A stretch of DNA of 64,000 nt from Kocuria sp. (lineage in GTDB: Bacteria; Actinomycetota; Actinomycetes; Actinomycetales; Micrococcaceae): assembly GCF_030538595.1 (NCBI RefSeq), contig NZ_JAUNTS010000011.1, positions 1 to 64,000 of the forward strand, given 5' to 3'. Of this stretch, positions 1 to 64,000 are shown piece after piece. The translations under genes and the position numbers were made by a program. Under the pieces are notes generated by a model. It did no database searches and had not been told where the DNA came from. It saw only the letters and a program-made list of their open reading frames with translations. Each line of letters starts with the position of its first letter. Position 1 is the first letter of the stretch.

Positions 1-57
1 CTTGAACCCCACCTCCACGGCTTGCATTCCCCAAGCCGCTTGACATAGGAGATACTC

Positions 58-1185
58 ATGACCGCCCCCAACCCCGATTCTGAACCGCCGAAAACCAGCG
101 CTGAGCTGCTGCAAACCAGCGCTGTATTGCCAAAGACCAGCACCGCCCAGCCGGAATCCAGTCCTGTGCAGCCGCAAACCAGCCCTGCCCAGCCGCAATC
201 CGCCTCGCTGTGGCCAACAAGCACCAGTCGGCCCGTCACGGAACCTGGGACCGTGCCTGCTGCCTACCGGCCGGAGCATCACAGCCTTCCCCAAAACCCC
301 GCCAGCGGCGTCGGTACGGACCGCCGGGACGAAAAAGCGGAATCCGGCCACACCCGGGACCTGCGGTTCCCGGAGGCACCCGAGCCGCTTCCCGTGCCGA
401 TTGTGGACAACCACACGCACATGGACACCCAGGACGGCCGAATTCACATCGGCATCACGGACATTTTGGACACCGCCCAGGATCTTGGGGTGCGGGGCGT
501 GCTCCAGGTGGGGTGCGACGTCGAATCATCCCGTTGGGCCGTCCAAGCAGCCCAACAGGACAGCCGGGTCTTGGCGGCGGTTGCTCTGCACCCGAATGAA
601 ACCCCCGCGCTGGCAGAGGCCGGCCGTCTGGACGAGGCCATGGCTGAGATTGCCGAACTGGCCACCCACGAGCGCGTCCGTGCAATCGGGGAGACCGGAT
701 TGGACTATTTCCGGACCCGCAAGTCCCGCCGTCATCACCAGCACCGGGCATTCCGGGAGCACATCCACCTGGCAAAGTCGTTGGGGCTGGCCATGCAGAT
801 CCACGATCGGGATGCGCACCAGGACATTGTGCAGATCTTGCGGGAGGAGGGGGCGCCCGAGCGCACGGTCTTCCACTGTTTTTCCGGGGACGCGGAGCTT
901 GCCCGGATCTGCAATGAGAACGGCTGGTACATGTCCTTTTCCGGGACGGTGACGTTCAAGAACTCCACGGATTTGCAGGAAGCGCTGACGGTGGCCCGCC
1001 CAGAACTGATCCTGGTGGAAACAGACGCACCGTTCTTGACCCCTCACCCGTACCGCGGACGGCCCAACGCGCCCTACATGGTGGTGCAAACGGCGCGTTG
1101 GATGGCCCAGCACAAAGGTATGGACCTGGCGGAGTTCTGTTCGCGGGTGGACACCACGGTGCGGGAAGTTTACGGCGAGCACTGA
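58..1185 (+). CDS. tatD: TatD family metal-dependent deoxyribonuclease
   Basis: Predicted cytoplasmic TIM-barrel hydrolase of the TatD/YcfH amidohydrolase group (3'-5' exonuclease / DNA repair role in characterised members). The conserved domain begins near residue 115. Metal-site motifs are visible: VDNHTHMD (His119, His121), GETGLDY, IHDRDAH, HCFSGD and the C-terminal ETDAPFL. The first ~110 residues are extra to the family, are Pro/Ser/Thr/Gln-rich and contain a 7-residue repeat, so the protein is about 100 residues longer than usual. The ATG at 58 has AGGAG seven bases upstream. The order tatD-rsmA-ispE is common in actinobacteria. Function is firm at family level; the N-terminal extension has no known role. 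Confidence 0.93.
88..207 (+). repeat. 21-bp in-frame tandem repeat in tatD
   Basis: About 5.7 degenerate copies of a 21-bp unit starting at 88, 109, 130, 151, 172 and 193. They encode heptads of the type P-K/Q-T-S-x-x-Q/L. The repeats lie wholly in the non-conserved N-terminal extension of TatD. Units are contiguous, with no spacers. Confidence 0.85.
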
Positions 1186-1211
1186 GGCGGGCTCGCCCGT
1201 ATCATGGAGAC

Positions 1212-2165
1212 GTGACTGATTCCCCCCGTACTACCACCGCACCCTTGCTGGGGCCCGCTGAAATCCGGGAGTTGGCGCACACCCTGGGAATCCGTCCCAC
1301 CAAGACCTTGGGTCAGAACTTTGTGATTGATCCCAACACCATCCGCCGCATCGTGGCCGCAGCAGAGCTGAAAACAGGTGCGGAAACAGTGTTGGAAGTT
1401 GGTCCGGGGCTCGGCTCCTTGACGCTGGGATTGCTGGATGTGGCCCACGACGTGGTGGCGGTGGAAATTGACCCGCCGTTGGCGCAGCAATTACCGCACA
1501 CCGTGGCCAGGTTCCGACCTGAGCGGGTGGGGGCGATCGACGTCGTTGAAGCGGATGCCATGACGGTTACGCATCTGCCGCGGGAACCGGAAGCCCTGGT
1601 GGCCAATCTGCCCTACAACGTGGCCGTTCCCGTGCTGCTGCACTTGATGGGTACCTTTCCCACCCTTCGCCACGGACTGGTGATGGTGCAGGACGAGGTG
1701 GCCGACCGTCTGGCCGCCAAGCCCGGTTCCAAGGTGTACGGGGTGCCTTCCGTGAAAGCCTCCTGGTTTGCGGAGGTGACCAAGGCCGGGGTGATCGGCA
1801 CGCAGGTTTTTTGGCCGCCACCGCGGATCAGCTCCGGACTGGTCCGGCTGCGGCGCCGTGACCAGCCCGTGGCTTTCATCGGGGCCGGGGCAGCCCAAGG
1901 GCTGACCGATCAGGCAGCCGCCACGGCAGACCGGGACGCTGTGTTCACCGTGGTGGATGCGGCCTTTGCCCAGCGCCGCAAGACACTACGGGCAGCTCTC
2001 AGCGATTGGGCCGGCTCCGGTGCCGTGGCTCAAGAAATTCTGACGGAAGCAGGTGTTGATCCTGCCGAACGCGGTGAGAAGCTGGACGTCCACCAGTTTG
2101 CGGCCATTGCGGCGGCCGGGGTCAAACACCACATTTACCCCCTGGAAGGGCAGTACCGAGCGTGA
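1212..2165 (+). CDS. rsmA: 16S rRNA (adenine1518-N6/adenine1519-N6)-dimethyltransferase
   Basis: KsgA/RsmA family: dimethylates two adjacent adenines in the 3' hairpin of 16S rRNA during 30S maturation, using SAM. The SAM-binding motif [10 protein letters not shown] and the catalytic NLPYN motif are both present, preceded by the family hallmark [11 protein letters not shown] chose the GTG at 1212, giving 317 residues, because the open frame upstream overlaps tatD and does not match the family. The GGAGA at 1206 is very close to this start, so the start is not certain. The stop overlaps the ispE start by four bases (GTGA), indicating translational coupling. Confidence 0.93.
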
Positions 2166-3127
2166 GCATTACCACCGTCCGGATCGAAGCTCCGGGCAAG
2201 GTCAATCTGTATTTTGCGGTGGGGCCGGTGCGCTCCGATGGTTACCATGACGTGGCCAGCCTGTACGTGGCCACGGACGTCTATGAATCAGTGACGGCCA
2301 CCTTTGCCCCCGATCTTCCGGAGGGACGCATTGAGTGCAGCGTTGAGGTGGTTCCCGAATCCCTGGTGGATCAGCAGCAACAGCGTGGCAGCTTCAACCT
2401 CCAGCAGATTCCCCTGGATGCCTCCAACCTGGCTGTGCGCGCCGCCCGAGCCATTGTGGAAGGGGCCGGTGGCCTGCCCGGTGGCATGCGGCTACACATT
2501 CAAAAAGCTGTGCCGGTGGCCGGTGGTATGGGTGGTGGCTCGGCTGATGCTGCCGCGGCTCTTCAAGCCACGGTGGAGCTTGTGTCAGCAGTCACTGGGC
2601 GGGAAACGCTGGTGTATGACGCCTTGGAGATTGCCAAAACTTTGGGTGCAGATGTGCCTTTTGCCATGACCGGCGGTGCTGCCATTGGCACCGGCACCGG
2701 AGCGGACCTGATTCCCGTGGCTGTGGGGGAGCCGTGGTCTGCGGTTCTCATTGCTGACGACGGCGCCCTGTCAACTCCCGCGGTGTTCTCCCGTTTGGAC
2801 GACCTCCGCAGCCAAGGGGCCCTACCGGCCCCCGATGAAACCGGCCTGGCTGTTCCGGATCAACTCCTGGATGCCCTGGCGGGACAGCCTGTCACTTTGG
2901 ATCAGGTGTTCGGGTGTCTGCGCAATGACCTCCAAGCAGCCGCGGTGGATCTGGCACCACACTTGGGGCCACGGCTCCAGGAGCTTCGCATGGCCGGGGC
3001 AGTTCCCATGGTCTCCGGTTCCGGTCCCACCATGATTGCCCTGACGGTGGATCAGGCAGCGGCCCGCCAATTGGCGGAGCAATTGCGCGGTGTGGGGGCT
3101 CACGCCGTGGCCACATCATTGGGCTGA
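2162..3127 (+). CDS. ispE: 4-diphosphocytidyl-2-C-methyl-D-erythritol kinase
   Basis: GHMP-superfamily kinase of the MEP pathway to isoprenoid precursors; phosphorylates CDP-methylerythritol with ATP. The N-terminal APGKVNLYF and the glycine-rich ATP loop [15 protein letters not shown] are clear, and a C-terminal GSGPT motif is present. At 321 residues it is of normal length. The GTG start overlaps the rsmA stop by four bases. Placing ispE behind rsmA is standard in actinobacteria. Confidence 0.95.
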
Positions 3128-3576
3128 AAGGCCGCTTCTGCTGTGCCGGTTCCCTGGCGGTGCGCTGTCTGTAGTGCCGGTCAGGGAGGGTACGCTGTCC
3201 GCCGGATGGGCGACGTCGTTGCCGGTCAGCGGGCGGTACACGCCGGAATGGCGTGGGAAAAGTCATAGCGGTTCAACCTCGCCTCTGCCTGGAACAGGGG
3301 CTACGTTGTTAACGGCTCCGCCGGTCACCGGGGGTGTTTGCGCAGTTGCTGCCGCGACCGGAGTTCAACGCAGGAGCCAGATGTCCGCTGTTGGGGGCGG
3401 CGTCGTGATGAAAAACCAGCCCGTTGTGCGCTGCCCTGTGCCGCCATCGGCTCGGTGTGGGGTGCGGCCGTTGGGATCGGACGCCTCTTGGAGGACGCGC
3501 CGAGCACTCACTCACCAGAGGCCGAAGGCGAACCAGGCGCGCGGGCGAACTATGGGGGACCGAGGGGGAACTGACT
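3128..3576 (+). other. 449-bp gap without a convincing gene
   Basis: Open frames cross this stretch on both strands, but none has a recognisable motif together with a good ribosome binding site. The segment 3150-3240 contains loosely repeated TGCCGGTC-type words. A GAGGGGG element at 3562-3568 serves as the ribosome binding site of the next gene. Confidence 0.5.
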
Positions 3577-4659
3577 GTGACTCAGGAACGTGGTGGCGCC
3601 GTGGGCGCGTCCAAACCCACGCGTGAGCAGTGGATGGACACCGTGAAAGGTGTGGCCATCACCCTGGTGGTTTTTGGACACAGCATCAAGATCCTGGGTT
3701 CTCAGGGCTGGGAAGTTGCCAATGTGTGGCAGCAGCTCAACATTGTCATTGGTGAATGGCGTATGCCCGTGTTCATGCTGGTGGCGGGATTTTTTGTGAC
3801 CCGTTCCATGACAAAGTACGGCATCCGGTTCTGGCGGCTGCGGCCCGTGAACATGCTGTGGTTGTTCGTGTTCTGGACCGGTGTGTACTGGCTGGCCTAC
3901 CCGCTGATCGGTGCGGTGGATCGCAATCGCAGTGCAGCCAGCAGTTTTGAGGAAATCGTGTGGCACACGGTGACCTTCCACTCTTATTTGTGGTTCCTGT
4001 TGGCGCTGGCCCTGTACTACGCCGCTCAGGGTCTACTGGGGGTGACTCCCAAAATGTGGGCCGTGGCGCTGGCGGGGCTGCTGTTCCTGATTTTTGTGCC
4101 GGGCATTGTGGAGGATTACAGCTGGGGCACCAATGAACTGTTCACCAACTGGGTGTTCTTCCTGGTGGGTGCATGGTGGTCACAGAGCATCAGGGAGTGG
4201 GTGGCCGGTGTGTCCACCCGGCAGGGTGTGCTGTGGTGTGTGGGCTTTGTGGTGGCCATCTTGCTGTGGATGCCCACCCGGGACATCCCCGTTCTGGAGA
4301 ACTTTGGTGGTGCTTTGCCGCCGCTGCTGGCCATCCCAGCAGGTCTGTTCCTGCTGTCTCGCCTGGACGGCAAGCCCGGTATGCGATGGGCCCGATCAGT
4401 TGGTCCCCGCAGCTTGGCGGTTTATGTCATCCACCCCATTCTGATGCAACTGGTGGTGGCGGCCCTGACCTGGGTGATTCTTGACCCGTCCGTGAGTCCG
4501 GTGGCGCAAGCGGTTTATTGGGCGGGGCCGCCTGTTTTCACCGTGGTGGCTGTGCTGCTGTGCTTGGCCATCCAACGCGCCACGGCACGGGTTCCCTACC
4601 TGTGGGGGCTGCCCGCACCAAGCTCGCCAGCACCGGGGAGCCGCGGGCGCCATGTGTGA
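3577..4659 (+). CDS. membrane acyltransferase (acyltransferase 3 / fucose 4-O-acetylase-like)
   Basis: Polytopic membrane protein of the acyltransferase-3 superfamily, whose members move acetyl or other acyl groups onto sugars outside the membrane. The N-terminus carries the family signature: W-M-D-T-V-K-G-V-A-I, then V-V-F-G-H-S with the catalytic-type His in the first helix. About ten hydrophobic helices follow, including YVIHPILMQL near the end. The GTG at 3577 follows GAGGGGG and gives 360 residues; longer in-frame starts lack family similarity. It is convergent with qcrB. It could O-acetylate a cell-surface polymer such as the one encoded at 36-56 kb, but nothing here proves the substrate. 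Confidence 0.8.
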   Translation: MTQERGGAVGASKPTREQWMDTVKGVAITLVVFGHSIKILGSQGWEVANVWQQLNIVIGEWRMPVFMLVAGFFVTRSMTKYGIRFWRLRPVNMLWLFVFWTGVYWLAYPLIGAVDRNRSAASSFEEIVWHTVTFHSYLWFLLALALYYAAQGLLGVTPKMWAVALAGLLFLIFVPGIVEDYSWGTNELFTNWVFFLVGAWWSQSIREWVAGVSTRQGVLWCVGFVVAILLWMPTRDIPVLENFGGALPPLLAIPAGLFLLSRLDGKPGMRWARSVGPRSLAVYVIHPILMQLVVAALTWVILDPSVSPVAQAVYWAGPPVFTVVAVLLCLAIQRATARVPYLWGLPAPSSPAPGSRGRHV

Positions 4660-4699
4660 TGCGCGGTGGCTACACCACGTCCGCTTGTCTGGGCGGCAA

Positions 4700-6367
4700 T
4701 CATTGTGAGTCACGGGGGTGACGTGCAAGGTGCGGTAGATCGTGGGTGTGTTGGTGGTGTGCTGCTTCCAGTTCAGCGGGGGTCACGGGCGCCACGCGGT
4801 CTTCAAAGAAGAACCGGGAGAGGCGTCCACGTAGTTTCTCCGGGCCGCTGACCTTGCCCTTGGCGTTTTCCTGGGCGGGGTGAACGCGCCGGTCCTCGAA
4901 AGCCACCAGGCTGTAGCGCCGGTACTCGTCCAGGGGCTCGTGCACCTCGATGAACTCACCGTGGGGTAGTTGCTGCACGCGACCGGTTTCACGGCCGTGG
5001 AGCACGATCTCGCGGTCTTTGCGTTGCAGGGCCAAGCAGATACGCCGGGTGATGATGAACGCGATGATCGGGCCGAAGAAGAACAGGAACCGCAGCAGGT
5101 AGATGACATCGTTGACCGCCACGTGGAAATGCGTGGCAATCAAGTCACCGGTGGCTGCGATCATCAACACGCCGTAGTACACCATGGCGGCCACACCCAA
5201 ACCGGTGCGGGTGGGGGCGTTGCGGGGACGGTCCAGGATGTTGTGCACCCGGTTGTCCTTGGTCACCCACCGCTCAACCCACGGCCACAGGAAGAGTCCA
5301 AGAATCATCAGGGTGAGTCCCACCATGGGAATGAGCAGACTCAGAGGAAGGCTCATGTTCCAAAGGCCCACTTCCCATCGGAACGGGGTGTTTCCGGGCA
5401 TGAGTCGTAACGCACCATCGGCGAAACCGATGTACCAGTCGGGTTGGGAGCCGGCTTGGACGGGGGAGGGATCGTAGGGGCCGTAGTTCCAGATCGCGTT
5501 GATCTGCACGATCGAGGCGATGGCGGCCAGGACACCGAAGACGATGAAGAAGAACCCACCGGCCTTGGCCGCATACACCGGGCCCACGGGGAATCCGACC
5601 ACGTTGTTCTCGGTTCGACCGGGGCCTGGGAACTGGGTGTGTTTGTGCACCACCACCATGAACAGGTGCACCACGATCAACGCCAGGATGATCACCGGCA
5701 CAATGAACACATGCACGATGTAGAGCCTTCCAATAATGTCCTGACCGGGGAATTCGCCCCCAAATAGCAACATGGAGATGTAGGCACCAACCAGCGGGAT
5801 GGACTTGGCCATGCCGTCGGCAATGCGTAGGCCGTTGCCGGAGAGGACGTCGTCGGGTAGGGAGTAGCCGGAGAACCCTGCGACCAGGGCCATGACGAAC
5901 AGCAGGCAGCCGACCACCCAGTTGAGTTCACGGGGGCGGCGGAAAGCGCCGGTGAAGAAGATCCGGGCCATGTGGACCATGATCGCCACGGAGAACAGCA
6001 GGGCTGCCCAGTGGTGGAGTTGGCGTAGGAACAATCCGCCGCGGATGTCGAAGGAGATGTGCAGGGTGGAGGCGTAGGCGGCTGACATTTCCACGCCTTG
6101 CATGGGGACGTAGTTGCCGGTGTATTCGGTGGTGGCCATGGTGGGGTCGAACCAGAAGGCCAGGAAGGTGCCGGAGAGCAGCAGGATGATGAAGCAGTAG
6201 AGAGCGACTTCACCGAACATGAATGACCAGTGGTCGGGGAAGATCTTGCGGCCGAACTCTTTGATCATGGGGGACAAGCCCACGCGGGTGTCCACGAAGT
6301 TGGCGATCTTACCCACATTGGTGTCGGCCTGATACTCAGCGGACGCGCCGCGCTTTCTGTCTGCCAC
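4700..6367 (-). CDS. qcrB: cytochrome bc1 complex cytochrome b subunit, stand-alone copy
   Basis: Quinol-oxidising, dihaem membrane subunit of the actinobacterial bcc complex. Haem-ligand pairs are in place (His118/His132 and His219/His234), as is the Qo-site motif PDWY at 309-312, so the protein looks functional. The C-terminal soluble extension after the last helix is typical of actinobacteria. The GTG start at 6367 has AGGAG in front. Normally qcrB is the last gene of ctaE-qcrC-qcrA-qcrB. Here qcrC and qcrA are absent, the downstream neighbour is an acyltransferase, and a TetR gene is divergent. This suggests a second, conditionally expressed copy rather than the main one. Confidence 0.93.
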   Translation of the reverse strand: MADRKRGASAEYQADTNVGKIANFVDTRVGLSPMIKEFGRKIFPDHWSFMFGEVALYCFIILLLSGTFLAFWFDPTMATTEYTGNYVPMQGVEMSAAYASTLHISFDIRGGLFLRQLHHWAALLFSVAIMVHMARIFFTGAFRRPRELNWVVGCLLFVMALVAGFSGYSLPDDVLSGNGLRIADGMAKSIPLVGAYISMLLFGGEFPGQDIIGRLYIVHVFIVPVIILALIVVHLFMVVVHKHTQFPGPGRTENNVVGFPVGPVYAAKAGGFFFIVFGVLAAIASIVQINAIWNYGPYDPSPVQAGSQPDWYIGFADGALRLMPGNTPFRWEVGLWNMSLPLSLLIPMVGLTLMILGLFLWPWVERWVTKDNRVHNILDRPRNAPTRTGLGVAAMVYYGVLMIAATGDLIATHFHVAVNDVIYLLRFLFFFGPIIAFIITRRICLALQRKDREIVLHGRETGRVQQLPHGEFIEVHEPLDEYRRYSLVAFEDRRVHPAQENAKGKVSGPEKLRGRLSRFFFEDRVAPVTPAELEAAHHQHTHDLPHLARHPRDSQ

Positions 6368-6428
6368 AGGGACTCCTAGAGTTGATGGCGGATACCGGGC
6401 AGTTGAAGGGCCTGACCGCTACCGCAGC

Positions 6429-6452
6429 AAAGTGCAATAAGTATTGCACTTT
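6429..6452. promoter_or_regulatory. perfect 24-bp palindrome, probable TetR operator
   Basis: Two perfect 11-bp arms (6429-6439 and 6442-6452, core TGCAATA/TATTGCA) are separated by AG. The palindrome lies between the divergent qcrB and TetR genes. On the plus strand its right arm contains TTGCAC (6444-6449), placed 17 bp before TGTAAA (6467-6472). That is a plausible -35/-10 for the TetR gene, so a bound repressor would cover the promoter. Confidence 0.75.
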
Positions 6453-6486
6453 AGTACAATCGAGAGTGTAAATTGAGGATGTCACC

Positions 6487-7104
6487 ATGGGCAAGCGCGA
6501 CGATCTGATTCGAGGGGCGCTGGCGGCTTTCGCTCGTGATGGGTACGCGCGTGCACGGATCACAGACATCGCTTTGGAGGCCAACGTCTCCACCAGGACC
6601 ATCTACAACCAGTTCACAGACAAGCCAGGGCTCTTTGGGGCTGTGGTGGAGCATGTGGCTGACGAATTCGTGTCGCAACGATTGCGCACCATCGAGGACG
6701 AGTTGGGTGCTGCTGGTCCGGTGGAGGACGTCATGGTGCGCTTTGCGGTTCGGTGGCTGGAGCAATCCAGCCAGTTGTCGATCTATCTGCAGTTGGCTCG
6801 CAGGATCGAGCTGGAGCGAGCAGAGATTCCGCAGGCCATTCTTGATCGTGGACTGGAGGCGGGACCGGCTCGGGTGCAGAGGGCCGTTCAACTCCGAATG
6901 GAGAGCTTTATGCACGCGGGTCAACTGCGTCAGGGTGACCCCCACGTGGCAGCCCTACATTTGCTGCAACTGATTGAAGGCGTACCGGAAATTAGGGGTT
7001 ACTACTCTGCCTCGCCGCTGAGCGATACAGAGTTGGCGGGCATTGCCAAGCAGTCCGTGCGGGCATTTTTGTACGGTCACGCGGCTGGGTCCATTGCGGA
7101 ATAG
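6487..7104 (+). CDS. TetR/AcrR family transcriptional regulator
   Basis: DNA-binding regulator of 205 residues. The N-terminal helix-turn-helix is clear: R-D-D-L-I-R-G-A-L-A-A-F-A-R-D-G-Y, then I-T-D-I-A and S-T-R-T-I-Y-N-Q-F. The C-terminal two thirds, the ligand pocket, is divergent as usual, so the inducer cannot be read. The ATG at 6487 follows GAGGA at 6475-6479. It is divergent from qcrB with a palindromic site between them, so it most likely represses itself and qcrB. Confidence 0.9.
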   Translation: MGKRDDLIRGALAAFARDGYARARITDIALEANVSTRTIYNQFTDKPGLFGAVVEHVADEFVSQRLRTIEDELGAAGPVEDVMVRFAVRWLEQSSQLSIYLQLARRIELERAEIPQAILDRGLEAGPARVQRAVQLRMESFMHAGQLRQGDPHVAALHLLQLIEGVPEIRGYYSASPLSDTELAGIAKQSVRAFLYGHAAGSIAE

Positions 7105-7215
7105 CTCACTGATCCAACGGTATTTGGATAACTTTTGAGTCTCTTTGCTGCATGATGCGGTGATCTCATACCGTTTGGTGCTTGTGTTGTCTGACCCCTG
7201 GGGGAGTATGGGTTC

Positions 7216-8796
7216 ATGGGACGGCAGAGCAACACCACCGTGGATGACAACTCCGGACGGCACCGTGCCGCCGCGTTGCTTGCAGACGCGGTGCAGGCGG
7301 ATCATGCTGAGGCCGCCGCTCGCGGCCGGAAGTTGGCTGCCGTCTGGGAGCTCTTTGCACACACTTTGACCGTGGCCAGGCAGCGGAATCAGGACCTGGC
7401 GGAGCGTGGAGTCTCGGGGCCGCTGCGTGATGCGGAAGTGCAGAACCAAGTCTTTGAGGACATCGTCAGTGAAGTGGAGGTCGCACTTCTGATATCCCGG
7501 GGTGTGGCGCGCGGCCTGGTTGAGGACGCCGTGGTGCTTGGCGAACATCTTCCAGAGGTGTTGTTTGCACTGACCGGCGGGCGTTTGCCCTGGGCCAAAG
7601 CTGCGGTCATGATCAAGCACTGGTCCATGGTCAGCTGTGACCCCAAGGCAACAATCCCGGCCATTGCCGTGGAGTCGAACCCTGATGATCTGGATGACCC
7701 CAGCGTGCTCGGCAAGGCATTGGTGCAAGACCTCCTGGAGAACGCGGATCAACACAGTGCTCGTCAGCTGGATGCCTACGCACGCCGCCGTCGCCAGGAG
7801 TTGGGAGTGGTGGTGGCAGAACGCGCTCACCGGCTGGCTCAGCGCGACCGCCGGGTGTGGGTGGAGCCGCTTGAGGACGGTATGGCACAGCTGTGTGCAG
7901 TGCTTGAGGCGCAGCGGGCCCTGGCCATCGCCGACCGCGTGGATGCCATGGCTCGCCATCAAGCCAAGGATGCCCGTTCGATCGGTGAGCGTAGGGCGGA
8001 TGTCTTGGCGGATCTGTTGTTGGATGCTGAGATCCCCAGCGATTCCCGATTGCCGCGCGGGGTACGCGGGCGAGTCTCGGTGGTGGTGGGAGTAGAACAC
8101 CTGCTGGCGGCAGACAGCCATTCCAGTGTCCCGGGAGTACCTGAGGTGATCCCTGTGGGCAGTGAACTCAGCGACTCCGCTCCTGTCGATCTTGGGCGCA
8201 AGGCTGCCACGTATGAGGGGAACCCTGTAGGCAGTGAACAAAGCGACCGTGGTGTCACTGAACCGACCTCCGCTGATTCCGGGGTGGTGGCGCCAAGAGT
8301 CGAGCACAGCCAGACTCTCCGGGGCTCTGGCGCGGTACCCGTCACGGGCTGTGCGCCGCGGCTGATCGGATACGGACCCATCACCGCACACGCCGCGGTG
8401 CAGGTAGCTGCCAACAGTTCGTCGTGGCGTCGCCTGCTCACCAACCCCGGCACCGCGGTGCCCGCCCAGTACGGTCGAGAAACCTACGCCGTACCGGCTG
8501 GACTGCGCGCCATGTTGGAAATCCGTGACGAAACCTGCCGATTCTCCGGATGCCTCCGCCCGGCAAGCCAGTCAGACATTGACCACACCGTGCCTTTTGA
8601 TGCCGGCGGGGCCACCGATGCCAACAACTTGGCGCACCTGTGCCGGACACACCACCGGATCAAACATCGGGTGGGAACCTATGGCCGTTGGATTGTTGAG
8701 GCCGATCATCAGAACCCACCTACGGGTCGTCTGAAATTCCAGAGCCCATTGGGCACGGTTCGGGTCACAGAATCATCCCTGCCACCCCCGTTTTGA
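7216..8796 (+). CDS. DUF222 domain HNH endonuclease-like protein
   Basis: 526 residues with the layout of the actinobacterial 13E12/DUF222-HNH family: a helical DUF222 region over roughly residues 20-260, a variable Ser/Pro/Glu-rich linker (about 300-390), and a C-terminal HNH nuclease domain. The HNH residues are visible as DIDHTVPF, NNLAHLC and THHRIKH, with CRFSGC as part of a zinc knuckle. The linker contains a 9-residue near-repeat (PVGSE-S-D, twice, 26 residues apart). The ATG at 7216 follows GGGGAG. These genes are often present in many copies per genome and their biological role is unresolved; some lie in mobile elements. Confidence 0.9.
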   Translation: MGRQSNTTVDDNSGRHRAAALLADAVQADHAEAAARGRKLAAVWELFAHTLTVARQRNQDLAERGVSGPLRDAEVQNQVFEDIVSEVEVALLISRGVARGLVEDAVVLGEHLPEVLFALTGGRLPWAKAAVMIKHWSMVSCDPKATIPAIAVESNPDDLDDPSVLGKALVQDLLENADQHSARQLDAYARRRRQELGVVVAERAHRLAQRDRRVWVEPLEDGMAQLCAVLEAQRALAIADRVDAMARHQAKDARSIGERRADVLADLLLDAEIPSDSRLPRGVRGRVSVVVGVEHLLAADSHSSVPGVPEVIPVGSELSDSAPVDLGRKAATYEGNPVGSEQSDRGVTEPTSADSGVVAPRVEHSQTLRGSGAVPVTGCAPRLIGYGPITAHAAVQVAANSSSWRRLLTNPGTAVPAQYGRETYAVPAGLRAMLEIRDETCRFSGCLRPASQSDIDHTVPFDAGGATDANNLAHLCRTHHRIKHRVGTYGRWIVEADHQNPPTGRLKFQSPLGTVRVTESSLPPPF

Positions 8797-8919
8797 CCTG
8801 GTCACCGTGGATTTGACCCTGCCGCCTCCGATTTGACCCGGTCACGGCGGTTATGACTCTGCCGCCACCGTTCGGCCTAGTCACCGTGGTTAGGACTCTG
8901 CCGCTCCCGATTTGACCTA
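8779..8919 (+). repeat. 40-bp tandem repeat across the HNH gene stop codon
   Basis: About 3.6 degenerate copies starting at 8779, 8819, 8859 and 8898 (40, 40, 39 and 22 bp). Each begins CTGCCRCC and contains a GATTTGACC-GGTCAC core. The first unit includes the last codons and stop of the HNH gene; the rest is intergenic. Confidence 0.85.
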
Positions 8920-8963
8920 GGCCAAGCTGCTGGCGTGACCCTGTTCAATTCACACAAACCGAT

Positions 8964-10283
8964 TCACAAGGACGGCCCCCGGCCCTGCAAGATCGTCTCG
9001 GCCAGTTCCAGACATTGACGTGCTGCGCGTTGACCACCTCGGCGTGCTGTCACGGCGATCAAGGAGAGCAACACACCGGCGGTGCGAGCTCGCAACTCGG
9101 TCGGTTCCACCAGTTCCTCGAAAACTTCGGTGTGGATTCGGGCCGTGTTCAGATCAGTCGGTGACCATCGGCCTGCGGTCAGTGCCCACAGGTGTGCCAG
9201 GTAGCAGGCAAGATCGTCACTGAGTTGACCCGGTCCCACATTGTCCAGGTCCAGAAGCCCAGTGATTGGCCCCAGTGCCGGATCCACCGGATGCGGCCCC
9301 AAAATCACATTGCCCGGGTGGAAATCACCGTGCGTGGGAACCAACTCAATGTCCCCACTTGAACCACATACCGCGTGCACTTTTTGTGCCAGAGACTGCA
9401 CCCGGCCTCGTTCATTCGGTAGCGCGTTACAGGCGGAGCGCGCATGGTCCAAGACCCGGTCACTCCACGAAAGGCGTACGGGCAAAGTCATCACTTGGGC
9501 CGGGAATCGGTCAAGCAGAGCAACCAGATGCTCAGGGTCCGGGAAACGGCCGACTCCCGTGGTGAAGACCTGGGCTGCGGTGGGACCTTTCACATGAGCC
9601 AGAGCTACCGCACCGTCACCTGTTGCGGACAGAACGTGCGGCACCGGGACATGTGCTGCGGCCAAGATGTTGTGCCTGCTCACCAGATCGGTTTCCCGCT
9701 GTGGGCGTACCACTTTGATGTAGGCGATGGGTCGATCGTCGTCGTGGTGGGGTTGGTGAGTTTGGTGGGTGCTGGGCAGAGGCGGGGCGCTGAGATCCGT
9801 GAGCACCCGAAAAACCGCCCGACGTGTGGGCCGATATCCCACGGGCACGCTGCGCAGCGGGGTGTTGCCCACCAGCTGTGGAACGGGCGCGGCCGCGGCG
9901 CGCAGACCGGGCAGCCACGGGTCCTGGGGCCACAACCAGGCTGCGAACGGTACCCCTTCCCACTGGATGGAACTCACCTGAGCGTCGGGAGGCATGGCGG
10001 CGGTGGACAGGCACACCATGACCTCACCAGGGTGCAAACCACGGTGCGGGGCCAACTCGGACGGGCGACGGTCAACGGTCACCGCAAAACTCCCCGTCAC
10101 ACCAGCCCCGGGGCGGTGATTGAGTTGAACCAGACGCCAAGAGCCGGGCCGCAGGGAAGAACCGGTGGCGCCTGGCAAATGCAACTGCGCAGCGCGGGCA
10201 ACCGTTGCCAGCGCATGTTCAGCACCTGCGCCGGAGAGCAACTGCACCGCTTGGGCTTCCGCCTGCTCGGACTGGGGCGACAT
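8964..10283 (-). CDS. APH-type phosphotransferase (aminoglycoside/choline kinase-like)
   Basis: Kinase-fold protein of the phosphotransferase enzyme family (APH). The catalytic loop V-P-T-H-G-D-F-H-P-G-N-V and the metal-binding L-L-D-L-D-N-V-G-P-G motif are intact, so it is probably active. Substrate is unknown; maltokinase, fructosamine kinase or small-molecule kinase roles are all possible, and antibiotic resistance should not be assumed. An N-terminal region of about 180 residues precedes the recognisable kinase core. I chose the ATG at 10283 (439 residues). A longer in-frame start at 10382 would overlap the pdxH start. Convergent with the HNH gene and divergent from pdxH. Confidence 0.75.
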   Translation of the reverse strand: MSPQSEQAEAQAVQLLSGAGAEHALATVARAAQLHLPGATGSSLRPGSWRLVQLNHRPGAGVTGSFAVTVDRRPSELAPHRGLHPGEVMVCLSTAAMPPDAQVSSIQWEGVPFAAWLWPQDPWLPGLRAAAAPVPQLVGNTPLRSVPVGYRPTRRAVFRVLTDLSAPPLPSTHQTHQPHHDDDRPIAYIKVVRPQRETDLVSRHNILAAAHVPVPHVLSATGDGAVALAHVKGPTAAQVFTTGVGRFPDPEHLVALLDRFPAQVMTLPVRLSWSDRVLDHARSACNALPNERGRVQSLAQKVHAVCGSSGDIELVPTHGDFHPGNVILGPHPVDPALGPITGLLDLDNVGPGQLSDDLACYLAHLWALTAGRWSPTDLNTARIHTEVFEELVEPTELRARTAGVLLSLIAVTARRGGQRAARQCLELAETILQGRGPSL

Positions 10284-10376
10284 GCTCACATCATGGCACC
10301 CCACCCCGCTTCCCGGACGCACAATGATCTTGGGGCGCCCACTCCGGTGCCACCGCAACCAAGACATGGAGTGACC

Positions 10377-11051
10377 ATGCACAGCGATGACTACCAGCGC
10401 ATTGTCTACACCGGCACCGGGCTGGAGACGGCAGGCACCGGGGCGGATGGCTCCACACCCCTGACGCTCCTGGATCAGTGGTGGTCAGCTGCTGTGGCGG
10501 ATCCTCGCGTGACGGAACCGGCTGCGGCCACACTGGCCACCTTTGACGTCGAACGTGGCCTGCCGGACAGCCGTGTGCTGCTCATCAAGGACTTCGACGC
10601 GGAAGGACTGCGTTTTTTCACCAACCGAGCCTCGGCCAAAGGCCGCCAGATGACGGCGACACCAGCCGCATCCATCACCATGCTCTGGCACCCCATGTTT
10701 CGCCAGATCAGATTCCGCGGCCCGGTGGAACAAACCACGGCAGAAGAAGACCTGGCCTACTGGCGAACACGACCCCGTGAATCTCAGATCGGGTCTTACT
10801 CATCCGCACAGTCCCATGTGGTGGATTCGCGCGAGCAGATCACCCGGCATTTTGAGGAAGTGGAACGTGCCTACCGTGATGTGGACGTGCCGCTGCCTGC
10901 AACCTGGGGCGGTTACCGCTTGCGACCCGTTGAGATCGAATTCTGGGTGGGAATGCCGGCCCGTCTTCATGATCGTGTGTTGTGGCGTGCCCAGAGGCCC
11001 CAACGCATGGACTCAAACCAGGGATGGAGCGTTCAGAGACTCCAGCCGTGA
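10377..11051 (+). CDS. pdxH: pyridoxamine 5'-phosphate oxidase
   Basis: FMN enzyme that oxidises pyridoxine or pyridoxamine 5'-phosphate to pyridoxal 5'-phosphate. Family features: RVLLIKDFDAEGLRFFTN, S-x-K-G-R-Q in the FMN site, and the C-terminal PNPOx signature RLRPVEIEFWVG followed by LHDR. Length 224 is typical. The ATG at 10377 has GGAG at 10368; the open frame extends far upstream but only as antisense to the kinase gene. An in-frame GTG at 10371 is possible. Confidence 0.93.
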   Translation: MHSDDYQRIVYTGTGLETAGTGADGSTPLTLLDQWWSAAVADPRVTEPAAATLATFDVERGLPDSRVLLIKDFDAEGLRFFTNRASAKGRQMTATPAASITMLWHPMFRQIRFRGPVEQTTAEEDLAYWRTRPRESQIGSYSSAQSHVVDSREQITRHFEEVERAYRDVDVPLPATWGGYRLRPVEIEFWVGMPARLHDRVLWRAQRPQRMDSNQGWSVQRLQP

Positions 11052-11197
11052 GCTGCAACCGGGCGGGCAGTGTCTTTTCACTGAAATATTTTAAGGGCCT
11101 GCCACTCAATGCCTTGTCTGAAACAGCCCGGGAGTAGTCTGCGGGAACTCTCCGGCGCACCGGCTCATCCCGGGCTCGTTCAGAAAGGGGTTGGCTC

Positions 11198-12658
11198 ATG
11201 GCCAAGCTCGACACCACGGCCGTAGCCACCATCGAAGGTGGACACGAAGGTGGCGACCTCAAACGCGTGATCGGTCCCAAACTGTTGTTGCTGCTGATCA
11301 TGGGCGACATCATTGGCGCAGGCATCTTTGCCATCACCGGACGCGTGGCGGGACAGGTGGGCGGGGTGGCGTGGTTGCCGTTCCTCCTGGCATTCGTGAT
11401 CGCCACCCTCACGGCGTTCTCCTACCTGGAATTGGTGACCAAGTACCCGTTTGCCGCAGGTGCAGCCCTGTACGCACACAAAGCATTCGGAATTCACTTT
11501 GTCACGTTCATTGTGGCGTTCACCGTGGCCTGTTCAGGTATCACCAGTGCAGCCACCTCATCAACCCTGGTGGGTAAGAACCTTCTGATCGGCATAGGCC
11601 AGTACTGGGAGGGCGTTCCCTCAGGACCCAATGCCTCCATGTTCGCAGCCATGGTGATCGTGGTGATCCTTGCGCTGATCAATCTGCGTGGGGTGGGGGA
11701 GAGCGTCAAATTCAACGTGGTTCTAACAGTCGTCACGCTGGCTGTCATGGCGGTGATCATCGCCATTGGCGCCATTGCCATCGCCAATGGTCAAGGGGAT
11801 GCCGGACGCCTGGTGGTATTTGAAACTCCGCAGGACCGCAGCATCTTCACAGCCGTCACCATGGCAACCGCCATCGCTTTTTTCGCCATGGTCGGTTTTG
11901 AAGACTCCGTGAATCTGGTGGAGGAGACCAAGAACCCGCAAAAGATCTTCCCCAAGATCATGCTGACCGGCTTGGGACTGTGCGCCATCATCTACATGCT
12001 GGTGGCGGCAACCGTGATCATGGTGGTACCTGCTGGAGACATCGCCAATCCCAAGAACCCGGATGCCGGCATCCTGCTGGACGTGGTGCGTATTGGTGCC
12101 CCCGGTATTCCGGTGGATGCGATCTTCCCATTCCTGACCGTATTTGCGGTTGTCAACACCGCACTGATCAATATGCTGATGGCAAGTCGCCTGCTGTACG
12201 GGATGGCCAAACAGGGTGTGCTGCCCAAAGCACTGGGTCACGTCCTGCCCAAGCGGCGCTCCCCGTGGGTGGCCATCGTGTTCAGCACCTTGCTGGCACT
12301 GGCTTTGATTGCCTACGTCAACCAGAACTCTGACAGTGGGATCGTGGCGGCGTTGGGCAGTACCACCGCGTTGCTGTTGCTGTGCGTTTTCGCAGTGGTC
12401 AACGTGGCGGTCTTGATCCTGCGGCGTGACCCCACACCGGAGGATGGCTTCCGCACCCCCACGATTCTGCCGATCCTGGGTGCTCTGTTCTCCCTGTTCC
12501 TGGTGGGCCCGTGGGCACGGTCCAGGGCGGAGTGGTTGCAGTACGAGATCGCTGGTGCCCTGCTGGCCATCGGCATCCTGCTGTGGGTCATCGCCTGGGT
12601 GGCCAACCTTGTGCGTTCACCGGAGAAGGAAGACGTGGAGGAAATCTCCCGATTCTGA
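11198..12658 (+). CDS. APC superfamily amino acid permease
   Basis: Twelve-helix cytoplasmic-membrane transporter of 486 residues. The first helix has the family's glycine-rich substrate motif G-D-I-I-G-A-G-I-F, and the helix 6 region contains FFAMVGFEDSVNLVEETKNP, typical of the cationic amino acid/APC transporter branch. Substrate is not readable. The ATG at 11198 follows AAAGGGG. It is monocistronic; a long hairpin separates it from the convergent ABC-F gene. Confidence 0.88.
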   Translation: MAKLDTTAVATIEGGHEGGDLKRVIGPKLLLLLIMGDIIGAGIFAITGRVAGQVGGVAWLPFLLAFVIATLTAFSYLELVTKYPFAAGAALYAHKAFGIHFVTFIVAFTVACSGITSAATSSTLVGKNLLIGIGQYWEGVPSGPNASMFAAMVIVVILALINLRGVGESVKFNVVLTVVTLAVMAVIIAIGAIAIANGQGDAGRLVVFETPQDRSIFTAVTMATAIAFFAMVGFEDSVNLVEETKNPQKIFPKIMLTGLGLCAIIYMLVAATVIMVVPAGDIANPKNPDAGILLDVVRIGAPGIPVDAIFPFLTVFAVVNTALINMLMASRLLYGMAKQGVLPKALGHVLPKRRSPWVAIVFSTLLALALIAYVNQNSDSGIVAALGSTTALLLLCVFAVVNVAVLILRRDPTPEDGFRTPTILPILGALFSLFLVGPWARSRAEWLQYEIAGALLAIGILLWVIAWVANLVRSPEKEDVEEISRF

Positions 12659-12703
12659 GCCGTCAACCCGGGCTGAATGTGTGATGGCGGCGGGGACCGC
12701 AAA

Positions 12704-12772
12704 CGTAACCTTATGGATTTCGGGTGAACCGCAGCATTTGCGGGCCATCAACCCGAAATCCATAAGGTTACG
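12704..12772. terminator. long perfect hairpin between convergent genes
   Basis: Perfect 22-bp inverted arms (12704-12725 and 12751-12772) enclose 25 bases, inside which CCGCA/TGCGG (12729-12733, 12739-12743) forms a second stem. It lies between the stops of the permease and the ABC-F gene and could stop transcription both ways, but no T-tract follows. It may also be a copy of an intergenic palindromic repeat. Confidence 0.7.
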
Positions 12773-12786
12773 TGCAGGACTGAGCC

Positions 12787-14646
12787 TCACAACTGTTCGG
12801 AGAGCTCCAACCAGCGCTGTTCAAGTTCCTGGTTTTCTGTCTCCAAGTCCTGTAACTGCCCGGTCAAGGTGCCCAGACCCTCAAAATCGGTTTGATCGTG
12901 TTGAGCCATTTCCTGATGCTTGGCCTCAATCAAAGTGCTCAATTTCTCCAGGCGGCGCTCAATGGCGGCCACTTCCTTCTGCGCGGCCCGCGCTTGTGCA
13001 CCAGTCAGCTGAGAATCTTGGGTTTGGCCATCGGCGGATGCTGGCGGGGCGGTGTCCGCTGCCAGTGGGTTGGTGGCGGCAGCCCTGGTGTCAGCTGCGG
13101 CAGCCAACTTCAGGTACTCGTCCACTCCGCCGGGTAGATGCTTGAAGGCCCCATTGATCACGGCGTATTGCTGGTCCGTGACGCGTTCCAGCAGGTAGCG
13201 GTCGTGGGAGACCACCAGGAGAGTTCCGGGCCAGGTGTCCAACAAATCCTCCATGGCCGCCAACATGTCCGTGTCCAGATCATTGGTGGGCTCGTCCAAC
13301 ACCAGCACATTGGGCTCATCCAGAAGGATCAGCAGCAGCTGCAGGCGGCGTTTTTGACCACCCGAAAGGTCACGAACCGGGGTGGAGAGCTGCGCGCTGG
13401 TGAAGCCCAGACGTTCCAACAGCTGGCCAGGGGTCATCTCCTTGCCATCGGCCACGTAAGAGGTCTTCTTGCGCCCGATCACATCCGATACGCGGTCATC
13501 GGCAACCTCATCCAGCTCACGCAACTGCTGGGTCAGCACCGCCACCTTCACGGTTTTGCCGCGCACCACTCGGCCTTCGGTCGGTTCCAACTCCCCGGTG
13601 ACAACGTGCAACAAGGTGGATTTTCCGGCGCCATTGCGGCCCAGGATGCCGGTTCGTTCACCGGGAGCTATCCGCCAGGTGATTTTGCGCAGAACTTCCC
13701 GCCGCTGCGTGGAGGCCACGGATTCATCGTCCAACGAGATGCCGTCCGCGACTCCGTCATAGGTCACGCCCACTGCTTCCAGGTCCACCACGCGCTTGCC
13801 CAGGCGGGACACAGCCATCCGGGACAGTTCCACCGTGTCACGTGGCGGAGGCACATCTGCAATCAGTTCATTGGCGGCATCAATCCGGAACTTTGGCTTG
13901 GACGTCCTGGCCGGAGCTCCACGGCGCAACCAGGCGAGTTCCTTTTTCATGAGGTTCTGCCGTTTGGCTTCTGCCACTGCGGCCTGCCGGTCGCGTTCCA
14001 CTCGCTGCAACACGTAGGCCGCGTAGCCGCCTTCGAACGGTTCCACCGTGCGGTCATGGACCTCCCACGTTGAGGTGGAAATTTCATCCAGGAACCAGCG
14101 ATCGTGAGTGACCACCAGCAATCCGCCTTGATTGCGTGACCACCGGTTCTTCAAGTGCTGGGCCAACCAGGCAATGCCTTCCACATCCAAGTGGTTGGTG
14201 GGTTCATCCAAAAACAGGACATCCCACTCCTGGGCCAGAAGGCCGGCCAGTGCGGTACGTCGTCGTTGTCCACCGGACAGTTGGCGTACCGGTGTGTGCC
14301 AGTCCAGGTCAGCCACCAGGCCACCGATCACGTCACGGACTTTGGCATCCCCGGCCCATTCGTGTTCCTCCCGGTTGCCCACCACTGCGTGACCCACGGT
14401 CACATTCGGGTCCAGGACGTCAGCTTGGTCCAACATGCCAATGCGAGTCCCGGAGCGGGACGTGACGCGACCCGAATCCGGTTCCAGGCGTCCGGCCAAA
14501 ATTTTCATCAAGGTGGACTTGCCATCGCCGTTGCGGCCCACAATCCCTATGCGGTCACCACCATCTACGCCCACGGTCACACCTTCAAGGACCGTGCGGG
14601 TGGGGAAAGACAGGGACAGGTTTTCGCCGTTCAACAAATGTGCCAC
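12787..14646 (-). CDS. ABC-F family ATPase (ribosome-associated type)
   Basis: Soluble protein of 619 residues with two ATP-binding cassettes and no membrane segment. Walker A motifs GIVGRNGDGKST and GILGRNGAGKST, signature motifs LSGGQRRR and LSGGQKRR, and Walker B motifs LFLDEPTNHLD and LVLDEPTNDLD are all intact. A charged C-terminal coiled coil follows a low-complexity Ala/Thr/Asp linker (~545-560), the Uup-like layout. ABC-F proteins act on the ribosome as translation factors or in antibiotic protection; this copy sits among housekeeping genes and is probably the Uup/EttA type. GTG start at 14646. Confidence 0.9.
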   Translation of the reverse strand: MAHLLNGENLSLSFPTRTVLEGVTVGVDGGDRIGIVGRNGDGKSTLMKILAGRLEPDSGRVTSRSGTRIGMLDQADVLDPNVTVGHAVVGNREEHEWAGDAKVRDVIGGLVADLDWHTPVRQLSGGQRRRTALAGLLAQEWDVLFLDEPTNHLDVEGIAWLAQHLKNRWSRNQGGLLVVTHDRWFLDEISTSTWEVHDRTVEPFEGGYAAYVLQRVERDRQAAVAEAKRQNLMKKELAWLRRGAPARTSKPKFRIDAANELIADVPPPRDTVELSRMAVSRLGKRVVDLEAVGVTYDGVADGISLDDESVASTQRREVLRKITWRIAPGERTGILGRNGAGKSTLLHVVTGELEPTEGRVVRGKTVKVAVLTQQLRELDEVADDRVSDVIGRKKTSYVADGKEMTPGQLLERLGFTSAQLSTPVRDLSGGQKRRLQLLLILLDEPNVLVLDEPTNDLDTDMLAAMEDLLDTWPGTLLVVSHDRYLLERVTDQQYAVINGAFKHLPGGVDEYLKLAAAADTRAAATNPLAADTAPPASADGQTQDSQLTGAQARAAQKEVAAIERRLEKLSTLIEAKHQEMAQHDQTDFEGLGTLTGQLQDLETENQELEQRWLELSEQL

Positions 14647-14745
14647 CGCACAAGCCTACGGAATGCACGGGAGACGCGGCGCGGAAACACTTGGCAGAAC
14701 TATCACCATGCGGAAGGCTCTAGGAGTTTCACCACCGCTCTAGGA

Positions 14746-15996
14746 ATGGAGACAGCCCACTTGAAGTTGTCCACTGCTGCACGCTCCACGCTAATCATGG
14801 GGTCCTTGGTGCTGTGCCTGTCCTTGGGGTTGCGCCACGGCTTCGGATTGTTTCTGGGCCCGGTGACGGAGGCCAATGACTGGTCTCGCGGGGTTTTTGC
14901 GTTCGCCATTGCCCTGCAAAATCTCATCTGGGGCGTGGCTCAGCCAATAGCCGGGATGCTCAGCGATCGGTTCGGTGCCAAGAAAACCATCCTGGTGGGT
15001 GCTGTCCTCTACATCCTGGGACTGGTGGGGATGGCAGTGTCCAAGGACCCGCTGGCATTCACCATGGCGGCGGGGCTGCTGATCGGAGTGGGGCTGGCCG
15101 GCACCACAATGCCCGTGGTGTTCGGAGCAATCAGCCGGACCATGCCCGCCCACAAGCGCTCCATGGCTTTCGGGGTGGCCATGTCCGTGGGCTCCCTGGG
15201 GCAGTTCGCCATGATGCCCGGTGTTCTGGGGCTGATTGGCGGGGTGGGATGGTCGCAGACCCTGGTGATCATGTCCGCAGCCGCAGCACTCATGGTGCCC
15301 CTGGCCTTCGGGATGAACCCCAAGCCCACACTTGGGGAACGAACATCACCAAGCGCGGCCGTAGGGGAGATCACCGGGGCGGTTACCGGCCCCACCGCGG
15401 GCCAAGCCTTCCGTCTGGCCTTGCGCACCCGCGACTTCCTCCTGCTCTCCGCTGCGTTTTTTGTCTGTGGTTTCCACGTTGTTTTCATCTCCACCCACCT
15501 GCCCGCTTACATCAGCGACAACGGCCTGGACCCCTCCCTGGGCTCAGTGGCGCTGGCATTGATCGGTTTGTTCAACGTGCTGGGCTCCCTGGCAGCTGGC
15601 TGGTTGGGCTCCCGTTTACCCAAAAATGCGGTTTTGGCGTGCATATATGGTGCGCGTGTTGTGGCGTTTGCCCTGTTCTTGTGGCTGCCGGTCTCCACTG
15701 TCTCCGTACTGGTCTTTGCATCTGTCATGGGCTTGCTGTGGCTTTCAACCGTGCCACTGACCAACGGCATTGTGGCCGTGATGTTCGGTGTCAAGAACCT
15801 GGCCATGCTCAGCGGTCTGGTGTTCGTAACCCACCAGGTCGGCTCATTTTTGGGCGGTTGGCTGGGAGGTGCGCTCTATGACGCCACTGGCTCTTACACC
15901 GTTGCGTGGTGGTTGGGCATTGTTCTGGGTCTGGTGGCCATGAGCTTGCACCTGATCATCAAGGAGCGTCCCGTGGAGCCCGTCCAGTCCCAGTAG
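14746..15996 (+). CDS. MFS transporter, oxalate/formate antiporter-like
   Basis: Twelve-helix major facilitator protein of about 416 residues. The loop 2-3 motif is present as G-M-L-S-D-R-F-G-A-K-K, and the N-terminal RHGFGLFLGPVTE followed by W-S-R-G-V-F resembles the OFA (oxalate/formate antiporter) and monocarboxylate branch. Substrate unknown, likely a small carboxylate. Start choice is uncertain: the ATG at 14746 abuts AGGA, while a TTG at 14761 has GGAG at better spacing. It lies divergently 99 bp from the ABC-F gene. Confidence 0.85.
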   Translation: METAHLKLSTAARSTLIMGSLVLCLSLGLRHGFGLFLGPVTEANDWSRGVFAFAIALQNLIWGVAQPIAGMLSDRFGAKKTILVGAVLYILGLVGMAVSKDPLAFTMAAGLLIGVGLAGTTMPVVFGAISRTMPAHKRSMAFGVAMSVGSLGQFAMMPGVLGLIGGVGWSQTLVIMSAAAALMVPLAFGMNPKPTLGERTSPSAAVGEITGAVTGPTAGQAFRLALRTRDFLLLSAAFFVCGFHVVFISTHLPAYISDNGLDPSLGSVALALIGLFNVLGSLAAGWLGSRLPKNAVLACIYGARVVAFALFLWLPVSTVSVLVFASVMGLLWLSTVPLTNGIVAVMFGVKNLAMLSGLVFVTHQVGSFLGGWLGGALYDATGSYTVAWWLGIVLGLVAMSLHLIIKERPVEPVQSQ

Positions 15997-16176
15997 GGGA
16001 GCGGTATGCAGACAGTACGACGACGCCTGCGCACCCGGGTCTTCACGAGCCCGAAAGTGGGCCAAACCGGTGGGAACCGAGTGATAGGGTGGCACACCGT
16101 GCACTCGCTGCACCGTCACAGGTTCTCTTGCTTGGTCTTGTAAGGACTTACAGGGAAGTGGAACTGATTGTGGCGC

Positions 16177-16248
16177 TCCGCCTTGGTGTAACGGCAGCAC
16201 CCCGGCCTTTGGAGCCGTGGAGTCTAGGTTCGAATCCTAGAGGCGGAA
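16177..16248 (+). tRNA. tRNA-Gln (anticodon TTG)
   Basis: Cloverleaf found by eye: acceptor arms TCCGCCT (16177-16183) and AGGCGGA (16241-16247), D-loop GGTGTAACGGCAGC, anticodon loop CTTTGGA with TTG at positions 34-36, and a T-arm with GGTTCGAATCC. The 3' CCA is not fully encoded. It lies just upstream of glmU, as in many Micrococcales. Confidence 0.93.
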
Positions 16249-16360
16249 CAAATCGACATCAGTCGATGCCCTCCACGCACCACCGCAGGTGGACACATGA
16301 CGCCGGGACCGACGCCACAGCCACCATGAGGGCCCTCCCAACGGCAGGAGCTTTGGCACC

Positions 16361-17836
16361 GTGAGCACATCCGATTCCAACCTGGTTGGTAACCCGCCTG
16401 CCGCAGTGATCGTTCTGGCCGCGGGCAAAGGCACCCGTATGAAATCAAAACTGCCCAAGATTTTGCACGAGGTTGGCGGACGCTCCATGGTGGGGCACGC
16501 ACTGTCCGCTGCCCGGACATTGGAGCCACAGCGGTTGGTGGTGGTGGTTCGTCATGACCGCGACCGCGTGGTCCAGCACGTTCTGGACTTTGACCCCCAC
16601 GCTTTGATCGCAGATCAGTCTGATGTTCCCGGCACCGGTTCAGCCGTGTTGGCAGGTTTGCAGAAGCTGGATGAGAACGCCCCGGTTGAGGGCACCCTGG
16701 TGGTCACCTACGGCGATGTCCCGCTGCTCACCGCCCAGACCCTGCGCAAGTTGGTGGCCCACCACGATTCCCACGGCAACGCCGTGACTGTCCTGACTGC
16801 GGTTCATGACACACCGGCAAACTACGGACGCATCCTGCGTGACGACGCCGGGAACTTCACGGACATCCGCGAGTTCAAGGACGCCACGGAAGCCGAGCGT
16901 GCCGTGGCCGAGATCAACTCAGGCATCTTTGCCTTCGACGCCGGTGTGCTGCGCGATGCGCTGGCCCAGGTGGACACCAACAATTCCCAGGGCGAGATGT
17001 ACCTGACGGACGTCCCTGCCCTTGCCCGCGCACAGGGCGGCACCGTGGATGCACTGATCATGGATGATTTCATGGAAGTGGAGGGCGCCAATGACCGCGT
17101 CCAGCTCTCCAACTTGGGGGCCTACTTGCGCAAACGCACCAATGAGGCGCACATGCGCAATGGCGTGACCATCGTGGACCCCGCCACCACCTGGATCGGT
17201 GCGGATGTTGCCATTGCATCTGATGCCGTGATCCACCCGAACACCCAACTGCATGGTGTGACCTCGATCGGTGAGGACGCCGTCGTTGGCCCGGACACCA
17301 CTCTGACTGATGTTCGCGTAGGCCGCGGTGCCACCGTAGTGCGTACCCACGGTTCTCAGGCGCGCATTGGCGACGGCGCCAGCGTGGGCCCGTTCGCATA
17401 CCTGCGCCCGGGGACGGAGCTGGGGGCCGATGGCAAAATTGGCACCTTTGTGGAGACCAAGAACGCGCAGATCGGTCGGGGCTCCAAGATCCCGCACCTG
17501 TCCTACGTGGGCGATGCCACCATTGGAGAGCAGTCAAATATCGGCGCGGCCAGTGTGTTCGTCAATTATGACGGTGTGAACAAGCACCGGACCACAATCG
17601 GCAACCACGTCCGTATGGGCTCGGACAACATGTACGTTGCTCCCGTCACAGTTGGCGACGGCGCCTATTCCGGGGCCTCCACCACGGTGCGCAAAGATGT
17701 TCCCGCTGGGGCGCTGGCCCTCACGGAAGGGCGTCAGGTGATCGTGGCCGATTGGGTCATCAACAACCGTGCCGGGACCTCCGCTGCACAGGCAGCGGAG
17801 GCAGCTCGGACGCAGTCCGGGGACACCCCGGCGTAG
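16361..17836 (+). CDS. glmU: bifunctional GlmU (glucosamine-1-P acetyltransferase / UDP-GlcNAc pyrophosphorylase)
   Basis: Makes UDP-N-acetylglucosamine for peptidoglycan and wall polymers in the cytosol. The N-terminal uridylyltransferase domain has LAAGKGTRMKS-LPK at residues ~18-34. The C-terminal domain is a left-handed beta-helix of hexapeptide repeats with RPGTELG, VETKNA, SYVGDATIG and the NYDG acetyltransferase site. The 491 residues include a disordered tail. The GTG at 16361 follows CAGGAG. It is followed at 147 bp by prs, a conserved pair. Confidence 0.97.
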   Translation: MSTSDSNLVGNPPAAVIVLAAGKGTRMKSKLPKILHEVGGRSMVGHALSAARTLEPQRLVVVVRHDRDRVVQHVLDFDPHALIADQSDVPGTGSAVLAGLQKLDENAPVEGTLVVTYGDVPLLTAQTLRKLVAHHDSHGNAVTVLTAVHDTPANYGRILRDDAGNFTDIREFKDATEAERAVAEINSGIFAFDAGVLRDALAQVDTNNSQGEMYLTDVPALARAQGGTVDALIMDDFMEVEGANDRVQLSNLGAYLRKRTNEAHMRNGVTIVDPATTWIGADVAIASDAVIHPNTQLHGVTSIGEDAVVGPDTTLTDVRVGRGATVVRTHGSQARIGDGASVGPFAYLRPGTELGADGKIGTFVETKNAQIGRGSKIPHLSYVGDATIGEQSNIGAASVFVNYDGVNKHRTTIGNHVRMGSDNMYVAPVTVGDGAYSGASTTVRKDVPAGALALTEGRQVIVADWVINNRAGTSAAQAAEAARTQSGDTPA

Positions 17837-17983
17837 CCGGGCAAGGGTTACTGGTACCGCGGATACTGCCGGTGCGGCGTCGGGAGATTGAGTTCCGCTC
17901 AGCCGGTACGCTCAATCCATCTGCAGTGAACAACTTCATAAAATCGTAGTCAGCAGCACTAGGAATGCCTCAGAAAGCGAGTC

Positions 17984-18967
17984 GTGATGACAGGGATCCT
18001 CAACTCAGGTGCCAACCGTTTGGTGCTGCTCTCCGGGCGGGCGCATCTGCAGTTGGCCGAAGATGTTGCCCGCGAGCTGGGGACCGAATTGGTGCCCACG
18101 GATGCGTACGACTTTGCCAATGGTGAGACCTACGTTCGGTTCGGCGAATCCGTGCGCGGCGCCGATGCCTTCCTGATCCAGTCCCATCCGGCGCCCATCA
18201 ATCAGTGGATGATGGAGCAGTTGCTCATGCTGGATGCGCTCAAACGGGCCTCCGCGCGTTCGATCACGGTCGTCTCCCCGTTTTATCCGTACGCCCGGCA
18301 GGACAAGAAGCACCGTGGACGCGAACCCATCTCCGCGCGCCTGATGTCTGACCTCTACAAGACGGCCGGTGCGGATCGTCTGATGTCAGTGGACCTGCAC
18401 ACCGCCCAGATCCAGGGCTTTTTTGATGGCCCCGTGGACCACCTGATGGCCATTCCGATCTTGGCTGAGCATGTGAAAGGCCTGGTGGGGGAGGACGACA
18501 TCACCGTGGTCTCCCCGGACACAGGCCGTGTCCGGGTGGCTGAGATGTGGGCCGAGCTACTGGGCCACACACCCCTGGCTTTTGTACACAAGACGCGGGA
18601 CATCACCCGTCCCAACCAAGCCGAGTCCAAGGAAGTGGTGGGCCAGGTTGCGGGCCGCACATGTGTGCTGATTGACGACATGATCGACACCGCCGGCACC
18701 ATCGCCGGTGCGGTCAAGGTACTGCGTGAACACGGTGCCAAGGACGTGATCATCGCAGCCACCCACGCAGTGTTCTCTGATCCTGCCGTCGAACGGTTGG
18801 CCAATTGCGGCGCACGCGCCGTGGTGGTCACGGATACGCTGCCCGTGCCGGAGGAACGCCGGTTCGAGGATCTGCACGTGCTCTCGATTGCGCCGCTGCT
18901 GGCCCGCGCCATCCAGGAAGTGTTCGAGGACGGCTCGGTCACCAGCCTCTTCAACGGCCACTCCTGA
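17984..18967 (+). CDS. prs: ribose-phosphate pyrophosphokinase
   Basis: Makes PRPP from ribose 5-phosphate and ATP for nucleotides, histidine and tryptophan. Visible motifs: FANGE-Y-V-R-F near 45, PYARQDKKHRGREPIS (flexible loop), the DLHTAQIQGFF metal-binding motif and the PRPP loop DDMIDTAGTIAGA. Length 327 is normal. Start is either the GTG at 17984 or the ATG at 17987, both behind AAAGCGAG. It is convergent with the CAP gene, with a strong hairpin between. Confidence 0.97.
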   Translation: MMTGILNSGANRLVLLSGRAHLQLAEDVARELGTELVPTDAYDFANGETYVRFGESVRGADAFLIQSHPAPINQWMMEQLLMLDALKRASARSITVVSPFYPYARQDKKHRGREPISARLMSDLYKTAGADRLMSVDLHTAQIQGFFDGPVDHLMAIPILAEHVKGLVGEDDITVVSPDTGRVRVAEMWAELLGHTPLAFVHKTRDITRPNQAESKEVVGQVAGRTCVLIDDMIDTAGTIAGAVKVLREHGAKDVIIAATHAVFSDPAVERLANCGARAVVVTDTLPVPEERRFEDLHVLSIAPLLARAIQEVFEDGSVTSLFNGHS

Positions 18968-18978
18968 CCACCTTTCCC

Positions 18979-19047
18979 CTCCGCCGAAAACATGGTTTGA
19001 CCCAATTTTTGGGGCTATTTTTCAGACAAAGCATGTTTTCGGCGGAG
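18979..19047. terminator. hairpin, copy 1 of a repeated palindrome
   Basis: Perfect 16-bp arms (18979-18994 and 19032-19047, core CCGCCGAAAACATG) around a 37-base loop containing TTTTTGGGGCTATTTTT. It lies between prs and the 3' end of the CAP/SLH gene and is closely similar to 20302-20379. Probable bidirectional terminator. Confidence 0.8.
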
Positions 19048-19064
19048 TTGGGGGGAGGGGAGGG

Positions 19065-20225
19065 TTAGTTGGCGTAGCGGTAGATGAACGCTGCCATGGC
19101 ATCCCGGTTGGTGCTGGCTGTTGGGCGGTAGGTCCCGTCTGACCACCCCTGCGCCACACCGGTGGACGCCATCCACGCGATGGCTTCAGAATGCGGCTGA
19201 CCTGCGCGCACATCCACAAACGACGACGACGCACCCGACGCCGGGGACCCCGCCATCCGGTGGAACAAGGCGGCGGTGGCGTCTCGGGTGATGTCAGAGT
19301 TGGGCCGGAAGCTGCCATCCGGCCAGCCGGTGAGCAACCCCCGGGAGTTGGCCCAGGTGATCTCCTTGTAGAACGGATGCTGCGGGGAAACATCTGTGTA
19401 CGGGGATTGGGCCGGGGGCGTGTACCTCGGTGACCCGGCCATCCGGTAGGCCACTGCAGCCATGGCATCTCGGTCGATGGCTTGATGCGGACGGAAGGTG
19501 CCATCCGGCCAGCCAGTCAGCACTCCGCGGGTTTTGACCCATGAGATCGCTGCGGCATGTTGCTGATTACCCGCCACGTCTGCGAATGGACCGGGAACCG
19601 CCTGGGGCCGAACGGTAGTGGTGTTGGTGCTCTGCTGCGTGGTTGTTGTGGTGCTGGAACCGGTGACGGAGTTGCGGGTGTCGGCAGGCTGACCGCCATT
19701 GGCGTAGCCACCTCCGTTCACCACAGACACAATTCGCCAGGGTTGCCCAGTGCGGGTCAAACTGCCATCCGCCAGGGTCACCCCAATGCCCACCACGGTC
19801 ACTCGTGGGTCCAGGAGAACAGCATTGTGCGAAGGCGAATTTTTCCACCAGTTGACCAGTGCTACCGGGTTCACGCTGTACTCCAGCGCGGTAATTTCCC
19901 GTTTGGTGGTGGCTCCGTTGAAGCGAGAGTCACGTAGGAAGTTATTGGAGTGGTTGAAGTTTTCGTCCCTGACCACCCGGTTGGATTCATCCTGGGAAAT
20001 GCCGGTCAACGTGGGGGAGTACTTGACCGGGGCCAAACCACGGGAAGCACGGTACTTGTTGATCTCCTGGAGGATGGTTTGGCGGTGTCCGTCCAGAGTC
20101 GCTTGAGATGCGTTGACTATGTCCTGCTGCGCGGCATGGGCAGGTGCGCTGATAGCCAGGGGAAGGGTAGTGCTGACGGCAGCGACCAGTGCCGCCCCCG
20201 CCAAGAAACGTTGGGTTTTACGCAT
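19065..20225 (-). CDS. secreted CAP-domain protein with three S-layer-homology-like repeats
   Basis: 386 residues. A signal peptide is clear (MRKTQRF then a hydrophobic stretch ending A-P-A-H-A-A). A CAP/SCP domain covers about 35-170, seen as INKYRASRGLAP at its start and WWKNSPSHNAVLL for its conserved His region. A Thr-rich linker then leads to three ~62-residue repeats with the pattern G-W-x-D-G-T-F-R-P then R-D-A-M-A-A, the SLH form that usually binds cell-wall polymers. The start at 20225 is preferred because it gives the signal peptide and follows AAAGGA; an open frame to 20432 runs through a hairpin. Probably exported and wall-attached; CAP function here is unknown. Confidence 0.88.
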   Translation of the reverse strand: MRKTQRFLAGAALVAAVSTTLPLAISAPAHAAQQDIVNASQATLDGHRQTILQEINKYRASRGLAPVKYSPTLTGISQDESNRVVRDENFNHSNNFLRDSRFNGATTKREITALEYSVNPVALVNWWKNSPSHNAVLLDPRVTVVGIGVTLADGSLTRTGQPWRIVSVVNGGGYANGGQPADTRNSVTGSSTTTTTQQSTNTTTVRPQAVPGPFADVAGNQQHAAAISWVKTRGVLTGWPDGTFRPHQAIDRDAMAAVAYRMAGSPRYTPPAQSPYTDVSPQHPFYKEITWANSRGLLTGWPDGSFRPNSDITRDATAALFHRMAGSPASGASSSFVDVRAGQPHSEAIAWMASTGVAQGWSDGTYRPTASTNRDAMAAFIYRYAN

Positions 20226-20301
20226 GGAGCATGGGTCCTTTCGAGAACTGATGTATTGATCAGCCCGGGAGGGGAAGGCCGCAAATGCGTCCAGGGCAGA
20301 G

Positions 20302-20379
20302 CCCAACTCCGCCGAAAACATGCTTGACCTAATTTTTGGGGCTATTTTTCGACCAAAGCATGTTTTCGGCGGAGTTGGG
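20302..20379. terminator. hairpin, copy 2 of a repeated palindrome
   Basis: Perfect 24-bp arms (20302-20325 and 20356-20379, core CTCCGCCGAAAACATGC) with a 30-base loop containing TTTTTGGGGCTATTTTT. It sits 15 bp downstream of the GH25 stop, exactly as copy 1 sits downstream of the CAP gene. It probably ends transcription of the muramidase gene just before the CAP promoter region. Confidence 0.85.
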
Positions 20380-20394
20380 GGAGGGGGAGCAGGG

Positions 20395-22170
20395 TTAGTT
20401 GGCGTAGCGGTGGATGAACGCTGCCATGGCATCCCGGTTGGTGGAGTTCAACGGTCGGAAGGTGTGGTCTGGCCAACCTGTGGTGATCCCATTGGCTTGC
20501 ATCCAGTGGACCTCCTTGTAGAACTGCTGGCCGGGCCGAATGTCCGTGAACCGCGACGACGCCGGAGGCGTGTAAGCGGGATACCCCGCCATACGATAGA
20601 AGATGGCTGCCGTGGCATCACGAGCCACCTTGTTGTTTGGCTTGAACGTGCCATCTGCCCAGCCGGTCATGATCCCGCGAGCGCGAGCCCAGGTGATCTC
20701 CTTGTAGAAAGGGTGGCTCGGTGTGATGTCCGAGTAGGGGGATCGCGCAGGAGGGGTGAAAGCTGGGGAGCCGGACATCCGGTAGGCCACAGCGGCCATG
20801 GCGTCACGGTCAATCTGCTGGTTGGGGCGGAAGGTGCCATCCGGCCAACCATTGAGGTAGCGCCTGTCCCGGACCCAGGTGATCTCCCGGGCGAACTGGT
20901 TGGTGGCTGCCACATCCCGGAACGGGCCGGCTGCTACGGCCGGGGACTTGCCGCCCAGGGGTTTGTGGTTGGCGTTTCGAGCCAAATCTTGCAGCTGAGC
21001 CCAGGAACCGCCGTACACGTTGGAGTCACCGGAGAACGGGCCGGTCTCTGAGTACTGCCAGATGTCGTAGGTGGACCAGCCGTTGGGCATCTGGCCGGGG
21101 GAGGTGGTCCAGCGGGCAATGTGCAACGGGTGATCGTTGAACATGTTGGTGTTACCGGTGCACTGGATCCACCAGTCAGTGGTGGTGTAAATGGCAGGGA
21201 CGCGGCCGGTGCGCTGTTTGTAGCGGTCGGAGAAGCTCTTGATCCAGCTGCGCATTTCGGCTTGGCTGAGGTTGTAGCAAATGTTTCCGTAGGCGGGATA
21301 CGGGTTGTACTCAATGTCCAACAGGCCGGGTAGCGTCCGCCCGTCGGCAGACCAGCCGCCGCCGTTGTTCACAAAGTAGTCGGCTTGTGCCGCCCCGGAA
21401 GAGCCGCGGGTGGGGATGGCAAAGTGGTACGCCCCGCGGATCATGCCCACTTGATGGGAGCCGATGTACTGGCTGTTGAAGGTGGGGGACCGGTAGGTGG
21501 TGCCTTCGGTGGCCTTGACGTAGGCAAACCGGGCGCCCATGGAGTATTCGCGGCTCCAGTTCACGGAGGGCTGCCACCCGGAGACATCCATGCCTTGGAT
21601 GCCCGCAGGCTGCCACGCGCCGTTCACTTGGACCAGGGACATGGCACCTGCCGGCCCCATGGCACTGGGGGCAGGTTCCGACGACGTCGGATCGGCACCT
21701 TCGGCTGGAACGCCCGGTTCTGCAGGTGTTGCGGAGTCAGTGACGTCCACACCGGCAGCGGTGACCTCTTGTCCGGAGGCTTCGGCGATTTCAACCATGG
21801 AGCGGGCGGATTCGGGGGAGAGGTGCCCTGCCGCCTCCAGGCTCTTTTGATACATACCCATGGTGGCTCCCGGAGTGTCATCGCCGGTGGTGGGTGCTTG
21901 ATCCGGTAACTCGGGGGCATCGTAGGAGGCCACGGCGTCGGCGTCGTAGGAAATCACGTCGCCGTCGGTCAAGCTGAGTTCACCCTGGGGGGTGCCTTCG
22001 GCGGTGGTGGTTTCGCCCAGGACCGATGGAGTGGTGTTTTCTGTGGACCAACTGGGGGTGGCGGAGATCAGGCCGGTCAAGACCAAGGAAACCGCCGTGG
22101 TGAGGGACAGAGTTGCTGCGCCCGCGGTGCGTGAGCGGCGCGAGCTTTGGGGGGACAGGATCACGCTCAT
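20395..22170 (-). CDS. secreted GH25 muramidase with three S-layer-homology-like repeats
   Basis: 591 residues. The N-terminal export signal (R-R-S-R-T-A-G then a hydrophobic run) is followed by a long acidic/Pro-rich region and a GH25 lysozyme domain at about 180-385: [13 protein letters not shown] at its start, [14 protein letters not shown] and LLDIEYN with the paired Asp/Glu of the active site. Three SLH-like repeats end the protein and closely match those of the neighbouring CAP protein. Likely a wall-bound enzyme that cuts peptidoglycan glycan strands during growth or division. ATG start at 22170. Confidence 0.92.
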
Positions 22171-22276
22171 ACCTATCTTCGGGGGGGTGTCATCCGGCCC
22201 TGGGGGGAGGGGAAGCGTAGGCCGAACCGAAGTGAGTATACCGTGATCGTTTTGTTATGAAGACCGAATGTGCAGG

Positions 22277-24022
22277 TCAGTAGGCGCCGTCATGGGCGAA
22301 CACAGCTTTGACGGTGCGCAGCAGAATCAACGTGTCCTCCAGTACGGACCAGTTCTCCACGTAGTAGAGATCCAAACGGACGGACTGGTCCCAATCAAGA
22401 TCGGAACGGCCGGAAACCTGCCACAGCCCGGTGATACCGGGCTTGACGCGTAGGCGACGGTGCACGTAGTCCTCGTACTTGTCCACCTCTGATTCCAGCG
22501 GTGGCCTGGGCCCCACCAGGGACATTTCGCCCTTGAGCACATTCACGAACTGCGGCAGTTCATCCAGGCTGTAGCGGCGCAGCACTTTGCCGGGTTTGGT
22601 CACGCGGGGGTCATCCTTCATTTTGAAGAGCACGTCCCCTTGGGATTCGTTGGCGGCCAGAAGAGCCGCTTTACGTTCCTCGGCGTCCGTGTACATGGAA
22701 CGGAACTTCAGCATTTTGAATCTGCTGCCGTCCAAGCCAACGCGCTCCTGGCCAAAGAACACCGGTCCCGAGTCATGCGCCTTGACCATGGCGCCGACCA
22801 CCAGCATGACCGGGGACAGAATGGCCAGTGCAAACAGGGATCCAACCACGTCCATGCCGCGTTTGAGCAGGCGCCGGGACCAGGACATCCGCGGGGTGGA
22901 AACATGGATCAACGGCAGCCCGGCCAACTGCTGGGTGTGAATGCGAGGCCCGGCAATGTCCGTGAGACCGGTATTGAGGATCAGACGGATACGTGCATCA
23001 GCCAGGTACCAACTCAAATGCCGAATTTCCGCTGAACTCAACGGGGAGTTGTTGGTCAAGACCAGCGCTTGGACGCGGTTGCGGTGCGCTGCTTCCAAAA
23101 TGCCCGCCACGGTGGGGCGGTCACCTTGGGGCAGGGCGTTGCGTACGTCCACGCTGTGCAAGGTGGCGGGGACGGGCTGTTTACCTGCGGGGTAGTAAGC
23201 CACCACGGGTGCCAGCCCGGCCTCCACGTGTTCCTGAAGTGACTGGACGGTCTCCAGCGCACCGCGTTGGCGGCCCACCACCATGGTCCGCGACATTCCG
23301 GAGCGATTACGACGCCGACCGCGCAGCAAGTAGGTGCGCAGGCACCACCGGCCGAGGATCAGCAATACCAACCCAGTGGGCAGCGCGATCAGCACATAGC
23401 CGCGGGCAAAGGGCAGGGAGAGGGCGAAGGAGAAGATGGCAACCGCGCTGAAGAAGATCAGAACAGCTGAGGAAACTTCCCGTGATTCCTCCATCCCGTA
23501 GCCGATCAGGCGAATGGCCCGGGTGCCACGCAGCTCCAGCCAGCTCCACCACAAGATGCCAAGGACTATTCCCACAAACCAGTAACTGATGTTGACTCCG
23601 CCCCAGGCCAGATCACTGCCACCGCGGACACCGTCGGCACCGAACCGACCCAGCTGGGCCAGCAGCAAGGTCAGGACGATGGCCACGGCATCGGCGATTC
23701 GCATGGACCAGACATAGCGAGTACGCCAGTCATCGCGCGGAGTGGGATTGACCGGCGGCGGGGTTGGGGTGCCACCTGCAATGGCTTCCGTGCTGAAGGC
23801 GCCGGAGGCTGCGGTGGAACCAGCGGAGCCGGTCAACCCCCGTGTGCTGGGAGGTGCTACGACCGTGACCGGACCCGTGCTGGGTTGTGCTGGCGAGCCG
23901 TCCCCCGTGGGCGGCAGCTGGGCCGGTGCCGGCCCGCGGGTGCCGCCCTGAGCGTTGCCGTTGGTGCGGTGGCGGCGTTCCGGATTCATGCCGTCCACCG
24001 AAGCGTCGGTGATACTGGCCAT
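22277..24022 (-). CDS. polyprenyl-phosphate sugar-1-phosphate transferase (WbaP/WcaJ-type)
   Basis: Membrane enzyme that starts repeat-unit synthesis by moving a sugar 1-phosphate from a UDP-sugar to undecaprenyl phosphate. Disordered N-terminus (1-100), four membrane helices, a central nucleotide-binding-like domain, a further helix (KRGMDVVGSLFAL), then the conserved catalytic domain: KFRSMYTDAE, RRYSLDELPQ, MSLVGPRPP and KPGITGLWQVSGRS. The ATG at 24022 has a strong GAGGGGGAGGAAG and gives 581 residues. It lies alone, 12 kb from the polymer locus at 36-56 kb, which contains no other priming enzyme, so it probably serves that locus. Confidence 0.92.
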   Translation of the reverse strand: MASITDASVDGMNPERRHRTNGNAQGGTRGPAPAQLPPTGDGSPAQPSTGPVTVVAPPSTRGLTGSAGSTAASGAFSTEAIAGGTPTPPPVNPTPRDDWRTRYVWSMRIADAVAIVLTLLLAQLGRFGADGVRGGSDLAWGGVNISYWFVGIVLGILWWSWLELRGTRAIRLIGYGMEESREVSSAVLIFFSAVAIFSFALSLPFARGYVLIALPTGLVLLILGRWCLRTYLLRGRRRNRSGMSRTMVVGRQRGALETVQSLQEHVEAGLAPVVAYYPAGKQPVPATLHSVDVRNALPQGDRPTVAGILEAAHRNRVQALVLTNNSPLSSAEIRHLSWYLADARIRLILNTGLTDIAGPRIHTQQLAGLPLIHVSTPRMSWSRRLLKRGMDVVGSLFALAILSPVMLVVGAMVKAHDSGPVFFGQERVGLDGSRFKMLKFRSMYTDAEERKAALLAANESQGDVLFKMKDDPRVTKPGKVLRRYSLDELPQFVNVLKGEMSLVGPRPPLESEVDKYEDYVHRRLRVKPGITGLWQVSGRSDLDWDQSVRLDLYYVENWSVLEDTLILLRTVKAVFAHDGAY

Positions 24023-24818
24023 CGTTGTCTTCCTCCCCCTCAAGAAGCCCAAATACAAAAACTTGCCCCCACAAAAGGGCGTCCGGTAATGCCAGACACC
24101 CGTGCCGACAGGCACGGTGTGAATGGATGTACGACGACGACCGCCCCTGCGCGTCATCCGCACCGCACCAGACATTCCTCATTCAGCCCCGTGGAATGCC
24201 GGACGGGTGCCCCCGGCGGACCCGGACGGGACCGGTGTTCACCAGACGGTGCAGTGCCTCACGGTTGACGCGTGGGAATTCCCAACGGCGTTGTGTACTT
24301 CATCCCCGTGTCAAAGAACTTGCGAAAGCGCAGTCAGAAGATCCCCATCCTCAGCGGTGCAGCCCTGATGTGCATGCACGCCTGTGCATTTCGATGCCCT
24401 TTGACTCCTCCATCCTAGGAGTTCAGAAGGACGATGGGCGTCCCCAGATGTGTCCAAATCATGGAAATGTGGGCCGAGTGGCGACAATCACAGCAGGTCA
24501 GCGGTCATGAGCGGTGGGCATGGTAGGGTATTGCGGTTGCCGAGGCGAGGGGACGTTGTTGCTCATGCACAACCTCCCGTGATCGACGAGGCTGGTTCTG
24601 ACCAACTTGAGGTTGATTGCCCAAACCCGGTCCCAAAAACCTGGCTGTAACCCTGCGCCGTAGCGCGGGAGGCCAAGGTGATGGGAGTCCGACGGGCGCT
24701 GCACATCGAGTGGTGGTGGGCCGGTCGCCTTGGGCCGGCGCAACATTCGTTGAAGAAACGCTCACCACGGTGAGCGCCCAGCACATCAGCACTGAGTAGA
24801 ACAAGGAGTCGAACCAGC
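24023..24818. other. 796-bp divergent intergenic region
   Basis: Lies between the sugar transferase (minus) and rplY (plus) and must hold both promoters. I see no RNA gene and no convincing coding frame. A small inverted repeat, ACTCCT/AGGAGT with a 7-base loop, occurs near 24402-24421. AAGGAG before 24819 is the rplY ribosome binding site. The length is unusual for this otherwise compact window. Confidence 0.5.
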
Positions 24819-25454
24819 ATGGTTGACGTCATCCGTATTCCCGGTGAAGTTCGCACCGACTTTGGCAAGGGCTACGCCCGCCGCATCCGCGCCAATAACC
24901 AGATTCCGGCCGTGATCTACGGCCACGGTCACGATCCCATCCACGTGTCCCTTCCGGGTCACGACATGATGCTGGTGGCGCGTAACTCCAACGCCGTGAT
25001 TGAGGTCCTGGCAGACGGTGAGCACCTGTGCATGCTCAAAGACATCCAGCGTCACCCGATCCGTCCGGAAATCCTCCACATTGACCTTTTGACCGTCAAG
25101 CGCGGCGAAAAGGTTGAGGTGGACGTGCCGCTGCTGGTGCAGGGTGAAGTTGCCCCGACTGCCATGTACAACCAGGAGGAAGCCTCCGTCACGATTTTGG
25201 TTGATGCGCTGAAGGTCCCCGAGCAGTTGGAGGTTTCCGTGGAGGGCCGCGAGCCCAACGACCACGTGTACGCCTCCGACATTGCACTGCCCGCCGGTGT
25301 GGAGCTGATCACTGACGCCGAAACTCTGGTGGTCAACGTGGCCGAGCCCGTGGAGCAGGACTTGGGCGAGGAGCCCGAGACCGAAGGCGAAGAGACTGAG
25401 GGTGAAGAGGGCGAAGCCGCTGAGGCTTCCGAGGAGTCCTCCGAGGACGAGTGA
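24819..25454 (+). CDS. rplY: 50S ribosomal protein L25/general stress protein Ctc
   Basis: 5S rRNA-binding ribosomal protein of the long bL25 (Ctc) type, 211 residues. The N-terminal RNA-binding domain (1-95) includes GKGYARRIRANNQIPAVIYG and a characteristic H-P-I-R-P-E-I-L-H-I-D-L. The C-terminal Ctc beta domain follows, and the last ~30 residues are almost entirely Glu/Gly/Thr/Ser. The ATG at 24819 follows AAGGAG. It is followed by a factor-independent terminator and then pth, the usual gene pair. Confidence 0.96.
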   Translation: MVDVIRIPGEVRTDFGKGYARRIRANNQIPAVIYGHGHDPIHVSLPGHDMMLVARNSNAVIEVLADGEHLCMLKDIQRHPIRPEILHIDLLTVKRGEKVEVDVPLLVQGEVAPTAMYNQEEASVTILVDALKVPEQLEVSVEGREPNDHVYASDIALPAGVELITDAETLVVNVAEPVEQDLGEEPETEGEETEGEEGEAAEASEESSEDE

Positions 25455-25467
25455 TCCTCCCCGTGTG

Positions 25468-25506
25468 ACGGCGGCATCCAGGGTGATCCTTGGGTGCCGC
25501 CGTTTT
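25468..25506 (+). terminator. Rho-independent terminator after rplY
   Basis: GC-rich stem ACGGCGGCA / TGCCGCCGT (25468-25476, 25495-25503), extended inward by CCA/TGG, followed by TTTT at 25503-25506. Confidence 0.85.
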
Positions 25507-25668
25507 CATGAAACCTCTGTCTTGGCAGGTTCCCTGCACAGGTTTCCACGGAACTGACAGGGACTTTCCAAGGAACTGACAGACCGGTAGTGAGCAGTCA
25601 CGGGGTGCAAGCCCCATGACCCGATGTCCACAGCCCTGAGAAACGGGCAGAACCGAGAAAATGGTGGC

Positions 25669-26250
25669 ATGACTGATCGTTGGATTGTGGTGGGACTGGG
25701 TAATCCGGGGCCGCAGTACGAGCGCACGCGGCACAACGTGGGCCAGATGGTGCTGGAGGAACTGGCCCACCGGGTGGGGGAAAAGTTCACCGTGCACAAG
25801 CCGACCCGCGCGCAGCTGGTTCAAACGCGGCTCCGCCCGGGAGGCCCCGCACTGGTCTTGGTCAAACCCATGAGCTACATGAACCTCTCCGGTGGGCCGG
25901 TGGCCAACGTGATGAAGTTCTTTGGCGCTGACCTGGACGACCTGATTGTGGTCCACGATGAAGTGGACATTGATTTTGACGCCATCAAGCTCAAACGGGG
26001 TGGCGGAGAAGGCGGCCACAACGGGCTGCGAGACATCACCAAAGCCTGCGGCAGCAAGGACTACACCCGGGTGCGCGTGGGCGTTGGCCGCCCGCCGGGT
26101 CGAATGGACACGGCGGATTTTGTGCTCAGACCTTTCGCTGCAGCCGAGCGGGCAGAACTTCCCCTGCTGCTGGACCGCGCGGCGGACGCCGTGGAGCGAA
26201 TCATCGACGACGGCCTGACGGCGGCCCAAAATGCGGTCCACGGCCGGTGA
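25669..26250 (+). CDS. pth: peptidyl-tRNA hydrolase
   Basis: Releases peptides from prematurely dropped peptidyl-tRNA. Motifs: [19 protein letters not shown] at the start, with the catalytic His in RHNVG, then [10 protein letters not shown] and VHDEVDIDF, and GGHNGLRDI. The ATG at 25669 gives 193 residues starting just before the family core; the open frame to 25624 adds unrelated residues. The 160 bases upstream contain GGAACTGACAG twice (about 25551 and 25574). Confidence 0.96.
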
Positions 26251-26368
26251 GCCAAACGGACACGGTAGGGGCGGCGTCGTCAATTATGTGGGGGAAAACG
26301 TTACCGAAGTGTTGAGGTGGTCTAACGTGGAGGCGCCGGGGATGGATACGGTGAAGGCAGAAACCTGA

Positions 26369-27751
<1,383 letters not shown>

Positions 27752-27784
27752 CGGCCCACCGAAACAAAAGGAGTCCTTGCGGCA

Positions 27785-28252
27785 ATGAGCGCACTGGATC
27801 AGATGTATCAGGACGTGATCCTGGATCACTCCAAACGGCGCGTGGGGGAGGGCCTGGCTGCCCCGGACGCCACCCCGGCAGACGGTGAAACCGCGGCGGG
27901 AACCCACCATGAATTCAACCCGACCTGCGGGGACGAGATTCTGGTGCGGGTTGGACTGGACGGGGACACAGTGACCTCCCTGACCTGGGAAGGCGATGGA
28001 TGCTCCATCTCCATGGCGGCGGCATCAGTCTTGGCAGAGATGGCACCTGGTACGGACACCACCGAACTGCGCACCCAGATCGCCGCTTTCCGGGACATGC
28101 TGCGTTCGCGTGGAGCTGTGGAACCAGATGAGGAACTGCTGGGTGACGGCGTGGCTTTTGTAGGGGTCTCCAAATTTGTGGCACGGGTCAAGTGCGCGGC
28201 GCTGGCTTGGGTGGCCACGGAGGCCGCACTGCTCCAAGCGGAGCGCGGATGA
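27785..28252 (+). CDS. sufU: SufU Fe-S cluster assembly sulfurtransferase
   Basis: Zinc-dependent partner of SufS that receives persulfide sulfur in Gram-positive Suf systems. 155 residues; zinc ligands Cys48 with Asp50 (PTCGDE), Cys73 (GDGCSIS) and Cys137 (VKCAALAW) are all present, as is the ~18-residue insertion that separates SufU from IscU. The stop overlaps the ATG of the following LuxR-type gene by four bases, so the regulator should be made with SufS and SufU. Confidence 0.93.
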   Translation: MSALDQMYQDVILDHSKRRVGEGLAAPDATPADGETAAGTHHEFNPTCGDEILVRVGLDGDTVTSLTWEGDGCSISMAAASVLAEMAPGTDTTELRTQIAAFRDMLRSRGAVEPDEELLGDGVAFVGVSKFVARVKCAALAWVATEAALLQAERG

Positions 28253-30912
28253 CTCCTGACGTGGCCAGGTTGCCAGCCAAGCTGCCAAGCCGTGCCGCCT
28301 TTGTGCAGCGGCTCGTGGCCCCGTGGGAGTGGGACACCTACGGGCCCAACATGCTGCTGACCGGCAGCCAAGGCATGGGCAAGACCGTTCTGTTGGCTGA
28401 AATCAGTGCAGCCCTGGACTCCACGGTGGAAATCATCAGGTGGTGGGACCATCCCGTGGGGGACCGGGAGCACGTACAGCCGGGTGCCTTGGCCGCAGCG
28501 ATGTCAGGTGACGGCAGCGTGTTGGGTGCTTATCACCGTGCCCGCGCTTGGTTGCTGGCCTTGGAAACCGACCGTCCCCTGTTGGTGGTCCTGGATGACG
28601 TCCACCTGGTGCCGGAGTTCTCCCGGCAGGTCTTGGCCGAGCTGACCCGCAATCAGGAGATTTCGATTCTGGCCGCGACCACCTCCGTACGTCTCACAGG
28701 CCGTGCCATCAGTCAGCTGTGGCGCGATGGACTTCTGCCAGATCATCGGATTCCAGATCTGAGCATGGGAGATGTCACGGAACTGGCGCGGGCCGTGCTG
28801 GGACGTGAGCCGGAGCTGGCTGAAACCGCCAATGTTTTACGAGTCTCGGAAGCAGTGGTGGGCCATGCCGCCGTGGCACTGGAGGATGTGGCCCAGGAAT
28901 CCCGGGCGGGGGCTGACGCGCAGGACAAGACCGAGCAGCGCAGAGCTCTGCTGGAGGCAGTGCTACAGACCACGGACCTTGCCACGGAGCAACTGAGCAT
29001 TCTGCAAGTGCTGGCGCGCTTGCGGGAGTTTCCAGCTTCCATTGTGGTGGGTTTGTTCGGGGCCGAGAATTTGGATGCCCTGATGGAAAACGGTGTTCTG
29101 AGTTTGCGCGGGCGGGGTGTTTCCCGTGGCGTGGTGATGACCAATTCCTGGATTGCCACGCTGATCACGGAGTTGACCTCACCCCAACGGGACCGTGAGC
29201 TCTACGACCTCCTGGCTCCGTATCGTTTTGACCCCAGGGTGGGGCCAGGGGCCAGCGCTGATCTGTTGTTGTGGCGGCACTCGTTGGGTCTGCCGGTGGA
29301 CTCACAACGGGGGACTCACCTGGCTGAACTGGCAGCACAGAATGCCGACTACGTGACAGTTCAACGATTGATCTGCGCGCTCGATGAGGGAGCGTACGTT
29401 CAGGATGAGCGTCAGGCCGCCCACCTGCACGGTTTACACACCTTGGCTTTGGCCAGCCTGGGGCAGATAGATGCCGCCGCTGAGCTGGCGGAACCCCTCT
29501 TGAAGACGCCTCCGCGCCCGGAGCACCCCCTGGAGGCTCGTGAGGTGGAGGCGCTGTACGTGCTGGCCGCCATGAGTACCCAGCAGCGGCGCAAGGCCGG
29601 GGAGTTTGAATCCCTGCTCAGCATTGCCAAGGGTCACCACCGGGTTTTGCGGATGCAGGACTCCAAGAATCTGACCCAGAACACCGCCGTGGAGGAAGCT
29701 GCGCTGTCCGCGCATTGGATCTTGGAAAACTTCCGCGGTGATTACAAGACTTTGCTGGACTCGATTGCCCGGGCATCGGCCGCGCGCACAGTGGAGCGGA
29801 CCACCCGTGCCCTGATGGTGGGTCTCAGCGCCAAGGCCGGTGCCATCTGCGGACGACCGGTGGATGGCCAAGCCATCCTGGCCCGCGCTGTTCGAGTTGA
29901 TCTGGCGGCCCGCAATGCGCGGCTGGCCCAGCAACACACCCAGGACGCCGCCATGATCGCCGGTATTTTTGCCGGGCAATGGGGTGAGCTGCTGGATCAG
30001 GTGCAGCGCCAGGAGAGCGGACTGCCGGACACCCCGGGGTGGGTGCAGCACAACGTGTTGCGGGGATCTCTGCTGTTGCTCACCGGGCGCCCCCATCAAG
30101 CGGTGGACTATCTGCAGCTGGCCCTGCAGGCCACCGATGGAGGCCATGCTTTCCCCGTGCCGCAGCTGGTGATCAGCCTGAGCGCTGCCGCCTACGCCTG
30201 GGTTGGCCGCACAGAGGAGGCCCGTCAGCTTCTGGAGTCCCGGCCGGTGCAGCTTGCCCAGGAGCCCTATCTCTACAGGGCAGCCGGCGAGTATTTCCGC
30301 GGTCTCACGGAGTTCCTGCTGGGGGATGTGGCCGGTGGCGTGCAGCGGTGGCGCTCTTGGGCGGATGACACAGCACAGCGCGGTTGCGACGGCCTCTCCT
30401 TGCTGTTCCTCCAAGCCTTGGCGCGCGCGGGCTCCGAGTTTGCCGTCCGGGAATTGGGGATCACAGCGGCCCGCTGTCAGGGTGCGTGGGCGCAGAGCTT
30501 GCAACAATTGGCCCAAGCCTTGGAACATCAAAAGATCACAGATCTGCGGGCAGCCCTGCGCTGTGCCGCAGGCATGGGTGACCTCAGCCTTGCAGGCTAC
30601 CTGGAACGCATCATCGCCCAGCGCGGTCAAACGGCCTCCGCCGGGCCTGTGCTGCCGTTCCCCGATGACGAAGTGGTTGAGGCGGGTACCGGGGAGATGG
30701 ATTCCCGGGCCGTGAGCATGGCTGCCGTGTTGACGGGCAGAGAGCGAGAAATAGCGGACCTGGCCGCAGCCGGGTTGAGCAACCAGTCCATAGCGGAGGA
30801 AGTGGGGCTGTCCCGCCGGACGGTGGAGGGGCACATGCGGCAGGTGTTGCGCAAGTTGAACATCTCCCGCCGGACCGAGCTGGTGGACCTGTGGAAGGGG
30901 ACGCAGGGATGA
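28249..30912 (+). CDS. LAL-type (large ATP-binding) LuxR family regulator, ATPase-competent
   Basis: 887 residues. N-terminal P-loop ATPase with an intact Walker A (G39-S-Q-G-M-G-K-T46) and Walker B (LLVVLDDVH), then a long helical TPR-like middle, then a C-terminal LuxR helix-turn-helix (LTGREREIADLAAAGLS, then G-L-S-R-R-T-V-E-G-H). This is the MalT/LAL layout, in which ligand and ATP binding drive DNA binding. The ATG overlaps the sufU stop (ATGA) and the gene's own stop overlaps the next LAL gene. Its regulon and inducer are unknown. Confidence 0.9.
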   Translation: MTPDVARLPAKLPSRAAFVQRLVAPWEWDTYGPNMLLTGSQGMGKTVLLAEISAALDSTVEIIRWWDHPVGDREHVQPGALAAAMSGDGSVLGAYHRARAWLLALETDRPLLVVLDDVHLVPEFSRQVLAELTRNQEISILAATTSVRLTGRAISQLWRDGLLPDHRIPDLSMGDVTELARAVLGREPELAETANVLRVSEAVVGHAAVALEDVAQESRAGADAQDKTEQRRALLEAVLQTTDLATEQLSILQVLARLREFPASIVVGLFGAENLDALMENGVLSLRGRGVSRGVVMTNSWIATLITELTSPQRDRELYDLLAPYRFDPRVGPGASADLLLWRHSLGLPVDSQRGTHLAELAAQNADYVTVQRLICALDEGAYVQDERQAAHLHGLHTLALASLGQIDAAAELAEPLLKTPPRPEHPLEAREVEALYVLAAMSTQQRRKAGEFESLLSIAKGHHRVLRMQDSKNLTQNTAVEEAALSAHWILENFRGDYKTLLDSIARASAARTVERTTRALMVGLSAKAGAICGRPVDGQAILARAVRVDLAARNARLAQQHTQDAAMIAGIFAGQWGELLDQVQRQESGLPDTPGWVQHNVLRGSLLLLTGRPHQAVDYLQLALQATDGGHAFPVPQLVISLSAAAYAWVGRTEEARQLLESRPVQLAQEPYLYRAAGEYFRGLTEFLLGDVAGGVQRWRSWADDTAQRGCDGLSLLFLQALARAGSEFAVRELGITAARCQGAWAQSLQQLAQALEHQKITDLRAALRCAAGMGDLSLAGYLERIIAQRGQTASAGPVLPFPDDEVVEAGTGEMDSRAVSMAAVLTGREREIADLAAAGLSNQSIAEEVGLSRRTVEGHMRQVLRKLNISRRTELVDLWKGTQG

Positions 30913-33632
30913 ACCAGAACTACATGGCCCGCGGCCGCGTTGACCGTGCATGGTTGGAGCCCGAACATCTGGTCAGTGACCGTGCCGCCACCGTGGAGGC
31001 GGCGGTCTCAGATCTGCAGGACACGGAGTGTCGCGGGGTGGTGATCCACGGAGTGTTCGGGTCTGGAACCTCAACCGTCTCCAGGGCCGTCCTGGCGCAC
31101 TTTGTGGAAAATGTGGCCATCCTGCGCGCCGAACACAACACCGCGGCGGCGGAAGAATCACAGCTGGGTGGGATGGCGTTCGTCGTCGCTGCTCTGGCGC
31201 AGGATTTGGGGGTGGAGCAACCACCGCTGAATGATTCGGCGGGGGCTTTTGATCTGTTGGCGCGGGTGTGCCGACGGCTGCGCCGCACCGCTGGACCGGT
31301 GCCGTTGCTGGTGGTCCAAGACCTGCACAAGATGCCGTCTGCCGCTCAGCGGTTGGTGGCCAGCTTGCTCAGCGCGGGCTTGATCAAAGTGGTTCTGGTG
31401 GCCTCCACGGCCTCGGCATCGCATGCGGTCGGTGACCTGCTCCCGGTGCTCAGGCGCGGGTTGCTGCGGGCGCACACGCTCTCCGTGCTGGACGGCGCGG
31501 GGGTCACGGAACTGATGGAGCAGGAACTCGGTGCCACGGTGCCGCTGCTGACGGCCCAGTGGGCCACCATGCTCACGGCAGGGATTCCACGGTTGGTGGT
31601 CTCCTACCTGGACCGCGCCCGGGAGGACGGTCTCCTGCTTTTCGACGACGGCCTGTGGCATTTTGTGGGCCCCGTGGAAGGGGTTTCGGATGAGCTGCGT
31701 GAAGTGGTGGCCATCCACCTGGCCGATCTCACGGAGGCGCAACGCCAAGTGTTGTTCGTGGTGGTCCTGGCCGAACGGATTGAAATGAATCCGGCCATCA
31801 ACGGTGTACTGGGAGAAGCGTTGGAGGCTCTGATCGAGTCCGGCCTGGTGCAGAGCCGCTACGAAGCCCACCGGTGGATTTTGATTCCCAGCTGTGAACA
31901 CTTTGCCGAAGCCGTCCGCCAGCACCTTCCACCCGGACTGGCCGTAAGCCTTGGTCCCCTGCACTCCACCGTGCTGGAAAAGGGCTTGACGCCGGTCTCC
32001 CGCGCCGCGTGGGGCGTGAACACGGGAACCCTGGTGCACGGTGCTGATCTGGTGGCCCTGGCGGCTTCAGCCAATGACCGGTTGTGGGCGGACTATGCGC
32101 TGCGCACCGTGGAAGGGCCTTTGGAGCCGCAGTGGCAGGCGGCAGCCGACATGGAACGTTTACGGGCCCGGGTCAAGCTGCGCCATCACCTGGAAGCCGG
32201 AGCCATTGCCACCGCCATTGCGGTGGACCAGCTCTCCCCGCGGCAGTTGCGGGTGCTGATGACCTGCGAAGGTCTGCTGCGCGGCACCGGGGAGCTGGTC
32301 TACACGGACCAGCAATGGGAACAGCGGTGGCGGCCCCTGGCGCAGCGATGCTTGGAGCAGCCTGAGCTGGACACCGCCGACCGCGCGTTCTTTGCTGAGC
32401 TGGAGACCCTGTTTCAGCTGTGGTCGGACTGGTCCGGACCACCCCAGGTGCTCCACCTGGACAGGTGGCGTGGGCTGCAGGATTCACCCGTCCCGGAAAT
32501 CGCCATGCTGTCCCTGGCTTCTTTGGGGCGGGCACTGACCCGAGCCGCTGATTTGGACACGGCATCTGAGGCGTGGTCGCGTGCCCTGCTGCTGGTGGAA
32601 GCCAACCCGGGGCTGCTCTCCGTGTTCACGGATGTTGCCCGCATCGGCCGTCTGTGGGCCACCGCCTTGAGTGGAGACGCCGTGGCTCCGTTGAGCGCAC
32701 TGCCCAACACCTGGGGGCCGGAGGACTCCAGCCCGTACCTGGCGCTGGCCGGACACTATTACGCGGCCTCCGGCATGAGCCTGCTGTTGAAAGGCACGGT
32801 GTCCCCAGCCCTGCCCTACTTCCAGGCTGCCGTGGCCTGCTCCCGCGATGACACTTCACCTTTCCTTCTGGCCATGTGCCGCAGCGCGCTGGATCTCATC
32901 ACCTTGCTCACCACCGGAGAGAGCAGCCAGCGCAGCCTGGTGGAGGAGCCCGAATCCGGGGGGTGGTCTGACGGTGATCTGCTGCCGCTGCGCTGGTCCC
33001 ACGTTCTTTTCGAGTCAGTCACCCAAACGGCCCAGGGCAATGCGGCAGACATCAGTTCTCTGATTGCCGTGGTGGATTCCTCCCTGGCCGAAGGGGAAGT
33101 GGTGACCGCCCAGTTTGCCCTGGCGCAGGTCATGCAGACGGGGGAGGACGCTTTTGTCCGCAAGCTCATGGCAGTGTCCGAAGGCACCAGTGGCCTCTAT
33201 CAGCAGATGGTGGCCCGGATCTGTCGAGCCGTGATGACGGTGGACGTGGATGAACTCGTGTCAGTGGGCCTGCAATGCCACGCCGCAGAGTTTGACGGCC
33301 TGGCCGGGGACGCCCTGGAACGTGCGCTGGTGTTGCTGAGCCCGTATGCGTCGTCGTCCATGATCAGCACGGTGACCCAAGTTGCGGATGCGGCCTTCAA
33401 ATCCACGGGCCGCTCCATGCGGCGGCGTACGGCCACCGGCGGACGACGGCGCTCCACCCTGACCGAGCGCGAACAGGAAGTGGCCGAACTGGTGGCCCAA
33501 GGTTTGACCAATGCACAGGTGGCTCAGGAACTCGGGCTGGGACGGCGCACCGTGGAAGGCCACGTCTACCGGCTGTTCGACAAACTGGGCATTTCCCAAC
33601 GCGGTGAAGTTCAGGAGGCCCTGCAAAGCTGA
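30909..33632 (+). CDS. LAL-type LuxR family regulator with degenerate Walker A
   Basis: 907 residues, same layout as the upstream gene: N-terminal P-loop region, helical middle, and C-terminal LuxR HTH (LTEREQEVAELVAQGLT, G-L-G-R-R-T-V-E-G-H). The Walker A region reads G48-V-F-G-S-G-T54-S-T, so the invariant lysine is threonine; the Walker B side, LLVVQDLH, keeps its Asp. ATP hydrolysis is therefore doubtful. Starts within the upstream stop (ATGA). The two may form a heteromeric regulator. The stop is 8 bp from the convergent nhaA stop. Confidence 0.88.
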   Translation: MNQNYMARGRVDRAWLEPEHLVSDRAATVEAAVSDLQDTECRGVVIHGVFGSGTSTVSRAVLAHFVENVAILRAEHNTAAAEESQLGGMAFVVAALAQDLGVEQPPLNDSAGAFDLLARVCRRLRRTAGPVPLLVVQDLHKMPSAAQRLVASLLSAGLIKVVLVASTASASHAVGDLLPVLRRGLLRAHTLSVLDGAGVTELMEQELGATVPLLTAQWATMLTAGIPRLVVSYLDRAREDGLLLFDDGLWHFVGPVEGVSDELREVVAIHLADLTEAQRQVLFVVVLAERIEMNPAINGVLGEALEALIESGLVQSRYEAHRWILIPSCEHFAEAVRQHLPPGLAVSLGPLHSTVLEKGLTPVSRAAWGVNTGTLVHGADLVALAASANDRLWADYALRTVEGPLEPQWQAAADMERLRARVKLRHHLEAGAIATAIAVDQLSPRQLRVLMTCEGLLRGTGELVYTDQQWEQRWRPLAQRCLEQPELDTADRAFFAELETLFQLWSDWSGPPQVLHLDRWRGLQDSPVPEIAMLSLASLGRALTRAADLDTASEAWSRALLLVEANPGLLSVFTDVARIGRLWATALSGDAVAPLSALPNTWGPEDSSPYLALAGHYYAASGMSLLLKGTVSPALPYFQAAVACSRDDTSPFLLAMCRSALDLITLLTTGESSQRSLVEEPESGGWSDGDLLPLRWSHVLFESVTQTAQGNAADISSLIAVVDSSLAEGEVVTAQFALAQVMQTGEDAFVRKLMAVSEGTSGLYQQMVARICRAVMTVDVDELVSVGLQCHAAEFDGLAGDALERALVLLSPYASSSMISTVTQVADAAFKSTGRSMRRRTATGGRRRSTLTEREQEVAELVAQGLTNAQVAQELGLGRRTVEGHVYRLFDKLGISQRGEVQEALQS

Positions 33633-33640
33633 CGGCGTTT

Positions 33641-34945
33641 TCAGCTCGGGTTGTCGTAGGAGTCCACGCTCTCACCCTGGGAACGCAGCTTGGAGTAGTA
33701 GGCATTACGGCCCAGCAGCAACGCGCCACCGATCACAGCGGCCACACCGGAACCGCACAGAATCCCCACCTTGGCGTGATTGTCATGCGGGGAGCCCAGG
33801 CCGAAGGACAGATCAGCCACCAGCAGGGAGACCGTGAAGCCGATACCGGCAACGATGGAAAGGCCGAACAGGTCAATCCATTCGTAGTCGGCGTCCTTAC
33901 GGGCGGGGGTGAAGCGGTTCATCAACCAGGCCGAGGAGAAGATGCCGATTGACTTGCCAAAAATCAGTCCCAGAATGATGCCGATGGCCACCGGATCCGT
34001 GAGAGATTCCGCGAAGCCACTCCATCCGCCCACGGCCACGCCGGCGGAGAAAAACGCGAAAATCGGGACCGCCAGGACATTGGAGAGCGGACGGAGACGG
34101 TGCTCCAACGTAGGGGCCAGACCGTAGGCCGGAACCTCACGGGTCAACAGACGTGGCTTGATGGCCATGACCGGGGTGGCGAATCCCAGCAGCACACCGG
34201 CGATGGTGGCATGCACCCCACCGTTGTAAACCAGCAGCCACGTGATGAAGCCCAGAGGCAGCAAGATCACCCACGCTGCCCAGGATTTCTCAATGAAGAA
34301 GTGGCTGAACCGGTGGGTCAGCACCCAGTAGAGTCCCAGCGCCAGCAGTGCTGCACCCAGCGAAAGCACGTTGATGCCGTGGCTGTAGAACACGGCGATG
34401 ATGATGATGGCAATGAGGTCATCCACCACGGCCAGCGTCAGGAGGAAGGTCCGCATGGCCAAGGGCAAGGCCGAGCCGACCACCGCAAGCACGGAGACCG
34501 CAAAGGCAATGTCCGTGGCGGTGGGAATGGCCCAGCCGCGCAGGGTGGTGGGATCGGAGTTGTCGATCAGATTGACCACCACAAAAATCAAGGCGGGAGT
34601 CACCACACCGGCAAACGCAGCCACAATGGGCAACGCCGCTTTGCGTGGGTTACGCAGTTCTCCGTCCACGAACTCTGCCTTGAGCTCCAAACCCACCAGG
34701 AAGAAGAAAACTGCCAGCAGGCCATCCGCAGCCCATTCGCCCACGGTGTGCATGAGCCCCGGCACAGCCTCCGTGCCGACCTCAAAATCACGGACGCTGA
34801 AGTAGACATCAGCTGCCGGACCGTTGGCCAAGATCAAAGCGGCCAGCATGGCGATCAACAGCAGGCAACCGCCCACCAGATCTTTGCGGATGAAGGCGCC
34901 GAATCCACGACTGACGTGGGATTCGGCTTCGGTCTGCTGAGACAC
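33641..34945 (-). CDS. nhaA: Na+/H+ antiporter NhaA
   Basis: Inner-membrane antiporter for sodium and pH homeostasis, 434 residues and about 12 helices. The family core is visible: the FVDGELRNPRKAALP region, the PTATDIAFAV motif, and the helix with two adjacent aspartates in V-V-D-D-L-I-A-I used for ion binding. The GTG start at 34945 follows AGGAGG with good spacing. Confidence 0.95.
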   Translation of the reverse strand: MSQQTEAESHVSRGFGAFIRKDLVGGCLLLIAMLAALILANGPAADVYFSVRDFEVGTEAVPGLMHTVGEWAADGLLAVFFFLVGLELKAEFVDGELRNPRKAALPIVAAFAGVVTPALIFVVVNLIDNSDPTTLRGWAIPTATDIAFAVSVLAVVGSALPLAMRTFLLTLAVVDDLIAIIIIAVFYSHGINVLSLGAALLALGLYWVLTHRFSHFFIEKSWAAWVILLPLGFITWLLVYNGGVHATIAGVLLGFATPVMAIKPRLLTREVPAYGLAPTLEHRLRPLSNVLAVPIFAFFSAGVAVGGWSGFAESLTDPVAIGIILGLIFGKSIGIFSSAWLMNRFTPARKDADYEWIDLFGLSIVAGIGFTVSLLVADLSFGLGSPHDNHAKVGILCGSGVAAVIGGALLLGRNAYYSKLRSQGESVDSYDNPS

Positions 34946-34992
34946 GGCGGCTGACCTCCTGAGCGAGCATGACGACCGCGTCAGTGTACGCC

Positions 34993-35015
34993 TGTCACGT
35001 CATCCGGATGTGACA
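34993..35015. promoter_or_regulatory. inverted repeat upstream of nhaA, possible operator
   Basis: TGTCAC (34993-34998) and GTGACA (35010-35015) flank an inner palindrome ATCCGGAT, 48 bp upstream of the nhaA start. Position and symmetry suggest a protein-binding site; no matching regulator was identified. Confidence 0.35.
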
Positions 35016-35016
35016 A

Positions 35017-35064
35017 CGGGCGGTGAACAGGGCCGGTGTTACTCCGGTTACTGCTCACCGCCCG
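35017..35064 (-). terminator. stem-loop after the DUF2505 gene
   Basis: Arms CGGGCGGTGA (35017-35026) and TCACCGCCCG (35055-35064) enclose an inner CCGG/CCGG stem. It lies 34 bp beyond the DUF2505 stop in its reading direction. There is no strong T-tract, so it may act by another route. Confidence 0.5.
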
Positions 35065-35097
35065 AGAATATGACGGGAAAACCGCAGCCAGTCCAGG

Positions 35098-35595
35098 TCA
35101 GTGCGAGGCGATCCAGGTGTCAGCCTCACGAGCCTGCAAGGACAGCGCCTTGCCCACGTAGGGCTCCGCGGTGGCCGCCAGCTTGCCGCCCACCAGCGGA
35201 ATCTTCACGTTGAGGCTCAGATCCACGGAGACCGAGGTCTGCTCACCTTTGGCCTGCAACCGCTGCGTACCTTCACCGTTGGCGGGCATGCCGCCCACCG
35301 TGACCTTGGTACGAATATTGCGGGAACCATCCGCCTCCGGGGCGTCCCAGGAGTCCACCTGGGTGATGCTCAATCCATCCTTGATGAACTTCTTGGCCAT
35401 GTCAGGCAGTTTGTCGGCACCCATGGTGCGCACAGATGTCACGGTGAAGGGCCCGGAGGTGTCACCGCTGACTTCAAAGGAGGTGAGCTTGGCGCCCCCA
35501 CGCTCTGCCACGTGACGGTTGAAGGATTCATCCAGGAAGGTCTGGACAACCTTCTCTACGGGGGCGTTGACGGTTTGCTCGGCGGATACGGCCAT
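35098..35595 (-). CDS. DUF2505 domain protein (START/SRPBCC-like)
   Basis: Small soluble protein of 165 residues matching the actinobacterial DUF2505 family: it starts M-A-V-S-A-E-Q-T-V-N-A-P-V-E-K-V-V, which resembles the opening of polyketide-cyclase/SRPBCC ligand-binding folds, and ends with a conserved amphipathic helix. The ATG at 35595 is supported by AAGGAGG. No enzymatic residues can be named. Same strand as nhaA but separated by 152 bp with a hairpin. Confidence 0.8.
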   Translation of the reverse strand: MAVSAEQTVNAPVEKVVQTFLDESFNRHVAERGGAKLTSFEVSGDTSGPFTVTSVRTMGADKLPDMAKKFIKDGLSITQVDSWDAPEADGSRNIRTKVTVGGMPANGEGTQRLQAKGEQTSVSVDLSLNVKIPLVGGKLAATAEPYVGKALSLQAREADTWIASH

Positions 35596-36213
35596 TTGTG
35601 GTCCTCCTTGACGTGGGGTTTTTCTGAGAGGGCCCACCGGTCCTCCGATGTCTCATTCGCTGCCTGTTTCCACTGCGTCAGGTGTGAGGTGATGCAGCAG
35701 ATGGTGCAGAAGGTGAACTCGGGTGGGTGAGCGTCGTCGTTGGTCAAAACAGTTGAACGGCCAGGGGGCCGACTCTGGCCATCCTAGCGCCAGCCCCGCA
35801 CGCCACCCCGGCCCACTCCGGCACGGCCGCCCGCGCAGCCCTCGCCTAGCCCGCCACCCCCGCCGACTCCCCATTTGGCTGCCAGATCACCTCCTACATG
35901 GTGGGAGGTGGGCGTATTTCGGGGATCTCGACAATCAGGTGGGAACTGGCGGGAACTGGACGGGGATTGCAGCGCATGTGGTGAGACTCACGGGCGTGGA
36001 TCCGCGAATCGGCGGGCTGTGGGGTCAAGTGGGGTCAGTGCGGCGGACGTCGTTCCGTAGCGAATACATAGACTTTGGCACAGCGGGCACGAATGGGGAG
36101 TGCCCGGCAACCAGGACTGTGGCTGATGCCATCTAGCCTGGGCCGACAGTGAGCGTGGGGACGTTCATTGATCTGGGGCAAAGAACATGCGGGGAACACG
36201 ACGGGGGAATCAC
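35596..36213. other. ~620-bp divergent intergenic region
   Basis: Between the DUF2505 gene (minus) and the first gene of the polymer locus (plus). Several GC-rich frames cross it, but none carries a motif. A 63-residue Cys-containing frame on the minus strand (35747 to 35556) has GC-rich third positions but only a TTG start with no ribosome binding site. The promoter of the polymer locus must lie in its right half. Confidence 0.45.
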
Positions 36214-37368
36214 ATGGCATCCACGGCTTATGCCACCGACCGGGGGCAACAGCAGGGCCGGGGCTACCGCAAACGTGTGCTGCACGTGGTGGAAGCCTTT
36301 GGCGGTGGTGTTGCTGCGGCCGTTCGAGATTACGTTCGCGCGCTGCCCGAGTGTGAGCACCACTTGGTGTGTCGGCTGCGGCCTGAAGCGGACACCCTGG
36401 AGCCCGAATGGGTGGAGGAGTTCGCCTCCATTCACCGGATCGACGGCGGTCACATGGGAGCCACCAAATTTGTGCGGTCCACCATTCAGACCCTTCAACC
36501 GGATGTGGTTCACGCGCACAGCAGCTACGCCGGAGTGTGGGCCAGAACGGCGCTGATGGGAAACGGCACCATCCGCTGTGTCTACACCCCGCATGCCTGG
36601 GCTTTCGACCGTGAGGACAAATCTGCTGCGCAACGGCGAGCCTACCGCGCGGTGGAACGTAGTCTGAGCCGTCGCACGGATGTTCTGGCAGGTTGCTCCC
36701 GGGCGGAGAACCAAGAGGTGCGCAAGTGGGGTGCCAAGCTCAAAGCCGTCTATGTGCCCAATGTTGCCGCTGAAACTCAGCAATCCGTGACTCAAGCGCC
36801 CATCACTGACTGGTCCGAAAGCACCGGTCCGTTGATTGTTGGATCAGGGCGATTGACCATGCAGAAGGACCCGGAATGGTTTGCCCAGGTGGTTGCTGGA
36901 TTACGCGGCGCTGACCACAGCGTTCGCGCACTGTGGGTGGGCGGCGGGGATGATCACTTGCAGCAGCAGCTGGAGGCACAGGACATTGAGGTCACGGGTT
37001 GGGTGGACCCCGCCACGGTGCTGGCTCGGTTGGGGCAAGCCGATCTCTATGTGCACACCGCTCGCTGGGAAGGATTTCCCATCACCGTTCTGGAAGCTGC
37101 TCGTCTGGGACGTCCCATGGCGGTGCGCGGGATTCGGGCTTTTGACGACATCGGCATGCCATTGGTTTTGCACTCACCGGGGGACTTGGTGCAGCACTGG
37201 GAACGTCTCAAGGATGCCCAGGCCCGGGAAACAATCGTGGCGGAGCAAAACGCCGCGCTGTGGGAGAACACGCGTTCCATGCAGCGCGAACGCTTGGCCG
37301 AAGCCTACGGTTTGGAGCTGCTGCCCACCGGGTCCATCGGTATTGACCTGATCTCCCCGCGAGCCTGA
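36214..37368 (+). CDS. GT4-type glycosyltransferase
   Basis: Retaining GT-B-fold glycosyltransferase. The N-terminal half has R-V-L-H-V-V-E-A-F-G-G-G-V and D-V-V-H-A-H-S-S. The C-terminal half has G-S-G-R-L-T-M-Q-K-D-P and the E-x7-E donor motif E-G-F-P-I-T-V-L-E. It probably adds a sugar to a lipid-linked repeat unit on the cytoplasmic face. I chose the ATG at 36214 (384 residues) with GGGGGA upstream; an in-frame ATG at 36187 is also possible. The phosphopantetheinyl transferase gene starts 10 bp after the stop, so the two are co-transcribed. Confidence 0.87.
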   Translation: MASTAYATDRGQQQGRGYRKRVLHVVEAFGGGVAAAVRDYVRALPECEHHLVCRLRPEADTLEPEWVEEFASIHRIDGGHMGATKFVRSTIQTLQPDVVHAHSSYAGVWARTALMGNGTIRCVYTPHAWAFDREDKSAAQRRAYRAVERSLSRRTDVLAGCSRAENQEVRKWGAKLKAVYVPNVAAETQQSVTQAPITDWSESTGPLIVGSGRLTMQKDPEWFAQVVAGLRGADHSVRALWVGGGDDHLQQQLEAQDIEVTGWVDPATVLARLGQADLYVHTARWEGFPITVLEAARLGRPMAVRGIRAFDDIGMPLVLHSPGDLVQHWERLKDAQARETIVAEQNAALWENTRSMQRERLAEAYGLELLPTGSIGIDLISPRA

Positions 37369-37377
37369 ACGCACACC

Positions 37378-38022
37378 GTGAGCAGCTTCCAGCGGATGGA
37401 ATTGCCTCAACCACCGGAGGTTTTTGGGGTCGGATGTGACATCCAAGCGGTTCGAGCGGTGGAGCAGGCATGGCAAGCCCACGGACAACGGTATCTGCGC
37501 AAGATCATGGGCCACGGTGAGCTGACGAGCACAGGATGGGACGACGACGCAGCACTCCGCCCAGACTCAGTGTTCCACCCCGGTGCAGTGTTCCGCCCAG
37601 ATGCAGTGCTCCGCTCCAGGGCAGGTGAGGCCCGATCAAGCAGAGCCGAGCATCCGGCCCCCGCCGACTGTCCGACTCTCCCTGCTTTCCCGGAGATCGC
37701 GCAGCGGTTTGCCGTCAAAGAGGCAGTGGCCAAGGCGTTGCGGGTCAGCTCCCAGGAGTCGTTTCCCTGGAGTGCCATCGTGATCCGGGACCTTGATGCA
37801 CCCAAGGCGGGGTGGGTGCCGTCGCAGTATCACAGCGGTGGGGGAGAACCCGCGGTGGTGCCAAACACCAGGCGATGGTCGGTGAAGCTGACCGGACCCG
37901 CGGCCCGGGTGGCTCACGGTGCAGTGGTGCGTGCCTGGCTGGCCTTTTCCTGGAACATGCACCGGGACACAAATCTTTATGGTTGCGCAACAGTTATCGC
38001 TCTAACCGGTGCAAAATCATAG
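37378..38022 (+). CDS. AcpS-like 4'-phosphopantetheinyl transferase
   Basis: Predicted to convert the downstream apo-carrier protein to its holo form by moving phosphopantetheine from CoA to a serine. AcpS hallmarks: G-V-G-C-D-I with Asp21 and F-A-V-K-E-A-V-A-K-A-L with Lys114/Glu115, the Mg2+-binding pair. The C-terminal W-S-V-K-L-T-G motif also fits. At 214 residues it is longer than usual because about 50 residues (51-100) are inserted between the two motifs; they include a 4-copy 6-residue repeat. The GTG at 37378 is 10 bp from the glycosyltransferase stop. It probably serves this locus, not fatty acid synthesis. Confidence 0.8.
   Translation: MSSFQRMELPQPPEVFGVGCDIQAVRAVEQAWQAHGQRYLRKIMGHGELTSTGWDDDAALRPDSVFHPGAVFRPDAVLRSRAGEARSSRAEHPAPADCPTLPAFPEIAQRFAVKEAVAKALRVSSQESFPWSAIVIRDLDAPKAGWVPSQYHSGGGEPAVVPNTRRWSVKLTGPAARVAHGAVVRAWLAFSWNMHRDTNLYGCATVIALTGAKS
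37552..37623 (+). repeat. 18-bp in-frame tandem repeat in the phosphopantetheinyl transferase gene
   Basis: Four contiguous 18-bp units starting at 37552, 37570, 37588 and 37606 encode A/V-L/F-x-P/S-x-A/S hexapeptides. They lie in the insertion between the two catalytic motifs. Confidence 0.85.
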
Positions 38023-38226
38023 AATAAAGACCTCGGGCGCCGTCGTCTGCGTGCCCGAATTGCGGCGTCTTTTCCGCAGCCCTGGTACCGCCCTTGGGAG
38101 GCGGGTACTCAGGTGAATCTGTAAAAGATGCCTGATGGGAGGCGGCTGTGGGGGCCGACTCCAGATGGTGGGCTGCACCGTGCAGCTCATGGGGAATCCG
38201 GTGTGGGGCCGGGGAATTGGGGAATC

Positions 38227-38490
38227 GTGAGTCAGAACCGCGCGGAGATTGTGGAAACTGTCCGGGATGTGGTGGCCCAACACGCTCATTTGAGTGCGGA
38301 TGCAGCGGAACTCAGCGCTGCGGACAGCTTGTACTCGGCGGGGATGACGTCCCACGCCTCCGTGAACGTGATGCTGGGTGTGGAGGATGCCTTTGACATC
38401 GAGTTCCCGGAAGAGCTGTTGACCAAGGACACCTTTGAGTCCTTGGATTCCATTGTGCAGGCTGTGGCCACCTTGCAGGATGACCAGTGA
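38227..38490 (+). CDS. acyl/aminoacyl carrier protein
   Basis: 87-residue acidic four-helix carrier protein. The phosphopantetheine site is read as Ser42 in A-G-M-T-S-H-A-S-V, preceded by D-S-L-Y-S and followed by the acidic helix E-D-A-F-D-I-E-F-P-E. The GTG at 38227 is chosen because the carrier fold begins there; an open frame to 38128 adds unrelated residues. About 205 bp separate it from the transferase gene upstream, so it may have its own promoter. Its stop overlaps the dehydrogenase start. By context it carries an amino acid loaded by the ligase two genes downstream. Confidence 0.88.
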   Translation: MSQNRAEIVETVRDVVAQHAHLSADAAELSAADSLYSAGMTSHASVNVMLGVEDAFDIEFPEELLTKDTFESLDSIVQAVATLQDDQ

Positions 38491-39743
38491 TGAGTCTGCG
38501 CAGTGAGCTGGCGGGCACGGACAAAGTGATTGACCAACACGAAATTCCCACGGGAACCACGGTTGTCCGTGAGCTGCCGGAAGACACCGGGCGGTCCTGG
38601 GAAGAGCGCACAGCGGCTGTGGTGTCAGTGGCCCGCGAGCACGCTGCTCACGTTGACCTTCACGGCCGTTTTCCACACGAGGCCATTACCGCTTGCCGTG
38701 CACAGCGCATTTTTGGTGCTTTCATACCGCAGGCTCACGGCGGTGCGGGGGTTTCCATTGCACAGCTCTGTCATCTGGTGGAGGAACTGGGGCGCGTCTG
38801 CGGTTCCGCAGCGGCCATTGTGGCCATGCACTTCAGCCAGGAACTGTGCCTGGTCCGCCACGTGGATTTGGCCACCCGGTCACCGCTGAGCGAGCTCACC
38901 GAACGGGTGGCCACCCAGCAGTGGCTCCTGGCCTCCTCCACCACGGAGAAGAACATCGGTGGGGACACCAGGACCTCCTCCTGCGCAGTTCATGACAACG
39001 ACGACGCCACGGTCACCGTCCGCAAGTCAGCACCGGTGATCTCCTACGCGCGGTATGCGGATGCCATTTTGGTCACAGCGCGGCAGAACCCGCAGGCGCC
39101 GTCGTCCGAGCAGTCCTTGGTGGTGGCCCCCAAGGCGAATCTGGAATTGGACCGGACCACGGAGTGGGACGCCATGGGGTTGCGCGGCACCATGTCGGAG
39201 GGCTTCGAGCTGCAGGCCACGGTCCCTGAGCAGTACGTGTTGCCGGTGGACTTTGCCACCATCTCCGCGCAGACCATGCTGCCTGCCTCCCACACGCTGT
39301 GGGCTTCCTCCTGGTTGGGGATGGCCGCCAACGCAGGGGACGTGGCGCGCAAGTTTGTGCAGAAAAAGGCGCGGGCCACCCCGGGCCAGCTACCACCGGG
39401 AGGGCTGCGGCTGGCCGAATTGGAGATTGACCTTCAACGCATGACAGATGTGGTGCGGGCCAATGTGCAACGTTTTGAAGATCATGAGCATGACCCGGAG
39501 GCGCTGTCCTCCATGTCTTTTGCCATTGCCATGAACACCCTCAAAGTTTCCACCTCCGAATTGGTGCGCCAGATTGTGGGGGATGCCATGGTGATTGTGG
39601 GCATTGCTTCCTACTCCAACAACGGTCCGTTGTCCCTGGCCAGACCGCTGCGGGATGCCATGGGCCCGTCCCTGCAGGTCAACAATGACCGCATCTTGAA
39701 AAACACGGCCACGTTGCAAATGGTGTCCCGGGGGCGACGATGA
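38490..39743 (+). CDS. acyl-CoA-dehydrogenase-family flavoprotein, probably acting on carrier-bound substrate
   Basis: About 417 residues with the acyl-CoA dehydrogenase layout: N-terminal helical domain (I-F-G-A-F-I-P-Q-A-H-G-G-A-G-V), central beta domain (WDAMGLRGTMSEGF is the classic FAD/substrate loop), C-terminal helical domain. The start overlaps the carrier-protein stop (TGATG; a GTG three bases earlier also fits). The next gene again overlaps by four bases. Rhizobial amino acid:carrier-protein ligase genes are also reported next to acyl-CoA-dehydrogenase genes. Oxidation of an aminoacyl thioester is an inference. Confidence 0.87.
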   Translation: MSLRSELAGTDKVIDQHEIPTGTTVVRELPEDTGRSWEERTAAVVSVAREHAAHVDLHGRFPHEAITACRAQRIFGAFIPQAHGGAGVSIAQLCHLVEELGRVCGSAAAIVAMHFSQELCLVRHVDLATRSPLSELTERVATQQWLLASSTTEKNIGGDTRTSSCAVHDNDDATVTVRKSAPVISYARYADAILVTARQNPQAPSSEQSLVVAPKANLELDRTTEWDAMGLRGTMSEGFELQATVPEQYVLPVDFATISAQTMLPASHTLWASSWLGMAANAGDVARKFVQKKARATPGQLPPGGLRLAELEIDLQRMTDVVRANVQRFEDHEHDPEALSSMSFAIAMNTLKVSTSELVRQIVGDAMVIVGIASYSNNGPLSLARPLRDAMGPSLQVNNDRILKNTATLQMVSRGRR

Positions 39744-40690
39744 ATACTGAGCTCAACCACAAAGCCGCCGAACACACCTTTGAGGCTCAGCTGTTGGAGG
39801 CCCAATGGCTGCTTCCCACCTTGGGGACCGGGGTGACCGGAACCGGTGTGGCCATGGAAGCCGTGATCCGTGGTCTGGAGGCAGCGGCCCGGGAACGTGT
39901 GGACAGGGAATTGCCACGGCCGACCGAGCTGCATGCGGTGCGGTTTCCACCGGTCAACGGCCGCTCCATGCTGGAACGTACGGATTACGTGGCCAGCTTC
40001 CCGCAGCTGCTGGGCACGGTGGATGTTTTTGACGGGGACACCAAGGACCACCGCAGGCTGCTGGCGGACCGGGAAGCAGGACTTCCGTGGGACGGGCATA
40101 TGCACACCAGCGATTACGCGCTGGTCCCGGCGGCCTGCCACCCGCTCTATGCCTGGTTGGGGCAGCGTGAGGATGCCGTCTGCGATGGCACGGTGTGGGC
40201 CATCACGGGAGACTGCTTCCGCAACGAGCCCTCTCCAGATCCCATGCGCCTGGTGAGTTTTCGGATGTTGGAGTTTGTGCTGGTTGGTACCCCGGAGCAG
40301 GCCTTGGCGCACCGGACGGCCATGTTGGACCTGGGCGCTCGTCTGCTGACCGAACTGGGGTTGGAGGTGCACACCGAAGGGGCCAATGACCCGTTCTTTG
40401 GCCGGGCCGGAGTCATGTTGGCCCAGGGGCAGCGAGCTGCGGAACTGAAATTTGAAATCACCACTCAGATCTACCCGGGGCGCGACACCGCGATTTCCTC
40501 CGGCAATTACCACGAGGATCACTTTGGGGCTGAGTTCAACCTGCGCACCGCTGATGGAGCGGTGGCCCATTCGGCATGTTTTGGATTCGGTCTGGAACGC
40601 ATAGCGCTGTCCCTGGCGCGCACCCACGGAACAGAGCTGAACACCTGGCCCGCCTCCGTGCGTCAAACACTGGGACTGGGGGCTGTATGA
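39740..40690 (+). CDS. amino acid:[carrier protein] ligase (class II aaRS-like)
   Basis: 316-residue relative of the seryl-tRNA synthetase catalytic core without a tRNA-binding arm. Class II motif 2 is seen as GDCFRNE followed by R-M-L-E-F, and motif 3 as F-G-F-G-L-E-R-I-A. Cys133, Glu178 and Cys280 match in position the Cys/Glu/Cys zinc triad of rhizobial amino acid:carrier-protein ligases, which activate Gly or Ala and load it on the phosphopantetheine of a carrier protein. Family assignment is strong; the exact amino acid cannot be read. It overlaps both neighbours by four bases. Confidence 0.92.
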   Translation: MNTELNHKAAEHTFEAQLLEAQWLLPTLGTGVTGTGVAMEAVIRGLEAAARERVDRELPRPTELHAVRFPPVNGRSMLERTDYVASFPQLLGTVDVFDGDTKDHRRLLADREAGLPWDGHMHTSDYALVPAACHPLYAWLGQREDAVCDGTVWAITGDCFRNEPSPDPMRLVSFRMLEFVLVGTPEQALAHRTAMLDLGARLLTELGLEVHTEGANDPFFGRAGVMLAQGQRAAELKFEITTQIYPGRDTAISSGNYHEDHFGAEFNLRTADGAVAHSACFGFGLERIALSLARTHGTELNTWPASVRQTLGLGAV

Positions 40691-41658
40691 CGCCGGTGGT
40701 TCATCCGGGGTTGACCGTTGCGGGATTCACCCGGCATCCCCTCCACGCGGAGGACTCCCTGTGGTCCAACACCAACTGTTACTTGGACGTCTGGATCGAG
40801 TTGCTGCACGGTCTGGGCCGCAGCCCGGAACCGTTGTTCGCTGCAGCGGTGGCGGCTGAAACCCAGGTGGAGCAGTTTGAGTTCCTCAAAATCGACCATC
40901 GTGACCTGGAGGAAGTCCACGGCATCCGGGTGGGTGAGTACGACGTTTGGCAGCCCTTGGCCGAGCAGGTGCGCACTCAGATGGAGGCCGGCAATCTGAT
41001 GATCGTGGAGGCGGACGCCTATTGGCTGCCGGACACCCGTGGGATCTCCTACGGGACAGAACACACCAAAACCTCCATTGTGCCCCTCCACCTGAATCCG
41101 GCCGAGCAACACCTGGTCTACCTCCACAACGAAGGCCTGCACGAACTGCACGGACCCGATTTCGACTTTGTTCTGGGGGAACAGCGTGACCGGGGCATTG
41201 TGCCCGCACCCTATGTTGAACTGGTACGCCTGGACCGCCTGAGTGCCGTGTCCGACGACGAGGCCCGCGCCCATACCGTCCGTCTGCTGGGCCATCACGC
41301 CCGACGCACCGGAACCGAGAACCCCGCAGCGCACCTGATGGAAGTGCTGCGCTCGCGGTTCGATTGGCTTGCAGAGACCGGGATGGAGGGCTATCACGCA
41401 CTGTGCTTTGAAACCACAAGACAATTGGGAGTGGTGGCGCTGCTGGCCTCTGAGGCGGTGCGGTTCAGCCGAGTCGAACAACTCCAGCCCGCCGCGGACA
41501 GCTATGCCGCAGTCAGCAGGGAGGCCAAAGCGCTGCAGTTCCAATTGGCCCGCGTGGCCCGTGGCCGCAGGTCCGCTTCCCTGGAAACCGCCATGTCCAG
41601 CATCAGCGACCAGTGGGAGCAGGCCGCCACCACTGTGCGGGCGTGGGCCTTTTCATGA
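40687..41658 (+). CDS. DUF1839 family protein, candidate aminoacyl transferase
   Basis: 323 residues, ATG overlapping the ligase stop (ATGA). It matches DUF1839, a family found beside amino acid:carrier-protein ligases. Cys31 in N-T-N-C-Y-L-D-V-W-I starts a helix, and E-A-D-A-Y-W-L-P (Asp110), E-H-T-K-T-S (His126) and a VYLHNEG strand follow. This order resembles papain-like C39/BtrH-type proteins; BtrH moves an acyl group from a carrier protein to an aminoglycoside amine. I infer, without proof, that this protein passes the carrier-bound amino acid to a sugar or lipid acceptor. Confidence 0.85.
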   Translation: MTPVVHPGLTVAGFTRHPLHAEDSLWSNTNCYLDVWIELLHGLGRSPEPLFAAAVAAETQVEQFEFLKIDHRDLEEVHGIRVGEYDVWQPLAEQVRTQMEAGNLMIVEADAYWLPDTRGISYGTEHTKTSIVPLHLNPAEQHLVYLHNEGLHELHGPDFDFVLGEQRDRGIVPAPYVELVRLDRLSAVSDDEARAHTVRLLGHHARRTGTENPAAHLMEVLRSRFDWLAETGMEGYHALCFETTRQLGVVALLASEAVRFSRVEQLQPAADSYAAVSREAKALQFQLARVARGRRSASLETAMSSISDQWEQAATTVRAWAFS

Positions 41659-44603
41659 TGGAGACATTGCAGTGGCGGTTGAGCCGTACCCCTCCCGGTC
41701 AGGTGGCCTGGGCCAATGATCTGGTGTGGGACGGCACGGTGGCGCAGGGCGTGCAGACGGACCACCTTTCCGCGGTAGCTGCACCGCATGGCCAACCGGG
41801 GACAACTGGTGGCCCCGGCCCGGTGCCGTTGCCTCGCTGGGGTGCGCTGGTCGACGTCGTTCAGGACGCCGCAGTGAGCCCGTCCATCCCCGCGCAGGTG
41901 CCCGGTACAGCAGCTGGTGCTGTACTGGCCGCAGTGGAGGATTCCGCTGTGCCGCAGGACGCGGAATCCACCGGGGAGCTTCTGCGGCACCTTGACGATT
42001 TTGACTGGTGGTGGATCACCACCGTGGATTGTGCCGAGTTCGCGGGCGTCGCTGAAGACGACGGCGGTCGGCAGTTGAGATTGCGGCTGCGGGGAATCGC
42101 CACGGTCAGTGAGGTCTTTTGGGACGGCCAACGGGTGGGGCATTCGGTCAGCGGGCTGGACGACGTGGTGGTGGACCTACCGGTGACTGCAACCACCCAC
42201 GAATTGGCCCTGGTGTGCCGGGCTCCTGGACTGGTGCCCGTACCCAAAAAGCCGCGTCCGCGGTGGCGCTCCACCCTGGTGGGCGACTCCTCCTTAAGGT
42301 GGCGGCGGACGCCGCTGATCGGTCGGATTCCGTGGGCCGGGACCTACCCCGTGGTGGGGCCGTGGGGTGAAGCAGCGCTGGAGCCGGTGCCCAAGCATGG
42401 TCTGGAGGTGGTGCGCACCCACACAGCGGTGGAGTGGGGTCACCGCCAGACGTCCGCGCACCCAGGTGATGGTGACGTGCACGGAACGGTTCATGTGTGG
42501 GTGCGGGCCCAGGAACCGGTGACCGTGCGGCTGAACTGCGCCGATGCTGCGGTGCAGCACAGCCTGATGCCAGGTGACCATCATTTGGTCTTGGAGGTCA
42601 GTCAGCCCGCACTGTGGTGGCCTGCCACCCACGGCGATCCGGTGTTGCACACGCTGACGGTTTCCGCGGCGTTCCCGGCGGCTGGGGCCGCTGCCTTCCG
42701 CACCGTGTATCAGGCTGAGGTGGGGTTCAGACACCTCCGAGCGGATACGGCCGATGGTGGATTTGCCCTGGTGGTGAACGGGTGCAGGATTTTTGCTCGC
42801 GGAGCGGTCTGGACTCCGCCTGATTCGGTCAACCTGTGGACTGAGGCTGAGCGTGTTGAGCGCGGCGTGCTGGCCATGAGGATGGCCGGCGCCAACGTGC
42901 TGCGGATTTCCGGCACGCACGCGTGGGAGACGGACGCGTTTTACCAGGCCTGTGACCGGTATGGGGTGCTGGTCTGGCAGGACGCCATGTTGGCCACCCT
43001 GGACCCGCCCTCTGAGGACGGCTGGGTGGAGCTGATCACCCGGGAGTTGAAAACATGGCTTCCGCGCCTGGGGGCTCACCCCAGCGTTGCCGTGATTTCC
43101 GGTGGCAACGAGGTTTTGCAGCAGCCCGTGCTCTACGGCCGCAACCTCAGCGATGCCCCCATTCCGGTCATTGAGAAAGTGCTGCCCGAGCTGTGCGATG
43201 AGCTGATCCCGCACTGCGTCCACGTGGCGTCCAGCCCCAGCGGTGGCAACCCACCCACCAGGCCGGATACGGGTATTTCCCACTGGTTCGGCGTGGGCGC
43301 GTACCGGCGGCCCCTGACAGACACTCGCGTGAGCGGCGTGCGGTTTGCCGCTGAAGCGCTTGCTTTTGGTGTGCCCCCCGCACCGTCTGAGATCACCGCC
43401 GCCTTTGGATCGCCCACGGCCGATCACAACGACGACGCCCGCGCGGCCTGGTCCGGGTCCACCGCACGTGACCCGGGGGCCACGTGGGACTTTGAGCAGA
43501 CCACCGCCCATTACGCCAGGCGCTGGTTGGAACCGGGATGCGAGGCGGACACGGGTGCAGCCGGTGCTGAGGCCGCCACCCACGGCGGTCCTGCTTCCAG
43601 CGGTGGCGACTTCCGGCCCGGTGTCTGGGCGCACCTTTCACGATCTGAACAGCTGGCGGCTGAACGCACAGCTGCTGGACACGCCGTTGAACACACCATG
43701 ACTGACTTACGCCGCGGTGCCTCCGGTTGCGACGGCGTGGTGGTACTGGCCAGTCGTGATTTTTGCGCGGGAGCCGGCTGGGGCCTGTTGGATCACACCG
43801 GGCGTCCCAAAGCCACCTGGTATGCCATGCGCCGGGCCTGTGCTGACACTGCGGTTCGCCTGGTGGATGAGGGTCTTTCAGGGCTTCATATTCACGTCTT
43901 CCATGACCCGTTGTGGCCGCTGACAGGCATGATGTATGTCAAGACCTTCACCCGGCACAATGCCGCCGGCCCATCGGGGCAGGTTCGCGTTGAGGTGGAC
44001 GGAGGCGCAGAAGCCGTTTGGAATGTGGAGCAGATTCTGGGGGGATTCTTGGATCTGGACCACGCATGGGGATTCGGTCAGCGGCAGTGGGAAGCCGTGA
44101 GCGTGGAGTTGGTGCCGGATGAACCTTCGGGTGGTTTGGCTGAACCTCTTGGGGATGCTGTTGAAGCCTTGGACGGGGTCGCTGAATCCTTGCGCGGTTC
44201 CACAGGTGACGGGCAGGCAGCCCAGCGGTGGGTTCGGTCTCTGCGGGATGTGAAGTTACTCGGTGGTGGGCACCGAGACGCCTTGGTTGACCTGGAGTGG
44301 GGAATGCGAATCAGCGGTGCGTTGGTCCCGGGGGTACCGGAAGCAGTTTCAGCTGGGGAGCTTGACGGGGTCTGCGGCACCGAAGCAGCCGGGGGAGCGC
44401 GGGTGCACACGGTGGGACTGCCTGGAACCCCCGCAGCGCGCGGGGTCAGTGTGGACGTGGGAGCTGGATGGGTCCCGCAGGACGATGTGATGACTTTTTG
44501 TCCGGGAGACCAGCGGATCCTCACCGCGGTCCCCATCAGCGATTGGCCGCAGTGCTCGGAGAGTACGCACGGGAGGAATCGGGGAGAGAGAAGTAATGAT
44601 TAA
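41655..44603 (+). CDS. glycoside hydrolase family 2 (beta-mannosidase-like) protein
   Basis: 982 residues with no signal peptide, so cytoplasmic. GH2 layout: beta-sandwich domains first (about 1-360), then a TIM barrel with A-R-G-A-V-W-T-P-P and R-I-S-G-T-H. The acid/base region is S-G-G-N-E (Glu486) and a nucleophile candidate is R-F-A-A-E-A-L (Glu567, weaker match). The barrel has a long insertion of low similarity at 575-660. Start at 41655 overlaps the DUF1839 stop; the next start lies inside its own 3' end. It may trim or remodel a mannose-containing repeat unit, or act as a transglycosidase. Confidence 0.8.
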   Translation: MMETLQWRLSRTPPGQVAWANDLVWDGTVAQGVQTDHLSAVAAPHGQPGTTGGPGPVPLPRWGALVDVVQDAAVSPSIPAQVPGTAAGAVLAAVEDSAVPQDAESTGELLRHLDDFDWWWITTVDCAEFAGVAEDDGGRQLRLRLRGIATVSEVFWDGQRVGHSVSGLDDVVVDLPVTATTHELALVCRAPGLVPVPKKPRPRWRSTLVGDSSLRWRRTPLIGRIPWAGTYPVVGPWGEAALEPVPKHGLEVVRTHTAVEWGHRQTSAHPGDGDVHGTVHVWVRAQEPVTVRLNCADAAVQHSLMPGDHHLVLEVSQPALWWPATHGDPVLHTLTVSAAFPAAGAAAFRTVYQAEVGFRHLRADTADGGFALVVNGCRIFARGAVWTPPDSVNLWTEAERVERGVLAMRMAGANVLRISGTHAWETDAFYQACDRYGVLVWQDAMLATLDPPSEDGWVELITRELKTWLPRLGAHPSVAVISGGNEVLQQPVLYGRNLSDAPIPVIEKVLPELCDELIPHCVHVASSPSGGNPPTRPDTGISHWFGVGAYRRPLTDTRVSGVRFAAEALAFGVPPAPSEITAAFGSPTADHNDDARAAWSGSTARDPGATWDFEQTTAHYARRWLEPGCEADTGAAGAEAATHGGPASSGGDFRPGVWAHLSRSEQLAAERTAAGHAVEHTMTDLRRGASGCDGVVVLASRDFCAGAGWGLLDHTGRPKATWYAMRRACADTAVRLVDEGLSGLHIHVFHDPLWPLTGMMYVKTFTRHNAAGPSGQVRVEVDGGAEAVWNVEQILGGFLDLDHAWGFGQRQWEAVSVELVPDEPSGGLAEPLGDAVEALDGVAESLRGSTGDGQAAQRWVRSLRDVKLLGGGHRDALVDLEWGMRISGALVPGVPEAVSAGELDGVCGTEAAGGARVHTVGLPGTPAARGVSVDVGAGWVPQDDVMTFCPGDQRILTAVPISDWPQCSESTHGRNRGERSND

Positions 44604-46422
44604 AGGAGAACCAACGTGGTTCGGCACTGGATCCTCTGCCGTGCTGGGCTGGGTTCACACTCCACCGGAGGCCACCAGCCGCGGCATTGTGGTGGTGGCC
44701 GCCCCGGCGGGCCGGGAACTGCTGCTGTCCACCTTGACGGTGCGCGGACTGTGCATTGTGCTGGCCCAGGCCGGCTTCACGGCAGTGCGATTCGGTTGGC
44801 GCGGCAGCCTGGATTCCCAACCTTTGAGAAGTCAGGACAACGCAGTGGCGGCCTGGCAGGAGGATCTGCGGACCGTTGTGGCCACCACGCAGGAGATGCT
44901 GGGAGCCCACGATCTGCCGGTGCACGCCGTGGGTTACCGCACCGGTGCCGCCGTTGTGGGCACCATGCTGGAGGAGTTCCAGACAGTTGTCTCCTGGGAA
45001 CCTGTTGCGGGCAAGACCTTTGTGCGTCAGTGGTCGCGGCTGCGGCACACGGTGGCTGCGCATGTTCCGGACACTGCCGGGCTGGTGGACCTGCTGGGCA
45101 TGGCACTGACCCCTGAACAGGCTGAGCAGTTCAGCCAGTTGGGCACACCCGAACCCACCACGGCTGCCACGGTCTCACCGTCCACAGCGCCGCAGGCTGA
45201 GGGGGAGGTACCCGCCACAACCGTGGTGGAGATCAAAGAGACCGACAAACGGCGGGCCAAGGCCATGTTCGGCGTGGAGCCCTTTGACGTCCGCCTGCAT
45301 CACGATGTCTTTGACCGAGTTCGGGACGCTTTACCTGCGGACATGCCACGCGCCGTCGTCGGTGAATTGCCCACCGTGCTGCAGAACTCTTGGACGGAGA
45401 ACGGCGGTGTGGTGCTGCACGAACGGTTGGTTGAGGTGGGGCGCGACCACCGCGTGGGAGTGGTGACTTGGCGCGAAGGCGACGGCCAGCCCGGGGCTTT
45501 TGCCGGAGTCCAAGGGCTGTTCGTCTCCGGAGGTGGGCCGGACGGCCGTTACGGGGGAGGGGAATGGCCACTGATCGCCAGGGATTTGGCGCTGGATGGC
45601 GTGGTGACCCTGCGTGTGGATCGCCCGTTGGTGGGTGATTCCACGCCGGTGGATGCCGTACGGGCCACCAACAGTTACACCCGCCGCAGTGCCGTGAGTT
45701 TTGTGGAATCCGTGGACTGGTTGAAAGCCAGTGGTTGCCAACCCGTCAGTGCAGCCCTGTTGTGTTCCTCTGCGTGGGCTGCCAGCTTGGGCGAAATCCA
45801 GGCAACTCCCACGGGTGCCTCCTGCGTGGTGCTGATCGGGCATTCCGAATGGAAAATGTCCGAAGACCTGTGGGCGGACGTGCGGGAGACCTACAACGCG
45901 GATGCCGCGCGGGATGCGCCGGCTTCCACCAACCGTGCCGCTCGCAGTGCACCGGCGCCCGCTGTGCCACAGCGCAGCATCCGCAAGGGGCCTGTGGGAA
46001 TACTGGATCGCGTGCGGTGGGCCCGGGACGTGGTGCAGGCCGGTGGGTTCGGCTTGTTGAAGTCCATGCTGCGCGATCAGACCGTGTTGGCGGTGCGGAC
46101 CTGGATGCCGTACCCGCTGTGGAAACTGGCCGGCCGCCGGGCCCTCATGGAAACCCCCGAGCGGGTCTTGGAACCCATGAGCAGCCGAGCTCGCGTGGTG
46201 GTGCTCAACGGGCCGGATGATCTTCCACGTTGGAAGGCCACCCGGGCGGACCGCGCGGTGGAGAGGCTGGCTGAGGCCGGTCTGCCCATTCGTTCCATCG
46301 AGTCCGACCGCCTGGACCATTCGGTGATCACAGCCACCGGATGCCGCACCGTGTTGGACACGCTGCGCACCGAACTGCTGGGATCGGGGAACCGGCCCGC
46401 GTCGGGTTCATCGGATTCCTGA
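44596..46422 (+). CDS. double-domain alpha/beta-hydrolase-fold protein, nucleophile Ser replaced (1)
   Basis: 608 residues made of two alpha/beta-hydrolase-like halves. In the N-half the nucleophile elbow reads G113-Y-R115-T-G117, so the serine of G-x-S-x-G is arginine. In the C-half the corresponding strand is A-L-L-C390-S-S-A-W, with Cys. This pattern resembles the exosortase-associated hydrolases 2 and 1 (TIGR03101/TIGR03100) of exopolysaccharide loci, here fused; that link is my inference. The start lies 8 bp inside the GH2 gene. A paralogue follows 15 bp downstream. Confidence 0.72.
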   Translation: MIKGEPTWFGTGSSAVLGWVHTPPEATSRGIVVVAAPAGRELLLSTLTVRGLCIVLAQAGFTAVRFGWRGSLDSQPLRSQDNAVAAWQEDLRTVVATTQEMLGAHDLPVHAVGYRTGAAVVGTMLEEFQTVVSWEPVAGKTFVRQWSRLRHTVAAHVPDTAGLVDLLGMALTPEQAEQFSQLGTPEPTTAATVSPSTAPQAEGEVPATTVVEIKETDKRRAKAMFGVEPFDVRLHHDVFDRVRDALPADMPRAVVGELPTVLQNSWTENGGVVLHERLVEVGRDHRVGVVTWREGDGQPGAFAGVQGLFVSGGGPDGRYGGGEWPLIARDLALDGVVTLRVDRPLVGDSTPVDAVRATNSYTRRSAVSFVESVDWLKASGCQPVSAALLCSSAWAASLGEIQATPTGASCVVLIGHSEWKMSEDLWADVRETYNADAARDAPASTNRAARSAPAPAVPQRSIRKGPVGILDRVRWARDVVQAGGFGLLKSMLRDQTVLAVRTWMPYPLWKLAGRRALMETPERVLEPMSSRARVVVLNGPDDLPRWKATRADRAVERLAEAGLPIRSIESDRLDHSVITATGCRTVLDTLRTELLGSGNRPASGSSDS

Positions 46423-46437
46423 TGGCGGGTTCCTGAG

Positions 46438-48621
46438 ATGAACACTGCCACCAGCACCGGGCCCATTCCCACCTGGGTGCGCGTGCACAACAATTCCACC
46501 CCCGCATCAGCTCCGCAGAGCGCCGGTGATGCGGGCAGTGATGTTGCCGCAGACGCCGATAATTTCTCCACCATCTCCTCCGCGGCCGCGGTGCACGGGG
46601 TGCTGGAAGCTCCCTCCGGGGCGCGGGTGCGTTGCGCGGTTCTTCTGGTGGCCCCGGTGGGGCGTGAACAAGTGGTGAGTGCACGCGCCATGGCGGCCCT
46701 CAGCCATGAGTTGGCCATCCGCGGTGCCTTGGTGCTGCGGATCACACTGCGGGGCGTGGCAGACTCCCACCCTGCACCGGAACAGCTCTCCACGGCATGG
46801 GCCGCCGATGTCCGGGCCGGACTGGCGGAGCTGGCTCACCGTGCCCCTGCGGTGCCCTTGCACGCGGTGGGCTTACGCATTGGTGCGGCAGTTCTGGCGG
46901 AGGCACTGCACGGCATGGAGCCTGTGGATGACCGGGAGCCTGTGGATGACCGGGAACCTGCGGTGACCGTGGCCCGGTGCATTTTCTGGGAGCCGGTGGG
47001 TGGTAGGGCCTACTTACGAAAAGCGGCGGCATTGCGCAGCATGAGCCTGGCGCGTCCCGTGGTGGCGGCGTCTGTAGGCGTTGAGACCGCCGGAGAGCTC
47101 TACACCCCGCAGCAGGCGGCCCAGATGAAACTTCTCAAAGCCCCCACGGCGGGTGGGCTGTCGGATGGTTGGGTCATCCGAGTGGAGCAAGACCGGGCCG
47201 TGGCGGAGCTGCTGTACGAGGTCTCCAGCGAGTTTGCCAGAGTCCCCCGCGCCAGTGTTCGGGCCATGGCGCGCGAGCTGACCGAGCCGCAATCGCGGGT
47301 TGATGCAGTGCCGCCGGAAACTCCTCCCACCACCCCTGCGGCGGTTACGCCGCATGCTGACGGGGGCACGGCAATACTGCACGCCTACGGGAGCCCTGAA
47401 GCCGGTGGGAGCACTAAAACAGTCCCCGCGAACATCACCCCGGTGACCACCATGACGCTGGAGCACGGTGGGGTCACAGTGAGGGAACGGTTGATCTCCA
47501 CGGATGACGGAAGCCCGGGCATTCTGGTGACCCCTGAGTGTGACACCGAGCCTGAGAGGGCAGAGGCGGGTACGGCGTCGCCTGCTGTCCTGATGGTTTC
47601 CGCGGCAGCCGAACCCATGGACGGGCCCACGGGTTTGTGGACCACCGCGGCGCGGGACTTGGCCGCTGCCGGGCTCACGGTGCTGCGCACAGAGCGTCCC
47701 GGATGCGGGATTTTGACCGAGCCCCTGCAGGACGAACCACCCGTGCCGTACCAGCCGGAAGCCATCACCGCAGTGGCCCAGCATGCCGAGTGGTTGGCCC
47801 GCCTCACCGGAAAGCCCGTGACGGGAGTGGGGCTGTGTGTGGGCTCCTGGCTGCTGCTGCGCGCTGGTCGGTCGGCCCACTTGTCCCGTGTGGTGGCTTT
47901 CAACAACATCGCGTGGCGGAGATCCACTGCCTACTACCAGCGGGTTTACACGCAGATCGCCGGATGGGACGGAGCACCGCCGGCACTGTCCAACGCAGAG
48001 CAGGACCACCACGCCGAGTCCGCTGCCCCAGGCCATGCTCCCTCCGGAGCCTCACGCCTGAGCACCGTGGGCACTGCAGCACGACGACGCCTCAAAGCCA
48101 CCCTGTCCCGGAGCAAAGACTTCCTGGAGATGCGAGCGCCTGCACCGGTGTGGCATGCCCTGGGCAGGACCGGTCTGGTGGATGCGCCCTCTTTGGTTCT
48201 GGGGGATGCCAACCTGCCTCCCACCGTGGAGCTGGTGCAGGGCAAGGAGGACATGGATCGGTTCCAGCGGCTCAACGGGACGTGGGCAATGGGGAGGGTG
48301 CGGCGTCGTCGTGGAGGTGAAAAAGCAGGCCAGCGGGGGTTTTGGCGCGCCGCGGAGCATGAGATTCTGCTCACCCGGGACAACTCAACATCAGCTGCGC
48401 CCCAGGTGAGAGGCATAAGACTGCACTCTGTCCCCGAACTTGACCACGGGCTCTTGAGTGCCGCGGGGCGGGTGCAGGTGCGTAAGATCCTCCTCGAACT
48501 ACTTGTAGGAGCGGATGTGACCATTGGGGAGGTCCTCCGCCACCGCCCCGGTCCGCACACCACGGCTGACCGTCATACGTCTCAGTCCATTGGGGACCCA
48601 TCAGAGGCAAAAATCGCTTGA
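46438..48621 (+). CDS. double-domain alpha/beta-hydrolase-fold protein, nucleophile Ser replaced (2)
   Basis: 727 residues, paralogue of the preceding gene with a ~60-residue N-terminal extension and a longer linker. N-half elbow: G145-L-R147-I-G149, again arginine for serine. C-half elbow: V-G-L-C467-V-G-S-W, with cysteine and intact flanking glycines. A tandem E-P-V-D-D-R repeat interrupts residues ~161-174. It likely works with its neighbour, either as acyl-handling enzymes with a Cys nucleophile in the C-half or as non-catalytic binding proteins. Substrate unknown; conserved in the operon ahead of the flippase. Confidence 0.72.
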   Translation: MNTATSTGPIPTWVRVHNNSTPASAPQSAGDAGSDVAADADNFSTISSAAAVHGVLEAPSGARVRCAVLLVAPVGREQVVSARAMAALSHELAIRGALVLRITLRGVADSHPAPEQLSTAWAADVRAGLAELAHRAPAVPLHAVGLRIGAAVLAEALHGMEPVDDREPVDDREPAVTVARCIFWEPVGGRAYLRKAAALRSMSLARPVVAASVGVETAGELYTPQQAAQMKLLKAPTAGGLSDGWVIRVEQDRAVAELLYEVSSEFARVPRASVRAMARELTEPQSRVDAVPPETPPTTPAAVTPHADGGTAILHAYGSPEAGGSTKTVPANITPVTTMTLEHGGVTVRERLISTDDGSPGILVTPECDTEPERAEAGTASPAVLMVSAAAEPMDGPTGLWTTAARDLAAAGLTVLRTERPGCGILTEPLQDEPPVPYQPEAITAVAQHAEWLARLTGKPVTGVGLCVGSWLLLRAGRSAHLSRVVAFNNIAWRRSTAYYQRVYTQIAGWDGAPPALSNAEQDHHAESAAPGHAPSGASRLSTVGTAARRRLKATLSRSKDFLEMRAPAPVWHALGRTGLVDAPSLVLGDANLPPTVELVQGKEDMDRFQRLNGTWAMGRVRRRRGGEKAGQRGFWRAAEHEILLTRDNSTSAAPQVRGIRLHSVPELDHGLLSAAGRVQVRKILLELLVGADVTIGEVLRHRPGPHTTADRHTSQSIGDPSEAKIA
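46918..46953 (+). repeat. 18-bp in-frame duplication
   Basis: Two perfect copies of an 18-bp unit encoding E-P-V-D-D-R (46918-46935 and 46936-46953), followed by a decayed third start (GAACCTGCG). In frame in the second hydrolase-fold gene. Confidence 0.9.
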
Positions 48622-48700
48622 CCCCTTTGAGGGCTCCACCGGGCCCCACCGAGTTTTGGCGGGCCGAAGCCCGTGAGATGGCAGGAGGGTCTTTTCCAAC

Positions 48701-50323
48701 ATGGCTGGATCGGATGCGCGGACACCGGGGCAAGAGCGCGGTAGGCACCGTCAGGAGAAGGACAATGCCACGGGGGCGGACACCAGCGCCTCCAGGTTGG
48801 GGCAGAACATCCTGTGGAACTACCTGTCCGGCTTCACCTCAATTTTTGGTCTCCTGCTGCTCTATCCGCTGGCCGTGTCCATTGTGGGTGCGGGTTCCTA
48901 CGGGCTGTGGGTGCTTGCCATCGGTGCCATCCAGATGCTGACCATGACCGACTTCGGTTTGGGCGCAGGCATTGTCAGAACTCTGACGGGTATCCCTGAC
49001 AACGCCGACTACCAGCGTGAACGCCGCATGTTCGTGACCGCTGCGCTGCTGGTGTTCCTGATCCTGGCCACGGTGCTCACCGTGATTTACACGGCGGTCT
49101 TCCCGCTCTACCTGGGGGCCGTGAGCATTCCTGAAGAAGATCAGGCGATCTTGTGGCCCATGACCATTCTGGCCGCGGTGACCCTGTTCATTTCACTGGT
49201 GGGCCGGGGAATGAACTCCGTGCTGTGGGGACTGAACCGCCCGGACATTGAACGCAAAGCTGCTGTGATTGCCATTCTTGCCCGCGCTGCCGGCTACGGC
49301 CTGGTGGTGCTCACAGACACCGGCCTCCTGGGCATTGTGGTGGTGGAATGCGTTTCCCTCATGCTGCCGCCCCTGGTGTGCATGGTGGCTGTGGCTCAGC
49401 GGTTCCGAGCCCCTGTGTTCGGCCCCGGGCTGTGGCGCGATCACGGCAAACCCCTGATCAAAATATCCTCTGTCATGTCCATTGGCGCGCTGTCCCAACT
49501 GGGCATCTACCAGTTGCCGCTGTTCCTGGTGGGTCCCACGTTGGGCTTGCACGCGACCACAGCCTTCGGCGCCCTGATGCGCGTGTACCAGTCCTGCCGC
49601 TTGGTGGTGTCTTGGATTGCCCTGCCCTATGGCTACCCGCTGCGCATAGCCACCCCGGACAAGGCAGCGGGAATCTTGAAAAATTGCCTGACCCTGACTT
49701 TTGGCATGGGTCTGCTGATGGGAGCTGCCCTGGCTGCCATTCCCACGGAGTTGATGACCGCCTGGATGGGCAATGACTTTGCTTTCGCCGCCGTGGGCCT
49801 GTCCATGCTGGCCTTTGGCATCATGGCGGAAGCCATCACCCAGCCCGCAAACCTTGTGATGAATCTGCGCGGCTCCGCCATGCGCGCCTCCATCCTGAGC
49901 CTGACGGTGCTGGTGCTGACACTGCCTGCGGTGTGGTTTGCCACCTTCACGGACAGCATCACCGTGGTGGCACTGGCCACCGTGCTGCCCAGCTTCCTGA
50001 TGTCCGGTGTCCAGATGTATCTGGCCAACAAGGATGTCTCCTACGGTATCCAGCGCCGCGATCTTGCCGTGTGGGCCGGAATGGCAGGCGGTGCTGTGCT
50101 CTACGCAGGATTCGCACTTCTGATTGCGCACTTCCTGCCGACCTGGCCCACCATCTTGCTGGTGGGCGCTGGGCTGGCCGTCATGGCCTTCCGCATGATC
50201 AAGCTGGTCCGGGCCGACGGCGCGGTGGTTGCTCAAATGAGCGAAGAAAACTCCGAGGCGCTGGTGGCCGAACGGCAGGCGGACGCCACTGCTCAAGACC
50301 CCGAAGAACCCGGACGGGCCTAA
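48701..50323 (+). CDS. Wzx-like polysaccharide flippase
   Basis: 540 residues with about 14 membrane helices, of the MOP/MATE polysaccharide exporter superfamily. It begins with a ~35-residue charged tail, then the typical first helix (N-Y-L-S-G-F-T-S-I-F-G-L-L-L-L-Y-P) and D-F-G-L-G-A-G-I. It would turn the lipid-linked repeat unit across the membrane for polymerisation. The ATG at 48701 is preceded by AGGAGGG at 11 bases. It is the last plus-strand gene of the locus, 79 bp after the second hydrolase gene. Confidence 0.88.
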   Translation: MAGSDARTPGQERGRHRQEKDNATGADTSASRLGQNILWNYLSGFTSIFGLLLLYPLAVSIVGAGSYGLWVLAIGAIQMLTMTDFGLGAGIVRTLTGIPDNADYQRERRMFVTAALLVFLILATVLTVIYTAVFPLYLGAVSIPEEDQAILWPMTILAAVTLFISLVGRGMNSVLWGLNRPDIERKAAVIAILARAAGYGLVVLTDTGLLGIVVVECVSLMLPPLVCMVAVAQRFRAPVFGPGLWRDHGKPLIKISSVMSIGALSQLGIYQLPLFLVGPTLGLHATTAFGALMRVYQSCRLVVSWIALPYGYPLRIATPDKAAGILKNCLTLTFGMGLLMGAALAAIPTELMTAWMGNDFAFAAVGLSMLAFGIMAEAITQPANLVMNLRGSAMRASILSLTVLVLTLPAVWFATFTDSITVVALATVLPSFLMSGVQMYLANKDVSYGIQRRDLAVWAGMAGGAVLYAGFALLIAHFLPTWPTILLVGAGLAVMAFRMIKLVRADGAVVAQMSEENSEALVAERQADATAQDPEEPGRA

Positions 50324-50329
50324 TCACTT

Positions 50330-50400
50330 CCGATACCGGGCAATTACTCCGGTACCGGGCTGCTCACTCACCCCTGGGTGCTGCGCGCTCCCGGTATCGG
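50330..50400. terminator. inverted repeat between convergent polymer-locus operons
   Basis: Perfect 11-bp arms CCGATACCGGG (50330-50340) and CCCGGTATCGG (50390-50400), with a further GGTACCGGG word in the 49-base loop. It lies between the flippase and the convergent glycosyltransferase stop. Probable bidirectional transcription stop; no clear T-tract. Confidence 0.5.
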
Positions 50401-50460
50401 GGCCCGCCTGTTCTCTTGGCAGGCTCTCCTACCGGCGGCGTCGTTTTCCCCTCACGGGGC

Positions 50461-51540
50461 TCAGGAGTAGGCCAGATCTCGGTAAATGGCCATGTACCGC
50501 TCGGTGGCACGGTTGATGTCAAAGTCCCGGTGGGACAGCTCCCATGACGCCAGACGGAGCGCCTCAACCTGTTCGGGGCTGCGAGTCAGGAACCAATCCA
50601 CCGCTGCGGCCAAGGCATCTGGGTTGCGCGGGGCCACGGCAAGGTGCTCGTCCACTGTCATGAATGCGGCATCTCCGGCCCGTGTGGTGATGACGGGCAG
50701 GCCCTCACTGATGGCTTCAAGCCCCGCCATGGGCAGAGCCTCGTTGTAGCTGGCAAAGATCAGCGCGGCAGCGGTGCGCAGACGTTGCCGAACATCTGTG
50801 ATGGTGCCGGCAAACTCGACCACACCCTCCAAGCCCAGTTCTTGCCGCCAGCCGGTCAACTGCGTGTTGGACTCATCCACGCCGTTTCCGGCGCAGAGTA
50901 GGCGTGCCTTGGGGTGTTTGGCATGCACCCGCGCCATGGTTTCCAGGAGATTTCGGTGGTCCTTGGGCGGTGCAAAGCGGGCCAGGTGCAAGAGCTGCTG
51001 CCCGCCCGGATTGGGGGAGGGGGCCTGCGTGACAGTTGTGCCGTTGAAAATCACCGGCATCTTCTCCGGTGGGAACGTGTACCCGAACTCAGCGGTGATG
51101 TTGCGGGCCGACGGCGAACAGGCCACCATCTGATCCATCCGGAAGGACATTTTCCCGGCAGCTTTCCAGGCGGCGTGGGCCACCTTGGAGGAGGAGGCAT
51201 CCTCACTCGCGTGCTGCGTGGAGATTCGCGGCCGCCCGTGCGGGGTCAAGGCGTTGACCAGATCTGATTGGTGCAAATGGGAGTGCACCACGTCAATCTT
51301 GTGTCGGCGCACCAACCGCAGCAGATGAGCCACAGCACGGGCGGGGAGAACTTCCCTGCGGCCCATACCCACGTAATCAACGGATGTGGCGGCTGCCTCC
51401 AGACGATCACTCAGCCCACCGCGGCCCAGTAGCACCAGGATGCGGACCTCGTCATGGGGGCCGCGCCGCTGTGCCAAAGCCTCAATCAAGGTTTGTGCCC
51501 CGCCGGTGTCGGCGTCGTTGACCACGTGCAGAATACGCAT
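50461..51540 (-). CDS. GT4-type glycosyltransferase
   Basis: 359 residues, GT-B fold. N-terminal R-I-L-H-V-V-N-D-A-D-T-G-G-A-Q acceptor loop; C-terminal donor domain with HLARFAPPKDH, and the E-x7-E region E-A-L-P-M-A-G-L-E-A-I-S-E-G-L-P-V. The ATG at 51540 follows GGAGAAG and abuts the stop of the upstream polymerase gene. Last gene of a four-gene minus-strand operon (Wzz-like, GT, Wzy-like, GT). Confidence 0.9.
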   Translation of the reverse strand: MRILHVVNDADTGGAQTLIEALAQRRGPHDEVRILVLLGRGGLSDRLEAAATSVDYVGMGRREVLPARAVAHLLRLVRRHKIDVVHSHLHQSDLVNALTPHGRPRISTQHASEDASSSKVAHAAWKAAGKMSFRMDQMVACSPSARNITAEFGYTFPPEKMPVIFNGTTVTQAPSPNPGGQQLLHLARFAPPKDHRNLLETMARVHAKHPKARLLCAGNGVDESNTQLTGWRQELGLEGVVEFAGTITDVRQRLRTAAALIFASYNEALPMAGLEAISEGLPVITTRAGDAAFMTVDEHLAVAPRNPDALAAAVDWFLTRSPEQVEALRLASWELSHRDFDINRATERYMAIYRDLAYS

Positions 51541-51541
51541 G

Positions 51542-52969
51542 TCACTTCTCCAGATGTGCGAGGTCGCGGTCGTGCCGGTCCTCAATGTCAGCCAGCGTGG
51601 GAATCTTGCGGTGCTGCGCAATGGGTTTGTCCGGCCAGTGGCGGGTCAACTCCAAGCCCAAACACACGCCGGCGCCTCCCCACAGCCAGAAGGCATTGTC
51701 GTAGGTGATGGTGCCACCGGCGATCACGGCCCACACGAATACGTGCAGTAGCCCGTAGAAGAACGGAACGCGGCCGCCTGATCGCAGAAGGAGAAAGGCC
51801 ATGAGGGCAAAAGCCAATCCGCCCACCAGCATTCCGTTCTCCGCAACCATGCGGCCGGTGACGGAGAAAATATCTTCAATGGGGTTGTAATACGTGAAGG
51901 TCTCCGTGGGCATGTTGCCGGCCACAAATTCTTCATTCACGCGGCCGCGGCCCAAACCGCCCCAGAAGGCGCCCGGGTCCTCCAGGAGGCGTTTGATCAC
52001 GGCCTGGATGGAGGAACCGCGGTCGGCCCAGGACCAGTTGAAAGAACTGGAACGTTCCTCCAACACGCTGCTGGCCACAAGGTAGGCGCCAGCTGCTGCA
52101 GCGGGAACTCCGAGTACGGCGATCCAGGCACGCCGGATGGCCACCGGCAGGACCATGGCCATGACCACGGCGCCCAGGACGAACACGGCCGAGCCGGAAC
52201 CACTCACGGCGGTGGCCCACACGGCCAGGCCAACGGCCACCCAGTCGCGTGCCCTGGGGCTCATGCCGTAGTGCCGAATGAGCACTATGAGCACCATGGC
52301 CATCAACGTGACCGTGCCCACCATGAAGGAGGTTTCCGGGAAGAAACCAAATGGCCTGCGGATGTAGGTCAAAAAGGTTTCTTGGAACGGCAGCAAATTT
52401 GCATAACCCGGCAGTTCATACAGTGCGGGAAACGGCACAATGTTCAAGGTGTCAATGAACACATGCTTTTGAATCACTGCGTATCCGGCAGCGCCGATCA
52501 GTGTCCAAGAGAGCCACGGGATGGTCCGTCGGCGCAAGAAGATGACCGCCGCAGCAGCCCCGGGAAGTGCCATGGTGGCAGCGATCCACGTGATGACCGG
52601 AACAATTTGCAACGGAGTGGGGTCATAAAACATCCGAATGAAAGCTGAAAAGAACGGGATGGCTGCAAAAACCACGGCCACCGCCATCAGCGGGATGTAC
52701 TTCATGCAGCGCAGCACCAAAACAGCCGCCACAATTGAGGACACCGGGACGTTGGTGTTACCGCCCAGAGCAATCCCGGCGTAGGGAAAGGCAGAGAGCA
52801 GAATGAGCAGTGCGGCCAGGGCGCGGTCCAGGAAGGTCCCGGTCTCCGGGTAGTGATGGCCCTCCGGCAGCTGTGAGTGCCGCGGAGCGTTCAGCCACTG
52901 GGGTCCGCGCTGGACCGGAACCTGGGACGTGTCCCAGGGCACCTGCGACGACGACGAACTCGGAGCCAT
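51542..52969 (-). CDS. Wzy-like O-antigen/exopolysaccharide polymerase
   Basis: 475 residues, about 11-12 membrane helices with a large outer loop between late helices (about 300-370), the shape of O-antigen ligase/polymerase proteins. It would join flipped repeat units outside the membrane. No catalytic motif can be cited for this divergent family, so the call rests on topology and on lying between two glycosyltransferases beside Wzz- and Wzx-like genes. The ATG at 52969 is right at the stop of the upstream gene; a longer frame to 53095 overlaps that gene and is less likely. Confidence 0.8.
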   Translation of the reverse strand: MAPSSSSSQVPWDTSQVPVQRGPQWLNAPRHSQLPEGHHYPETGTFLDRALAALLILLSAFPYAGIALGGNTNVPVSSIVAAVLVLRCMKYIPLMAVAVVFAAIPFFSAFIRMFYDPTPLQIVPVITWIAATMALPGAAAAVIFLRRRTIPWLSWTLIGAAGYAVIQKHVFIDTLNIVPFPALYELPGYANLLPFQETFLTYIRRPFGFFPETSFMVGTVTLMAMVLIVLIRHYGMSPRARDWVAVGLAVWATAVSGSGSAVFVLGAVVMAMVLPVAIRRAWIAVLGVPAAAAGAYLVASSVLEERSSSFNWSWADRGSSIQAVIKRLLEDPGAFWGGLGRGRVNEEFVAGNMPTETFTYYNPIEDIFSVTGRMVAENGMLVGGLAFALMAFLLLRSGGRVPFFYGLLHVFVWAVIAGGTITYDNAFWLWGGAGVCLGLELTRHWPDKPIAQHRKIPTLADIEDRHDRDLAHLEK

Positions 52970-52970
52970 C

Positions 52971-54239
52971 TCAGCGTCTCCGTCCGGCTCGGCGAGTGCC
53001 CAGAACCGCGGCCACGGTGGAGTCCCAATCAGAATGATCAGCACCGTTCGATGATGGAGCGGCCTCCGGATCGCCCGTGGAGACTCCGCGGTCACCCAAC
53101 GGCCGATGGCGCTGGTCCGTCACGGCAGCGTCAAAGCCACGGCGCATGGCCTGGCCGAATTCGCGGGTGTTGTGCACATCGGCAAAAATTGCGGGCTGGT
53201 GCGCTCCGGCTTGTTCCTTGAGGGAGGCAAGATCGGAAGCCACGATCGGCAGACCCCCCGCCACGGCTTTGGCCAGGATTCCGGACTGGGCATCAAAACG
53301 GGTGTAGGGCAGAACCACCACGGAGGCTGAATCCAAGAGCTGCGCGAACTCGGTGCGCTCCAGGAAACGATCCAAAATTGTCACGGTTCCCGCGCGATCA
53401 GCACGGTGATGGAGTTCGCGGCCAAGCTCCGCACTTTCCGGGCGGCCCGCCACCAGAAGTGGCACACCGGCACTGCCCGCTGCATCAATCGCCAGCTCCA
53501 CGCCCTTGTTGGCACGCAGCTCACCCAACACCAAGGCATAGGGCTGAGCCGTCAGGCTGTTGAGGTCCGCTTGCGGCTGGCTGCTGCTGCCCGCGGTGGT
53601 GGCCACGGCGTCGTCGTTGACCTCAACGGGAACGGAGGCTGCGGTGGCCACCTCATCAATGCGTGTTGAGGTGGGTAGGGTGACCGCCACAAGGTCTCCG
53701 GGGACGGTCTGACGGGCGGTGCGTTTTTGATCCGCGCCGTGGACGATCACCCGGTCAGCGCCGCGAGCTGCCCCCAGTTCCAGGTGGCGCAGTACACGTT
53801 CGCGCAGGGAGGCGGCAGTTTCATCGTGATGGGGTTTGACGTTGTGCAGAAACAGAGCCAGGCGTTGTGACTTCTCAGCGGTGAGCAGCCGCGGCCAGGG
53901 GTATTTGGAGGAGTCCAGAGCCAATACCAGGTTGGGGCCGGCGGATGCGCTCAGGGCACGAATTTGGGCGTGCTCGCGGATCAGATCCAGCACTTGCACC
54001 ATGCGGCGCAGCGGTCCCCATTCACCGGTCCGCCGCGGGGGGATGGTCTCCACAATGCGTAAACCGTCCACTCTGGGCTGCCCCAGATACGCCGCGGCAC
54101 CCGGACGGGACAGCAGGATCACCTGCTCCACGGTGGAATCAGCCGCCAACGCCATGGCGGTGTCAGCAGCGTGCTCAATCTGGCCGCCGTATTCGGTGGG
54201 ACACACCACGATCACTCGGGTATGCGGTTGAGTGCTCAC
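52971..54239 (-). CDS. glycosyltransferase (GT-B, GT4-like)
   Basis: About 422 residues. N-terminal R-V-I-V-V-C-P-T-E-Y-G-G-Q-I-E-H-A fits a donor/acceptor glycine-rich loop, and the C-terminal half has L-V-L-G-E-L-R-A-N-K-G-V-E-L with V-V-L-P-Y-T-R-F-D-A-Q-S-G-I-L-A-K-A, typical of GT4/GT1 family members. I chose the GTG at 54239 with AAGGAG six bases upstream; ATG 54257 lacks a good site. Part of the same operon as the polymerase. Confidence 0.83.
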   Translation of the reverse strand: MSTQPHTRVIVVCPTEYGGQIEHAADTAMALAADSTVEQVILLSRPGAAAYLGQPRVDGLRIVETIPPRRTGEWGPLRRMVQVLDLIREHAQIRALSASAGPNLVLALDSSKYPWPRLLTAEKSQRLALFLHNVKPHHDETAASLRERVLRHLELGAARGADRVIVHGADQKRTARQTVPGDLVAVTLPTSTRIDEVATAASVPVEVNDDAVATTAGSSSQPQADLNSLTAQPYALVLGELRANKGVELAIDAAGSAGVPLLVAGRPESAELGRELHHRADRAGTVTILDRFLERTEFAQLLDSASVVVLPYTRFDAQSGILAKAVAGGLPIVASDLASLKEQAGAHQPAIFADVHNTREFGQAMRRGFDAAVTDQRHRPLGDRGVSTGDPEAAPSSNGADHSDWDSTVAAVLGTRRAGRRR

Positions 54240-54278
54240 CACAGACTCCTTGCCCATAGCTCGTGAGGGTTTCCGGCC

Positions 54279-54890
54279 TCAGCCGTTGCGGCGGCTGGTA
54301 CCAGCGCGGGCCAGCACGATCAACAGGCCCACCACAACACCCACCACGGCACCCACCAGGGTGTTCATGGGCAGTGACGGCGCCACGGCGGTGTTCGGCA
54401 CCACAGCCTCCTGCACAATGCTCAGCTGCACGGGGGAATCCTGCGCATTCGGCGTACCCTCCAATGCAGCTGAGGTGTCCACCAGGGATTGGGCGGTGTC
54501 CGCCGCAATGTTGGCCGCCCGCTGAGCATCGCCGTCAGTACCCGTGACGGTGATGACCGCAGTGTTCGGTGAGTTGGTGACCGTGACCTGAGAGGCCAAC
54601 GACGACGCCGTGGAGCCGTCCCCAAGTTCCTCGGCAACGGGCTCCAAGACACGGGAAGAGGTGCCGATGGCCGCGTAGGAGGCTGCACGTGCCTGGGCAA
54701 ACTGCTCACCCATCTGCAAATCCTGCACCGTGGTGGAGTCGGAAACGTTGACGAAAATGGTGGACTGAGCCTCATAGGACTTCGGAATGATCAGCGCCGA
54801 GCCCAAGCCCAGTGCAATTCCCAGGACAGTGGTGATCAGAACAATGGGCCACATGCGGCGCAAAGCCTTGAGATAACGCGCAAGCGTCAC
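54279..54890 (-). CDS. Wzz/YveK-type chain-length regulator
   Basis: 203 residues. Two membrane helices (about 15-36 and 175-195) flank an extracellular domain beginning with the typical P-K-S-Y-E-A-Q-S-T-I-F-V, as in Wzz and the membrane activators of BY-kinases. No cytoplasmic tyrosine-kinase domain or gene is seen here. It would set polymer length. The GTG at 54890 follows GGGGGAAA. First gene of the minus-strand operon. Confidence 0.88.
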   Translation of the reverse strand: MTLARYLKALRRMWPIVLITTVLGIALGLGSALIIPKSYEAQSTIFVNVSDSTTVQDLQMGEQFAQARAASYAAIGTSSRVLEPVAEELGDGSTASSLASQVTVTNSPNTAVITVTGTDGDAQRAANIAADTAQSLVDTSAALEGTPNAQDSPVQLSIVQEAVVPNTAVAPSLPMNTLVGAVVGVVVGLLIVLARAGTSRRNG

Positions 54891-55274
54891 GGTGTTTCCC
54901 CCTAAAGAAATTCAACCCGTTGTGCATTCGCGGCCCCCATGGTCGCGGATGCGGCCGACGGTCCACGCGGTGGGGCCGCCTGCCAGCAGAGAGCCTGGTG
55001 CGCCGCTGCTTTCCCCAACCACGGCAACAACTCCTGCGTTTGGTGACGATACATGGGATTTACTCGAATCGGCTGGTCTGAGCAACGGATGAGACCCATT
55101 ACACGCGCAGATATGGGGACACCCTGGCTCAGAGGAAAGCCGAGGGCTCGGTAGAATCACGCTGGTCACCGCAGGAACGGGGGAACCTTGCGGCTGGGGC
55201 GGATCAAGCCAGCACCTGTAGCTGGTGGGCAGCATCGAGACCTGCCAATGGGGCAACGGATAGGGGAACCAGAC
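54891..55274. promoter_or_regulatory. divergent promoter region of the polymer locus
   Basis: 384 bp between the Wzz-like gene (minus) and the GT2 gene (plus). TAGAAT at about 55152-55157 is a good -10 for the GT2 gene, but no clear -35 precedes it at 17 bp. No coding frame with support. Confidence 0.35.
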
Positions 55275-56438
55275 ATGAGCCCGGATCAATACAGTGGCGT
55301 GAGCCCGCAAGCGGAGGTTGAGACTTCCGCTGATGTGGACGGCGTGGACCATGAGGGGGACGGTACGGCACAGAAGGTTGAACGGACTGTGCCAGTGACC
55401 GAACCGGCTGAGAACATGGCTGTGCAGGTGTCAGAGGGGACCGAGGAACACCCGCTGGTCTCCGTGGTGGTGCCCGTCTACAACAGCCGCATCAGTGTGG
55501 GGGAGACCATTTCTTCCCTACTGCGTCAAACGTGGCCCAATCTGGAAATCATTGTGGTTGACGATGACTCCCCGGACAACGCCATGGACCTGGTGGCCGT
55601 GTATGCGGCCATGGACCTGCCCGGACGGAAGTTTGTGCTGGCCTCCAAGCCCAACGGCGGGGTGGCCTCCGCCCGCAACCTGGGGTTGGAGCTCTACACC
55701 GGGGACTGGGTGCTGTTCTTGGACTCGGATGATGCCTACCTGCCCGGTGCCATCTCCCACCTGATGAACGAGCGGGACAAACTCGGTGACGGGAACTGGA
55801 TTGTGGTTCCCCAATCGGTGGAAGTCACCGGAGGTGGGCTGGACACCACCCGACCCATGCAGCGTGAGCCCATGCCCGCACCCGACAAGCAGCGCGAGGT
55901 CATCCTGCAGTACAACTTTGGGGCCTTCACGTCCCTGTTCCCACGCCGTTTCTTTGACCAGGTGGGTGTGTTCGACGAATCCATGCCCTTTGTGGAGGAC
56001 TGGGAGTTCTGGATTCGGGCGGTGTATTCGGGGTGGCGTTTTCACCGCACCTCAGAAGTGCTCTGCATGGTGTGGTGGACGCCCGGCTCCATGATGTCCA
56101 ACCGTGCCGCCATGGACGCCGGCGAGGACGAAGCTCTACGCCGCAATCTGGAACGGTTCCGGGATGAGATGACGCCCGCAGAGATTGAGTTCGTGGAACG
56201 CCGCCTCACCGTGGGGTCACCGCAAGGGCTGCTCAAAGCCATGGCAGCCAATCTGCGCGCAGGCAATCTGGATGAGGCCAAACAGCAGCTGGATGCCGCA
56301 GCCAGCGTGATGCCGGCCCAAAAGAGGGTGGTCATCAAGCACAAGATCTCCAAACTGCCGGGTGGGATGAAATGGTTGCAGAAGCGGCAGGGGACAATTG
56401 ACGGTTACGTGGATTACGACCCCTCCATGGGTCGCTGA
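55275..56438 (+). CDS. GT2 family glycosyltransferase
   Basis: 387 residues, GT-A fold: VSVVVPVYN and D-D-D-S-P-D-N at the nucleotide site, then F-L-D-S-D-D-A (the metal-binding D-x-D type) and an E-D-W-E-F-W motif. An acidic disordered N-terminus of ~55 residues precedes it. The ATG at 55275 follows AGGGGA. It may add a sugar to the polymer encoded next door or a wall glycopolymer. A 20-bp repeat starts at its stop codon. Confidence 0.9.
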   Translation: MSPDQYSGVSPQAEVETSADVDGVDHEGDGTAQKVERTVPVTEPAENMAVQVSEGTEEHPLVSVVVPVYNSRISVGETISSLLRQTWPNLEIIVVDDDSPDNAMDLVAVYAAMDLPGRKFVLASKPNGGVASARNLGLELYTGDWVLFLDSDDAYLPGAISHLMNERDKLGDGNWIVVPQSVEVTGGGLDTTRPMQREPMPAPDKQREVILQYNFGAFTSLFPRRFFDQVGVFDESMPFVEDWEFWIRAVYSGWRFHRTSEVLCMVWWTPGSMMSNRAAMDAGEDEALRRNLERFRDEMTPAEIEFVERRLTVGSPQGLLKAMAANLRAGNLDEAKQQLDAAASVMPAQKRVVIKHKISKLPGGMKWLQKRQGTIDGYVDYDPSMGR

Positions 56439-56530
56439 GCAGGTGACAGGATGCTGAGCAAGTGACGGGGCAGCCGGGCAGGTCACGGGGCGGCCGGGCA
56501 GGTCACGGGCAGAGCTGAGAAGTCACGGGT
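56434..56530 (+). repeat. ~20-bp tandem repeat beginning at the GT2 stop codon
   Basis: About five degenerate copies of 19-21 bp starting at 56434, 56453, 56473, 56493 and 56514 (pattern GCYGRGCAGGTCACGGGGC). The first contains the GT2 stop codon. Confidence 0.8.
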
Positions 56531-56611
56531 CCCCAACCCATCAATGCCGTGTCCGAGGCAGCGAGTAACCTTGGTTTCATCCCACCCCGTCTGCCCAGGA
56601 GTTCCTTCACC

Positions 56612-59600
56612 ATGTCCTTGACCGGCCTGGCATCCGTACTGACCCAGGAACGTTCGATTGCCAATGTCCGGGCCCAGGCCGCCCTGGCCCCGGGGGAGCG
56701 TTCGGCTCAGACCGTGATCAGCCTTCCGGATGGGCTGCGCCCGGCTGTCTTTGCGCAGTTGCTCCACGGCCTGCACGCCGCCCCGGTACGTGGTGAGGGT
56801 CAGCCTGCACCGGTGTTGTTGGTGGTCACAGCCACCGGACGGGAGGCCGAAGACGTCATGGAGCAACTTCCGGCCTGGGCGCCGCAGGCGCGGGTGGCGG
56901 ATTTCCCGGCCTGGGAGACGCTGCCGCATGAACGCCTCTCCCCGCGTTCCGACACGGTGGGCCGCCGCTTGGAAGTCATGCGGCGGCTCAAACATCCGGG
57001 TCAAGACGCCATTGACGTTGTGGTGGCGCCCGTGCGTTCGCTGCTGCAACCCGTGGTGGATGGGCTGGCGGACCTACAGCCCGTGGTTCTGGAGCGGGGA
57101 GCGGAACAGTCTTTCGACGACGTCGTGGCGGCCCTGGTCAATGCCGCTTACGCCCGCACGGACATGGTGAGCAAACGTGGTGAGTTTGCGGTCCGCGGTG
57201 GGATTGTGGATGTTTTCCCACCCACGGCGGATCACCCCGTGCGGGTGGAGTTCTTTGGGGATGAAATTGATGAACTGCGGTGGTTTGCCGTGGCTGATCA
57301 GCGCACGCTGCGCACCGGAGAACACCCGGAGCGGATCATTGCCCCTCCGTGCCGAGAACTGTTGATCACCCCGGAGGTCCAATCGCGGGCGGCAAAACTC
57401 AAGTCTCAATTACCGGGAGCTGAGGCCCTGCTGGAGCGGATCGCGGGTGGAATCTACACGGAGGGCATGGAATCTCTGGCGCCGCTGCTGGCTGAGCAGA
57501 TGGTGCCGTTCGCCTCTTTGCTGCCGCGTGATTCCATGATCGTGGTCATGGAGCCTGAGAAGGTGCGCACAAGAGCCGCAGATCTGGTGGCCACCAATGA
57601 GGAGTTCTTGGCTGCGGCCTGGGAATCAGCCGCAGACACGGACGTTGCTCCCCTGGACGTGTCCGGCACCCAGGCGGAGGGGCGCAGCCTTGCGGAGGGT
57701 TCCTTCCAAACCTTGGATCAGGCCCGGGACACCGCCTTGGATGCGGGACTGAACTGGTGGTCCACCACTGCATTGCCCGTGGACACCTCCCTGACTGAAG
57801 TTGATGCGGACACGGATGCCCAGCTCATCCGCCTCCTGGATTCGGACGCTGACACGTTGAGCGTGCGGGCCCGCGAACCCATGTCCTTTGGCGGCAACGT
57901 GGAGGCCATGCTGGAACATCTGGGCGAGTCCGTGCGCGACGGTTGGCGCGTGGTGGCGGTCACGGAGGGCCCCGGTCCGCTGCAACGCTTGGCAGAACTC
58001 ATGCACGACGCCGACATCCCCGCTGCTAGGCACGATTCCCTGACCGCTGACCCGCAAGCGGGAGTCGTGGAACTGACCTGTGCCACGGCCGGCACCGGAT
58101 TTGTGGTGGAAGCCCTCAAAGTGGCGTTCTTGACCGAATCGGATTTGCTGGGCCGGTCCTCTGCTTACGCGGCCAAGAACTCGCGGCAACTGCCGCAGCG
58201 GCGTCGTCGTAACTCCGTGGACCCCCTGGCGCTGAAGGCCGGGGACTACGTGGTGCACGAACAGCACGGCATCGGGCAGTTCGTGGAACTGATTGCCCGC
58301 CCGATTGCCGGTGCGGTGCCCAAGGCGGGGCAGCCGCGGCCCATGCGCGAGTACCTGGTCTTGGAGTACGCCGCCTCCAAGCGCAATGGTCCCAAGGACC
58401 GGTTGTTCGTTCCCACGGATCAGCTGGACCAGATTTCTGCCTACGTGGGCGGGGAAACTCCGGCGCTGTCCAAAATGGGTGGTGCGGACTGGAACCAGAA
58501 GAAAAAGGCCGCCAAGCGGGCCGTCAAAGACATTGCCGGTGAACTGATCCGCCTGTACTCGGCGCGGATGGCCACGCGCGGCCACGCGTTTGGCCAAGAC
58601 ACCCCGTGGCAGCGCGAGTTGGAGGATGCCTTCCCGTACATCGAAACCCCGGACCAGCTGACCACCATTGAGGAGGTCAAGGCAGACATGCAGCGCGAAA
58701 TCCCCATGGATCGGTTGATCTCCGGGGACGTGGGGTACGGCAAGACCGAGGTGGCGGTGCGTGCTGCCTTCAAAGCTGTCCAGGACGGGAAACAAGTGGC
58801 CGTGCTGGTGCCCACCACCTTGTTGGGCCAGCAGCACACGGAGACCTTTGGCGAGCGCTACTCCGGTTTCCCCGTGCGCGTTGCGGCGCTGTCCCGGTTC
58901 CAAACCCCCAAGGAATCCAAGGAGGTCATGAAGGGGCTGGCGGATGGCACGGTGGACGTGGTGATTGGAACGCACCGCCTCCTGGGTTCGGAGATCAAGT
59001 TCAAAGACCTGGGATTGGTGATCATTGACGAGGAACAGCGCTTTGGCGTGGAGCACAAGGAAAAGCTCAAAGCCATGCGCACCAACGTGGATGTGCTGGC
59101 CATGTCTGCAACGCCGATCCCGCGAACCCTGGAAATGTCCCTGACCGGTATCCGGGAGACCTCCACCTTGGCGACTGCCCCGGAGGAACGCCACCCCGTG
59201 CTGACCTATGTGGGCGCCTACACCAACAAGCAGGTCACAGCTGCCGTGCGGCGCGAACTCATGCGTGAGGGCCAGGTGTTCTTTGTGCACAACCGGGTCT
59301 CTTCCATCCAGCGCCGGGCTGCCGAACTGCGCGAACTGGTGCCGGAAGCCCGGATTGCGGTGGCGCACGGACAGATGAGCGAAAACGAGCTGGAACAGAT
59401 CATCGTGGATTTCTATGAGAAACGCTTTGACGTTCTGGTCTCCACCACCATCGTGGAAACCGGCTTGGACATTGCCAACGCCAATACTCTGATCGTGGAC
59501 GGGGCGGACAAATACGGCCTCTCCCAGTTGCACCAGCTGCGCGGACGGGTGGGGCGCGGACGTGAACGCGCCTACGCGTACTTCCTCTACGACGTCGAAA

Positions 59601-60307
59601 AACCTCTGACGGAAACTGCACTGGAACGCCTCAAAGCGGTGGCTGCGCACAATGAATTGGGCGCGGGTTTGCAACTGGCGCAGAAGGATCTGGAAATCCG
59701 TGGCGCCGGGAACCTGCTGGGCGGTGAACAGTCGGGCCACATTGCCGGCGTGGGCTTTGACATGTACCTGCGCCTGGTGGGGGAGGCCGTGGCGGAGTAC
59801 CGCGGAGACAAGGATGAAGCCCCCGCCGAGATGAAGATTGAGCTTCCGGTCAACGCCCATCTCCCGCATGACTACGTGCCGGGGGAGCGGCTGCGATTGG
59901 ATGCCTACCGCACCCTGGCCAATGCCACGAATGAAGCGGGTGTGCTGGAAGTGGCTGAGGAATTGAAGGATCGCTACGGGGATTTGCCGGAGCCTGCGCA
60001 ACTCCTCCTGGACGTGGCACGCCTTCGGATTCAGGCCCGCGCTGCCGGTTTGGCAGACGTTGCGGTGCAAGGGCCCAACATCCGTTTTGGTCCGGTGGAC
60101 CTACCGGAATCCCGGCAGATGCGCTTGACGCGGATGTACCCGGGTGCCAAGTACCTGCCGGTTCCGGGCACCGCCCAACGTGTGGCACTGGTGCCCAAAC
60201 CCAAAACCGCACGGATCGGTGGGAAGGACCTGGTGGACGGGGCCATTCTGGCCTGGGCCAGTGATGTCATCACACAGGTGATTCAGGAGCCGGTGCCTGC
60301 GGTCTGA
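56612..60307 (+). CDS. mfd: transcription-repair coupling factor
   Basis: DNA translocase that removes stalled RNA polymerase and recruits UvrA. 1231 residues: UvrB-like N-terminal module (ATGREAEDV, WETLPHERLSP), the RNA polymerase interaction domain near 500-590 (GDYVVHEQHGIG), superfamily 2 helicase motifs with Walker A SGDVGYGKTE (Lys711) and DEEQRFGV (Asp806), VETGLDI, and the C-terminal TRCF domain. The ATG at 56612 follows CAGGAG; a GTG at 56549 adds unrelated residues. Confidence 0.97.
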   Translation: MSLTGLASVLTQERSIANVRAQAALAPGERSAQTVISLPDGLRPAVFAQLLHGLHAAPVRGEGQPAPVLLVVTATGREAEDVMEQLPAWAPQARVADFPAWETLPHERLSPRSDTVGRRLEVMRRLKHPGQDAIDVVVAPVRSLLQPVVDGLADLQPVVLERGAEQSFDDVVAALVNAAYARTDMVSKRGEFAVRGGIVDVFPPTADHPVRVEFFGDEIDELRWFAVADQRTLRTGEHPERIIAPPCRELLITPEVQSRAAKLKSQLPGAEALLERIAGGIYTEGMESLAPLLAEQMVPFASLLPRDSMIVVMEPEKVRTRAADLVATNEEFLAAAWESAADTDVAPLDVSGTQAEGRSLAEGSFQTLDQARDTALDAGLNWWSTTALPVDTSLTEVDADTDAQLIRLLDSDADTLSVRAREPMSFGGNVEAMLEHLGESVRDGWRVVAVTEGPGPLQRLAELMHDADIPAARHDSLTADPQAGVVELTCATAGTGFVVEALKVAFLTESDLLGRSSAYAAKNSRQLPQRRRRNSVDPLALKAGDYVVHEQHGIGQFVELIARPIAGAVPKAGQPRPMREYLVLEYAASKRNGPKDRLFVPTDQLDQISAYVGGETPALSKMGGADWNQKKKAAKRAVKDIAGELIRLYSARMATRGHAFGQDTPWQRELEDAFPYIETPDQLTTIEEVKADMQREIPMDRLISGDVGYGKTEVAVRAAFKAVQDGKQVAVLVPTTLLGQQHTETFGERYSGFPVRVAALSRFQTPKESKEVMKGLADGTVDVVIGTHRLLGSEIKFKDLGLVIIDEEQRFGVEHKEKLKAMRTNVDVLAMSATPIPRTLEMSLTGIRETSTLATAPEERHPVLTYVGAYTNKQVTAAVRRELMREGQVFFVHNRVSSIQRRAAELRELVPEARIAVAHGQMSENELEQIIVDFYEKRFDVLVSTTIVETGLDIANANTLIVDGADKYGLSQLHQLRGRVGRGRERAYAYFLYDVEKPLTETALERLKAVAAHNELGAGLQLAQKDLEIRGAGNLLGGEQSGHIAGVGFDMYLRLVGEAVAEYRGDKDEAPAEMKIELPVNAHLPHDYVPGERLRLDAYRTLANATNEAGVLEVAEELKDRYGDLPEPAQLLLDVARLRIQARAAGLADVAVQGPNIRFGPVDLPESRQMRLTRMYPGAKYLPVPGTAQRVALVPKPKTARIGGKDLVDGAILAWASDVITQVIQEPVPAV

Positions 60308-60587
60308 GCCCCCGTCCGGCATGCTATTTGTGGGGACAGTTGGGCTCAGAGGACGTATTTGGCGTGCTTTTGTCCCGCGGCAGAAGTATGTTTTTGGGTG
60401 GAACAGGGAGAGCGCAATCTTGAAAGCCCGTGTGTTGGATCCCGGTCACCGATAGATCTTGGGGGTTTCGGTGGCTGCAACCGCGTCAGGCCAGGTCAAG
60501 ATTGCACGATCCACGGTAAGACCTGGGATAGATCTTCACCGTGTGATTCGAGCCTCCGGCTGATGGCAGCAGTGCCCAGCCGACAAG
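60308..60587. other. non-coding stretch with paired repeats
   Basis: Downstream of mfd. Contains an inverted pair GCAATCTTGA (60414-60423) / TCAAGATTGC (60496-60505) and a direct pair GATAGATCTT (60451-60460, 60527-60536). No coding frame is convincing. This could be a structured RNA or the remains of a mobile element. Confidence 0.45.
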
Positions 60588-60620
60588 AAGGGTCCCACAC
60601 CGTGACGGTGTGGGACCCTT
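60588..60620. terminator. strong bidirectional terminator
   Basis: Perfect 16-bp arms, 60588-60603 and 60605-60620, with core GGGTCCCACAC / GTGTGGGACCC. Flanking AA/TT runs give short T-tracts on either strand. It lies between mfd (plus) and a minus-strand small gene. Confidence 0.9.
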
Positions 60621-60667
60621 CGCTCGCATCAGGGCTTGTAGGCCCTGTGGCTACCGAGCAGCTGAAC

Positions 60668-60964
60668 TCAGGCGCGCACTTCCTGGTGCGGAGCAGACTC
60701 CGTGGAATGCGGGACATCAATGGTCAGCTCACGACCGCCAGTGGAGTGGCTGGCGGTTTTGCCGGAGATGATCAGGGTGGGAATCAGCAACGCAGCGCCA
60801 TAAGCCAGGATGCCCACCACAAACCACCAGTTCTCCGGCATGGTGAACAACCAAAAGCTGGCCAGCATGGCTGCAACCGGGATGATCCAGATGATGATGT
60901 TGGAGACGAATTGACCCTCACCGGAGTGACGGCGGATGGTGCGTCCTTGGCTGTCGGTAGCCAT
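60668..60964 (-). CDS. small two-helix membrane protein, unknown function
   Basis: 98 residues: hydrophilic N-terminus, two membrane helices (about 21-40 and 46-67), acidic/His-rich tail. No family recognised. The ATG at 60964 has GGAAGAGG upstream and the gene has its own terminator at 60588-60620, so it is probably real. Whether it shares a transcript with deoC, 140 bp upstream on the same strand, is unclear. Confidence 0.7.
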   Translation of the reverse strand: MATDSQGRTIRRHSGEGQFVSNIIIWIIPVAAMLASFWLFTMPENWWFVVGILAYGAALLIPTLIISGKTASHSTGGRELTIDVPHSTESAPHQEVRA

Positions 60965-61104
60965 GTGAGCCTCTTCCCTGTGGTGCTGTGCGGCGTCTCA
61001 GATGAGACAGCCAATGTTGGATTCCAGTGTAGTCGCTGTGATGGCCCCTACGGTGGCGGTGGGGTCTTGAATCAGGCCGAGAACACCGCGTGCAGCGGGT
61101 GCGG

Positions 61105-61857
61105 TCAGTAACCCCCGCTGGAACCGGCAGCGGGCGCGTCATCTGGGTTCTCCGCAGCTTTTTCCAGCAGGGCAGCACCCGCTGAGGCCCCGATCCTGGA
61201 GGCGCCGGCGCGCAACATGGCCACGGCTGCCTCCCGGGTGCGGACACCACCGGATGCCTTGACCCCGATCTGCTCACCCACCGTTTGGCGCATGAGCGTC
61301 ACGTCCTGGATGGTTGCCCCACCGGTGGAGAATCCCGTGGAGGTCTTCACGTAGTCTGCACCTGCGGCAACAGCGGCCTGGCAAGCCAGAACCTTCTGTT
61401 CGTCGTTCAGAAGGCAGGCTTCAATGATGACTTTCAACGCGGCGTTCCCGGCGTGGACAACCTGCGCGACGGCGCGAACATCGGCTTCCAGCGCCCCACG
61501 GTTGCCGGCGCGTGCTGCGGCGACGTCGATCACCATGTCGATCTCTTGTGCCCCGGCGCCCACGGCCTGCTCCGCCTCAAAGGCTTTCGCGGCGGGTGTG
61601 GAGGCCCCCAGCGGGAAACCCACCACGGTGCAGGTCAGCACCTGGGAACCGCGCAGTTTCTCGGCCACCAGATCCGTCCAGACACCGTTGACGCACACCG
61701 AAGCGAAGCCCAAGTCCAAGGCCTCCTGGCACAGTGCCTCTATCTGCTCCCGGGAGGCCTCCGGCTTCAACAGCGTGTGGTCCACCCGTGCGGCCAACTC
61801 GGTGGCGCTGGGGTCAACATCGGTGGGCAAAGGGTGGCGTTCGGTGGACTGGGGCAC
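61105..61857 (-). CDS. deoC: deoxyribose-phosphate aldolase
   Basis: Class I aldolase that splits 2-deoxyribose 5-phosphate to acetaldehyde and glyceraldehyde 3-phosphate in nucleoside breakdown. The Schiff-base lysine is Lys171 in D-Y-V-K-T-S-T-G-F, with Asp111 and Lys142 as partners. D-H-T-L-L-K at 26-31 is the family start. The GTG at 61857 with AGAAGG gives 250 residues; a longer frame runs into a tandem repeat. Confidence 0.95.
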   Translation of the reverse strand: MPQSTERHPLPTDVDPSATELAARVDHTLLKPEASREQIEALCQEALDLGFASVCVNGVWTDLVAEKLRGSQVLTCTVVGFPLGASTPAAKAFEAEQAVGAGAQEIDMVIDVAAARAGNRGALEADVRAVAQVVHAGNAALKVIIEACLLNDEQKVLACQAAVAAGADYVKTSTGFSTGGATIQDVTLMRQTVGEQIGVKASGGVRTREAAVAMLRAGASRIGASAGAALLEKAAENPDDAPAAGSSGGY

Positions 61858-61936
61858 GGCGTGTGACCTTCTTTCCTGGAGACAGTGAGCGTCATCGGTC
61901 ACCTTATCGTTGCCCCGTGGTGCACACCCGGCTACC

Positions 61937-62041
61937 CCGTCCGCGCGTACTCCGTCCGCACCCACCTCATCCGCAACTAACTCGACCGCAGCTGCCCCGG
62001 CCGCACTTACCTTGCCCGCAACTAACTCGACCGCACTTACC
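61937..62041. repeat. 15-bp tandem repeat between deoC and cobA-hemD
   Basis: Seven degenerate 15-bp units (start 61937, then every 15 bp to 62041) of the pattern YCGNCCGCANYTANC, with a decayed eighth. Intergenic as annotated; 15 bp keeps frame, so some frames read as 5-residue repeats. Confidence 0.8.
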
Positions 62042-62114
62042 CCGACGGCATGGTGCGCCGGACACCCACAGCCGGAAGGGGCAGCCCCCCAGTTGCTTCA
62101 GCCCCGCAGTTCTT

Positions 62115-63998
62115 TCAGTCTCTCAGCCGTTCGGCCAACTGGTTGATCATGGCTCCCATGCGGAACCTTTCGGGAACCAGGGCCGGAATCCCGGCAGCCA
62201 CCAGCGGGGCTGCCGTCACCGGGCCGACAGTGGCGGCCACCACTGTGCGAGCAGTCGCTTCACCGGAGCGCTCAGAACCATCCTGGGTGCCTGGCACGGA
62301 ATCATCCTGGGCCGCTGGCGCAGAACTGTTCTGGGCCGCTGGCTCAGAACCATCCTGAGCCGCCGGCGCGGGGGAGAAAGCCGCCACAAACTGCTCTTCC
62401 AAGCCCATCTCGGATGCCGTGGACAGAACGGCATCCGAACCTGCCGCCGAGGTGAAGGTCACGGCATCCACCTGGCGATCACACACTTGACGGATCACCC
62501 GGGGGATCATCCCGGCATCATCTGCATCAGCCCACCGGTGGGGCACCACGGTGTGGACAACCGCGCCGGCCTCCACCAGGCGTTGGCGCTGTTCGCGGTC
62601 GTGATACCCATTCTCCTGCCAAGCGATCACCACACCCGTGAGGTCATGGTCGTAGGCATCCAAGATCTCGTCCACCAGCGGGCCGATGGTTTCATCGGGG
62701 GAGATGCCGACGTCGTAGAGCCCCAGGTTGCGTACTGCGGCGCGGCCTTTGGGCCCGCGCACCCAAATGTCGGCGGCCGCCAGCATGGCGTGGACTTCCT
62801 GCGACAGCCCGGAGGCTTCCACCACGTCCCACCACCGTTTGAACCCGTATCCCGTGGTGACCACCACCAGATCAGGCCGGGAGTTCACCAGCGCCTGCGA
62901 TTGCGAAACCACATCAGCATCCTGGTCCACCGGCACCAGTTTCAACGCGGGAGCGGCAATGGTGGCAGCCCCCTTGCGTTGAAGAGCTCCGATTTGATCG
63001 TCAGCCCGCCGATGCGCCGTCACCACCACAGTTTTCCCCGCCAACGGGCCGGAAGATTCCTGCTCCAGTGGCTCGGTGGTTTCACCGGATGACGCCGGGG
63101 AATCGGGGTGATCTGTGCTGGTCACGGTGGGGTTCGCCTCCGTCGTCGTACTGGTGGAGTCCGGGGAAGTTGAGGCAGAGGTGGTGGAGCGGGCCATGGT
63201 GATGGCTGGGCTGTTGGCAACGGCGCGGTGTGGCGTCAGCTCACCCAACACGCGCTCGCGGTCCTCCGCTGCCAGCGCGGCCACCGGGCCAATGACCGTC
63301 ACGGCCGGGGACCCTGCCCCAGCCAGCTCCACCACGGCGCTGTTCAGAATGGAGGTGTGCACCTTTTGGTCCGGGCTGAAGCCCTTTTCCACGACGGCGA
63401 TTGGCGTGGTGGCCGGGGCCCCGTTCCGGACCAGCCCGCTCACCAACTGCGGCAAAGTGGCCACGCCCATGAGCACCACCAGAGTGGCGCCGGTTTCCAA
63501 CAGAGTGCAGAAGCCGTGCAATTCAGTTTCTGTGAAGGGCACATGCCCCGAAGCCACGGTGAACGTGCGAGCCACCTCCCGGAAAGTCACCGGAATCCCA
63601 GCTGCACCCGGGACCGCCACAGCCGAGGTGATACCGGGAACCACCTCCACCGGGACACCCCAGGTTTCGCAGTCTGCGGCTTCCTCTCCACCGCGCCCGA
63701 AAACATAGGGGTCACCACCTTTGAGCCGAACCACGTGCCGATCATCCCGGGCGGAATTCAGCAGAATGGACTGAATCTGCTCTTGCGGTACCGGGTGGTG
63801 ACCGGGCCATTTACCCACCCGAATGATCTGGGCGTGTGGTGCTTGGGCGCTCACCACCTCCTGGGGAGCCAACCGGTCCAACAACACCACATCCGCGTCT
63901 GCCAGCGCAGACAGGCCGCGGGCGGTGAGCAGGTCATCCGCACCCGGCCCACCTCCCACCAGAGTCACCCCCGTGCGCTCGGGCTCCACGGTGGCCAC
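62115..63998 (-). CDS. cobA-hemD: uroporphyrinogen-III C-methyltransferase / uroporphyrinogen-III synthase fusion
   Basis: 627 residues as seen, start close to or beyond the window edge. N-terminal SUMT domain (LVGGGPGADDLLTARG, VRLKGGDPYVFGRGGEE) methylates uroporphyrinogen III toward sirohaem/cobalamin; a Ser/Thr-rich linker (~265-315) leads to the HemD domain (V-V-T-A-H-R-R-A), which cyclises hydroxymethylbilane. Such fusions occur in actinobacteria. A 4-copy 8-residue repeat is inserted near the end of HemD. GTG at 63998 is the last visible start; the true start may lie further right. Confidence 0.9.
   Translation of the reverse strand: MATVEPERTGVTLVGGGPGADDLLTARGLSALADADVVLLDRLAPQEVVSAQAPHAQIIRVGKWPGHHPVPQEQIQSILLNSARDDRHVVRLKGGDPYVFGRGGEEAADCETWGVPVEVVPGITSAVAVPGAAGIPVTFREVARTFTVASGHVPFTETELHGFCTLLETGATLVVLMGVATLPQLVSGLVRNGAPATTPIAVVEKGFSPDQKVHTSILNSAVVELAGAGSPAVTVIGPVAALAAEDRERVLGELTPHRAVANSPAITMARSTTSASTSPDSTSTTTEANPTVTSTDHPDSPASSGETTEPLEQESSGPLAGKTVVVTAHRRADDQIGALQRKGAATIAAPALKLVPVDQDADVVSQSQALVNSRPDLVVVTTGYGFKRWWDVVEASGLSQEVHAMLAAADIWVRGPKGRAAVRNLGLYDVGISPDETIGPLVDEILDAYDHDLTGVVIAWQENGYHDREQRQRLVEAGAVVHTVVPHRWADADDAGMIPRVIRQVCDRQVDAVTFTSAAGSDAVLSTASEMGLEEQFVAAFSPAPAAQDGSEPAAQNSSAPAAQDDSVPGTQDGSERSGEATARTVVAATVGPVTAAPLVAAGIPALVPERFRMGAMINQLAERLRD
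62272..62367 (-). repeat. 24-bp in-frame tandem repeat in hemD
   Basis: Four contiguous 24-bp units (62272, 62296, 62320, 62344) encoding Ala/Gln/Asp/Ser-rich octapeptides. They lie between HemD core strands, about 60 residues before the C-terminus. Confidence 0.88.
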
Positions 63999-64000
63999 GG

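Follow-up and report, generated by a model that had tools for sequence, protein, structure and literature searches.

What does a bacterium gain by loading an amino acid onto a carrier protein? Relatives of the aminoacyl-tRNA synthetases (aaRS) that do so have solved structures, and excerpts of a 2022 review of these amino acid:[carrier protein] ligases (PMC9437257) list Gly, Ala or Ser as substrates and call the biological role of the attachment unknown. An operon of Kocuria sp. in which a homologue of these ligases lies among candidate acyltransferases and surface-polymer genes raises the question anew. The answer that we favour, with a confidence slightly better than even, is a carrier-protein route by which a surface glycan receives, on one of its sugars, an amino acid in plain or oxidised form.

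A nine-gene operon beside surface-polymer genes

The window analysed here, 64,000 nucleotides long, comes from a genome of 3.14 Mb, in which it is contig 22. Across positions 37378-50323 it carries nine plus-strand genes in the order PPTase, CP, ACAD, aaCPL, DUF1839, GH2, HydA, HydB and flippase candidate (Table 1), which are all of the genes that an earlier note on this DNA had listed for the operon. The note had also described most of them as overlapping by 1-8 bp, as proved to be the case at five of the eight junctions (1, 4, 4, 4 and 8 bp); the other three are gaps, of 204 bp between PPTase and CP, 15 bp between HydA and HydB, and 79 bp between HydB and the flippase candidate.

Table 1. 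Features of the operon and of the neighbouring polymer genes, with positions in the window.
Feature	Position	Strand	Evidence
GT4 glycosyltransferase, directly 5' of operon	36187..37368	+	Pfam Glyco_trans_4_4 2e-18
AcpS-type phosphopantetheinyl transferase (PPTase)	37378..38022	+	PF01648, Asp21/Lys114-Glu115
Carrier protein (CP), 87 aa, Ser42 in GMTS	38227..38490	+	NF005480
Flavin enzyme, acyl-CoA dehydrogenase fold (ACAD)	38490..39743	+	PF02771, PF00441
Amino acid:[carrier protein] ligase homologue, class II aaRS-like (aaCPL)	39740..40690	+	PDB 4h2w, NF005479
DUF1839, predicted CP-dependent aminoacyl:amine transferase	40687..41658	+	
GH2 beta-mannosidase-like protein	41655..44603	+	PDB 2vqu, Glu486/Glu567
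HydA, tandem alpha/beta-hydrolase fold	44596..46422	+	Cys390, Asp542, His575 in C-terminal domain
HydB, HydA paralogue, Cys elbow GLCVGS	46438..48621	+	weak TIGR03101/TIGR03100
Wzx-like flippase candidate	48701..50323	+	9 TM-like segments, NF041503
GT4 of convergent surface-polymer genes	50461-51621	-	Pfam
Wzy candidate of convergent surface-polymer genes	51542-53095	-	8 TM-like segments
GT of convergent surface-polymer genes	52971-54257	-	Pfam
PglC/WbaP-type initiating sugar transferase, 17 kb from ligase	22277..24175	-	PF02397 5.7e-69

The description of the surroundings as a Wzx/Wzy locus stands in part. An initiating sugar transferase of the Bac_transf family (17 kb off) and glycosyltransferases do lie nearby; the Wzx and Wzy assignments are less firm, the flippase candidate scoring 25.1 bits against NF041503 (WZX_like), far below the cut-off of 300, and the Wzy candidate giving no Pfam match at E 0.05.

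Ligase, carrier protein and PPTase

Residues 61-313 of the ligase matched the catalytic core of the solved Bll0957-type ligase (PDB 4h2w) at E 4.1e-59. Its score against NF005479, 329.5 bits, is below the equivalog cut-off of 357, and because this cut-off is a naming threshold we treat the protein as a functionally similar homologue of amino acid:[carrier protein] ligases rather than as a certified equivalog. Its closest homologues came from Kocuria (81% to Kocuria sp. S28M_Sa_16 and 83% to K. subflava). Cys133, Glu178 and Cys280, which we take to be metal ligands and which had been pointed out as an intact triad, were each kept in 42/42 homologues. The carrier protein scored above the cut-offs both of NF005480, the family of ligase partners (99.4 bits; cut-off 72), and of Pfam PP-binding (25 bits; cut-off 20.8), and its attachment residue Ser42 was kept in 38/38 sequences, the carrier protein of locus L049 having been dropped before the count. 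The PPTase reached 27.4 bits against ACPS (PF01648; cut-off 25) and 20 bits, below the cut-off, in a six-frame search; its Asp21, Lys114 and Glu115 were kept in 23/23, and in four other genomes (loci L006, L010, L044 and L051) a PPTase homologue shares one open frame with the carrier protein. These three proteins are thus what the earlier note had taken them to be. We rejected a housekeeping fatty-acid or catabolic operon, since NF005480 is the best NCBIfam match of the carrier protein (the next of the nine listed scored 26.5 bits) and the same genome holds three other PPTase matches elsewhere.

Rhizobial ligases of the Bll0957 type share with the Kocuria system the catalytic core, the Cys/Glu/Cys site, the carrier-protein family NF005480 and an adjoining acyl-CoA dehydrogenase gene, but differ from it in that the Kocuria ligase falls under the NF005479 cut-off and lies beside a PPTase, two Hyd paralogues and a flippase candidate. 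Among the matches listed by a literature search to which subscription journals were mostly closed, none linked the ligase to polysaccharide, and a term search of an Actinoplanes EPS paper (PMC13390465) did not find 'carrier protein'.

A cassette shared by two phyla

One scan of named genomes, with the ligase as query, gave seven loci (four from Kocuria, the others from a Renibacterium MAG, Psychromicrobium and Metallococcus); all seven have the order CP-ACAD-aaCPL-DUF1839-GH2, which therefore does not look like chance. The search for this order in other actinobacteria, proposed with the earlier note, accordingly found it outside Kocuria as well. Hyd genes were present in six of the seven loci, and the Renibacterium MAG and Psychromicrobium also had a GT4 homologue 5' of the cassette. 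The same order was found on proteobacterial plasmids of Rhizobium, Azospirillum (including A. lipoferum), Shinella, Caballeronia, Phyllobacterium, Burkholderia and Mycetohabitans, and with the cassette present in Proteobacteria we rejected a purely Kocuria island.

We then compared 39 loci picked by their ligase, many of them from close kin and with four same-genome duplicates excluded. By a count made by hand, CP, ACAD, ligase, DUF1839 and GH2 occurred together in 29 of them, in Actinomycetota and Proteobacteria. Order and orientation were the same in 27 of these full cassettes; locus L065 has Hyd between ligase and DUF1839, and L053 has DUF1839-GH2 on the opposite strand. The ACAD gene adjoined that of the carrier protein in all 29. 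Five actinobacterial polysaccharide loci held a reduced set, composed of a PglC-type gene, ligase, CP, PPTase and Hyd without ACAD, DUF1839 and GH2, while L051 was without only DUF1839 and GH2, L064 and L066 were cut by contig ends, and two loci consisted of the ligase alone. Hyd lay within the fetched stretch in 27/39 loci. In a tree of 42 ligases, some of whose branches are long, the seven proteobacterial ones formed one clade (100/99), and the reduced loci split into two positions, at one of which they nest next to full cassettes, which implies repeated loss or gain of accessory genes.

The ligase is widespread in the genus (17/27 genomes) and sparser in the family (21/295) and in the class (28/345 at E 1e-20, of which 16 reached 220 bits or more); DUF1839 was found in 3/396 genomes of the phylum. 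Across the 345 genomes, the ligase occurred in 16, Hyd in 17 and both in 14, the basis of a Fisher test that counts genomes as independent, several being close kin, and that took ligases of at least 220 bits (12 genomes, none of them with Hyd, scored 172.2 bits or less and were excluded). Three genomes had Hyd only; in one, G739, the contig that carries it is 11.6 kb long and showed no match to CP, PPTase or ligase.

DUF1839, a candidate aminoacyl transferase

The protein encoded after the ligase gene scored 294 bits against the Pfam model of DUF1839, and an alignment kept Cys31 and His147 in 31/31 sequences and His126 in 30/31. Over nearly the full domain, its structural model shares the fold of CcbD/LmbD, CtaG and AziU3, at 12-16% identity, and like them it has a conserved Cys and His. 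These fold relatives join carrier-protein-bound amino acids to amines; the acceptor in one case, that of CcbD, is an amino sugar. By sequence DUF1839 stands outside Pfam BtrH_N, with matches at E 0.01 only to DUF1839 and, weakly, to DUF6397, and its profile matched only designed coiled coils among PDB sequences. The modelled fold points to a candidate transferase that works like CcbD from outside the CcbD sequence family; a further difference from CcbD/LmbD is that the ligase of the Kocuria locus is aaRS-like. Excerpts of PMC10318531 give DUF1839 a papain-like fold and a C-(T/S)-H site and guess, from gene context, at an acyl-CoA-dependent role in cell wall and glycan processing. To that account we add the match to CcbD-type amide synthases, the cassette with carrier protein and ligase, and the reduced loci.

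That CcbD, CtaG and AziU3 come from natural-product pathways fits a rival reading, in which the product is a small diffusible aminoacyl-amino-sugar, a lincosamide-like signal or antibiotic, and the Kocuria polysaccharide genes are mere neighbours or suppliers of sugar. We consider this rather improbable on the genomic evidence given below.

Hyd proteins with an invariant cysteine

HydA and HydB are paralogues, each with two alpha/beta-hydrolase domains (modelled or aligned), and the HydA elbow, LLCSS, is without the usual glycines. In 39 Hyd sequences (eight more make up a set of 47; one partial Hyd of L045 was dropped) Cys390 and Asp574-His575 were always kept. The residue at the C-terminal elbow was Cys in all 39, on which ground we rejected an ordinary serine hydrolase. 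At the N-terminal elbow we found Arg in 31/39, Ser in five, Gly in two and Glu in one, so a few members may have a second, serine-type site in this domain.

A search with HydB of PDB sequences gave nothing useful, and its scores against the exosortase-A families remained below the curated cut-offs (30.8 versus 168.45 bits for TIGR03100, 41.5 versus 202.75 bits for TIGR03101). Both families matched the HydA and HydB of the window best over the N-terminal half. In six of seven Hyd proteins of other loci (L033, L035, L072, L080, L082 and L083, but not L058) the N-terminal half resembled TIGR03101 and the C-terminal half TIGR03100, again with scores under the cut-offs.

The flavin enzyme and the GH2 protein

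In acyl-CoA dehydrogenases a C-terminal Glu acts as base. The ACAD-fold protein has the N and C domains of that family above the Pfam cut-offs and the M domain below; in the alignment column of the Glu base, 33/33 sequences have Val or Ile, and we therefore rejected a standard acyl-CoA dehydrogenase. Three places beyond this column stands an Asp or Glu, likewise in 33/33, which may be a shifted acidic base.

The pairing of ACAD and carrier-protein genes in every full cassette would also suit a different product, namely an unusual acyl precursor, in which the loaded amino acid is oxidised (to an imine, keto or dehydro form), freed by Hyd as a thioesterase and used elsewhere. The fold matches of Hyd, which are esterase-like and include a thioesterase and a Cys-type hydrolase, agree with such a scheme, as does the report, in excerpts of PMC10888616, that bll0957, the solved ligase, and the acyl-CoA dehydrogenase of the following locus tag, bll0958, were both raised in a phaR mutant. 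The five reduced loci keep Hyd without ACAD, however, and DUF1839 has an amide-synthase fold, and we regard a freed precursor as unlikely.

GH2 was below its Pfam cut-off, yet matched a solved beta-mannosidase (PDB 2vqu) at E 1.6e-25. Glu486 and Glu567, aligned with the catalytic positions, were kept in 26/26 sequences, a count made without L005, L041, L052, L055 and L064, whose GH2 rows were cut or had stops or split hits; the protein has zero TM-like segments. At the level of sequence, then, PPTase, CP, ligase, GH2, DUF1839 and Hyd have all kept their candidate catalytic residues, and their genes travel together.

Glycan genes around the cassette

Of 34 genomes with the ligase, 16 (from six of 11 genera) had a PglC-type (Bac_transf) gene no more than 21 kb from it. 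In three genomes of one genus the distance was only 0.6-1.7 kb, and the one of these loci that was scanned (L058) also has GT4 genes and a Wzy_C protein. In the other 18 genomes, some with short contigs, no PglC-type gene was found within that distance. In the second Kocuria group, locus L042 carries the cassette close to genes for a GT4 enzyme, a GDP-mannose 4,6-dehydratase and an epimerase; in Rhizobium NLR16a, GT4 genes flank a Hyd gene directly after the cassette; and in Shinella, Hyd lies within an exopolysaccharide locus beside TIGR03098-/TIGR03099-like enzymes and a carrier protein (scores under cut-offs). By contrast, several plasmid cassettes of rhizobia, Azospirillum, Caballeronia and Phyllobacterium had no glycan gene annotated alongside in gene tables that are incomplete, and in L073 Hyd occurs together with P450, PhyH and NRPS-like genes.

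The 18 genomes without a PglC-type gene and the proteobacterial copies away from glycan genes make a small aminoacyl-sugar a serious rival, to which the neighbours of Hyd in L073 lend further weight. Against a diffusible product stand the recurrence of PglC-type genes in six genera, the position of the reduced loci inside clusters of glycosyltransferase genes (one with Wzy_C), the Shinella exopolysaccharide locus, and the flippase candidate and glycosyltransferase of the Kocuria operon itself. The earlier proposal that the amino acid is made ready for transfer onto a polysaccharide therefore gains from the 16 genomes and from the amide-synthase-like fold of DUF1839, and is weakened by the remaining 18. 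Transfer of an amino acid to a glycan is likely; we infer which amino acid, direction of transfer, acceptor and product are involved.

The acceptor could also be an amine of a protein or lipid, aminoacylated by DUF1839 or Hyd in parallel to the glycylation of lipid A. Carrier-protein-based transfer of amino acids has established precedents, with teichoic acid (Dlt) and lipid A (Alm) as acceptors. The genes that repeatedly neighbour the cassette, though, are those for glycosyltransferases, GH2 and nucleotide sugars, and a non-systematic look noticed no recurring gene for a lipid or protein target; we think such an acceptor quite improbable.

A proposed route to an aminoacylated glycan

In the favoured route to a decorated surface glycan, the PPTase would arm the carrier protein, and the aaRS-like ligase would adenylate a small amino acid and pass it to the carrier as a thioester. 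In the full version the ACAD-fold enzyme would then oxidise the carrier-bound residue; the replacement of the usual Glu base makes ordinary alpha,beta-dehydrogenation improbable here. DUF1839, by a CcbD-like Cys-His mechanism, would join the residue in an amide to an amino group, most simply that of an amino sugar, and Hyd, through its invariant Cys, would serve as a second carrier-protein-dependent acyltransferase. On partial annotation, Hyd is the only candidate transferase identified in the reduced loci. GH2 might trim or recycle a glycoside in the cytosol, which is a guess, and where the locus has a flippase, export and then polymerisation of the decorated unit would follow. Both the cross-phylum cassette and the two candidate transferases, DUF1839 and Hyd, lay beyond the reach of the earlier note's means.

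Relation to known systems and implications

In Dlt D-alanylation and AlmEFG glycylation, a ligase, a small carrier protein and a transferase decorate a surface molecule. The Kocuria locus is alike in logic but differs in the superfamily of its ligase and in its candidate transferases, and the 40 window ORFs scanned gave no MBOAT or AMP-binding match, a DltA-type ligase and DltB being absent there. By this analogy the proposed Kocuria pathway is Dlt- or Alm-like in logic and is filed under neither. The exosortase-A acyl-activation genes (TIGR03098-TIGR03101) resemble the locus through the two halves of Hyd, all under curated cut-offs, and differ from it in that the ligase here is aaRS-like.

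These resemblances allow a wider reading, which we offer tentatively and hold to be possible rather than probable: a modular, cross-phylum acylation of surface glycans on carrier proteins, in which Hyd, with its Cys as nucleophile, would be the transferase shared by all and would be supplied by ligases of three or more kinds (aaRS-like, exosortase-A type and amino-acid adenylation type). The purpose of amino acid:[carrier protein] ligases would then be to produce aminoacyl-sugars, and the exosortase-A 'hydrolases' would likewise act as acyltransferases.

With its constant gene set, its spread across two phyla, soil Proteobacteria included, and its CcbD-fold partner, the cassette makes the role of the orphan ligases testable. 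If the glycan route is true, these ligases would gain a purpose, the amino acid being loaded onto a carrier protein and then passed to a sugar; DUF1839 would gain a function; the exosortase-A associated 'hydrolases' would receive a hint of their role; and bacteria would have a route parallel to Dlt and Alm for altering their surfaces.

Regulator and S-layer homology genes in the window

Three other Kocuria loci (L004–L006) are preceded by homologues of the two large LuxR-type regulators encoded in the window. The window also carries a pair of genes with S-layer homology domains, of which one additionally contains a CAP domain and the other a GH25 domain, and the PglC-type initiating sugar transferase gene is located close to this pair.

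Features of the window and of related loci
Feature	Locus	Coordinates	Strand
Tandem pair of LuxR-type regulators, both large and with ATPase domains	window	28192-33632	
Two adjacent genes with S-layer homology domains	window	19065-22170	minus
Elongation factor P, EpmA and lysine-2,3-aminomutase-like genes	L083	2104-4930	
258-bp hypothetical genes	L084	16145-16994; 27189-29055	
Extra PPTase stretch	window	about 37500-37700	
Inserted PF00756 esterase gene	L009	7447-8538	
Inserted PF00756 esterase gene	L044	12165-13301	

Cassette neighbourhoods in other genomes

Two diverged copies of the amino acid:[carrier protein] ligase, spaced about 10 kb apart with mfd and an L25 gene between them, occur in G165 (L052) and G927 (L056); one copy is accompanied by the full cassette and the other is adjoined by only a carrier protein and a phosphopantetheinyl transferase (PPTase). 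In Rhizobium NLR16a (L083), the genes immediately before the cassette are annotated as elongation factor P, EpmA and lysine-2,3-aminomutase-like, and constitute a second aaRS-like aminoacylation system adjoining it. On the Caballeronia NK8 plasmid (L084), 258-bp hypothetical genes form runs near the tandem alpha/beta-hydrolase gene, some recurring with an identical protein accession.

PPTase and carrier protein

The window PPTase (214 aa) has an extra stretch between its two conserved motifs, which is missing from shorter relatives such as that of L004 (142 aa). In two lineages a PF00756 esterase gene has been inserted beside the carrier protein or the fusion that contains it. In four genomes (L006, L010, L044 and L051) a single open frame spans PPTase and carrier protein; this natural fusion would couple the functions of both.
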